Shown: one piece after another, positions 1 through 34,266 of the stretch
Numbering within the stretch: the stretch's first letter is position 1
Layout of the letters: each line of letters opens with the position of its first letter
Assembly: GCA_016874655.1 (NCBI GenBank)
Contig: VGTO01000012.1
Location: 1 to 34,266 of the forward strand
From: Bacillota bacterium
GTDB taxonomy: Bacteria > Bacillota > Dethiobacteria > DTU022
Length of the DNA stretch: 34,266 nt
Direction of reading: 5' to 3'
The notes under the pieces: generated by a model
What the model was told of the DNA's origin: nothing
Seen by the model: the letters and a program-made list of their open reading frames with translations, nothing else
The model's database searches: none
Program-made: the position numbers and the translations under genes

Positions 1-2
1 AA

Positions 3-176
3 GCAGCACCGGTGATCGTTGAATTAAAACAGGTAGTAGAAAAAGAACTAAAAAATATACTAAACAAACAGCCCTTAGTTGGGAAAGAAGATTTCTTCAA
101 CATCCCGCTGTTTAATGGCCCGGACAATTTTACGCGAAAGGTTTTAAAGGGTTTAAATGCGAGAATAGCTGTGTAA
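3..176 (+). CDS. 3' end of an unrecognised protein-coding gene (partial)
   Basis: An open frame runs in from the left edge and stops with TAA at 174-176, giving the last 57 residues of a protein. The tail is charged (VEKELKNILNKQ), then reads LFNGPDNFTRKVLKGL and ends NARIAV. I do not recognise the family and assign no function. The other two forward frames close within the first 30 bases, so this is the only frame that can carry a gene into the window. An intrinsic terminator about 100 bases downstream fits the end of a transcription unit. Confidence 0.5.
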   Translation, partial: AAPVIVELKQVVEKELKNILNKQPLVGKEDFFNIPLFNGPDNFTRKVLKGLNARIAV

Positions 177-278
177 GGCGAATATGAAGTTCCTTTTTCC
201 TACAATTGCTTGACGCGATCACTTTTTCTTTGCCGGTTGTCTCTCCATTTTTTCTGTGATAGTATATACTTGCTTTGT

Positions 279-304
279 AACGCCTGACTAGAAGGCGTTT
301 TTAT
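279..304 (+). terminator. Intrinsic terminator upstream of tig
   Basis: AACGCCT (279-285) pairs perfectly with AGGCGTT (293-299) across a 7-base loop and is followed by a run of T residues. It probably ends transcription of the gene entering from the left edge and separates it from tig. A TATACT hexamer lies just before it at 265-270, but no suitable -35 is in register. Confidence 0.7.
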
Positions 305-371
305 TATTGAGATGCTGATCATTTATATCCACAGCCGAAAAAGCTGGTTCGGAGCGTAAGGAGAGAAAAAA

Positions 372-1796
372 ATGCTAAAAAAAGTTGAAAAAATGGAAGG
401 TAACCGGGTCAAACTGGAGATAGAAGTTGCCGCTCCTGATGTTGATACTGCCCTGGCTAAGGCCTACCGGCAGGTGGTAAAAAAAATCAATCTGCCGGGG
501 TTTCGAAAGGGAAAAGTGCCCCGCCGGATTCTCGAGTCCCGCTTCGGCTCTGAAATTTTGCATGAGGATGCCCTTGAACTGCTGGTCCCCGATGCTTATG
601 AAGCGGCGCTGGAAGAAGCGGATCTTGATCCGATCAACAACCCGGAATTTGACCTGATTCAAATTGAAGAGAGCAAACCGCTGATCTTTAATGCAATCAT
701 TGAGGTGCTGCCACCGGTAGAACTGGGTGAATACCGTGGCTTGGAGGTTGATCAGGAAATAGCAGAGGTTGATGATATCCAGATCGACCATCACCTCTTC
801 ATGCTGCGCGAGCAGAATGCCAGGCTCGTTCCACGCGAAGCAGGGCCAGTTAAAGAAGGAGATCTGGTTCAGATCGATTTCAAGGGCTACGTTGACGGGG
901 TACTGTTTGAAGGCGGCGAAGCCGAAGATTACTCGCTTGAAATTGGATCCCGCTCCTTTATACCCGGCTTTGAAGATCAGTTGATCGGCGCAGCCCAGGA
1001 TGAAGAGAAGGAGATTAAAGTAACCTTCCCTGAGAATTATCGCAAAGAGGATATCGCCGGTAAAGAGGCGGTATTTAAGGTGGTAGTTAAACAGATAAAA
1101 GAGAAGCAGCTGCCTGAACTTGATGATCTGTTTGCCAAAGAGGTCAGCGAATTTGAGAACCTGGACGAGATGAAGGCGGATTTAAAGGAAAAATTGCTGA
1201 AAAATGCTGAAGATCGATTAAAGGCGAAGCTCGAAGAAGATCTGATCGAAAAAGTTTCTGCATTGGCCAAAGTTGAGCCACCAAAAATTTTAGTTGACCG
1301 TCAGATTGACAGGATGGTCGGTGACTTGGAAAATTATCTTCGATACCAGGGTATGGGGCTGGATCAGTTTCTAGAGCTTTCAGGTAAGAACAAAGATGAG
1401 ATCCGCGAGGAGCGGCGGGAGGAAGCCATAAAACGGGCTAAGGCTAATCTGGTGCTTGATGCTATTGCTAAAAAAGAAGGAATCACCGCAGATGATAGCG
1501 AACTTAAGGAAAAAATAGAAGAAATTGCTACAACCTACAATGATGATCCGGATAGAATCAGGGATCTGCTGGAAAAACAGGGTCGTGTTCCGGTTATGAA
1601 AGAAGAAATCAGGATCCGCAAAGTAATTGACTTAATTGTCTCAGAGGCCAAAATTAAGATGGTCAAAGCGCAGAAAGAAAAAGCCAAAGATCCTGAAAAA
1701 AAAGCTAAGAGCAGCGATCAGATCAAGAAGCCTGCAGTTAAAAAGGCTAAAAAGATCGAAACCGCTGATGCCTCTGCACAGGAAAGCAAAGAGTAG
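372..1796 (+). CDS. tig: Trigger factor, ribosome-associated chaperone and prolyl isomerase
   Basis: This 474-residue protein docks at the ribosomal exit tunnel and shields nascent chains; its middle domain is an FKBP-type peptidyl-prolyl isomerase. The ribosome-binding signature GFRKGKVP is at residues 43-50 in the N-terminal domain. The FKBP-like domain covers about 155-245, with GDLVQIDFKGYVDG and the FIPGFEDQL segment visible. The helical C-terminal arms follow, and a lysine/alanine-rich low-complexity tail of about 40 residues makes it somewhat longer than the usual 430-450. The start has a good ribosome binding site (AAGGAGAG, 8 bases upstream). It heads the conserved tig-clpP-clpX-lon cluster. 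Family assignment is secure; the function of the tail is not known. Confidence 0.97.
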   Translation: MLKKVEKMEGNRVKLEIEVAAPDVDTALAKAYRQVVKKINLPGFRKGKVPRRILESRFGSEILHEDALELLVPDAYEAALEEADLDPINNPEFDLIQIEESKPLIFNAIIEVLPPVELGEYRGLEVDQEIAEVDDIQIDHHLFMLREQNARLVPREAGPVKEGDLVQIDFKGYVDGVLFEGGEAEDYSLEIGSRSFIPGFEDQLIGAAQDEEKEIKVTFPENYRKEDIAGKEAVFKVVVKQIKEKQLPELDDLFAKEVSEFENLDEMKADLKEKLLKNAEDRLKAKLEEDLIEKVSALAKVEPPKILVDRQIDRMVGDLENYLRYQGMGLDQFLELSGKNKDEIREERREEAIKRAKANLVLDAIAKKEGITADDSELKEKIEEIATTYNDDPDRIRDLLEKQGRVPVMKEEIRIRKVIDLIVSEAKIKMVKAQKEKAKDPEKKAKSSDQIKKPAVKKAKKIETADASAQESKE

Positions 1797-1892
1797 TATA
1801 ATAAAGGTGTAAAAGATAATCATTTTGGATTTGTTTGTTGCCAAAATATGATCAGGATGATCTAGTGTGATCAATAAAAGGAGGTCTGCCTA

Positions 1893-2480
1893 ATGAGTAT
1901 TTTAGTGCCGATGGTTGTTGAACAAACTAGTCGTGGCGAAAGAGCCTACGATATTTATTCGCGTTTGCTCAAAGACAGGATTATTTTTCTGGGCAGCGCG
2001 ATTGATGATTATGTGGCCAACCTGATTGTGGCCCAGATGCTCTTTTTAGAGTCAGAAGATCCGAAAAAAGATATTAACCTTTATATCAATTCGCCAGGTG
2101 GCTCGGTTCATGCCGGGATGGCCATCTACGATACAATGCATTATGTAAAACCGGCGATCTCGACGATCTGCGTTGGCCTGGCGGCCAGTTTCGGAGCAGT
2201 TTTGCTCTCAGCTGGTGATAAGGGCAAACGGTTCTCGCTGCCCAACTCAAGGATTATGCTGCACCAGCCGGCAGGCGGTGCCCAGGGCCAGGCAGTTGAT
2301 ATTGAGATCCATGCCCGGGAAATATTATTAATCAGGGAAAAGCTAAATAAAATCCTGTCCGATAAAACAGGTCAGCCGGTTGAAACTATTACCAAAGACA
2401 CGGATCGGGATTTTTTCATGTCGGCTGAGGATGCCAGGAAGTACGGACTGATCGACGAGATCCTGACTCAAAGAACATAA
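1893..2480 (+). CDS. clpP: ATP-dependent Clp protease proteolytic subunit
   Basis: This is the serine peptidase that forms the tetradecameric chamber of the ClpXP/ClpAP proteases. At 195 residues it has the normal length for the family. The catalytic triad is visible by comparison with the Bacillus protein: Ser99 in GLAASFGA, His124 in IMLHQP and Asp173 in TDRDFF. The oligomerisation and substrate-groove segment [16 protein letters not shown] is intact. The start is preceded by a strong AAAGGAGG site. Its unfoldase partner clpX begins 26 bases downstream, so the two are almost certainly co-transcribed. No anomaly is seen. Confidence 0.98.
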
Positions 2481-2506
2481 TAGCGGAGACGAGGTGAAAG
2501 CTCCGG

Positions 2507-3766
2507 ATGTTTAAATTTAACGACGAAAAAGGACAGCTAAAGTGTTCGTTTTGTGGTAAAAACCAGGAACAGGTCCGCAAACTGGTGGCTGGTCCCGGGG
2601 TTTATATCTGCGACGAGTGTATTGAGCTGTGTAATGAGATCATCGAAGAGGAGATCGGCGATGAACCTGAATTGGGGCGCCTTGAGCTCCCCAAACCTCA
2701 GGATATCAAAGCAGTCCTCGATCAATATGTAATCGGCCAGGATGAGGCTAAGAAAAGCCTTTCGGTAGCAGTCTACAACCATTACAAGCGGGTTAACGCC
2801 AGTCAGAAAGTAGACGATGTTGAACTGCAGAAGAGCAACATTGTCTTGGTCGGACCGACCGGTGTCGGGAAAACCCTGCTGGCTCAGACCTTGGCCCGCA
2901 TTCTTAACGTGCCTTTTGCCATTGCCGATGCCACATCACTAACCGAAGCGGGTTATGTTGGCGAAGATGTGGAGAATATTCTGCTGAAGCTAATCCAGGC
3001 AGCCGATTATGATTTGGAAAAGGCGGAAAAAGGGATTGTCTACATTGACGAGATTGACAAGATAGCCCGTAAAACCGATAACCCTTCAATTACTCGTGAT
3101 GTCTCTGGTGAAGGTGTTCAGCAGGCACTGCTAAAAATACTCGAGGGAACCGTAGCCAGCGTTCCACCCCAGGGTGGACGGAAACATCCCCACCAGGAAT
3201 TCATGCAAATTGATACCACGGATATTCTTTTTATCTGTGGCGGTGCCTTTGACGGTTTGGAAAAAATTATTCAGGACCGGATCGGCAACAAGGGGATTGG
3301 CTTTGGAGCTGAAGTGATTTCACGCGATGATGGCAACCTGGGAGTAATCCTGAAGCAGGTCCTGCCGCAGGATCTCCTTAAGTTCGGTTTGATCCCTGAG
3401 TTTGTCGGTCGAATCCCGGTTATTGCTACTCTTGACCAGCTTGACGAAGAAGCTTTTGTGCGGATCTTAAAAGAGCCGCGCAACGCCCTGGTTAAACAAT
3501 ACCAGAAGATCTTCGAGCTGGACGGGGTTACACTTGAGTTTAAGGAAAACTGTTTGCAGGCGATTGCTGCAGAAGCGCTGAAACGCCATACTGGTGCGCG
3601 AGGTTTAAGGGCGATCCTCGAGGAGACCCTGCTCGATGTAATGTTCGAGTTGCCTTCACGCGATGATATCGAGCGCTGTGTAATTACCCGCGAAAGTGTA
3701 ATCAACAAGGAGTCGCCGATGCTGGCTACCCGGGATAAACGCAAAAAGAAAGAGGAAACAGCCTGA
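2507..3766 (+). CDS. clpX: ClpX, AAA+ unfoldase of ClpXP
   Basis: ClpX recognises and unfolds substrates and feeds them into ClpP. The 419-residue protein shows every diagnostic element. The zinc-binding domain has Cys13, Cys16, Cys35 and Cys38. Walker A is GPTGVGKT at 116-123, the pore loop GYVG is at 149-152, and Walker B is IVYIDE around 177-182. The RKH loop is at 225-227, and the ClpP-docking tripeptide IGF is at 264-266. It follows clpP at 26 bases with a GAGGTGA ribosome binding site. A strong terminator downstream separates it from lon. Confidence 0.98.
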
Positions 3767-3820
3767 TCGCTGTAAGTTAGTAAGCGGTAGGCACAGCAGT
3801 TTAGATCGAAGGATAAAATT

Positions 3821-3866
3821 AACGGGAAGCGAATAATATTATATTAAGCTTCCCGTTTTATTATTT
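3821..3866 (+). terminator. Strong intrinsic terminator after clpX
   Basis: AACGGGAAGC (3821-3830) pairs perfectly with GCTTCCCGTT (3848-3857) and is followed by the T-rich TTATTATTT. The 17-base AT-rich loop is itself partly self-complementary. It closes the tig-clpP-clpX unit. The lon ribosome binding site begins only about 12 bases after it, so lon expression must come from read-through or from a promoter I cannot see. Confidence 0.85.
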
Positions 3867-3883
3867 AGAAAGGTGGTCTACTG

Positions 3884-6289
3884 ATGACTGAACGAGAAAA
3901 ATTACCGGTACTCCCCTTAAGGGGTGTCCTGGTATTTCCCAATATGGTATTACATCTGGATGTGGGCAGGGAACGTTCGATTACTGCCCTGGAGAAAGCA
4001 ATGATGAAAGACAACCGCATCCTTTTGATCGCCCAGAAGGATGCAAAAACTGACGATCCGATTAAGGAAGATTTATTCAATGTCGGAACAGTTGCCAATA
4101 TCAAACAGATGATTAAGTTGCCCGGAGGAACGATCAGGGTTTTGGTTGAAGGTTTGAATCGGGCAAAAATCCTGGAGCTTTATCCAGAGGAGCAGATCCT
4201 CGAAGCCGGTCTGGAGCTAATCGAAGACCCTTTAAGTAAGAATACCGAAATTGAGGCGCTGATGCGCACAGTGCTCTACCAGTTTGAACAATATATTAAG
4301 ATCAGTAGAAAAGTGCCGCCGGAAACCCTTTCAACAGTCGCCGACATGGAGGAGCCAGGCCGGTTTGCCGATGTGATCGCCTCGCACTTAAGCATGAAAA
4401 TTCAGCAGAAGCAGGAGATGCTGGAGGCTCTGGATCTGAAAGAGCGGCTCGAAAAACTACACTCCATACTGGGGCGTGAAATGGAAATCTTAGAAATTGA
4501 AAGAAAGATCAACCTGCGGGTGCGCAAGCAAATGGAAAAAACTCAGAAAGAATATTACCTGCGGGAGCAAATGAAAGCGATTCAGAAAGAACTTGGCGAA
4601 AAAGATGAACGAATGGCTGAGGCTGAAGAGTACCGCGAGAAAATAGCCGAAGCTAAACTGCCGGAAGAAGTAGAAGAGAAGGCGCTAAAAGAGGTCGAGC
4701 GGCTGGAAAAAATGCCCCCTGCTGCGGCGGAGGGGATCGTTATCCGCACGTACCTGGACTGGTTGTTGGAGCTGCCCTGGTCGCTTGAAACAGCCGATCG
4801 CCTCGATCTTGACGTGGCTGAGCAGATTCTTGATGAGGACCATTACGGCTTGCAAAAAGTTAAAGAACGGATAGTCGAGTATCTGGCCGTTCGCCAGCTG
4901 GCCGAAAAGTTAAAAGGGCCTATTTTGTGTTTGATTGGCCCGCCGGGTGTTGGTAAAACCTCTCTGGCGAAATCAGTGGCCCGGGCGCTTGAGCGAAAAT
5001 TTGTACGGATTTCGCTCGGCGGGGTGCGGGACGAAGCAGAAGTGAGGGGCCACCGGCGAACCTATATCGGTGCTCTGCCAGGAAGGATTATCCAGGGCAT
5101 GCGCCAGGCTAAATCCAATAATCCGGTGTTTTTGATGGATGAGATCGATAAAATGTCGACTGATTTCAGGGGCGATCCATCTTCAGCCCTGCTGGAGGTT
5201 CTTGATCCTGAGCAAAATAATTCCTTCAGCGATCATTATATCGAATTGCCCTTTGACCTGTCACAGGTGATGTTTATCACAACCGGTAATACATCATACA
5301 ATATACCACAGCCGCTGCTCGACCGGATGGAGCTGATCCATATTCCCGGTTACACTGAAGAAGATAAGGTTGAAATAGCTCGCCAGTATTTGGTTCCGAA
5401 GCAGCTTGGAGAGCACGGACTGACTGAAAAGAACTTAGAAATCTCCGAAGGAACAATCCGCAGGATTATTCGCGAATATACCAGGGAAGCGGGAGTGCGT
5501 AACCTGGAAAGAAGCATTTCTGCCATCTGCCGGAAAGTAGCGCGTGAAGTGGTTAAAGATCGCGGAAAACATATCCGGTTAACAAAACAAAACCTGCAGA
5601 AATACTTAGGTATACCGCGCTATCGTTATGGTGCAGCTGAAAAAGAAGATGAAATCGGTGTGGCAACCGGTTTGGCCTGGACAGAAGCGGGAGGCGATCT
5701 GCTTTCGATTGAGGTCACCCTGATGAAAGGGAAGGGAAAAATGACCCTGACCGGTCAGCTTGGCGAGGTAATGCAGGAATCGGCCAAGGCGGCAATCAGC
5801 TATATTCGCTCACGAGCACAGTCGCTCGGGCTCGATGAAAACTTTTATGAAGAAATTGATATCCATATTCACGTACCGGAAGGAGCGATCCCGAAAGATG
5901 GTCCTTCGGCCGGGATTGCTATTGCCACGGCACTGGCATCAGCCTTAACTAAGAAGCCAATCCGCAAGGATGTAACAATGACCGGAGAAATTACCCTGCG
6001 GGGTAGGGTTTTACCGATCGGCGGGGTAAAAGAGAAGATGCTGGCTGCCCATAGGGCTGGCATTCGCAATATCCTTTTACCGGCTGAGAACCGTCGCGAC
6101 TTAAGTGATCTTCCCCAGAATGTGCGGCGTAAGGTAGAGGTAAAATTTGTGGAGCATATGGATGAAGTCCTCAACATGGCGCTTTCCGAACCGCCTTTGC
6201 AGGCAGGGGAAGAGCGTACACGTAAGAAGATTAAAGAGAATAATCTTGGCCTACCGGAAACAAAAGAGGATTCGGCTTTTCAGCACTGA
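3884..6289 (+). CDS. lon: Lon, ATP-dependent serine protease (LonA type)
   Basis: LonA is a cytoplasmic hexamer that degrades misfolded and regulatory proteins. The 801-residue product begins with the Lon N-terminal substrate domain ([15 protein letters not shown]), followed by a coiled coil at about 180-280. The AAA+ module has Walker A GPPGVGKT at 352-359 and Walker B VFLMDEID at 415-422. The C-terminal protease domain carries the Ser-Lys dyad: Ser675 in KDGPSAG and Lys718 in GGVKEKML, with the 43-residue spacing seen in E. coli. The ribosome binding site AAAGGTGG precedes the ATG. Its place after clpX is typical of Firmicutes. It is not the membrane-anchored LonB type, because no transmembrane insertion is present. 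Confidence 0.98.
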
Positions 6290-6376
6290 TGCCAGGTTTT
6301 TTTGCGGCACAGAACAGAAGTAATCTTGACTCTCTATTTTGTATCCGGCCTTAATGAGTGAAAGGTTCGGTGGTTA

Positions 6377-6964
6377 ATGTTGAAGATTATCAAAGCAGAG
6401 CTGAAAGCAGCAGCCTATAATCTTAAGGATTTTCCGGAGTGGAATCTGCCCGAGGTTTCTTTTATCGGGCGTTCAAACGTGGGAAAATCTTCTTTGTTGA
6501 ACAGCCTGATCGGCCGTAAAAACCTGGCCCGGATCAGTTCGACACCGGGAAAAACCAGGGGCCTGTATTTCTATCTGCTCAATGATTCTTTCTGCTTTGT
6601 TGATCTACCAGGATATGGATATGCTAAGGTGTCGAAAAATGAACGCGATCGTTGGGCGCCGATCATTGAGGATTACCTGGCCAAGCGCAGTTCGCTACGC
6701 GGATGCCTGCATCTGATTGATTGTCGTCACGAACCGACAGCTGATGATCAGCTGATGTCACAGTGGTTGCGTGCGCACACTATCCCGACGATCACTGTAG
6801 CAACCAAATCCGACAAGCTTTCCCGCAGTGCTCTTTTGCAACAGCTTAAGGTAATCCGCAGCGGGCTTGGGTTGTTCGAAGATGATCGGCTGTTGCCCTT
6901 TTCGACGCAGACAGCGGCGGGCCGCGATCAACTGTGGCAGGAGATTCGTTCCCTGTTGCTTTAG
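6377..6964 (+). CDS. engB: EngB/YsxC/YihA family ribosome-biogenesis GTPase
   Basis: This small TRAFAC-class GTPase is required for assembly of the large ribosomal subunit in Bacillus and relatives. The 195-residue protein has G1 GRSNVGKS at 31-38, G3 DLPG at 76-79 and the G4 specificity motif TKSD at 143-146. The threonine-containing G2 stretch (STPGKTRGL) follows G1. It lies 87 bases after lon, the usual position for engB in low-GC Gram-positives, and the activase gene begins 47 bases downstream. The family call is firm. Confidence 0.96.
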   Translation: MLKIIKAELKAAAYNLKDFPEWNLPEVSFIGRSNVGKSSLLNSLIGRKNLARISSTPGKTRGLYFYLLNDSFCFVDLPGYGYAKVSKNERDRWAPIIEDYLAKRSSLRGCLHLIDCRHEPTADDQLMSQWLRAHTIPTITVATKSDKLSRSALLQQLKVIRSGLGLFEDDRLLPFSTQTAAGRDQLWQEIRSLLL

Positions 6965-7011
6965 AATGGTCTGGCTGATTCGGATCATCAATTTATGACC
7001 GGAGGTGAAAG

Positions 7012-7782
7012 ATGCCCACAGCAGGAATTGACATAGGATCCCTGACAGCAGAAGTTGTGATCATGGATAAAGAGCGAGTCCTTAGCTATGTGATTCGGCC
7101 AACCGGGTCCAATAGTAAGAAAGCTGCAGAACTGGCTATGGAAGAGGCACTGCATAAAGCTGCGCTCCGGATTTCTGATCTTAACAAAGTAGTGGCCACC
7201 GGTTACGGACGAATCAGCATTGATTTTGCAGATCAAAGAATCACAGAAATTACCTGCCACGCACGTGGCGCTTACTATTGGGACCCGGCTGTAAGAACGG
7301 TGATCGATATCGGGGGTCAGGATAGTAAGGTGATCCGGCTGGCTGAGTACGGACGGGTAATCGATTTTGCCATGAATGACAAATGTTCAGCCGGCACAGG
7401 GCGATTCCTGGAAGTGATGGCGCAGGCCCTGGAGGTGGAACTCGACCAGTTGGCATTAATTAGTAACCGGGCCTTGAATGCCGTATCAATCAGCAGCATG
7501 TGTACCGTATTCGCCGAATCGGAAGTCGTATCGCTGATTGCCCAGGGCTTGCCTCGTGAAGAAATTGCCCGGGGTTTACACCTCTCGATTGCTGACCGCA
7601 CAGCGGGTTTGGTGAACCGGGTTGGTTTGGAGGAGAAAGTAATGATGACCGGTGGGGTGTCCCTCAACAGTGCTGTGGTGGCGGCTCTCAATGAAAAGCT
7701 GAAAATCAGGATTATTGTTCCTTCAGTGCCGCAGATTGCCGGTGCCCTGGGTGCAGCACTACTGGCGCAGGAAGATAGCTAA
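7012..7782 (+). CDS. BadF/BadG/BcrA/HgdC-type ATPase, activator of 2-hydroxyacyl-CoA dehydratase
   Basis: Members are homodimeric [4Fe-4S] ATPases that push an electron into 2-hydroxyacyl-CoA dehydratases or benzoyl-CoA reductases. This 256-residue protein has the ASKHA fold signatures GIDIGS (5-10) and DIGGQDSK (99-106). The two cluster ligands are Cys125 in NDKCSAGTGR and Cys164 in SSMCTVFAESE, 39 residues apart as in HgdC of Acidaminococcus. It starts after a GGAGGTGAAAG ribosome binding site. No dehydratase subunits are encoded nearby, so its partner is unknown. Relatives of unknown function also occur as orphans, so a role in another radical or low-potential enzyme is possible. Its terminator lies inside the convergent bioY gene. 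Confidence 0.88.
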   Translation: MPTAGIDIGSLTAEVVIMDKERVLSYVIRPTGSNSKKAAELAMEEALHKAALRISDLNKVVATGYGRISIDFADQRITEITCHARGAYYWDPAVRTVIDIGGQDSKVIRLAEYGRVIDFAMNDKCSAGTGRFLEVMAQALEVELDQLALISNRALNAVSISSMCTVFAESEVVSLIAQGLPREEIARGLHLSIADRTAGLVNRVGLEEKVMMTGGVSLNSAVVAALNEKLKIRIIVPSVPQIAGALGAALLAQEDS

Positions 7783-7786
7783 AGCA

Positions 7787-8356
7787 CTACTGATGTAAGA
7801 TCTGATCGAGCCTGCCGGCATGCAGGCTTTTTTTAATCTGTCTGCTGAGCAAAGCAGTGATCAAAACTTTGGCCAGGTCAAATACAATAAAGGGTGCTAC
7901 TCCGACCAGCAGAGACTGTTTAATGCTTAATTGCATTAAAAGGCCAAGCTGTAAAGAGCCTACCAGGTAAATTAGTCCAAGTGCCGGGAGCATTGCTGCG
8001 ATTAGCTTTGGGAGAGAAGGTTGTGCCTGATCCTTGAGCAGTAAAGATAGAACCAGCACAGCAGGAATAAAGCCAAAAAGGTAGCCACCACTTGGTCCGG
8101 TTAGCATATAAAGGCCTCCCCTGGCCAGTGAGAAAACCGGCATGCCGGCCGCGCCAATCAGCAGGTAGGTCAGAATCGTGAGCAGCGCAGCCCTTTTTGG
8201 GAGCATGATCCCCGTAAGGAAAACGCCAATTACCTGGCCGGTAAAGGGTACCGGGCTAAAAGGCAGCGGGACAGCAATTTGGGCTAGGACGGCGATCAGC
8301 GCGACAAAAAATGCGCTCAGGGTCAGGTGGGCAGTGGCAGGAAGGGAATTAGTCAA
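7787..8356 (-). CDS. bioY: BioY, biotin-binding S component of an ECF transporter
   Basis: BioY is an integral membrane protein that captures biotin, alone or with the EcfAA'T energising module. The 189-residue sequence is almost entirely hydrophobic with about six membrane segments. It contains the family motifs GAAGMPVF (68-75) and GPSGGYLFGF (87-96). The start is a TTG that follows the birA stop codon directly (TAATTG), with a GAGGT site inside the end of birA, so translation is probably coupled. No ecfA or ecfT genes are nearby, so a shared ECF module elsewhere is likely. It should be repressed by biotin through BirA acting on the promoter upstream of birA. Confidence 0.95.
   Translation of the reverse strand: MTNSLPATAHLTLSAFFVALIAVLAQIAVPLPFSPVPFTGQVIGVFLTGIMLPKRAALLTILTYLLIGAAGMPVFSLARGGLYMLTGPSGGYLFGFIPAVLVLSLLLKDQAQPSLPKLIAAMLPALGLIYLVGSLQLGLLMQLSIKQSLLVGVAPFIVFDLAKVLITALLSRQIKKSLHAGRLDQILHQ
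7809..7834 (+). terminator. Intrinsic terminator for the + strand activase, embedded in the bioY coding end
   Basis: AGCCTGC (7809-7815) pairs with GCAGGCT (7822-7828) and is followed by seven T residues on the + strand. It lies 27 bases after the activase stop, inside the last codons of the convergent bioY gene, where the same bases encode the KKSLHAGRL region. Only the + strand has the U-tract, so it acts on the activase transcript. Confidence 0.8.
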
Positions 8357-9307
8357 TTAGCTTACCTCGCCGTAACTGACCAGGCGGATTTGGCCGTAGT
8401 CATCTTTAATAGCCAGCTGGCCATCGTTAGTCAGTTCAGTAGCTAGTCCGGTTAAAGAGCCACCGGGCCAGCTGATATTAACCTGCTGCCCGAGGGTGAT
8501 GTTATTTTTGATCCAGATCTGGCGAAATGAGGTAAAACCCTCTTCTTCGAATAATTTATAGGCCCTGATCAATGCATGACGCAGGTTGATCAATAGTTCT
8601 GTCCGCTTGATCTTTATCCCGGTCTCCATGGCCAGAGATGTTGCAACGGTGGCGATTTCAGTTGATAAATCCTCTGTTTTTTGATTTACATTAAGACCAA
8701 TGCCGATAATCAGGTAATCTATACGGTCCAAATCGCCTTTGACCTCGGTCAGGATTCCGGCAATTTTTTTACCGCCAACCTGTAAGTCGTTGGGCCACTT
8801 GATCTGAACCGGTAGCTTAAATGTACCGGAAAGATAGTCGGCTAGAACTGCGGCGGTAACCAGAGTCACCGGCCTAGCTGCTGCAGGCGTTAGCGCCGTG
8901 GGCCTGAAGATGACTGAAAACCAGAGACCGCTACCCGCCGGTGAAAACCAACTGCGCCCAAGACGTCCTCTCCCTGAGAGCTGCCGTTCGGCAATGATGG
9001 TGGTAAAACCGGGAGCTCCCTCTTCAGCCAGGCGGTGGGCAACCAGGTTTGTTGATTCCACCGATTCCCGGTAAATAATGGCCATTTCAGCTAAGGCATT
9101 TTGATCGAGAAGCTCCGGTTCTTCTTCCAGGCAGTATCCGGAGCGGGAACGGGCACTAATCCGGTAACCCTTTTCCCTCAATGCCTTTACCTGCTTCCAT
9201 ACCGCAGAACGGCTGATCTCGAGCACACTACTGATCGTCTCGCCGGAGATTGTTTTTCCGAGGTTTGCTTTTAAAATTTCTAAAACCCTGCTGCCGTTAT
9301 GATTCAA
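8357..9307 (-). CDS. birA: BirA, bifunctional biotin-protein ligase and biotin repressor
   Basis: The enzyme makes biotinyl-5'-AMP and attaches biotin to carboxylase carrier proteins; with a DNA-binding domain it also represses biotin genes. The 316-residue product has an N-terminal winged helix (SRSAVWKQVKALREKGY, about 32-48). The ligase core has the adenylate loop GRGRLGR (112-118), KWPND (170-174) and GGKKIAGILTE. The start is TTG with AAGGTGAAAG five bases upstream. The DNA-binding domain, the operator over its own promoter and the co-transcribed bioY make a self-contained biotin-sensing operon. Sequence identity to class II BirA is clear. Confidence 0.96.
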   Translation of the reverse strand: MNHNGSRVLEILKANLGKTISGETISSVLEISRSAVWKQVKALREKGYRISARSRSGYCLEEEPELLDQNALAEMAIIYRESVESTNLVAHRLAEEGAPGFTTIIAERQLSGRGRLGRSWFSPAGSGLWFSVIFRPTALTPAAARPVTLVTAAVLADYLSGTFKLPVQIKWPNDLQVGGKKIAGILTEVKGDLDRIDYLIIGIGLNVNQKTEDLSTEIATVATSLAMETGIKIKRTELLINLRHALIRAYKLFEEEGFTSFRQIWIKNNITLGQQVNISWPGGSLTGLATELTNDGQLAIKDDYGQIRLVSYGEVS

Positions 9308-9336
9308 ACTTTCACCTTATTTCAGAATTTGATAGA

Positions 9337-9365
9337 ATCATACAAAGGGTTTCGCTAATTGTCAA
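9337..9365 (-). promoter_or_regulatory. Sigma-A-type promoter of birA-bioY
   Basis: Read on the minus strand, TTGACA (9365-9360) is followed after exactly 17 bases by TATGAT (9342-9337), a near-consensus housekeeping promoter. Transcription would start near 9330, giving a leader of about 20-25 bases before the TTG start of birA. The -35 box lies inside one half-site of the inverted repeat at 9358-9394, so a bound repressor would block RNA polymerase. Confidence 0.85.
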
Positions 9366-9394
9366 CCCAAGTAACAGATCATCAGGTTGACAAT
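9358..9394. promoter_or_regulatory. Probable BirA operator (inverted repeat over the birA -35 box)
   Basis: ATTGTCAACC (9358-9367) and GGTTGACAAT (9385-9394) form a perfect 10-base inverted repeat with a 17-base spacer. This closely resembles bacterial BirA operators, for example the E. coli half-site TTGTAAACC, where the spacer is 16 bases. The left half overlaps the birA -35 hexamer. Since BirA here keeps its winged-helix domain, autorepression of birA-bioY by biotinyl-AMP-loaded BirA is the natural reading. Confidence 0.85.
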
Positions 9395-9410
9395 GATCAA
9401 TAATTAGCGC

Positions 9411-9449
9411 TGAAAAGGAAAAAGGCGCAGTTCGTGTTAAACTGCGCCT
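9411..9449 (-). terminator. Minus-strand-facing hairpin with U-tract
   Basis: AGGCGCAGTT (9423-9432) and AACTGCGCCT (9440-9449) form a perfect 10-base-pair stem. On the minus strand the stem is followed by TTTTTCCTTTT, the arrangement of an intrinsic terminator; on the plus strand no T-run follows. There is no minus-strand gene upstream of it. It may stop antisense transcription before the birA promoter or end a small RNA. Function is unproven. Confidence 0.6.
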
Positions 9450-9574
9450 AACAAATATATATAAAAAGAGGGGGTCAACTCGATCTGATTATAAAGCCCT
9501 TATGTTACAGAAATATTACAAACAGGTTGTTTTTTTATTACAGGGGATTTTTTGCCCGATAGGAGTAGTTTTCT

Positions 9575-11323
9575 ATGCCTGCAGCAAAAGAACTGATGCT
9601 TAAAGAATACGCAAGCATTGACTCTGAAATGCCCTGCTCGGCAGTAGTTGAAAAAATACTTCAGTCCGCAGGACAGGTTCTGGCTGTATTTGAGCGAAAA
9701 AAATACCTGGGTCTGATCACGACTCACTCACTAGTTACTCTGGAAAGAGGGGGCACGAGTCCGGTGTCCAAGAAAGCCGGCGAGTTGCTGCTTGATCCCT
9801 GTCCGGAAATCTCGCCTGACACCGATCTAAGTGGTGTGCTGGCTGTTTTGCAGCAGCAGCCGGTTATTGCGGTTAAATCGAAGCAGGGGAAACTCGAAGG
9901 GGTTATAACTGGCTCACTGCTGGCCCTCAAGCTGGCTGTTTCTGCACAGGAACTGGAGAAAGAGCTTGACGCCGTAATTGCTTTTTCCTCAGATGAGATT
10001 CTGATTGCCGATCGGGAGGGAAGGGTACTGCGAGCCAGCCGGCAATTTGAAGATAATTTCGGGGTAGAACTAGATGCAGTGTTGGGCAAGACCGTTGATG
10101 AGCTCGAAAAGAAAAAAGTATTTTACCCTTCTGTAACCAGGCTGGTTTTGGATAAAAAAGAGGTGCAGACAGTTATTCAGTCCCGTCGTGACGGCCGTAA
10201 GCTGCTGGCTACGGGCACTCCGGCTTTCAATGACGACGGTTCGATCTTTCGGGTTGTGGTCAATACCCGCGATATTACAAAACTGAACAACCTGAAACAG
10301 AAGCTGGAAGAGACCGAGCTGCTTAAAAATAGATACCAGCAGGAGTTGGTTGAACTGCGCCAGGGTTACCTGGGTAGCAGTGATTTGATAGCTGAGAGTC
10401 CGGCGATGGTCGATCTAGTCAGGATGGCGCAAAAAATTGCAGCCGTCGACTCAACGGTTTTACTGACCGGTGAATCGGGGGTCGGCAAGGGAATGATCGC
10501 CCGCTTTATCCACAGCTGCAGTCCCCGATCGGCTAAACCTTTTACCGTGGTTAATTGTGGGGCTATTCCGGAAAACCTGTTGGAAAGTGAGCTCTTTGGC
10601 TATGCCGGCGGGGCCTTTACCGGAGCGTTAAAGGAGGGCAAAATCGGCAAGCTTGAACTGGCCAACAAAGGAACACTTTTTCTTGACGAAATAGCCGACC
10701 TGCCGCTTAACCTGCAGGTGAAACTGTTGCATGTAATTCAGGAAGGGGTGATCAGCAGGATCGGCAGTACCAGGGAAATAATACTTAATTTGCGCTTCAT
10801 AGCTGCCACCAACAGGGATATTGCCACTCTGGTTGAGGAAGGAAAGTTTCGGGAAGATCTCTATTTTCGCCTCGATGTGATCCCGCTCCTGGTTCCTCCC
10901 TTACGGGAACGCCGGGAAGATATCAGAAAACTAACCGCAGCATTTTTAGAAAAGCTAAACCGCCGCTACCAGAAACAAAAAAGTTTTTCCGCAGAAGCGC
11001 TGACCATGTTTGAGGCATATCAATGGCCCGGTAATGTGCGGGAGCTGGAAAACCTGATCGAAAGAATGATCATTGTAGCGGAGGTTGAAGAGATCACACC
11101 ACAGAGCCTGCCCGGCTATTTGCTGGGTGAATCTAAAAAAGAAAGCTTTTTGCAAGCAGCAAAAGGCGATCTGCCTCCGCTTAAAGAGGCGCTGGAAACG
11201 CTGGAAAAAGAACTCCTGACGAAAGCAATGCAACGTTACCGGACAACCTACGAGATTGCTGTAGCGCTGCAGGTTGATCAATCAACAGTCGTCCGCAAAA
11301 TTCATAAGCACAAGCTGAGTTAA
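9575..11323 (+). CDS. Sigma-54-dependent enhancer-binding transcription activator (CBS pair-PAS-AAA+-HTH)
   Basis: Proteins of this class bind upstream DNA and use ATP to open sigma-54 promoters. In 582 residues the order is: a CBS-like pair (about 1-125), a PAS domain (about 128-240), a short coiled coil, then the AAA+ domain. The AAA+ domain has Walker A GESGVGKG (299-306), the sigma-54-contacting GAFTGA loop (346-351) and Walker B TLFLDEI (367-373). The conserved WPGNVREL is at 484-491 and a C-terminal helix-turn-helix covers about 557-582. The second half of Walker A is GVGKG rather than the usual GTGKE, but the lysine is kept. CBS domains often sense adenyl nucleotides or S-adenosylmethionine; the ligand here is unknown. 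It lies directly upstream of two palindromes and a sigma-54 promoter, so the aminotransferase-AOR unit is its likely target. Confidence 0.93.
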   Translation: MPAAKELMLKEYASIDSEMPCSAVVEKILQSAGQVLAVFERKKYLGLITTHSLVTLERGGTSPVSKKAGELLLDPCPEISPDTDLSGVLAVLQQQPVIAVKSKQGKLEGVITGSLLALKLAVSAQELEKELDAVIAFSSDEILIADREGRVLRASRQFEDNFGVELDAVLGKTVDELEKKKVFYPSVTRLVLDKKEVQTVIQSRRDGRKLLATGTPAFNDDGSIFRVVVNTRDITKLNNLKQKLEETELLKNRYQQELVELRQGYLGSSDLIAESPAMVDLVRMAQKIAAVDSTVLLTGESGVGKGMIARFIHSCSPRSAKPFTVVNCGAIPENLLESELFGYAGGAFTGALKEGKIGKLELANKGTLFLDEIADLPLNLQVKLLHVIQEGVISRIGSTREIILNLRFIAATNRDIATLVEEGKFREDLYFRLDVIPLLVPPLRERREDIRKLTAAFLEKLNRRYQKQKSFSAEALTMFEAYQWPGNVRELENLIERMIIVAEVEEITPQSLPGYLLGESKKESFLQAAKGDLPPLKEALETLEKELLTKAMQRYRTTYEIAVALQVDQSTVVRKIHKHKLS

Positions 11324-11350
11324 GCGAACTATAAACTGTGTAGGAAAACA

Positions 11351-11387
11351 TAATGCAAGGGTGCATTAATAATGCAGCAATGCATTA
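11351..11387. promoter_or_regulatory. Two tandem identical palindromes, probable enhancer (UAS) for the sigma-54 activator
   Basis: TAATGCA-AGGG-TGCATTA (11351-11368) and TAATGCA-GCAA-TGCATTA (11370-11387) have identical 7-base arms and 4-base spacers, with centres 19 bases apart. They sit about 125-145 bases upstream of the -24/-12 promoter, a normal distance for an activator that loops DNA. The regulator gene ends 27 bases before them. Confidence 0.75.
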
Positions 11388-11394
11388 TTTTTTT
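11370..11394 (+). terminator. Possible intrinsic terminator of the regulator gene, sharing the second palindrome
   Basis: As RNA, the second palindrome would form a 7-base-pair AU-rich stem with a GCAA (GNRA-type) tetraloop, followed by seven T residues (11388-11394). This could end the regulator transcript. Because the first palindrome has the same arms but no T-run, a protein-binding role is still needed to explain the pair; both uses may coexist. Confidence 0.45.
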
Positions 11395-11501
11395 GCTCTT
11401 CGCCCGCTTCTACCCCTCCAGGCCTTATTAGTTGCGTACAGATATCCCGAAATATATGAGTTTTTTATCCTGCCTAAAAAAAGCTGTTCGGTTTTTGTGA
11501 A

Positions 11502-11517
11502 TGGCATCACTATTGCA
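11502..11517 (+). promoter_or_regulatory. Sigma-54 (RpoN) -24/-12 promoter
   Basis: TGGCATCACTATTGCA matches the sigma-54 consensus TGGCAC-N5-TTGCA with one difference. GG at 11503-11504 and GC at 11515-11516 are separated by exactly 10 bases. Transcription should start near 11528, about 35 bases before the aminotransferase ATG. An enhancer-binding activator is encoded immediately upstream. Confidence 0.88.
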
Positions 11518-11562
11518 ATAGATATGATGAGTAATAGAAGGATCGAGAAAGGGGATAAAAAA

Positions 11563-12912
11563 ATGAGTAATAGTGGCGGTAAAGGTGCCCCCTACGGACC
11601 GGGGCCTAAGTCTCAGGAGCTGCTTAAAATGCGCGACGAGCACGTTGCCCGCGGCATATCCTATGTGCTGCCCGTCTTTGTAGAAACGGCCGAGGGAGCT
11701 GTGATTAAAGACGTTGACGGCAACGAGTATCTAGATTTTACAACTGGTATCGGTGTTACCAATTTTGGCCATAATCACCCGGTAGTGGTTGATGCAATCA
11801 AAAAGCAGGCTGATCAGTTCCTGCACACCTGCTTTATGGTGACGATGTATGAGCCCTATGTCAGGCTGGCTGCCGGCTTGAATAAAATGGTTCCGGGCAG
11901 CTTTGCCAAAAAAACAGCCCTCTTCAACAGTGGGGCTGAAGCGGTGGAAAATGCCGTAAAACTGGCCCGTCGCTATACCAAGAAAACAGCAATGGTCTCT
12001 CTGGAGTGTGCTTTTCACGGTCGGACCCTGATGGCCATGACCCTTACTTCAAAGGTAAAGCCCTATAAATACGGTTTCGGACCGTTTGCTCCCGACGTTT
12101 ACAAGATCCCGGCAGCCTATTGTTACCGCTGCCGTTTTGGATTGACCTATCCTTCCTGCGATTTACAGTGTGCCCGTTATCTTGAGCAGTTTTTTGCGGT
12201 TGAATGTACAGCCGATAACGTGGCGGCAGTAATCGCCGAGCCGGTTCAGGGAGAGGGTGGTTTCATCGTGCCGCCTGATGATTACTTTAAGGTGTTGCAC
12301 GAAATCTGCCGCAAGAACGATGTGCTGCTGATTATTGACGAGATCCAGTCCGGTTTTTATCGTACAGGAAAACCGCTGGCCAGCTTCCACTACGGCATTG
12401 AGCCCGACCTGATTACCATGGCTAAATCTTTGGCCGGTGGAGTGCCGATCAGCGCTTTAACCGGTAGAGCAGAGGTGATGGATGCAGCCGGTCCGGGCGA
12501 AATCGGCGGGACTTATGGCGGAAACCCCGTTGGGTGTGCTGCTGCTTTGGCCGTTCTTGAAATTGCCGAAAAGGAAAAACTAGCTGATCAGGCTGAAAAA
12601 ACTGGACGACTTACAGCAGATCGACTGGACCAGATGGCAGAGAAATACTCGATCATCGGTGAACACCGGGGCTTAGGCGCCATGCGGGCATTGGAGCTGG
12701 TTAAAGACCGTGGAACAAAGGCCCCCGATCCGGACCGGGCAAAGGCGATCATTAAGCGCTGCCACGAAAACGGCCTGATCATCATTACTGCCGGGATATT
12801 CAGCAACGTGATCCGCCTGCTGATGCCGGTCAATATTCCCACCGAACAGCTAAACAGAGGCCTGGACATTCTTGAAGAAGCTATTGCTGCAGAAGAAGGA
12901 GGCAGCCGCTAA
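11563..12912 (+). CDS. Class III PLP aminotransferase, 4-aminobutyrate/ornithine-type
   Basis: The enzyme would move an amino group from an omega- or alpha-amino acid to an oxo acid such as 2-oxoglutarate. I chose the ATG at 11563 (449 residues, GAGAAAGGGG upstream); an in-frame ATG at 11353 lies before the sigma-54 promoter and inside the palindromes, so it cannot be the start. The PLP lysine is Lys288 in TMAKSLAGG, the cofactor aspartate is Asp260 in IIDEIQSG, and phosphate-binding SGAEAVE is at 123-129. An unusual cysteine group CYRC-x8-C-x3-C (187, 190, 199, 203) may bind metal. Similar cysteines occur in archaeal and clostridial relatives. Substrate cannot be fixed from sequence; the adjacent AOR suggests the product is, or leads to, an aldehyde such as succinate semialdehyde. 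Confidence 0.9.
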   Translation: MSNSGGKGAPYGPGPKSQELLKMRDEHVARGISYVLPVFVETAEGAVIKDVDGNEYLDFTTGIGVTNFGHNHPVVVDAIKKQADQFLHTCFMVTMYEPYVRLAAGLNKMVPGSFAKKTALFNSGAEAVENAVKLARRYTKKTAMVSLECAFHGRTLMAMTLTSKVKPYKYGFGPFAPDVYKIPAAYCYRCRFGLTYPSCDLQCARYLEQFFAVECTADNVAAVIAEPVQGEGGFIVPPDDYFKVLHEICRKNDVLLIIDEIQSGFYRTGKPLASFHYGIEPDLITMAKSLAGGVPISALTGRAEVMDAAGPGEIGGTYGGNPVGCAAALAVLEIAEKEKLADQAEKTGRLTADRLDQMAEKYSIIGEHRGLGAMRALELVKDRGTKAPDPDRAKAIIKRCHENGLIIITAGIFSNVIRLLMPVNIPTEQLNRGLDILEEAIAAEEGGSR

Positions 12913-14676
12913 TTGAATTCTAATTTCGGCAAGCTTTTAATCATTGACCTTGATCAGTCCGATATCAGCGAAAGAAAGCTGGATGAGGAACTATTTCTTA
13001 ATTACCTTGGCGGCAAAGGCCTGGGCAGTTACCTGCTGCTGAAAATGCTTCCGCCCGGGGTGGATCCTCTTGCGGCTGAGAACCTGCTGATTTTTACTAC
13101 CGGCCCGGCTACTGACAGCCCCCTGGCTGCTGCTTCCCGTTTCGGAGTTTTCAGCAAATCGCCGGCTACAGGACTCTACTCTGAGTCATACAGCGGAGGG
13201 CACCTGCCACCGGTGATGAAAAGAACGGGGTACGATGCAATCGTCATTAGCGGGGCGGCAAAGAAACCCTGTTACCTGTCGATTTCGGAAGAAGCGGTTA
13301 ACTTTTATGATGCCGGCGACATCTGGGGCAAGGAGACTTATGCAGCAGAAGAAGAAATTGTCAAAGCGATCGGAGTCAAAGGTTCACAGGCACTGGTGAT
13401 CGGACCGGCTGGAGAAAGAAAACTTGCTTTCGCTTGTATCAAGAATAACCGCTGGCGCAGCGCCGGAAGAACCGGCTTAGGGGCGGTAATGGGTTCAAAA
13501 AATCTTAAAGGTATTGTTTTCAGTGGCAACGCCAAGGCTGCGCCCGCAGACGAGGAAGGGCTTAATAACTGGAGCCGCAACTTTTTTCAGCGCTTTAAAG
13601 ACTCACCGGAAGCTCGTCTTTATAAAGAAAAAGGCACGCCGGCCTTGGTGGCGGTTACCAACAATGCCGGTTGTTTTCCGACTCGTTATTGGTCATCAGG
13701 AACTCTTGAAGGTTGGGAAAAAATCAGCGCTGACTATATGCAAAATGAAATGACTGTGAAATCCCGTGGTTGCTACCGCTGTTTTTTTGCCTGCGGCAAG
13801 CTGACGACTGTTGAAAAGGGTCGGCACCGGGGTCTGACCGTTGAAGGACCTGAGTTTGAAACCATTTATGCTTTTGGTGGGCTCTGCTGTCTGCCGGAGA
13901 TGGAAGAGATCCTCTATTTGAATGATCTTTGTGATCGCTGGGGGATTGATACAATTAGTGCCGGCAACCTGGCCGCTTTTGCCATCGAGGCCGGTTTGCG
14001 GGGCAAACTTAAACAGGCGCCCCGCTACGGTGATGCCGACTCAATCGCCGAGTTTTTAGAGCGGGTGGTAGAAGGCAAAGGCGAAGGTGTAATCTTTGCA
14101 GACGGGATCAGGGAGGCGGCCAAAGCCCTGGGGATGGAAGACTTTGCGATCCACGTTAAAGGGCTTGAGCCGGCCGGTTATGATCCCCGGGTCTTAAAAG
14201 GGATGGGTCTTGCTTACGCTACTTCAGACCGCGGGGCCTGCCATTTACGGGCGACCTTTTACAAACCCGAATTAAGCGGAATGATCGACCCGGCACAAAT
14301 TAAAGGTAAGGCCAGGATGTTTATCGATTTTGAAGATCGCCTCAATATCTATGACTGCCTGATTTTCTGCCGTTTTTACCGCGACCTGATCCATTGGGAA
14401 GAGCTGATCGAACTACTGTACCTGTTGACCGGTATACGCTACAGTGCAGCTGATTTGCACAGTATCGCTGCCCGGGTTCAGAACTTAACCCGCCTGTTCA
14501 ACATTCGCGAAGGGGCAACGAGAAGCGATGATTGTTTGCCAAAACGCTTGCTGCAGGAGCCAATCAACGAGCAAAAAAACCTAATTACCAAAGAAGAACT
14601 TGATCTGTTGCTGAGTGATTACTACCTTTTGCGTGGCTGGGATCAAAATGGTATTCCGCCATTAAAGCAATGTTGA
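12913..14676 (+). CDS. Aldehyde ferredoxin oxidoreductase family protein (tungsten/molybdenum bis-pterin)
   Basis: AOR-family enzymes oxidise aldehydes to acids, or reduce acids, with ferredoxin. The 587-residue product begins at a TTG directly after the aminotransferase stop (TAATTG), with GAAGGAGG placed just upstream, so the genes are coupled. The [4Fe-4S] ligands are Cys287, Cys290, Cys294 (CYRCFFAC) and Cys486 (CLIFC). Pterin-binding segments DRWGID (341-346) and GLEPAGYDPR (417-426) and the ATSDRGACH element (436-444) are present. The N-terminal domain with YLGGKGLGSYLL and SGGHLPPVMKRTGYDAIVI is typical. The substrate aldehyde is unknown. NuoE/NuoF-like genes follow at 51 bases, so AOR may pass electrons to that complex or be part of it. 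Confidence 0.93.
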   Translation: MNSNFGKLLIIDLDQSDISERKLDEELFLNYLGGKGLGSYLLLKMLPPGVDPLAAENLLIFTTGPATDSPLAAASRFGVFSKSPATGLYSESYSGGHLPPVMKRTGYDAIVISGAAKKPCYLSISEEAVNFYDAGDIWGKETYAAEEEIVKAIGVKGSQALVIGPAGERKLAFACIKNNRWRSAGRTGLGAVMGSKNLKGIVFSGNAKAAPADEEGLNNWSRNFFQRFKDSPEARLYKEKGTPALVAVTNNAGCFPTRYWSSGTLEGWEKISADYMQNEMTVKSRGCYRCFFACGKLTTVEKGRHRGLTVEGPEFETIYAFGGLCCLPEMEEILYLNDLCDRWGIDTISAGNLAAFAIEAGLRGKLKQAPRYGDADSIAEFLERVVEGKGEGVIFADGIREAAKALGMEDFAIHVKGLEPAGYDPRVLKGMGLAYATSDRGACHLRATFYKPELSGMIDPAQIKGKARMFIDFEDRLNIYDCLIFCRFYRDLIHWEELIELLYLLTGIRYSAADLHSIAARVQNLTRLFNIREGATRSDDCLPKRLLQEPINEQKNLITKEELDLLLSDYYLLRGWDQNGIPPLKQC

Positions 14677-14727
14677 TCAGTTGTGTGCTGATTTTGAATC
14701 TAAGATTGAAACAAGGAGAAATTTTCT

Positions 14728-15273
14728 ATGAAACAAGCTACAGCCGCTGATTTAAGAACGTTGGCGCAAGACCACCCGGTTTTTGCCGTTAAAGAAATTG
14801 TTGACAAGCATATTGAAAGCAAGGGGGCGGCAATACCGATTCTGCAGGAGATTCAGAATGTTTTCGGCTATATTTCACCGGAACTGCTGCGAAGGGCCGG
14901 AGAATTTTCTGGTATTCCAGTCAATGAACTTTACAGTATCGTTACATTTTATGCCCAGTTCAGGATGGAACCGACTGGAGAGCATCTCATTCAGGTTTGC
15001 CATGGAACAGCCTGCCACTTGGCCGGTGCGGAACGAATTACTGAGTCAATTCAGTTCGAAACGAAAGCCGGTCCGGGAAAAACCAGCGATGACGGTATGT
15101 TTACGATGGAAAAGGTAGCCTGCCTCGGTTGCTGCAGTCTGGCACCGGTACTGACCATTGACGAGGAAACTTATGGAAAGCTTTCTCCCGAGAAAGTTCG
15201 AAAAATAATCAAGGATGTGCGGCGAAAAAACCCTGAGCACTCTGCTTCAAAGGGGGACAATGAAAGTGCATGA
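14728..15273 (+). CDS. NuoE-like [2Fe-2S] subunit (HydC/BfuA type)
   Basis: This thioredoxin-fold [2Fe-2S] protein is the 24-kDa-type electron carrier that partners NuoF-like flavoproteins in complex I, formate dehydrogenases, bifurcating hydrogenases and related complexes. The 181-residue sequence has the four ligands in CHGTAC (Cys91, Cys96) and CLGCC (Cys132, Cys136), preceded by a helical domain with ILQEIQNVFGYISPE and SIVTFYAQF. AAGGAGAAATT precedes the ATG. Its last 14 bases overlap the start of the NuoF-like gene. No membrane subunits of complex I are near, so the complex is soluble. Confidence 0.95.
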   Translation: MKQATAADLRTLAQDHPVFAVKEIVDKHIESKGAAIPILQEIQNVFGYISPELLRRAGEFSGIPVNELYSIVTFYAQFRMEPTGEHLIQVCHGTACHLAGAERITESIQFETKAGPGKTSDDGMFTMEKVACLGCCSLAPVLTIDEETYGKLSPEKVRKIIKDVRRKNPEHSASKGDNESA

Positions 15274-17062
15274 TAAACAGTATCGGGTAAAAGTTGGTCT
15301 CGCAACCTGTGGGATTGCCGGCGGAGCAGCAAAAGTTTATCAAATTTTAAAAGATCGCCTGCAAGAAAGCGGGATTGAAGTGGAACGAACCGGTTGTATC
15401 GGGATGTGCTACAATGAACCGCTGGTTGAGGTTATTGAAGCTGACGGCCAAAGTTATCTTTATGGTAATTTAGAGCCGGAGGACAGTTTGCATATTGTTG
15501 ATGAGCATATCGAAAAAGGCAAACCGGTAAGAAATTTGCTAGTTCTTGGTCGAAGTGCTGAAACCGATGATCAGACATTTTTAGAGAAACAGCGCCGTAT
15601 TTTGCTTAAAAATTGTGGTCATATCGATCCTGAAGAAATTCAAAGTTACATTGATGCCGATGGTTACAAAGGTTTAAGAAGAGCCCTGGAGCAAATGACT
15701 CCGGAATCAGTGATTGAAGAAATAAAGCAATCCGGGTTAAGAGGCAGAGGTGGCGCAGGTTTTCCAACGCATCTGAAATGGGGCCTGACCCGTCAAGCCG
15801 ATGGGGCCCAAAAGTACATTGTTTGCAATGCAGACGAAGGTGATCCGGGTGCATTTATGGATCGCAGTGTTCTAGAAGGTGATACACATAGCGTGTTGGA
15901 GGGAATGCTAATTGCCGGATACGCCATTGGTGCGTCGATCGGCTATGTATATATCAGGGCCGAATATCCACTGGCCATTCGCCGCTTAAAGATTGCAATC
16001 AAGCAGGCTGAAGGAAAAGGGTTACTTGGTAAGAACATTCTCGGTTCCAACTTTAGTTTTGAATTATTTATCCGGGAAGGCGCCGGAGCTTTTGTATGCG
16101 GTGAGGAAACAGCTCTTTTAATGTCAATTGAAGGGAAAAGAGGTATGCCTCGCTTTCGTCCGCCATTTCCGGCCCAAAAAGGTCTTTTTGGTTGTCCCAC
16201 ATCGATCAATAATGTCGAAACATTTGCCAATGTGCCCCGCATTCTGCATCTGGGGGCTTCGGCCTACAATCAGCTCGGGACCGAAGAGAGCAAAGGGACC
16301 AAGGTTTTTGCCCTGGCTGGCAAAATCAGGCGGGGTGGTCTAATTGAGATTCCGATGGGTACAACCATCAATGAAATAGTATTTGATATTGGCGGAGGGA
16401 TTTCAACTGGGAAACCATTTAAAGCAATCCAGACCGGTGGCCCTTCTGGAGGTTGTATTCCTGCTGAGCTGGGCGATACTCCTGTTGATTACGAATCGCT
16501 AAAAAAGATAGGAGCGATCATGGGCTCAGGTGGATTACTGGTAATGGATGAAGAAACCTGCATGGTTGACGTTGCCCGCTATTTCCTCTCGTTTACCAGA
16601 GAAGAATCATGTGGCAAGTGCACTTTCTGTCGGGCCGGTACGCATCAGATGCTGAAGATCTTAGAACGAATCACCCAAGGCGAGGGGCGGGAGGAAGATG
16701 TCGATTTGCTGATCGAACTGGCTGAAAAGATTAAAGCCGGCTCTCTTTGTGGTCTTGGTCAGACAGCACCAAACCCGGTTCTGACCACTATAAAATATTT
16801 TCGAAATGAATACGATGCCCATGTTAAGGAAAAGTACTGCCCGGCCAAAAAATGTAAGGCTCTAATTACCTATGAAATCGATCCGGAGGCCTGTACCGGT
16901 TGTACTCTATGCGCCAGGAACTGTCCGGTTGATGCTATATCCGGTATGAAAAAAGAAGCGCATGTTATTGATCAGTCAATCTGTATCAGTTGCGGTCTTT
17001 GCATCAACAGCTGTAAATTTGATGCTGTAACAGTGAGTTCGAAACCGAAGCAGCTTGTCTAA
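15260..17062 (+). CDS. NuoF-like NADH/FMN-binding iron-sulfur subunit (HydB/BfuB type)
   Basis: This flavoprotein would exchange electrons between NAD(H), FMN and iron-sulfur clusters. With the ATG at 15260 (AAGGGGGAC upstream) it has 600 residues; a frame-open start at 15215 lies inside the previous gene without a comparable site. Order: a thioredoxin-like N-terminus (about 10-95) with three cysteines (17, 46, 50), then the FMN/NADH core with GLRGRGGAGFPT (159-170) and CNADEGDPGAF (189-199). The SLBB region follows, then the N3-type [4Fe-4S] site (Cys451, 454, 457 and 497). Two ferredoxin clusters lie at the C-terminus (CTGCTLCARNC 545-555, CISCGLCINSC 575-585). The C-terminal ferredoxin extension is typical of HydB and bifurcating relatives rather than complex I. 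Confidence 0.94.
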   Translation: MKVHDKQYRVKVGLATCGIAGGAAKVYQILKDRLQESGIEVERTGCIGMCYNEPLVEVIEADGQSYLYGNLEPEDSLHIVDEHIEKGKPVRNLLVLGRSAETDDQTFLEKQRRILLKNCGHIDPEEIQSYIDADGYKGLRRALEQMTPESVIEEIKQSGLRGRGGAGFPTHLKWGLTRQADGAQKYIVCNADEGDPGAFMDRSVLEGDTHSVLEGMLIAGYAIGASIGYVYIRAEYPLAIRRLKIAIKQAEGKGLLGKNILGSNFSFELFIREGAGAFVCGEETALLMSIEGKRGMPRFRPPFPAQKGLFGCPTSINNVETFANVPRILHLGASAYNQLGTEESKGTKVFALAGKIRRGGLIEIPMGTTINEIVFDIGGGISTGKPFKAIQTGGPSGGCIPAELGDTPVDYESLKKIGAIMGSGGLLVMDEETCMVDVARYFLSFTREESCGKCTFCRAGTHQMLKILERITQGEGREEDVDLLIELAEKIKAGSLCGLGQTAPNPVLTTIKYFRNEYDAHVKEKYCPAKKCKALITYEIDPEACTGCTLCARNCPVDAISGMKKEAHVIDQSICISCGLCINSCKFDAVTVSSKPKQLV

Positions 17063-17109
17063 ACGCAAGCAGATCATTGCTTCCTGATTATTGACATGGA
17101 GGATTAAAT

Positions 17110-20100
17110 ATGTCCAAGGTAGAGATCACGATTAACGGAAATAAAATAATGGCTGAAAAAGGCAACAACCTGCTTGAAACAGCCTTGCAAAATGGTATTG
17201 ACATTCCTCACCTTTGTTATGATCCGCGGATCAAACCTTTTGGTTCTTGCCGTCTCTGTTTTATCGAAACAGGTGGGCCAAGAGGACCGGTTGCTGCTTG
17301 CGGAACCGTGGTGGCAGAAGGGATGGCTGTAGTAACTGATAATGAATCATTGTATAAACTGCGTAAAACTGCTCTGGAATTGTTACTTTCAGAACACTGC
17401 GGTGATTGTATTGCTCCCTGTCAAGAGGCCTGTCCTGCCCATATCGATATCCAGGGTTATATTGCCTTGCTTGACAGGAAAGAATATAAAAAGGCAGCTG
17501 AGCTGATCAAAGAAAAGATGCCTTTACCTTCAATCTGCGGTCGTGTTTGCCCGCGGTTTTGCGAAGATCAGTGCAGAAGAAATATGGTTGACGATCCGGT
17601 TAATATCTGCGACCTGAAAAGGTTTGCCGGAGATTATGACCTGGAGATGATCGATTCCTACAAAACGAAGGCAATAGCTGACAGTGGTAAAACAGTAGCG
17701 GTGGTTGGTGGTGGACCAGCTGGCTTAACTGTTGCATACTACCTTGCTTTGAAAGGTCACCGGGTGACCTTATTTGATCGTGGTCCAAAGCTTGGCGGGA
17801 TGTTGCGCTATGGTATTCCTGAATACCGCCTGCCAAAAGCGCTGCTTGACCGGGAGATTAATCTGATAGCCGGACTCTGCCGGGAGGTCCGCTTAGGTGA
17901 AGTTCTTGGGAAAGATTTTACCATTGAAGATCTAACTGATCAATATGACGCCGTCTTTCTTGGTTTGGGCTGTCAGTCAGCCCAGGGAATGGGTCTCGAA
18001 GGAGAAGATCGACCTGGTATCCTCAAAGGGATTGATTTATTACGCAGCGTGGCCGAAGGTACCCCTCCGGTCTTGGGCAAAAAAGTGGCGGTTATCGGTG
18101 GTGGTAATACGGCAATGGATGCTGCCAGGACAGCTCTTCGCCTGGGGTCAGAAGAAGTGCATTTAATCTATAGACGCAGCCGCAATGAAATGCCGGCAGC
18201 TCTTATAGAAATTGAAGAAGCGGAAGAAGAAGGAATAAAATTTGATTACCTGACCAACCCGGTTTCGGTTTTGGGCACCGACTGTGTTAAGGGCGTGGGA
18301 TGTGTGCAGATGAAGTTGGGTGAACCCGATGAAAGTGGTCGTTGTCGTCCCTTGGTAGTTGAAGGATCAGAGTTTATGCTTGAAGTAGATAATGTGATTA
18401 TGGCAATCGGACAGACGCTGGATCAGGAAAGTACCTGTGCATGCAGCATTGAGCTAAAAGGAAAAACGATGGCCGCCTGCTCTGATACCGGTCAAACTTC
18501 TATCGATAAAGTATTTGCCGCCGGTGATGCGGTTACGGGGCCTGCAACAGTTGTTGAAGCCGTTGGGGCAGCAAGGAATGTGGCATTGGCCATCAACCGA
18601 TATCTTCAGGGGCTGACGGTTGAATCTGAGTCGGAAAGCTATAATTGCTCGATGGGCCGGCTTGACCTGCTTGATCCTGAAGATTTTTCCGAATATCCGA
18701 AAGAAGTACGTTTGCCGGTGCACCATCTGGCCCCGGAAGTGCGCAAGAAAAGTTTTGTGGAATATAATCAGGGGCTGAGTGAAGAAGACGTTGTCAAAGA
18801 AACAAAACGCTGCCTTTCCTGCGGTTGTCAGAATGTTTTCGATTGCTCCCTACGCCAATTGGCTACTGACTTTAAACTCGATAACGAACGTTTGGGAACA
18901 GAAAAGAAAAGATATCCCATCAGAAATGATCATCTCTTTATTGTGCAAGATCCCAACAAGTGTGTACTTTGTGCTAATTGTGTACGTATTTGCCATGAGG
19001 TTCAGGGGGCAAACGCACTCTGCCTGGTCAATCGCGGTTATGATACGATTATAAGCCCAACTTTACAGCTGCCCCTTAATGAGACCACTTGTGAATCCTG
19101 TGGCCAATGTATATCAGTTTGTCCTACCGGAGCTCTTACCGCAAAAGGCTATTTCTTTAAACCCGGTCCCTGGTTCCCCGATCGGGTTGTTGAGAGTACC
19201 TGTACGCGTTGTGGGATCGGTTGTCGCGTCGAGCTGAGTGTAGTAGCAAACAGGGTAATAGAAATTAATTCACCTTTACGTCAGGATCTGAATGATGGCA
19301 ATTTGTGCATTAGGGGTCGATATGAGCCGCTTTTTGCACAAGATACTGATCGGATCCTGAAACCATTCATCAATTTTGACGGACAAAAAAAGCTGGAAAT
19401 TAATTGGCCTGAAGCATTAGAAAGGGCAGCTACCGGATTAGTGCGGGTCAAAAAAGAATCTGGGCCTGGTAGCATTGCCGTTATCATCACTTCATCGCTT
19501 AGCAATGAAGAGATGATTCTGACGCAGCAACTAGCTGTTGACGTTCTTGGCTCAGATCGGATCTATTCAACCGGGTTAACTCCTGCCACGGCAAGCATTA
19601 TTGGGAAACCACTGTTTTACAAAGAGATTGCAGAAAGTGATTTTATCCTTGTTGTTGATGCCGACCTGCCCGAAGATTATCCGATTGTTGCTCAAAAGAT
19701 ACGCAAGGCCTTAGCGCAAGAGGCAAAACTTGTTTTTATCGGGACTGCCGCAAATCGCTTAGTTAAAGATGCAGATGTTTCTGTTCTTTGCAATCCAGGG
19801 AAACTTAAGTCAATATTAAATACGCTGCTGTACTATCAGAGTGGTAAAGAAAAACATCTCTCACTCAGTGATTCTGAGTTAACTGAAGCTTTAGCATCTT
19901 TACCCCAGGATCTTTCTGATAATCCGTCTGTTTTGGTTCAGATAGCCGAGCTATTTCTAAAATCTAGCAAGCCCGTAGTAATTATTAATGGTGATACAAC
20001 CGACAGAGAAACATATGACCTCTTAGCGGAGCTTTACCGTCAAGCCGGAAACGATCTTAATCCCAGCATTCTTGCTCTTTACAGAGGCGGTAATACTGCA

Positions 20101-20535
20101 GGCCTGATTGAAATGGGTTTTGCCAAAGGATTGGTGGATGGAAAAGCCTTATCCCTTGGCTGCAATAGTGATCAGGTGGTGACAGAACTGTTGAAGCAGA
20201 TGAAAGGTTTGCTGCTGATCGGCGATGATCCGGCAGCACTTATTGATCTTGCAGCTCCGGATAGTTTTATTGTGGCAATGGCTGCGTATAATCAATCCAA
20301 ACTGCAAAAAGCCGATCTGGTTTTGCCGTTGGCTGGTTATTTTGAAACAACCGGAACAGTAGTTAACAGTGAAAGAAGACTTTGTGAACTGAGGCTGGCC
20401 TATGCGCCGCTTGCGGGGAAAAGCAATTCAGCTTTGCTGATTGATTTGGCGAAGGCCCTCGGTGCCAACCTGGAACCAATAACAAAAAATCAGGTTGTCG
20501 AAAGAATAAGTCAGCTGTTATCGTTAGAAGATTAA
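17110..20535 (+). CDS. Fusion of ferredoxin, GltD/NfnB-like FAD-NAD(P)H oxidoreductase and NuoG-like molybdopterin-fold domains
   Basis: This 1141-residue iron-sulfur flavoprotein is probably the large subunit of the NuoE/F complex. In order: a [2Fe-2S] domain (Cys36, 47, 50, 64) and a cysteine set at 97-108. Then a GltD-like module (about 105-505) has cysteines 143/147/151/155, FAD motif VVGGGPAG (198-205), NAD(P) motif VIGGGNTAMD (328-337) and YRRSRNEMP, which favours NADPH. Next come an extra CLSCGC site (568-573) and two [4Fe-4S] clusters (618-628, 661-671). A molybdopterin-oxidoreductase-like domain with ligands at 698, 701, 705 and 733 extends to the end. That last part is short and NuoG-like: I find no catalytic Cys or selenocysteine, so it may hold no metal. 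GGAGG precedes the ATG. There is no [FeFe]-hydrogenase H-cluster motif. Confidence 0.88.
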   Translation: MSKVEITINGNKIMAEKGNNLLETALQNGIDIPHLCYDPRIKPFGSCRLCFIETGGPRGPVAACGTVVAEGMAVVTDNESLYKLRKTALELLLSEHCGDCIAPCQEACPAHIDIQGYIALLDRKEYKKAAELIKEKMPLPSICGRVCPRFCEDQCRRNMVDDPVNICDLKRFAGDYDLEMIDSYKTKAIADSGKTVAVVGGGPAGLTVAYYLALKGHRVTLFDRGPKLGGMLRYGIPEYRLPKALLDREINLIAGLCREVRLGEVLGKDFTIEDLTDQYDAVFLGLGCQSAQGMGLEGEDRPGILKGIDLLRSVAEGTPPVLGKKVAVIGGGNTAMDAARTALRLGSEEVHLIYRRSRNEMPAALIEIEEAEEEGIKFDYLTNPVSVLGTDCVKGVGCVQMKLGEPDESGRCRPLVVEGSEFMLEVDNVIMAIGQTLDQESTCACSIELKGKTMAACSDTGQTSIDKVFAAGDAVTGPATVVEAVGAARNVALAINRYLQGLTVESESESYNCSMGRLDLLDPEDFSEYPKEVRLPVHHLAPEVRKKSFVEYNQGLSEEDVVKETKRCLSCGCQNVFDCSLRQLATDFKLDNERLGTEKKRYPIRNDHLFIVQDPNKCVLCANCVRICHEVQGANALCLVNRGYDTIISPTLQLPLNETTCESCGQCISVCPTGALTAKGYFFKPGPWFPDRVVESTCTRCGIGCRVELSVVANRVIEINSPLRQDLNDGNLCIRGRYEPLFAQDTDRILKPFINFDGQKKLEINWPEALERAATGLVRVKKESGPGSIAVIITSSLSNEEMILTQQLAVDVLGSDRIYSTGLTPATASIIGKPLFYKEIAESDFILVVDADLPEDYPIVAQKIRKALAQEAKLVFIGTAANRLVKDADVSVLCNPGKLKSILNTLLYYQSGKEKHLSLSDSELTEALASLPQDLSDNPSVLVQIAELFLKSSKPVVIINGDTTDRETYDLLAELYRQAGNDLNPSILALYRGGNTAGLIEMGFAKGLVDGKALSLGCNSDQVVTELLKQMKGLLLIGDDPAALIDLAAPDSFIVAMAAYNQSKLQKADLVLPLAGYFETTGTVVNSERRLCELRLAYAPLAGKSNSALLIDLAKALGANLEPITKNQVVERISQLLSLED

Positions 20536-20694
20536 TGGTTTGTACTAATTATTTAAAATTATTTATCGGAAATTAATAGTAGCCAACCAGGGAGGTGTGT
20601 TCCAAGGCTAGTTTAAGCATAAAGCTGGGGATTAAAAAAGTAAGATTAGGTAATGTTTTATAAAACTAGAAAACCTTAATGCAGGAGGATTATT

Positions 20695-22035
20695 ATGTCC
20701 ACGAAAATCAAAGAGTTTATGAATACTGTTGTTACTAAAAATCCTGGTGAAGTTGAATTTCATCAGGCAGTAGAAGAAGTTGTTGAAACGATTTATCCCT
20801 ATATTGAAGAAAACCCTAAATACCTGAAGGCAAAAATATTGGAACGTTTGGTAGAACCAGAAAGGATCGTAATATTTAGGGTGCCCTGGCTTGACGATAA
20901 AGGAGATGTGCAAGTTAACCGTGGTTACCGCATTCAATGGAACAGCGCCATTGGGCCCTATAAAGGTGGTCTTCGCTTTCATCCCAGCGTTAATTTAAGC
21001 ATACTCAAATTTTTAGCCTTTGAGCAGGTTTTTAAAAACGCCTTGACAACCCTGCCGATGGGCGGTGGTAAAGGCGGTTCTGATTTTGATCCAAAGGGCA
21101 AATCAGACAATGAGATCATGAAATTCTGCCAGAGTTTCATGACAGAACTGAGTAGGCACATTGGTCCGAATACTGATGTACCGGCTGGCGATATTGGGGT
21201 TGGCGGGCGTGAAATTGGTTACATGTTTGGACAGTATAAAAGGCTAAGCAATGAGTTTACGGGTGTTTTAACCGGTAAAGGCCTTAACTGGGGTGGTAGC
21301 CTGATCCGGCCTGAAGCAACAGGATACGGTTGTGTCTATTTTGTAGAAGAGATGTTGAAGACTAAAGGTGACTCTTTACACAACAAAATTTGTGCTGTTT
21401 CGGGGGCTGGTAATGTAGCCCAGTATACCATTGAGAAACTGCTTGAAATGGGAGCTAAAGTAGTTACCTGTTCAGATTCAAATGGCTATATTCGGGCGGA
21501 GCAAGGTCTGCAAACAAAAGACCTTGAAAGTGTTCTAAGACTCAAAAACGTCAAGCGCGGGCGGGTTAAAGAACTAGTTGATGAATTTGCCTGCGAATAT
21601 TACGAGGATCAAAAACCATGGTCGGTTAAATGTGATATCGCTTTTCCCTGTGCGACACAGAACGAAATTGATGAAAAAGATGCCAAGATGCTAATTAAAA
21701 ATGGATGTATTGCTATTGGCGAAGGAGCCAACATGCCAACGACACCAGCCGGCGTTGAAGTATTCCAGAAAGCGAAGATTCTGTATGCCCCGGGTAAAGC
21801 AGCCAATGCAGGCGGGGTATCAACTTCCGGCCTGGAGATGACGCAGAATAATATGCGTCTGGCCTGGTCAAGAGAAGAAGTTGATCAGAAACTACATTCA
21901 ATTATGATCAATATCCATGAACAATGTGTTAAATATGGTAAGCAGGATGACGGCTATGTCGATTATGTCAAGGGAGCAAACATCGCCGGTTTTGTTAAAG
22001 TAGCGGATGCGATGATTGACCAGGGAATTGTTTAA
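20695..22035 (+). CDS. gdhA: Glutamate dehydrogenase, hexameric, probably NADP-dependent
   Basis: It interconverts glutamate with 2-oxoglutarate and ammonia. The 446-residue protein aligns by eye with the clostridial and enterobacterial small hexameric class: Lys90 in GPYKGGLRFHP, Lys114, the catalytic Lys126 in LPMGGGKGGSDF and Asp166 in DVPAGDIGVGG. The Rossmann segment SGAGNVAQYTIEKLL followed by SDSNG resembles the NADP-type E. coli enzyme, hence the coenzyme guess. GCAGGAGG precedes the ATG. The 159-base AT-rich gap upstream has a TATAAA at 20659-20664 but no convincing -35, so it may have its own promoter or be read from the preceding unit. A terminator follows. Confidence 0.96.
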   Translation: MSTKIKEFMNTVVTKNPGEVEFHQAVEEVVETIYPYIEENPKYLKAKILERLVEPERIVIFRVPWLDDKGDVQVNRGYRIQWNSAIGPYKGGLRFHPSVNLSILKFLAFEQVFKNALTTLPMGGGKGGSDFDPKGKSDNEIMKFCQSFMTELSRHIGPNTDVPAGDIGVGGREIGYMFGQYKRLSNEFTGVLTGKGLNWGGSLIRPEATGYGCVYFVEEMLKTKGDSLHNKICAVSGAGNVAQYTIEKLLEMGAKVVTCSDSNGYIRAEQGLQTKDLESVLRLKNVKRGRVKELVDEFACEYYEDQKPWSVKCDIAFPCATQNEIDEKDAKMLIKNGCIAIGEGANMPTTPAGVEVFQKAKILYAPGKAANAGGVSTSGLEMTQNNMRLAWSREEVDQKLHSIMINIHEQCVKYGKQDDGYVDYVKGANIAGFVKVADAMIDQGIV

Positions 22036-22063
22036 GCTGATTACTGTATAGGAAACAGGCTGG

Positions 22064-22100
22064 GCGCTCTTTCTAATCAGAGAGCGCTCTTTGCCTTCTT
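22064..22100 (+). terminator. Intrinsic terminator after gdhA
   Basis: GCGCTCT (22064-22070) pairs with AGAGCGC (22081-22087) and is followed by pyrimidine-rich TCTTTGCCTTCTT. The stem is GC-rich, but the U-tract is interrupted, so termination may be incomplete. Confidence 0.65.
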
Positions 22101-22202
22101 ATTCCTGGTTAACAATATTTTTTCAGGCCTCAAGGTTTGACCTTCTGTTCGTTATTATGTTAGTCTAAAGCAGTTGGGAAAGCTGTTTTCCGGTGGTGCA
22201 AA

Positions 22203-25187
22203 ATGGATTTAGAACGTTTAAATTATTACTACACAAAATTTAAATTTGGTGAAGACAATTTCCACGATCTGATGCAATTCAGAGTTCGGGAAATTTTGCT
22301 GATCTCCACCCTCTATGATGCCTATACCTTCGAGCAGGAATCACGGTTAAGCCAGCAGTTGGTTGGCGAATATCATGAATTAAAACTGACTACTATACCG
22401 CGGATCACCAATGTACCAACCGCTGAAGAAGCTCTGGATAAATTAAAAGAGCAGCGTTACGATCTGATCATTACCACCATGCGCATTGCCGGTTTGACTG
22501 CTTTTGAACTTGGTCGCAAGATCAAAGAACAGTATAGCGACATTCCGATCCTGCTTTTACTGACTAATAAAGCCGATCTAAGTATTGTAGCGAGCAAAAA
22601 GGATGAAATGTCATATTTCGATAATGTTTTTCTATGGAATGGCGATTCCAAACTGATTCTGGCTATGATTAAATACATTGAGGATAAACTGAATGTCGAA
22701 TATGATACTCGCAACGGTCTGGTCAGAGTGATCCTGCTGGTGGAAGACTCAGTTGATTTTTATTCCCTTTATCTGCCGGTCCTTTACAAGGAGATTATGC
22801 TACAGACCCAAAGGCTGATTTCAGAGGAATTAAATGATGCCCAAAAGTATTACCGGATGCGAGCCAGACCGAAAGTCCTCTATGCCAGAAATTATGAGGA
22901 AGCGATAGCTCTTTATGATCAATATAAAGAATTTATTCTATGTTTGATCTCTGATATCAGCTTTGATAAAGATGGCAAACTAAACAGGGGAGCAGGAATT
23001 CAGCTAATCAAGACAGTACAGAAGGATAAATGGGAGATCCCAGTTCTTTTACAATCCTCTGACCTGGCCAATAGAAAAGTGGCAGAGTCTTTGCAAGCTA
23101 GTTATATCTGCAAATATTCTCCAAATCTTTTGCACGAACTGAAGAGTTTTATTTGTAACAATTTAGGATTTGGCGATTTCATATTTCGAAATGCCGATGG
23201 TGAAGAGATTGATCGGGCAACCTCCCTGGCAGATCTGGAAAAGAAAATCATGCACGTTCCAAAGGAAACCTTACTTTACCACAGTAAGAAGAATCATTTT
23301 TCAGCCTGGCTGATTGCTCATGGTGAAATTCAGGTCGCGAGGAGGATTCGACCGGTAAAAAACACTGATTTTGCCGACACCGATCAACATCGGCAATTCC
23401 TGGTTAATGTCTTTAACCAGACTAGACATGAGCGGCGAAAGGGGAAGGTAATCGCTTTTGAGAAAGATTCTCTGGCTACTGAGGATCAGATTATTAAGTT
23501 AACTGAGGGTTCGCTTGGGGGTAAGGGTCGGGGAATCGCTTTTTTTAATAGTTTATTTTCAATTATTAATGCGGAACGGGAAGACGAAGACACCGTTATA
23601 AAAATTCCTCGGACCTTTATTATCGGCACAGATGAGTATGATTCCTTTATTGAAGTCAACAAACTTCGCAAATTAATGCCCTGCGAAAACGATCAGGTAA
23701 TTAAGGAACAATTCATTAAAGGAATACTTACCCCTGAATTGACAGAAAAGCTTACAGAACTGCTACAGGTTATTACCAAACCCTTGGCAGTCAGATCCTC
23801 CGGACTACTCGAAGATTCGCAGTCTCAGCCTTTTGCCGGGATTTATGAAACCTACATGCTGCCCAATAATGCTAAACATTTGTCAGTCCGTCTTGAACAG
23901 CTAACGCGTGCGATCAAGTTGGTCTATGCATCAGTATATTTGCAGGACGCTAAGAGCTATATTGAAAGCCTTCGGTATCGATTGGAAGAAGAAAAAATGG
24001 CGGTTGTTATTCAGGAAGTAGTAGGGAGGGAAACGGCAGGCTTTTATTACCCGCACCTTTCAGGGGTTGCTCAATCTTATAATTTTTATCCCACTTCTTA
24101 TCTCAAACACCACGATGGCGTGGCGATGCTTGTTGCCGGCTTAGGCCATTCCATCGTTGAAGGCGGTAGAACCCACCGGTTTTGTCCTCTTTATCCTGAG
24201 ATGAACTTCTTTTCGGTTGAAGATCAAGTACGGTACACGCAAACAGAAATATTTGCTTTGGATATGCAAAAAGGCAGTGCCGATAACGATAAAGGTGAAC
24301 TAACAACCTTAGCGATACTGTCAATTGAAACAGTTGAAGAACACAAAAATTTGAAACATCTGGCTTCTGTCTGGGATGCGGCAAATCATCGAATCGAAAG
24401 CGGACTTGGTAATGGGGGACCACGTGTAGTTAATTTTGCCAACATTTTGCAATATGAAACATTCCCCCTGGCAAAGCTATTGGTTGAAATCCTTGGTATC
24501 TCAGAAGTTGCCTTTGGAGTGCCTGTTGAGATCGAATTTGCAGTTGATCTTACCAGTGATCGAGATCTTGGTGAAACGCCTGCCTTTTATTTTTTGCAGG
24601 TTCGTCCGCTTACGGTTAATACCGGAGAGCTAAACACAGATCTCGATGCACTTAGGGCTGAAGATCTTATCCTTTTCACTAATGAAGGCATGGGACATGG
24701 TGTATTCGACAACCTTTATGACCTGGTAGTGGTCAATCCTGAAAACTTTAATAAAACCGAAACCATAAAGATTCAGCAGGAGATTGAGTATTTCAATCAA
24801 AAACTAAAAAATGAAAATAGACGTTATATCCTGATTGGTCCCGGGCGTTGGGGGTCACGCGATCGTAGCTTGGGTGTTCCGGTCAGCTGGGGACAAATTG
24901 CACAGGCCCAGGTCATTGTGGAAGCTGGTATTAAGGATTTCGATATTGAACCTTCGCAAGGCACCCATTTTTTCCATAACCTAGTTGCTTTGAATATCGG
25001 CTATTTTAATATTAATTATCATTCAAAAACTGATTTCATCGATTGGGACTGGATCAAGATTCAGGATCGGGATGAAGAAAAGAATTATACTTTTCATCTA
25101 AAAAGTGAGCAGCCCTTTCTAGTAAAAATGGATGGTAAAAAAGGAATTTCTGTAATCATGAAACCCCAATTATTGGGTAGTTTTTGA
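22203..25187 (+). CDS. Receiver-like/PEP synthase-type ATP-grasp protein lacking the phosphohistidine domain
   Basis: The function of this 994-residue protein is unknown. The N-terminus holds two receiver-like domains. The first (about 28-162) has Thr92 where the phospho-accepting Asp should be (LIITTMRI). The second (about 175-320) keeps acidic VEDS, Asp251 in LISDISF and Lys304 in ICKYS, so it may be phosphorylated. From about 430 comes a PPDK/PEP-synthase N-terminal ATP-grasp domain: GSLGGKGRG (436-444), VRSSGLLEDS (530-539), PFAGIYETY (543-551) and LQVRPL (798-803). No swivelling His domain (the TSHAA-type motif) and no PEP-binding barrel follow. Instead there is a C-terminal region with GPGRWGS (879-885) and GTHFFHNL (920-927). 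It cannot be an ordinary PEP synthase or PPDK. It may be a signal-controlled phosphotransferase acting on another protein. Confidence 0.8.
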   Translation: MDLERLNYYYTKFKFGEDNFHDLMQFRVREILLISTLYDAYTFEQESRLSQQLVGEYHELKLTTIPRITNVPTAEEALDKLKEQRYDLIITTMRIAGLTAFELGRKIKEQYSDIPILLLLTNKADLSIVASKKDEMSYFDNVFLWNGDSKLILAMIKYIEDKLNVEYDTRNGLVRVILLVEDSVDFYSLYLPVLYKEIMLQTQRLISEELNDAQKYYRMRARPKVLYARNYEEAIALYDQYKEFILCLISDISFDKDGKLNRGAGIQLIKTVQKDKWEIPVLLQSSDLANRKVAESLQASYICKYSPNLLHELKSFICNNLGFGDFIFRNADGEEIDRATSLADLEKKIMHVPKETLLYHSKKNHFSAWLIAHGEIQVARRIRPVKNTDFADTDQHRQFLVNVFNQTRHERRKGKVIAFEKDSLATEDQIIKLTEGSLGGKGRGIAFFNSLFSIINAEREDEDTVIKIPRTFIIGTDEYDSFIEVNKLRKLMPCENDQVIKEQFIKGILTPELTEKLTELLQVITKPLAVRSSGLLEDSQSQPFAGIYETYMLPNNAKHLSVRLEQLTRAIKLVYASVYLQDAKSYIESLRYRLEEEKMAVVIQEVVGRETAGFYYPHLSGVAQSYNFYPTSYLKHHDGVAMLVAGLGHSIVEGGRTHRFCPLYPEMNFFSVEDQVRYTQTEIFALDMQKGSADNDKGELTTLAILSIETVEEHKNLKHLASVWDAANHRIESGLGNGGPRVVNFANILQYETFPLAKLLVEILGISEVAFGVPVEIEFAVDLTSDRDLGETPAFYFLQVRPLTVNTGELNTDLDALRAEDLILFTNEGMGHGVFDNLYDLVVVNPENFNKTETIKIQQEIEYFNQKLKNENRRYILIGPGRWGSRDRSLGVPVSWGQIAQAQVIVEAGIKDFDIEPSQGTHFFHNLVALNIGYFNINYHSKTDFIDWDWIKIQDRDEEKNYTFHLKSEQPFLVKMDGKKGISVIMKPQLLGSF
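25165..25185 (+). terminator. Small hairpin with T-run overlapping the stop of the ATP-grasp gene
   Basis: CCCAA (25165-25169) pairs with TTGGG (25173-25177) around a 3-base loop and is followed by TAGTTTTT. The stop codon lies just past the T-run. The stem is short, so this is a weak terminator candidate. Confidence 0.45.
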
Positions 25188-25265
25188 TTATAGAAATGAT
25201 AAAATCGATAATTATTATGATCATACTTAAAAATCTGGTAGCTTATTGTCACTTTCTGTCGGCTG

Positions 25266-25294
25266 TTGATTAGAATCATAAACAGTGGTTTAAT
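25266..25294 (+). promoter_or_regulatory. Sigma-A-type promoter of the kor operon
   Basis: TTGATT (25266-25271) and TTTAAT (25289-25294) are separated by exactly 17 bases. The predicted start near 25301 leaves a leader of about 20 bases containing GAGGGAGGG before the TTG start of the ferredoxin subunit. No terminator is seen before the end of the two-component genes, so one transcript may cover 25320-30258. Confidence 0.65.
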
Positions 25295-25319
25295 AGCTTG
25301 AGGGAGGGAATCTGATATT

Positions 25320-25556
25320 TTGATCCGGACCGTAAATGACGAAATAACCGCAGTCCTGACCATTAATCAGGAGTGGTGTAAAGGCTGCGGTATCTGTGTA
25401 GCTTTCTGTCCCAGGGAAGCTCTTTTTATTAATGATGCCGGTAAAGCAGAGAAACATAGCGATCAGTGTACTGCGTGTACAGTATGCGAGCTTTTCTGCC
25501 CTGATTTTGCACTTGTTGTAGTCAAAAAGGGGGCAGCGGTGCATGGCGGAAACTAA
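25320..25556 (+). CDS. korD: 2x[4Fe-4S] ferredoxin subunit of 2-oxoacid:ferredoxin oxidoreductase
   Basis: This 78-residue ferredoxin-like delta subunit carries two clusters: CKGCGICVAFC (Cys20, 23, 26, 30) and CTACTVCELFC (Cys50, 53, 56, 60). It would take electrons from the thiamine-pyrophosphate site of the alpha/beta subunits. The start is a TTG at 25320, about 12 bases after GGGAGGG; no better in-frame start exists. Its end overlaps korA by 14 bases. The gene order delta-alpha-beta-gamma is that of Kor/Vor-type four-subunit enzymes. Confidence 0.92.
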   Translation: MIRTVNDEITAVLTINQEWCKGCGICVAFCPREALFINDAGKAEKHSDQCTACTVCELFCPDFALVVVKKGAAVHGGN

Positions 25557-26673
25557 GCCGGTTTTGATGCAGGGTAACGAAGCCTGTGCCATGGGGGCGA
25601 TTAGTGCCGGTGTACGTTTTTATGCCGGATACCCGATTACCCCGTCAACTGAAGTGGCTGAAATAATGGCCGCCAAGTTACCTGAAATTGGTGGGGTCTT
25701 TATCCAGATGGAAGATGAGATTGCCAGCATGGCGGCTGTGATCGGCGCCTCGATTGGCGGGATGCGGACGCTGACTGCCACCAGTGGCCCCGGTTTTTCC
25801 CTGAAGCAGGAAAATCTCGGCTATGCGATTATGGCCGAAATTCCCTGTGTGGTAGTTAATGTTCAACGCATGGGCCCCAGCACCGGGGTCCCCACTGCCC
25901 CGGCTCAGGGTGATGTGATGCAAGCCCGTTGGGGAACCCATGGAGACCATCCGATTATTGTTTTCTCGCCTTCCTCTGTTTATGAAACATATTATCTGAC
26001 CATTGCCGCCGTCAACTTAAGTCAAAAGTTGAGACAGCCGGTGATCATGCTGCTCGACGAAGTAATTGGCCACATGCGGGAGAAGGTCTTTATTCCGGAA
26101 GCAGGGAAGCTGCTGGTTGAAAAATCAAGCGACCAGATTCCTTCAGACTGGAAACCGTACGACGAAAAAGGGCTGACCCCTCTAGTACCGTTTGGTTTTG
26201 GCCATTACTATCATGTCACCGGTCTTTTTCACGATCAGTATGGTTTTCCGACCGGCGATCCACCCCATGTTGAAAGGGCGCTTGATCGCCTTCATGCTAA
26301 ACTGGAAAAATATCGTGACGAGATCGTCTTGACCAACTACATTGGCCACAAAGAACCGCGAGTGGCAATTGTTGCTTATGGGTGCACTGTCCGCTCAGCC
26401 CGTTCTGTGGTCAAAAAAGCTTACTGGCAGGATCGTCTGCCGGTTGGCCTCTTAAGCTTGCAAACAATCTGGCCTTTCCCGGCCCGGGAAATAGAAGCCC
26501 TGGCCAAGCAGGCCGATGTGATTATTGTGCCCGAAATGAATATGGGACAGCTTGTGGGCGAAGTTGAGCGTTACGTTTGTGGTCAGGCTAAGGTAGTACC
26601 GTTGAACCGCTACGACGGAGAGATGATCACTCCGGATCAAATATCTGAATTAATCGGGAGGTGGCTGTCCTAG
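25543..26673 (+). CDS. korA: 2-oxoacid:ferredoxin oxidoreductase, alpha subunit (Kor type)
   Basis: This subunit forms the pyrimidine-binding part of a thiamine-dependent enzyme that converts a 2-oxoacid plus CoA to acyl-CoA, CO2 and reduced ferredoxin. The 376 residues include GNEACAMGAISAG (11-23), YPITPSTEVAE (30-40) and TATSGPGFSLKQENLG (78-93), all typical of KorA/VorB. The C-terminal transketolase-like domain follows. The ATG lies inside the end of korD. Sequence alone does not settle whether the substrate is 2-oxoglutarate or a branched-chain oxo acid. The nearby glutamate dehydrogenase favours 2-oxoglutarate. Confidence 0.94.
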   Translation: MAETKPVLMQGNEACAMGAISAGVRFYAGYPITPSTEVAEIMAAKLPEIGGVFIQMEDEIASMAAVIGASIGGMRTLTATSGPGFSLKQENLGYAIMAEIPCVVVNVQRMGPSTGVPTAPAQGDVMQARWGTHGDHPIIVFSPSSVYETYYLTIAAVNLSQKLRQPVIMLLDEVIGHMREKVFIPEAGKLLVEKSSDQIPSDWKPYDEKGLTPLVPFGFGHYYHVTGLFHDQYGFPTGDPPHVERALDRLHAKLEKYRDEIVLTNYIGHKEPRVAIVAYGCTVRSARSVVKKAYWQDRLPVGLLSLQTIWPFPAREIEALAKQADVIIVPEMNMGQLVGEVERYVCGQAKVVPLNRYDGEMITPDQISELIGRWLS

Positions 26674-27482
26674 TGCAGCTGACCCAGGATTTTTTGCGCA
26701 CTAAGAAATTACCGCACATCTGGTGTCCGGGATGTGGCAACGGCATCGTCACCGCTGCGCTGGTAAGGGCTATTGAAAGAGCCGGCTATGATCAGCGCGA
26801 AGTGGTAATAGTATCAGGCATCGGTTGCTCTTCAAGGGCTGCCGGGTACCTTAACTTCAATACGCTGCATACCACCCATGGCCGGGCGCTTGCCTTTGCT
26901 ACAGGCCTAAAAATGGCCAGGCCGGAACTGACCCTGTTCGTGATCATGGGTGACGGAGATTGCAGCGCGATCGGTGGCAACCACTTTATTCATTCGGCCA
27001 GAAGAAACATTGATCTGAATGCCATTGTTGTTAACAACCACATCTATGGGATGACCGGCGGTCAACACTCACCGCTGACTCCGACCGGCATGAAAGCCAC
27101 AACTGCTCCAGGAGGGACTCTGGAGAGAGCTTTTGATCTGCTTGAATTAGCCAAAGGCGCCGGGGCGACTTTCGGAGCCAGGGGTAACGCTGCCCAGCCG
27201 CGGCAGCTCGAACAGCTGATCACGCGGGCTGCCAAACATAAAGGTTTTTCCGTGGTTGAAGCTCTTTCACCCTGCCCGATTGCTTATGGCCGGAGGAATA
27301 AACTTGGTGGCGCGGTTGAGATGCTAAAAGGAATGAAGGAGAGCAGTGTAGCTGTTGAGCGAGCGGCTGAAATGGATGAAGCGGATCTGGAAGGCAAAAC
27401 TCTTAACGGGGTGCTGTTCTCGATCGATGCCCCGGAGTTTTCCTCAGAGTATCACCGCATGATCAAAAAAGATCACGGCTAA
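26673..27482 (+). CDS. korB: 2-oxoacid:ferredoxin oxidoreductase, beta subunit (thiamine pyrophosphate-binding)
   Basis: The beta subunit binds the diphosphate of thiamine pyrophosphate and a [4Fe-4S] cluster. I chose the GTG at 26673, which overlaps the korA stop (TAGTG) and follows GGGAGGTGG at about 11 bases, giving 269 residues. A GTG at 26661 would sit on the ribosome binding site itself. Visible motifs are WCPGCGNG (17-24) with two cluster cysteines, GIGCSSR (49-55), the pyrophosphate/Mg motif GDGD (93-96) and NNHIYGMTGGQ (121-131). The length is normal for KorB. Confidence 0.94.
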   Translation: MQLTQDFLRTKKLPHIWCPGCGNGIVTAALVRAIERAGYDQREVVIVSGIGCSSRAAGYLNFNTLHTTHGRALAFATGLKMARPELTLFVIMGDGDCSAIGGNHFIHSARRNIDLNAIVVNNHIYGMTGGQHSPLTPTGMKATTAPGGTLERAFDLLELAKGAGATFGARGNAAQPRQLEQLITRAAKHKGFSVVEALSPCPIAYGRRNKLGGAVEMLKGMKESSVAVERAAEMDEADLEGKTLNGVLFSIDAPEFSSEYHRMIKKDHG

Positions 27483-27494
27483 GGCGGGTGGCAG

Positions 27495-28076
27495 ATGATG
27501 GCTAAAAGGCAGGAAATTTTACTAACCGGAGCCGGTGGGCAGGGGTTGATTTTAGCCTCGATTGTTCTGGCTGCCGCGGCGGTAAATGACAATAAGAATG
27601 TGGTGCAAACCCAGTCCTACGGACCTGAGGCCCGGGGTGGGGCCAGCATGTCCGGTGTGATTATCGATGTTGATACGATAGAATATCCAAAGGTAACCAG
27701 GCCAACAGTCCTGTTGTGCATGAACCAGGCCTCTTATAATAAGTACCTGCCCAAAGTAGAGCCGGGATGCGTGATCATTACTGATTCCACATTTGTCAGT
27801 GGCCCCTTTAAGGAAGAGCTGCAGATTAAATCACTGCCGATTACCAGGATGGCTAAAGAAATTCTGAAACGTGAAGTGGTCGCCAACATGCTGGCGCTTG
27901 GGGTGATTAATGCGGCGACCGGCCTCGTTGATCGAAATATTTTCAGAGAAAGCGTTTATAACATGGCACCTAAGGGAAGTGGTGAGCTCAATCAGGAAGC
28001 ATTTGATCTGGGCTATCGCCTCTATGAGGAGGGTCCGGAGCAGCTTTGCAGAGACGCTGCTCAAACCTCAAGGTAA
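27495..28076 (+). CDS. korG: 2-oxoacid:ferredoxin oxidoreductase, gamma subunit
   Basis: This 193-residue subunit is the catalytic gamma domain (also written KorC) that completes the Kor enzyme. It shows GAGGQGLILAS near the N-terminus and QSYGPEARGGASMSGVI, both characteristic of PF01558-type gamma domains. Two consecutive ATG codons at 27495 and 27498 follow a weak GGCGGGTGG site; either could be used. It begins 12 bases after korB. The downstream sensor-kinase gene starts inside its last 53 bases in another frame. Confidence 0.94.
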   Translation: MMAKRQEILLTGAGGQGLILASIVLAAAAVNDNKNVVQTQSYGPEARGGASMSGVIIDVDTIEYPKVTRPTVLLCMNQASYNKYLPKVEPGCVIITDSTFVSGPFKEELQIKSLPITRMAKEILKREVVANMLALGVINAATGLVDRNIFRESVYNMAPKGSGELNQEAFDLGYRLYEEGPEQLCRDAAQTSR

Positions 28077-29328
28077 AAGAGTCTTCCTCATAGTAGTGGT
28101 TACTGTTATCGCCAGCGAGCTGTTTTTCGTCAGCGATGTTGGGTCTTTTCGGTTCTCCGTTGGTCTGATTATCTTCGTTTATGCCGCATTAAGCCTTAAC
28201 CAACTTCTGGTCATACCTGCTGCATTGCTGGTCGGTTTGTCCACGATTATGCTGCGTCTGGTTGTTGATCATTTCTTTTTCCTGTCTCCAGAGAAAAGTT
28301 CATTTTACCTACCTTACTATTTTTCCGGCGCCTTTAGTTTTCTGTTGCTGGCCATTTTTTTGTTACCCGGCAGAATCAGGGAAAGAGATCGACTCTCTTC
28401 ATTACCTTTTTTCCTCTACCTGGTTCTCGCGGTTACAATCGCCAATCTTGGTGAGGCTTTGATCAGAATTTATCCTGAGCCTGTATTTATGGGCGGCAGT
28501 TTAATCCTGCTTCCTCTATTATCGGCAATCCAGGTATTTCTGGTTACCAGTCTCTTCAGCCTCAGTCAATTTCAGAAGGCAGTGGTTCTCGACGAACAAC
28601 AGCGCATTACCGATGAAAACATGTTGCTTATTGCCTCCGAACTCTACGATGAGCTTTTTTATATGCAAAAATCGATGGAAAATATAGAAAATATTATGGC
28701 TAAGAGTTATAATTTGCATAAAAAGCTTAAGGAGATGAAACTCTCCGATCGATCCCTGGAAATTGCCGCCATGGAAGTGGCTGAAGAGGTCCATGAAGTA
28801 AAAAAGGATACGGTCAGGATCCTGGCCGGGATCGGTGAAGTAATTGAGATACGTAAAGACAGGCCGTTTATGAAACTGGCAGAAGTCTTTGACCTGGTCG
28901 TAAAGACCAACCGCAGTTACGCCCAGAGCTTAGGGAAAAGAGTGCAAATCAACCTGATTCTCGAAGCCGATCTGATGGTCAGCCAGATTTATCCCCTGCT
29001 GGCGATCCTCAACAACCTTGTTTCCAATGCTGTTGAAGCGATCGAAGCCGATGGTTATATCGATCTCAAGGCTAAAAAGAGGGGACCTATTTTAAGAGTT
29101 TCGGTCTGTGACAGTGGTGAACCGATCAGGGGTATTAATCGCCGGTTTATTTTTGAGCCAGGATTCACAACCAAGTTTAACGCCGATGGCGTTCCTTCAA
29201 CCGGTATCGGGTTGGCTTACGTAAAAGGGTTGGTCGAAAATTTCGGGGGCAGGGTTTTTCTAATACCGGGTGAAGCTGAAAAGTGTTTTGTTATAATGAT
29301 CCCCGTACGCAGTATTGCCGGAGGTTAA
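28024..29328 (+). CDS. Membrane sensor histidine kinase, GlnK (YcbA)-like
   Basis: The 434-residue product has about six hydrophobic membrane segments between 18 and 182, then a cytoplasmic kinase. A dimerisation/phosphoacceptor helix has His257 in EEVHEVKKD. The ATPase domain has an N-box (ILNNLVSNAVEA, 328-339), CDSGEP (362-367) and GIGLAY (394-399). No periplasmic ligand domain is visible, so any signal is probably sensed in or at the membrane. The adjoining regulator belongs to the GlnL (YcbB) family, whose B. subtilis kinase partner responds to glutamine; this suggests, but does not prove, a similar role. I chose the ATG at 28024, which overlaps korG by 53 bases and lacks a clear ribosome binding site, so the exact start is uncertain. 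Confidence 0.82.
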   Translation: MRRVRSSFAETLLKPQGKRVFLIVVVTVIASELFFVSDVGSFRFSVGLIIFVYAALSLNQLLVIPAALLVGLSTIMLRLVVDHFFFLSPEKSSFYLPYYFSGAFSFLLLAIFLLPGRIRERDRLSSLPFFLYLVLAVTIANLGEALIRIYPEPVFMGGSLILLPLLSAIQVFLVTSLFSLSQFQKAVVLDEQQRITDENMLLIASELYDELFYMQKSMENIENIMAKSYNLHKKLKEMKLSDRSLEIAAMEVAEEVHEVKKDTVRILAGIGEVIEIRKDRPFMKLAEVFDLVVKTNRSYAQSLGKRVQINLILEADLMVSQIYPLLAILNNLVSNAVEAIEADGYIDLKAKKRGPILRVSVCDSGEPIRGINRRFIFEPGFTTKFNADGVPSTGIGLAYVKGLVENFGGRVFLIPGEAEKCFVIMIPVRSIAGG

Positions 29329-29331
29329 GAG

Positions 29332-30258
29332 ATGGAGTTTACATTCTTCATTATTGATGATGATTTGGCCTGCCGTAAGATCCTGGCTCAGATTATTGAG
29401 GATGAGAATTTAGGAGAAGTGATTGGTGAATTGCCGGACGGTCATGGAAATGCTGTCGGTACAGTAGCCTATCACCAGCCTGATGTGCTGCTGGTAGACC
29501 TGCTGATGCCCGGCAAAGATGGGGTCGAAATTGTAGAACAGTTACGAGCCAGGGATTACAAGGGAAAAATTGTGATGATCTCTCAGGTTGAAAAAAAAGA
29601 GATAGTTGCCCAAGCTTACGCAGCTGGAATAGAATTCTATATCAACAAGCCGGTCAATAAAGTTGAGGTTATCTCCGTGATCAGAAATGTCACCGATCGT
29701 CTGAAAATGGAGCTATCTTTCGAGCAGATGCGCAATTCACTGAACGCTCTTGACCGGATTGGCAGTCTGAAACGCGATCACAGGCCGGTTGAAGCAAAGC
29801 CTCTTGGCCGTGATGTAATCAGGGATAGAACACGAGAGCTGCTCGCCGATCTTGGTTTGATTGGTGAACCGGGCAGCCATGATCTGATTCAGATCGTCCT
29901 ATTTCTATCTGGTGTTCCCGACATTGAAAAGTACCTTGGCGAATATAGGCACTTAAAAGACTTATACCAGGCGATCCACGATACTTATTTACGTGACGAA
30001 GAGAAAAAAAGTGATGTCCGGGCGATCGAGCAACGGGTGCGCCGGGCAGTAAAGCATGCTATGGAGCATGTAGCTGCGCTCGGTCTGGAAGATTACAATA
30101 ACCCGATATTTGAGCGTTACGGATCAAAATTTTTTGACTTCAATGAACTGCGCCTGAAGATGAAAGAGCTGGAGAACACGACCGATAAAGATTCAAAAAC
30201 CAGGGTAAATATCCGGCAGTTTATCAACGCCCTTTATGGAGAAATAGTAAAGGGCTGA
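29332..30258 (+). CDS. Response regulator with YcbB/GlnL-type DNA-binding domain
   Basis: The 308-residue protein has an N-terminal receiver: acidic pocket Asp9-Asp11, phospho-acceptor Asp56 in LLVDLLMPG, Ser84 and Lys106 in INKP. A linker and a C-terminal YcbB-type domain (about 160-300) follow, with the family features RTRELLADLGLIGEPGSHDL and SKFFDFNELRLKM. In B. subtilis GlnL activates glutaminase and glutamine transport genes. Here the gene begins 3 bases after the kinase stop with GGAGGTTAAG upstream. The likely targets, kor or glutamate genes, are inferred only from position. Confidence 0.88.
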   Translation: MEFTFFIIDDDLACRKILAQIIEDENLGEVIGELPDGHGNAVGTVAYHQPDVLLVDLLMPGKDGVEIVEQLRARDYKGKIVMISQVEKKEIVAQAYAAGIEFYINKPVNKVEVISVIRNVTDRLKMELSFEQMRNSLNALDRIGSLKRDHRPVEAKPLGRDVIRDRTRELLADLGLIGEPGSHDLIQIVLFLSGVPDIEKYLGEYRHLKDLYQAIHDTYLRDEEKKSDVRAIEQRVRRAVKHAMEHVAALGLEDYNNPIFERYGSKFFDFNELRLKMKELENTTDKDSKTRVNIRQFINALYGEIVKG

Positions 30259-30292
30259 CCAGGAGCCTGTTCATAAGCTGAAGGAGCAGATC

Positions 30293-31606
30293 ATGAAAAA
30301 CAAAATTATTTTTAACTACGAGCTGGCCAAAAGCTGGATCGGCGAAGAAGAACTGGAGCATTTTTTGCCGGAGATAAAGCAAGCTCATCGATACCTGCAC
30401 CATAATGAGGGCCCGGGAAACGCCTATACCGGTTGGGTTGATTGGCCTGAGCAGTATGATCGCCCTGAATTTAAGCGGCTTTCAGAGACAGCTCAGCTGA
30501 TCCGCGAAATTGCTGATGCGTTTGTGGTGATCGGGATCGGCGGGTCGTATCTTGGAGCGCGTTCGGCGATTGAACTGCTTCGCCCTGCCTTCTATAATCA
30601 GCTTTCTCCGGCTGAAAGAGGGGGGCCGGAAATCTACTTTGCCGGAACGGGGATCAGTTCCACCTACCTTGATGATCTGCTTCGCTTACTGGAGCAGAAG
30701 CAGGAGATCTATATCAATGTAATTTCCAAATCGGGGACGACCTTAGAGCCGGCCCTGGCTTTTAGATCTTTGCGCGCCATGCTTGAACAACGCTACGGGA
30801 AAGCAGGCGTGAAAAAAAGAATTATTGTAACCACAGACCGGCACCGGGGCGCGCTGCTGGAGATGGCCCTTGAGGAGGGGTTCACGACTTTTAGCGTGCC
30901 GGATAATATTGGCGGTCGTTACTCAGTGTTAACCCCCGTGGGGCTCTTACCACTGGCGGTGGCCGGTATTGATTTGCAGCAGGTTATGGATGGCGCGACA
31001 AAGGCTTACTTGCTCTATGGTCGGGAAAGACTCGTGGAAAATGATGCCTACCTGTACGCAGTAATCAGAAATGCTCTGTATCGTAAAGGGAAAACAATGG
31101 AAATACTGGCGGCTTACGAACCTTCTTTGACCCAGTTTATAGAATGGTGGAAGCAGCTTTTTGGGGAAAGTGAAGGCAAGGAGCTAAAAGGTTTGTTTCC
31201 TGCCGGGGTGAGCTTTACTACTGATTTACATTCCCTGGGGCAGTACATCCAGGAAGGGCTGCGCAATTTCTTTATGACTACGCTTTGGGTGCAAAAATCC
31301 AGATCGGAGCTTACGGTGATGGCCATGGAAGGCAACGCTGACGGACTTGACTACCTGACCGGGCAATCGATACACAGCATCAATGATAAAGCTTGTCAGG
31401 GGACGATGCTTGCCCATTACGAGGGAGAAGTACCTAGCTTAAAAATCACGGTTAGCGAAATCAATCCTTTCAGTTATGGCATGCTGGTTTATTTTTTTGA
31501 AATAGCCTGTGGCGTTAGCGGCCATCTGCTTGGTGTAAACCCCTTCGACCAGCCTGGTGTCGAAGCTTACAAAAGTAAGGTTTTTACCCTGCTCCGTTCC
31601 CCCTGA
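30293..31606 (+). CDS. pgi: Glucose-6-phosphate isomerase
   Basis: It interconverts glucose-6-phosphate and fructose-6-phosphate in glycolysis and gluconeogenesis. The 437-residue protein is the short bacillary form. Sugar-phosphate binding is shown by GIGGSYLGAR (81-90) and SKSGTT (145-150), and DNIGGRYSVLTPVG (204-217) is the family signature. By comparison with the Geobacillus enzyme the catalytic residues are Glu292 (FGESEGK), His313 (DLHSLGQ) and Lys427 (VEAYK). GAAGGAG precedes the ATG. It lies 34 bases after the response regulator. In an amino-acid-fermenting cell its role may be mainly gluconeogenic. Confidence 0.97.
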   Translation: MKNKIIFNYELAKSWIGEEELEHFLPEIKQAHRYLHHNEGPGNAYTGWVDWPEQYDRPEFKRLSETAQLIREIADAFVVIGIGGSYLGARSAIELLRPAFYNQLSPAERGGPEIYFAGTGISSTYLDDLLRLLEQKQEIYINVISKSGTTLEPALAFRSLRAMLEQRYGKAGVKKRIIVTTDRHRGALLEMALEEGFTTFSVPDNIGGRYSVLTPVGLLPLAVAGIDLQQVMDGATKAYLLYGRERLVENDAYLYAVIRNALYRKGKTMEILAAYEPSLTQFIEWWKQLFGESEGKELKGLFPAGVSFTTDLHSLGQYIQEGLRNFFMTTLWVQKSRSELTVMAMEGNADGLDYLTGQSIHSINDKACQGTMLAHYEGEVPSLKITVSEINPFSYGMLVYFFEIACGVSGHLLGVNPFDQPGVEAYKSKVFTLLRSP

Positions 31607-31608
31607 TC

Positions 31609-31627
31609 GGCAGCTCCCTTTGCTGCC
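31609..31627 (+). terminator. Weak hairpin after pgi
   Basis: GGCAGC (31609-31614) pairs with GCTGCC (31622-31627), three bases after the pgi stop. It is followed by CTTCACTGGCCTTT rather than a proper T-run, so it may only slow or stabilise the transcript end. Confidence 0.35.
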
Positions 31628-31712
31628 CTTCACTGGCCTTTAGCGCTTATCATTTATGAACTGCCAATTCTTCGTCTCTCACCACCAACGCCGGCAATTG
31701 CTGCTGTCAGCA

Positions 31713-31741
31713 TTGACTTTGCCTCGGGGAAGTAATAATAT
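31713..31741 (+). promoter_or_regulatory. Sigma-A-type promoter of valS
   Basis: TTGACT (31713-31718) and TAATAT (31736-31741) are separated by exactly 17 bases. The predicted start near 31748 gives a short leader of about 37 bases with CGAGGTGA before the ATG at 31785. This rules out the in-frame ATGs at 31740 and 31743, which lie in or just after the -10 box. No T-box element fits in so short a leader. Confidence 0.72.
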
Positions 31742-31784
31742 GATGAAGGTTTTCTCTACCTTAATCACGATCCGAGGTGACCTG

Positions 31785-34266
31785 ATGTCTGAACCAAAGC
31801 TTCCCCCTGTTTATGATCCGGCGGCAGTGGAAACTGCCAGGTACCGGTTTTGGCTGGATCAGGAATACTTCAAGGCCGCGCGTGATGATTCACGCACCCC
31901 TTATACCATAGTAATCCCCCCTCCGAATGTTACAGGCTCTTTGCATATGGGGCATGCCCTGAATAATACAATTCAGGATATTTTAATCCGTTGGAAGAGG
32001 ATGCAGGGTTTTGATACGCTCTGGTTGCCCGGCTGTGATCATGCTGGAATTGCCACTCAGAATGTTGTAGAGAAACACCTGGCCGAAGAGGGTATTGATA
32101 AAGAAGATCTTGGCCGTGACGGCTTTCTGGAAAAGGTCTGGGAATGGAAAGATACCTACCATGCCCGGATTACTAAACAGCTTTACCGCCTTGGGGTGTC
32201 CTGCGATTGGTCGCGGGAAAGGTTTACCATGGACGAGGGTTGTTCCATGGCAGTGCGCAGGGTTTTTGTCGATCTATACCGCAAAGGGTTGATTTACCGT
32301 GGCGATTACCTGATCAACTGGTGCCCGCGCTGTCACACCGCCCTTTCCGATATCGAAGTTGAACACGATGATGAAGCTTCAACGCTTACCCATATCCGCT
32401 ATCCCTTGGAAGACGGCAGTGGGTCGATTACTGTTGCCACCACCCGTCCGGAAACGATGCTCGGTGATACGGCGGTAGCGGTTCATCCCGAAGATAGCCG
32501 TTACCAGAGGCTGGTCGGCAAAAAGGTTATTCTGCCTTTACTAAACCGACCGATTCCCATAGTGGCCGATGACTATGTGGATCCCTCCTTCGGCAGTGGC
32601 GCGGTCAAAGTTACTCCCGGCCATGATCTCAACGACTTTGCCATTGGTCAGCGCCATAACCTGGAGCTGATTAAAATTATCGATGAAGATGCTAAAATGA
32701 CAGCTGCCGCTGGGCCTTATGCCGGGCTGGACCGCTTTGAGTGTCGCAAAAAAGTGCTTACCGATCTCGAAGCACTTGGCCTGATTGAGGCGATCAGGGA
32801 ACACGAACACTCTTTGGGTCACTGCCAACGCTGCAGCACCGTGGTGGAACCGCTTATATCAAGGCAGTGGTTTGTCAGAATGAAGCCGCTGGCTGAGCCG
32901 GCTCTTGCCGCTGTTGAAGATGGCAGCACCCGGTTTGTGCCGCCCCGTTTTACCCGCATCTATCAGAACTGGCTGGAGAGTATCCGTGACTGGTGCATAT
33001 CGCGCCAGCTGTGGTGGGGCCACCGGATACCGGCCTGGTATTGTGCTTGCGGGGAACTGGTAGTTGATTATGAAGAGCCACAGAACTGCCCAGCCTGTGG
33101 TGGGAAACTGGAACAGGACCCCGATGTGCTAGATACCTGGTTCAGCTCGGCGCTTTGGCCCTTTTCTACATTGGGCTGGCCGGAAAAAACAGCTGATCTT
33201 GAGCATTTCTACCCGACCAGCGTTTTGGTAACCGCTTACGACATCATCTTCTTCTGGGTGGCCCGGATGATGTTTATGAGCCTTGAATTCATGGGAAAAG
33301 TTCCTTTTCATACCGTCTATATAACCGGACTTGTCCGCGATCCCCTGGGACGCAAAATGAGCAAGTCATTGGGCAATGGGATCGATCCGCTCGAAATAAT
33401 CGAAAACTACGGCGCTGATACACTGCGTTTTACCCTGGTTACCGGCCAGGCTCCCGGTAATGACCAGCGTTTTCGCCAGGAGAGTGTTGAGGCAGGCAGA
33501 AACTTTGCTAATAAAATCTGGAATGCTTCGCGTTTTGTTCTGATGAACCTCAGCGATCAGGAAGATGGAACTGTTGATTTCATCCCTTATGATCCTGTGG
33601 TGATGCTACCCCTCTTAAACCGTATTGATCGCTGGATTTTGCACCGCTATAACGAGACTGTCCGGCAGACCACTGGTCTGCTTGAAACATACGAACTTGG
33701 TGAGGCTGCCCGTCTGATTTATGAATTTATCTGGAATGATTTTTGTGACTGGTATGTTGAACTGAGTAAATATTTCCTCTACCGCAAAGATGACCCTGAT
33801 GCCGGAGCAGACCGTAATCGGACCCTTGCTGTCCTGGCTTATCTATTAGACGGGATGATGAGGCTGCTGCATCCCTTTATGCCATTTATTTCCGAGGAAA
33901 TATGGCAGCAACTCCCCCACCGCCGGGAAGAAGCACTTGTTGTGGCTACCTGGCCGGAGTCAGTTGAAAAACACGTTTTTCCTCAGGAAACAGCGGAAAT
34001 GCTGCTGGTGCAGGAGGTGGCACGGGCGATCAGGAATTTGCGCAGCCAGGTTCAGATGCCCCCCGGTAAAAAAACGGCCATTATCATCCGTGCTGGTGGA
34101 GAAACAGCAAGATGCCTGCAGGAAGAGAGCCACCAGCTTGCTAAATTGGCTTTCGCTGATCCGCTGACCATTGAACCCTCTGCCGTTAAGCCTGAGCAAT
34201 CGCTGACGGCGATCATCGCTGACGATCTGGAGCTGTTTCTACCGCTTGAGGGGGTTATTGATGTTG
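31785..34266 (+). CDS. valS: Valyl-tRNA synthetase (3' end outside the window)
   Basis: This class Ia synthetase charges tRNA-Val and edits threonine. The frame is open from the ATG at 31785 to the window edge (827 codons), so only roughly the last 50 residues of the usual 870-890 are missing. The ATP-binding HMGH is at 54-57, after IPPPNVTGSL, and KMSKS is at 524-528 in GRKMSKSLGNG. The connective editing domain and two cysteine pairs (NWCPRCHT near 185; YCACG and CPACG around 419-437) lie between them. The anticodon-binding domain follows (ICGxx region to about 740). The start is supported by the ribosome binding site and the promoter position. No frameshift was seen. Confidence 0.96.
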   Translation, partial: MSEPKLPPVYDPAAVETARYRFWLDQEYFKAARDDSRTPYTIVIPPPNVTGSLHMGHALNNTIQDILIRWKRMQGFDTLWLPGCDHAGIATQNVVEKHLAEEGIDKEDLGRDGFLEKVWEWKDTYHARITKQLYRLGVSCDWSRERFTMDEGCSMAVRRVFVDLYRKGLIYRGDYLINWCPRCHTALSDIEVEHDDEASTLTHIRYPLEDGSGSITVATTRPETMLGDTAVAVHPEDSRYQRLVGKKVILPLLNRPIPIVADDYVDPSFGSGAVKVTPGHDLNDFAIGQRHNLELIKIIDEDAKMTAAAGPYAGLDRFECRKKVLTDLEALGLIEAIREHEHSLGHCQRCSTVVEPLISRQWFVRMKPLAEPALAAVEDGSTRFVPPRFTRIYQNWLESIRDWCISRQLWWGHRIPAWYCACGELVVDYEEPQNCPACGGKLEQDPDVLDTWFSSALWPFSTLGWPEKTADLEHFYPTSVLVTAYDIIFFWVARMMFMSLEFMGKVPFHTVYITGLVRDPLGRKMSKSLGNGIDPLEIIENYGADTLRFTLVTGQAPGNDQRFRQESVEAGRNFANKIWNASRFVLMNLSDQEDGTVDFIPYDPVVMLPLLNRIDRWILHRYNETVRQTTGLLETYELGEAARLIYEFIWNDFCDWYVELSKYFLYRKDDPDAGADRNRTLAVLAYLLDGMMRLLHPFMPFISEEIWQQLPHRREEALVVATWPESVEKHVFPQETAEMLLVQEVARAIRNLRSQVQMPPGKKTAIIIRAGGETARCLQEESHQLAKLAFADPLTIEPSAVKPEQSLTAIIADDLELFLPLEGVIDV

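Follow-up and report, generated by a model that had tools for sequence, protein, structure and literature searches.

The window, a stretch of 34,266 nucleotides from a Bacillota bacterium of the DTU022 lineage in Dethiobacteria (contig VGTO01000012.1 of assembly GCA_016874655.1), contains a gene for a sigma-54-dependent activator (9575-11323, plus strand) and, downstream on the same strand, a run of catabolic and electron-transfer genes. The activator has 582 residues and a CBS-PAS-AAA+-HTH_50 architecture according to the Pfam and NCBIfam matches. The matches to Sigma54_activat (222.4 bits), PAS_9 and HTH_50 (27.8 bits, cut-off 27) pass, while the match of the CBS-like N-terminus to CBS (23.7 bits) is just below the cut-off of 24. 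The GAFTGA motif is present alongside the Sigma54_activat domain, and the C-terminal HTH_50 domain ends in VDQSTVVRKIHKHKLS and has the recognition helix VDQSTVVRK. An earlier note on this DNA had called the C-terminal helix-turn-helix of the regulator unusual, which must be corrected, as it is a TyrR-type HTH_50 domain with a helix class common to many activators. RpoN is also encoded in the genome, at C80:7490-7966 (Sigma54_DBD, 213.7 bits).

Downstream of the activator gene, a pattern match identifies a putative sigma-54 promoter of the -24/-12 type at 11502-11517 on the plus strand (TGGCAT-N5-TTGCA, TGGCATCACTATTGCA). It precedes a gene for a class-III aminotransferase of the GABA-transaminase type (11563-12912, plus strand; Pfam Aminotran_3), which is the proposed first target and matches TIGR00700 (GABAtrnsam) at 553.9 bits, above the cut-off of 506.65. 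The start codon was chosen from the sequence, as the ATG at 11563 that follows the ribosome site AAAGGGGAT. The gene for an aldehyde ferredoxin oxidoreductase (AOR; 12913-14676, plus strand; Pfam AFOR_N and AFOR_C) directly abuts that for the aminotransferase and is proposed to belong to the same operon; in the relatives, an AOR-like gene also comes after the aminotransferase gene. The NuoE-, NuoF-, and GltD/NuoG-like electron-transfer genes that follow (14728-20535, plus strand; NCBIfam) are probably members of the operon as well, judging from their co-orientation. The last of these (17110-20535) encodes a 1141-residue fusion of a GltD-like and a NuoG-like protein, beside the NuoE and NuoF genes and AOR, which points to a likely NAD(P)/ferredoxin-linked aldehyde-oxidising complex.

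Two palindromes with identical arms are located between the activator gene and the promoter. The distal one, here called site 1 (11351-11368), has the sequence TAATGCA-AGGG-TGCATTA, and the proximal one, site 2 (11370-11387), has the sequence TAATGCA-GCAA-TGCATTA. Both are candidate activator sites, with no strand assigned, and both match the consensus RATGYA-N4-TRCATY at 12 of 12 positions. The arms of site 2 reach 9 bp (AATAATGCA/TGCATTATT), and a run of seven T residues follows directly. The earlier note had described the two copies with 19 bases between their centres, placed directly after the activator gene and 125-145 bases before the -24/-12 element. The copies and their spacing are exact, 27 bp separate the regulator stop codon, which ends at 11323, from site 1, and the site centres were measured at 142 and 123 bp upstream of the element. 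The genome search that it proposed recovered only these two copies, and no third perfect TAATGCA-N4-TGCATTA is present in the 2.13-Mb draft genome (152 contigs).

The relaxed consensus RATGYA-N4-TRCATY has three full matches genome-wide, namely the two sites and one match within a reading frame on contig C9, which demonstrates that box matches can arise without a promoter. A box with one mismatch is located at 7921-7938 (TAATGCTTAATTGCATTA), within the bioY reading frame on the minus strand. Since both of these matches are placed within reading frames, they were taken as chance occurrences, probably correctly so for the bioY near-box. A second cluster of boxes was absent from the genome in the search with this consensus, which suggests a single-operon regulon. 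Upstream of the window regulator itself, the best score was only 9 of 12, and this region thus provides no evidence for autoregulation.

According to the earlier note, the repeats would be the motif read by the regulator, and their conservation upstream of orthologous aminotransferase genes was one test of that idea. The regulator was searched for in 99 related genomes, and 10 loci with an orthologous regulator and aminotransferase, related at the family or order level, were examined (G000, G001, G003, G006, G009, G010, G016, G021, G022, and G070), with a site threshold of at least 10 of the 12 positions of RATGYA-N4-TRCATY. The promoter position was supplied, rather than picked automatically, for G006, G021, and G009, as well as for another locus, G061. 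Paired sites at or above the threshold precede the sigma-54 promoter of the aminotransferase gene in all 10 loci, and both sites score at least 11 of 12 in eight of them. The distance from the site centres to the promoter is 121-189 bp across the 10 loci, and the centre-to-centre spacing is 19 bp in G000 and G001, 20 bp in G010 and G022, 21 bp in G003, G006, G009, and G021, and 22 bp in G016 and G070. Since the relatives keep the pair at a similar distance, it is very probably the landing site of the regulator. The idea of the earlier note is thus supported by the conserved pair, and also by the association with the recognition helix described below, but what is conserved is the consensus RATGYA-N4-TRCATY and not the fixed TAATGCA arms.

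The sites also keep their place relative to the promoter where the gene order differs. In G022 they are located about 3.5 kb away from the regulator, and in G010 a gene intervenes between the regulator and the sites; the distances to the promoter are nevertheless 155 and 135 bp in both loci. The regulator and aminotransferase genes are divergent in G061, with the sites between them, 40 bp apart. A comparison of the window with a sister species revealed identity at 29 of 36 positions in the sites and at 110 of 187 positions in the remaining intergenic DNA (p = 0.0095), and 15 of the 16 positions of the promoter at 11502-11517 were identical. In G016 and G070 (L012 and L013, reverse strand), site 1 overlaps the final codons of the regulator gene and site 2 its stop codon, and the predicted enhancer is here written into the coding sequence of the regulator.

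To relate the box to the recognition helix, 110 activator loci were taken from the results of the regulator search in related genomes, by similarity to the regulator and without using the box for the choice, and 80 of these were kept. The 30 loci that were dropped comprise 28 without a complete activator frame by pattern, one with a run of unknown residues (L160), and one that was truncated (L184). A box with a score of at least 11 of 12, no more than about 400 bp from the start or end of the gene, was found for 17 of the 29 activators with a [DN]QS[ST]xxRK helix versus two of the 51 others (p = 5.9e-8). The box remained associated with the helix when the 10 closest loci (L005-L014) were removed (9/19 versus 2/51, p = 5.7e-5), and also when three more related loci were left out (6/16 versus 2/51, p = 0.0017), although these p-values are optimistic and overstate independence because the 29 helix-class activators are related. 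When the palindrome was permuted 150 times, a mean of 0.8 and a maximum of 5 of the 29 helix-class activators had a match, and among spacers of 0 to 10 bp only that of 4 bp was enriched, every other spacer yielding at most 4 of 29.

The correspondence has exceptions in both directions. Twelve of the 29 helix-class activators have no box scoring 11 of 12 inside the limit of about 400 bp, the sites in L008 and L010 being found further off, and two activators without the QS[ST]xxRK helix are nevertheless near a box. The genome of the window contains seven other activator matches, and the QST helix was found in none of the six with a recovered C-terminus (all but L210). In four class-level relatives with the helix GVDQSTVVRKxQRI (L024, L027, L028, and L031), TGCATC and GATGCA words directly follow the regulator gene but are arranged differently (as in TGCATCAATTGATGCA), which is perhaps a variant spacing. 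More broadly, RATGYA-N4-TRCATY may be a code word common to one-component sigma-54 activators of a large clade, characterised by a TyrR-type HTH and a (D/N)QSTxxRK helix, across Bacillota and Deltaproteobacteria, before operons for amino-acid and fatty-acid catabolism, a proposal for which we consider the chances evenly balanced. If it is true, the helix alone could predict enhancers for hundreds of uncharacterised activators.

Other explanations for the palindromes were considered. Single palindromes of the 7-4-7 form are expected by chance, at about 2.4 per shuffled window, but a pair with identical arms occurred in no shuffle. None of 200 dinucleotide shuffles of the window contained two identical-arm 7-4-7 palindromes at most 40 bp apart, and when the 239-bp intergenic region was shuffled 20,000 times, two of the resulting sequences contained at least two 7-4-7 palindromes and none an identical-arm pair. 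The conservation of the pair in 10 of 10 orthologous loci refutes the explanation that the palindromes are functionless products of chance, to which we give practically no weight. Palindromic sites are commonly used by dimeric regulators, and a repressor or another activator could bind them and modulate either the operon or the regulator gene, the more so as boxes are also located upstream of the activator gene in a few relatives (L014, L015, L018, L020, and L029). However, over many genomes the presence of the box tracks the class of recognition helix in the neighbouring activator, and this helix is missing from the other activators of the window's genome (G000) for which the C-terminus was recovered (0/6); a different regulator as the reader of the sites is highly improbable.

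It is also very improbable that the palindromes serve as RNA hairpins with no protein bound, such that transcription of the regulator gene would end at an intrinsic terminator made up of site 2 and the T7 run, which might alternate with a longer hairpin that includes both repeats. Site 2 does contain a 9-bp stem, a GCAA loop, and then seven T residues, the folding of the region beats that of shuffled sequences (z from -2.4 to -4.7 for the four stretches folded), and both stem changes in the sister species still pair as G-U, while the loop and the T tract are kept. However, a comparable T tract is missing in 8 of the 10 orthologous loci, which have 2-4 T residues in the next 10 bases, and the stem of the last site is weak in G009, G010, G021, and G070 (-2.4 to -4.7 kcal/mol), while the consensus and the spacing of 19-22 bp persist. 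Moreover, the sites in G010 and G022 accompany the promoter and not the 3' end of the regulator gene, site 1 overlaps the coding end of the regulator in G016 and G070, and site 2 was not listed in a terminator scan with a G+C rule. Termination as the sole function was rejected since most relatives have kept the boxes but no T tract, and several lack a strong stem. Because most relatives lack the combination of stem and T tract, termination is not the conserved function, but site 2 and its T7 run might, as an extra role, also terminate the regulator transcript in the genus of the window, which we suggest tentatively and consider somewhat doubtful.

A sigma-54 enhancer consists of at least one sequence-specific site about 80-200 bp upstream of the -24/-12 element, and such sites are often tandem palindromes. 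The position and conservation of the sites agree with this description, as do the presence of RpoN and of an activator with an AAA+ domain and the GAFTGA motif. With high confidence, we interpret the palindromes as the predicted upstream activating sequence, with two dimer sites, through which the adjacent CBS-PAS-AAA+-HTH activator (9575-11323) would act on the sigma-54 promoter at 11502-11517. Under this interpretation, HTH_50 dimers, one per palindrome, would occupy neighbouring positions separated by about two helical turns, and looping of the DNA would allow the AAA+ domains to assemble, hydrolyse ATP, and open the sigma-54 RNA polymerase at the aminotransferase/AOR operon. We infer that the CBS and PAS domains make activation depend on a signal within the cell, for which an omega-amino acid, its aldehyde, or the energy state would be plausible; an omega-amino acid or semialdehyde would be our guess by analogy with GabR of Bacillus thuringiensis. 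The system is best read, from its sequence, as a new instance of a familiar type of bacterial enhancer. A CBS-PAS sigma-54 activator from a little-known group of Bacillota would thereby gain a putative binding motif and, probably, a regulon of one operon, and a GABA-transaminase/AOR operon would be tied to sigma-54 control, while the pairing of helix and box can help to annotate many orphan activators.

Several known systems resemble the one proposed here. TyrR has the same type of C-terminal HTH (HTH_50) as the window regulator, and its box, TGTAAA-N6-TTTACA, has similar TGTA/TACA half-sites, which are therefore farther apart than in the window. At two loci in Bacillales (L239 and L240), which we take to be RocR-rocD of this order, an activator gene and an aminotransferase gene are likewise neighbours, and a palindrome precedes a sigma-54 promoter, but the helix is LSRQSLQYRLKK and the palindrome TGCAAAATAATTTTGC. 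The GabR protein of Bacillus thuringiensis is a PAS-AAA+-HTH sigma-54 activator encoded beside the GABA transaminase gene gabT and responds to GABA and succinic semialdehyde (PMC4279683). Its footprint covers 96 bp with 21-bp repeats, 105 bp before the start codon and just upstream of the -24/-12 element, and the expression of gabT drops sharply when the repeats are deleted (PMC4279683). Like GabR, the window activator adjoins a GABA transaminase gene with a sigma-54 promoter pattern, and may control it in a similar manner. Unlike the window activator with its CBS and PAS domains, GabR is described with a PAS domain, in passages that do not mention CBS (PMC4279683). A transfer of the box from GabR was dropped, as the published promoter matched only 3 of 397 genomes of the order of L105, none of them at gab; two of the matches were RocR-rocD-like, and one was within an unrelated coding region.

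In Clostridiales, PrdR and AorR are sigma-54 activators of proline reduction and aor, with predicted upstream activating sequences, and enhancer motifs are given for 39 activator groups of this order, 15 of which share the PrdR motif TGT-N10-12-ACA (PMC6615313). PrdR (NF041552) is the closest NCBIfam match of the window regulator, yet the score of 433.2 bits does not reach the cut-off of 795, the targets differ, and TGYA-N4-TRCA in the window does not fit the PrdR motif as given in PMC6615313. For Desulfovibrio, 33 enhancer motifs are reported (PMC4641369). No printed ATGCA-N4-TGCAT enhancer was found in a literature search that covered these sources apart from the motifs in figures and supplements of PMC6615313 and PMC4641369, and RATGYA-N4-TRCATY may already be among the motifs that PMC6615313 lists as "distinct".

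Finally, about 85,000 species genomes were scanned for correctly ordered combinations of half-box, full box, and sigma-54 promoter. Of the 24 loci obtained, 13 include an activator gene within the retrieved sequence. The 24 loci belong to Bacillota (including Priestia, Siminovitchia, Oceanobacillus, Fictibacillus, Syntrophomonas, and Desulfallas) and several Deltaproteobacteria, with one match in Comamonadaceae that is within a reading frame. The matches at L101 and L115, inside long reading frames, are probably due to chance, and L114 is very likely G006 again, as it has the same sites. The helix is QS[TA]xxRK in 10 of the 13 activators, NRST in two, and DIST in one, and a class-III aminotransferase with 28-82% identity to that of the window is present at 5 of the 24 loci. 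Three loci from MAGs of the Syntrophomonas/Gelria type (L109, L113, and L119) have tandem boxes and a sigma-54 promoter before crotonase-like genes. Their retrieved sequences lack an activator gene, and they are candidate cases of acid oxidation controlled through sigma-54 from an unlinked locus. In Priestia abyssalis (L105), tandem boxes and a sigma-54 promoter precede the activator gene, which is followed by an aminotransferase gene whose product is 52% identical to that of the window, possibly representing an autoregulated cluster of the GABA type in Bacillales.

Follow-up and report, generated by a model that had tools for sequence, protein, structure and literature searches.

Genes at the locus

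The window analysed here is a stretch of 34,266 nucleotides from a draft genome of 152 contigs, and all of its features described below lie on the forward strand. The first of them, at 9575-11323, is the gene for a sigma-54-dependent activator with CBS-like, PAS, AAA and HTH parts, which is PrdR-like while scoring below the PrdR cut-off. It is followed by a class-III aminotransferase (11563-12912), above the cut-off for 4-aminobutyrate transaminase (TIGR00700, 553 vs 506.65 bits), and by a tungsten-type aldehyde:ferredoxin oxidoreductase (AOR; 12913-14676) covered over its whole length by AFOR_N and AFOR_C. Next come three contiguous genes of NuoE, NuoF and GltD-NuoG type (14728-20535), which make up a complete stnABC operon in an order also kept in relatives, and an NADP-specific glutamate dehydrogenase (20695-22035; PRK09414, 777 vs 536 bits). 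A strong terminator-like hairpin of 11 pairs with a T tail lies directly after the latter (22062-22089) and probably marks the end of the transcription unit.

The start of the aminotransferase was moved from 11353, as given by the mechanical open reading frame, to 11563, which has the ribosome-binding site AAAGGGGA; the orthologue in a sister species (G001) is 449 residues long from the matching start. Over the whole window, sigma-54 sites number 39 against 33.7 expected, which is no enrichment, and the promoter at 11502 stood out only once this start had been revised and the orthologues compared. That promoter, TGGCATCACTATTGC (11502-11516), is of the -24/-12 type, lies 46 bp upstream of the revised start and differs by one mismatch from TGGCAC-N5-TTGC. 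The same element, with at most one mismatch and in nearly the same place, is present in 12/12 aminotransferase-AOR loci examined, against a background of about 0.06 per 700 bp, and relatives likewise keep the activator gene in front of the aminotransferase gene. Judged by these sequence features, the aminotransferase-AOR-stn-glutamate dehydrogenase unit is probably controlled by sigma-54, and we infer that stnABC is co-regulated with the aminotransferase unit.

The order activator, aminotransferase, AOR, glutamate dehydrogenase and 2-oxoacid:ferredoxin oxidoreductase is widespread in the family without stn. In the sister species, which has no Stn, AOR is directly followed by a different type of glutamate dehydrogenase; in another genome (G003) it is followed by the same NADP-type enzyme (85% identical), and the Stn genes are found elsewhere, beside Nqr/Rnf-type genes. 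Among 98 genomes of the class, StnC and this AOR are neighbours in the window genome only. A simple mis-join is unlikely, even for a draft genome, because the window is syntenic with the sister species on either side. Within the family, the NADP-type glutamate dehydrogenase accompanies Stn in 3/6 genomes as against 3/30, a borderline difference (p=0.045). A literature search found no paper in which 4-aminobutyrate, AOR and glutamate dehydrogenase are connected with a transhydrogenase. The novelty is one of gene context: the aminotransferase-AOR-glutamate dehydrogenase cluster occurs throughout the order, and in this genome alone StnABC is placed inside it, between AOR and the NADP-specific glutamate dehydrogenase.

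Domains and cluster ligands of StnC

StnA (14728-15273) is the NuoE/HydC-like [2Fe-2S] subunit, as indicated by its domain and by matches to the sequences of solved structures. The NuoF/HydB-like StnB (15260-17062) has a reading frame that opens at 15215, with a likely start at 15260 preceded by the Shine-Dalgarno sequence GGGGGA; it consists of a thioredoxin-like N-terminus, an FMN/NAD(H) domain, a [4Fe-4S] site and a C-terminal part with two further [4Fe-4S] sites. StnC (17110-20535) begins with ATG and has 1141 residues. When solved structures were searched by sequence, StnC matched 9bov_A (E=5e-237) and 8oh5_C (E=5e-228) over its whole length, StnB matched 9bov_B (E=2.8e-254) and 8oh5_B (E=9.7e-251) from residue 24 onward, and StnA matched 9n5u_C, 9bov_C and 8oh5_A. 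The titles of these structures name the StnABC of Sporomusa ovata, the Nfn-ABC of Caldicellulosiruptor saccharolyticus and the NfnABC of Thermococcus sibiricus. The same Stn/NfnABC complexes (9bov_A, 8oh5_C and 9n5u_A among them) are the top four fold matches of an AlphaFold model of StnC made from 46 sequences (mean pLDDT 80.9, pTM 0.59). Given the low pTM and the weak stretch at residues 616-687, where pLDDT is mostly <50, this model confirms the folds of the domains and not their arrangement. The identity of StnC to characterised proteins is only 36-37%. On these matches, the product of 17110-20535 is StnC, and the complex to which it belongs is a StnABC (Nfn-Bfu) transhydrogenase of the electron-bifurcating kind; the family is already known and characterised, and the window enzyme confirms it.

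The preliminary description had proposed a fusion of 1141 residues, and both the reading frame and the Pfam domains agree with the domain order that it gave. Residues 1-96 (17110-17397) form a [2Fe-2S] domain with Cys36, Cys47, Cys50 and Cys64, ending at His96. An inserted GltD/NfnB-like FAD-NADPH module follows at about residues 95-505 (17392-18624), with GxGxxG at 200-205, GGGNTA at 330-335, Lys170 and Arg240. Behind it lie a CxxCxCx5C motif (residues 568-579; 18811-18846), two ferredoxin-type [4Fe-4S] sites supported by Pfam and alignment (618-671; 18961-19122) and a molybdopterin-fold domain (692-1141; 19183-20532). The corresponding Pfam matches are Fer2_4 (3-78), Fer4_20 (94-179, the [4Fe-4S] type of dihydropyrimidine dehydrogenase and GltD) and Pyr_redox_2 (195-487) in the N-terminal part, and an Nqo3-type ferredoxin domain (611-677), Molybdop_Fe4S4 (692-737) and Molybdopterin (748-1096) in the C-terminal part.

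We aligned 90 StnC sequences, comprising the window protein, residues 1-881 of the S. ovata protein and 88 relatives. All cluster cysteines and His96 are invariant or nearly so, and Lys170 and Arg240 (Arg239 in S. ovata) each occur in 90/90, in accordance with the strict conservation of Lys170 reported before (PMC10482914). Position 114 is Ile in the window protein and varies among the 90 sequences (C66 I14 A8 V2). This residue does not disqualify the protein from Stn membership, since the Cys114 equivalent is given as Val or Ile in some homologues (PMC10482914).

The cysteines at 568-579 had been described as an extra site. Their placement was right and each of the four (Cys568, Cys571, Cys573, Cys579) is invariant in the alignment, but they are not extra: together with the likewise invariant His96, Cys100, Cys104 and Cys108 they spell HxxxCxxxCxxxC ... 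CxxCxCx5C, and they are the latter half of the N5-type [4Fe-4S] motif of NuoG/HydA, whose first half includes His96 and which is split by the GltD insertion. Models of NuoG, HoxU and FeFe-hydrogenase match StnC at residues 1 to about 100 and then again from 565-573, and Kremp et al. placed the GltD module in the middle of the motif as well, between HxxxCxxxCxxxCP and CxxCxCxxxxC (PMC7483475).

In the molybdopterin-fold domain, the [4Fe-4S] ligands Cys698, Cys701, Cys705 and Cys733 are located as first placed and are invariant in the 90 sequences. The catalytic Mo/W ligand, whose absence had also been claimed, is indeed gone. In a local alignment, the tetrapeptide that carries it, RVCH in R. 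capsulatus FdsA (Cys386) and RYCQ in B. subtilis YjgC, falls on a 4-residue gap within the loop DRIYSTGLTPATASIIG (residues 816-832; 19555-19605), and it is deleted from S. ovata StnC too. No Cys or Sec metal ligand is conserved in this loop among the 90 sequences. A hidden Cys was considered and rejected: a Cys is found somewhere in the surrounding region of 34/90 StnC, but either at scattered positions or, in a gut clade, several residues ahead of the metal-ligand site, where the loop is short as well. The domain is a catalytically dead remnant and is probably needed for assembly; the cryo-EM study of the S. ovata enzyme describes it as catalytically inactive, as required for stability or assembly, and as having two clusters outside the electron path (PMC10482914).

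Electron path and metabolic role

The StnABC of S. ovata has been purified and solved by cryo-EM as an NADH/NADPH/ferredoxin electron-bifurcating transhydrogenase, with the reaction NADH + reduced ferredoxin + 2 NADP+ <-> NAD+ + oxidised ferredoxin + 2 NADPH (PMC7483475, PMC10482914). Anaerobes use Stn to keep NADPH, NADH and ferredoxin in balance. A transhydrogenase-like enzyme of this kind, rather than a formate dehydrogenase or hydrogenase, had been guessed for the window, and the guess was right because StnABC is a characterised transhydrogenase: all three subunits match it over their whole length and the published reaction fits. The two pyridine-nucleotide sites that had been predicted can also be placed by homology to the S. 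ovata enzyme: StnC binds NADPH, and StnB binds NAD(H).

The following path is taken from S. ovata Stn (PMC10482914) and applied to the window enzyme by homology. NADPH would reduce the FAD of the GltD-like module in StnC, which would release single electrons through two adjoining clusters, one of them with the unusual Lys170. The electrons would then move on through the N5-type cluster, whose motif the insertion has split, followed by the [2Fe-2S] cluster and one of the ferredoxin type, to StnB, corresponding to the S. ovata order C7, C6, C5, C4, C3, B1 and FMN. At the single FMN of StnB, beside the [2Fe-2S] cluster of StnA, one electron would go to NAD+ and the other to ferredoxin via the C-terminal ferredoxin-like domain. 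The bifurcating flavin of Stn is thus the FMN of the NuoF-like subunit, and the GltD-like FAD of StnC does not bifurcate (PMC10482914). The two clusters of the molybdopterin-fold domain would lie off the path, with a role in assembly and not in catalysis, and the whole reaction is expected to be reversible.

In the window genome, Stn would most likely take up the NADPH that glutamate dehydrogenase forms and yield NADH and reduced ferredoxin while an omega-amino acid such as 4-aminobutyrate is oxidised; both the substrate and the direction are inferred. Support for this metabolic role is weak, as Stn is linked to AOR and glutamate dehydrogenase in one genome only among the 98. Taken as a whole, we give a probability of about 0.9 to the explanation that combines StnC of StnABC, an electron path of the S. 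ovata type and NADPH recycling in the aminotransferase-AOR-glutamate dehydrogenase unit.

The direction may also be the reverse, with reduced ferredoxin from AOR and NADH driving the formation of NADPH for reductive amination by the glutamate dehydrogenase. Stn is reversible and NADP-specific glutamate dehydrogenases are often anabolic; the sigma-54 activator of catabolic type and the 4-aminobutyrate transaminase, however, suggest amino-acid oxidation, and we regard the NADPH-forming direction as rather unlikely. It is improbable that AOR associates with StnABC in a larger assembly of the Wor-Bfu kind and passes electrons from aldehydes straight to the Bfu core. AOR is encoded directly ahead of stnA and aldehyde-oxidising Wor-Bfu complexes are known (PMC9304861), but most relatives have the AOR orthologue among the same neighbours and lack stn genes there, a Wor small subunit is absent and the role of BfuA is already filled by StnC. 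Even less probable is an NADPH-dependent sulfur/oxygen oxidoreductase, an idea made plausible by named relatives of Dethiobacter, a sulfur-metabolising lineage (L010 is labelled Dethiobacter sp.), and by the same architecture in NsoABC of Thermococcus litoralis (PMC7483475, PMC10482914): Kremp et al. hold Nso itself to be a likely transhydrogenase (PMC7483475), and its C-terminal domain is partial and without the C2 cluster cysteines (PMC10482914), all of which are present in the window StnC. An active Mo/W formate dehydrogenase (Fdh-Bfu), or some other pterin oxidoreductase that has gained an NADPH module by fusion, can be dismissed, as the match of the C-terminal domain to formate dehydrogenase alpha subunits (6tg9_A, E=1.7e-33) and the retained N-terminal [4Fe-4S] ligands are outweighed by the lost ligand loop, a score of 124.7 vs 666 bits, below the alpha subunit cut-off, and the assay of purified S. 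ovata Stn, in which no formate oxidation was seen (PMC7483475).

The nusB-xseA-folD site and known systems

We surveyed 60 genomes for full-length StnC and for NfnB above its curated cut-off, and never found Stn and Nfn together in one genome among them. In a sister family (f5), 19/19 genomes have exactly one of the two, 10 Stn and 9 Nfn (Fisher p=1.1e-5, with kinship ignored), and a near mutual exclusion has been reported for acetogens (PMC7483475). In most family members (22 loci), including the window genome, an SfrAB-like pair occupies a site that is bounded by nusB, itself accompanied by a tsaD-like gene, and by xseA, and that has folD genes in its vicinity. The same site is occupied by StnABC in G011, G014, G024 and most Stn-bearing f5 genomes, and by Nfn in G017, G044, G045, G046, G051 and G056; it is empty in G009, G039, G041 and G047, where Stn or Nfn is located elsewhere. 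Within the family, genomes with the SfrAB-like pair tend to lack Stn and Nfn, and the reverse: 2 genomes have both, 28 and 5 have one of the two, and 1 has neither (p=3e-4). The two that have both are the window genome and G003; the survey includes incomplete genomes, contig edges and phylogenetically non-independent genomes.

As far as we found, the nusB-xseA-folD site is new as a shared seat of Stn, Nfn and SfrAB-like enzymes. Such an exchange of place suggests, and does not prove, an equivalent function, and the SfrAB-like pair is possibly a third interchangeable enzyme. We tentatively propose that one class-wide site (nusB, tsaD-like gene, X, folD/xseA) exchanges SfrAB-like, StnABC and NfnAB enzymes, with the SfrAB-like pair as a third link of the NADPH pool, and that StnABC may have been recruited to a sigma-54 omega-amino-acid operon and dedicated to recycling the NADPH of glutamate dehydrogenase into NADH and ferredoxin. 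Kremp et al. asked about a missing third transhydrogenase in organisms without Nfn and Stn (PMC7483475), and the SfrAB-like exchange beside folD offers a candidate for it. A transhydrogenase in a seemingly inducible aldehyde/amino-acid operon would also be a natural link between tungsten-dependent aldehyde oxidation, NADP-dependent deamination and ferredoxin.

Among known systems, S. ovata StnABC (PDB 8oh5/8oh9) shares with the window enzyme the three subunits, domain order, cluster ligands, Lys170, Arg239 and the dead Mo-fold domain. They differ in that Cys114, which tunes the FAD-adjacent cluster in S. ovata, is replaced by Ile, and in that the S. ovata genes adjoin metVF and pabAB. NfnABC of C. 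saccharolyticus (PDB 9bov/9bp5), termed an electron-bifurcating Nfn-ABC, is the best match for StnC in sequence (about 37% identity) and fold, and for StnB in sequence. T. sibiricus NfnABC (Nfn-Bfu; PDB 9n5u/9n5v) shares the BfuBC core and the NADPH-binding GltD-like BfuA, and reduces ferredoxin with NADPH only when NAD+ is present (PMC9304861); compared with the S. ovata type, its BfuA lacks about 200 residues and one cluster, and its C-terminal domain is truncated.

Other enzymes are more distant. HydABC [FeFe]-hydrogenase was rejected, with PF00384/PF04879 as the C-terminal domain of StnC and no H-cluster domain among the Pfam matches, and so was complex I NuoG (285.1 vs 470.05 bits, below the TIGR01973 equivalog cut-off). 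NfnAB has the same net reaction and GltD-like NADPH/FAD fold as Stn, but consists of two subunits and bifurcates at the FAD of NfnB; StnC is below the NfnB/GltA cut-off (TIGR01316, 355.8 vs 471.75 bits). Finally, SfrAB, the NADPH oxidoreductase of Geobacter, and the SfrAB-like pair of the window genome combine GltD-like and NuoG-like modules as StnC does, but in separate genes and without a NuoE/NuoF flavin subunit, SfrB having only the NuoF cluster domain.

Other genes in the window

At 25543-30258 the window carries genes for a KorABC-type 2-oxoacid:ferredoxin oxidoreductase and, after them, for a histidine kinase and a response regulator of the YcbB type, and this block is intact in most relatives; the sister species without Stn (G001) lacks the histidine kinase and the YcbB-type regulator. 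Also missing in G001 is a 994-aa protein (window 22203-25187), which combines a PPDK/PEP-synthase N-terminal domain with a segment resembling response regulators and has no PEP-utiliser domains. Its counterpart in G003, a relative with Stn genes, lies in the equivalent position and is 77% conserved.

Related proteins on other contigs of the genome

In the same genome, an SfrAB-like pair (L163:6641-10661, contig C11) is located between nusB/tsaD-like and xseA, a site occupied by StnABC or NfnAB in relatives. One part is a fusion of a NuoF-cluster domain with GltD, and the other is NuoG-like. Contig C19 encodes a GltD-like protein of 687 aa (L164:4319-6382) that carries ferredoxin clusters and, at its C-terminus, an FlpD/MvhD domain; its gene adjoins that of pyruvate phosphate dikinase, and nearly all relatives possess similar proteins.

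StnABC in relatives

In G003, Nqr/Rnf-type membrane complex genes adjoin StnABC (L118:8811-19840, contig C9), which suggests a further functional coupling of Stn. StnC of the sister family f5 (order relatives, L123-L128) is about 1240 aa long and exceeds the window protein by approximately 100 residues at the C-terminal end.
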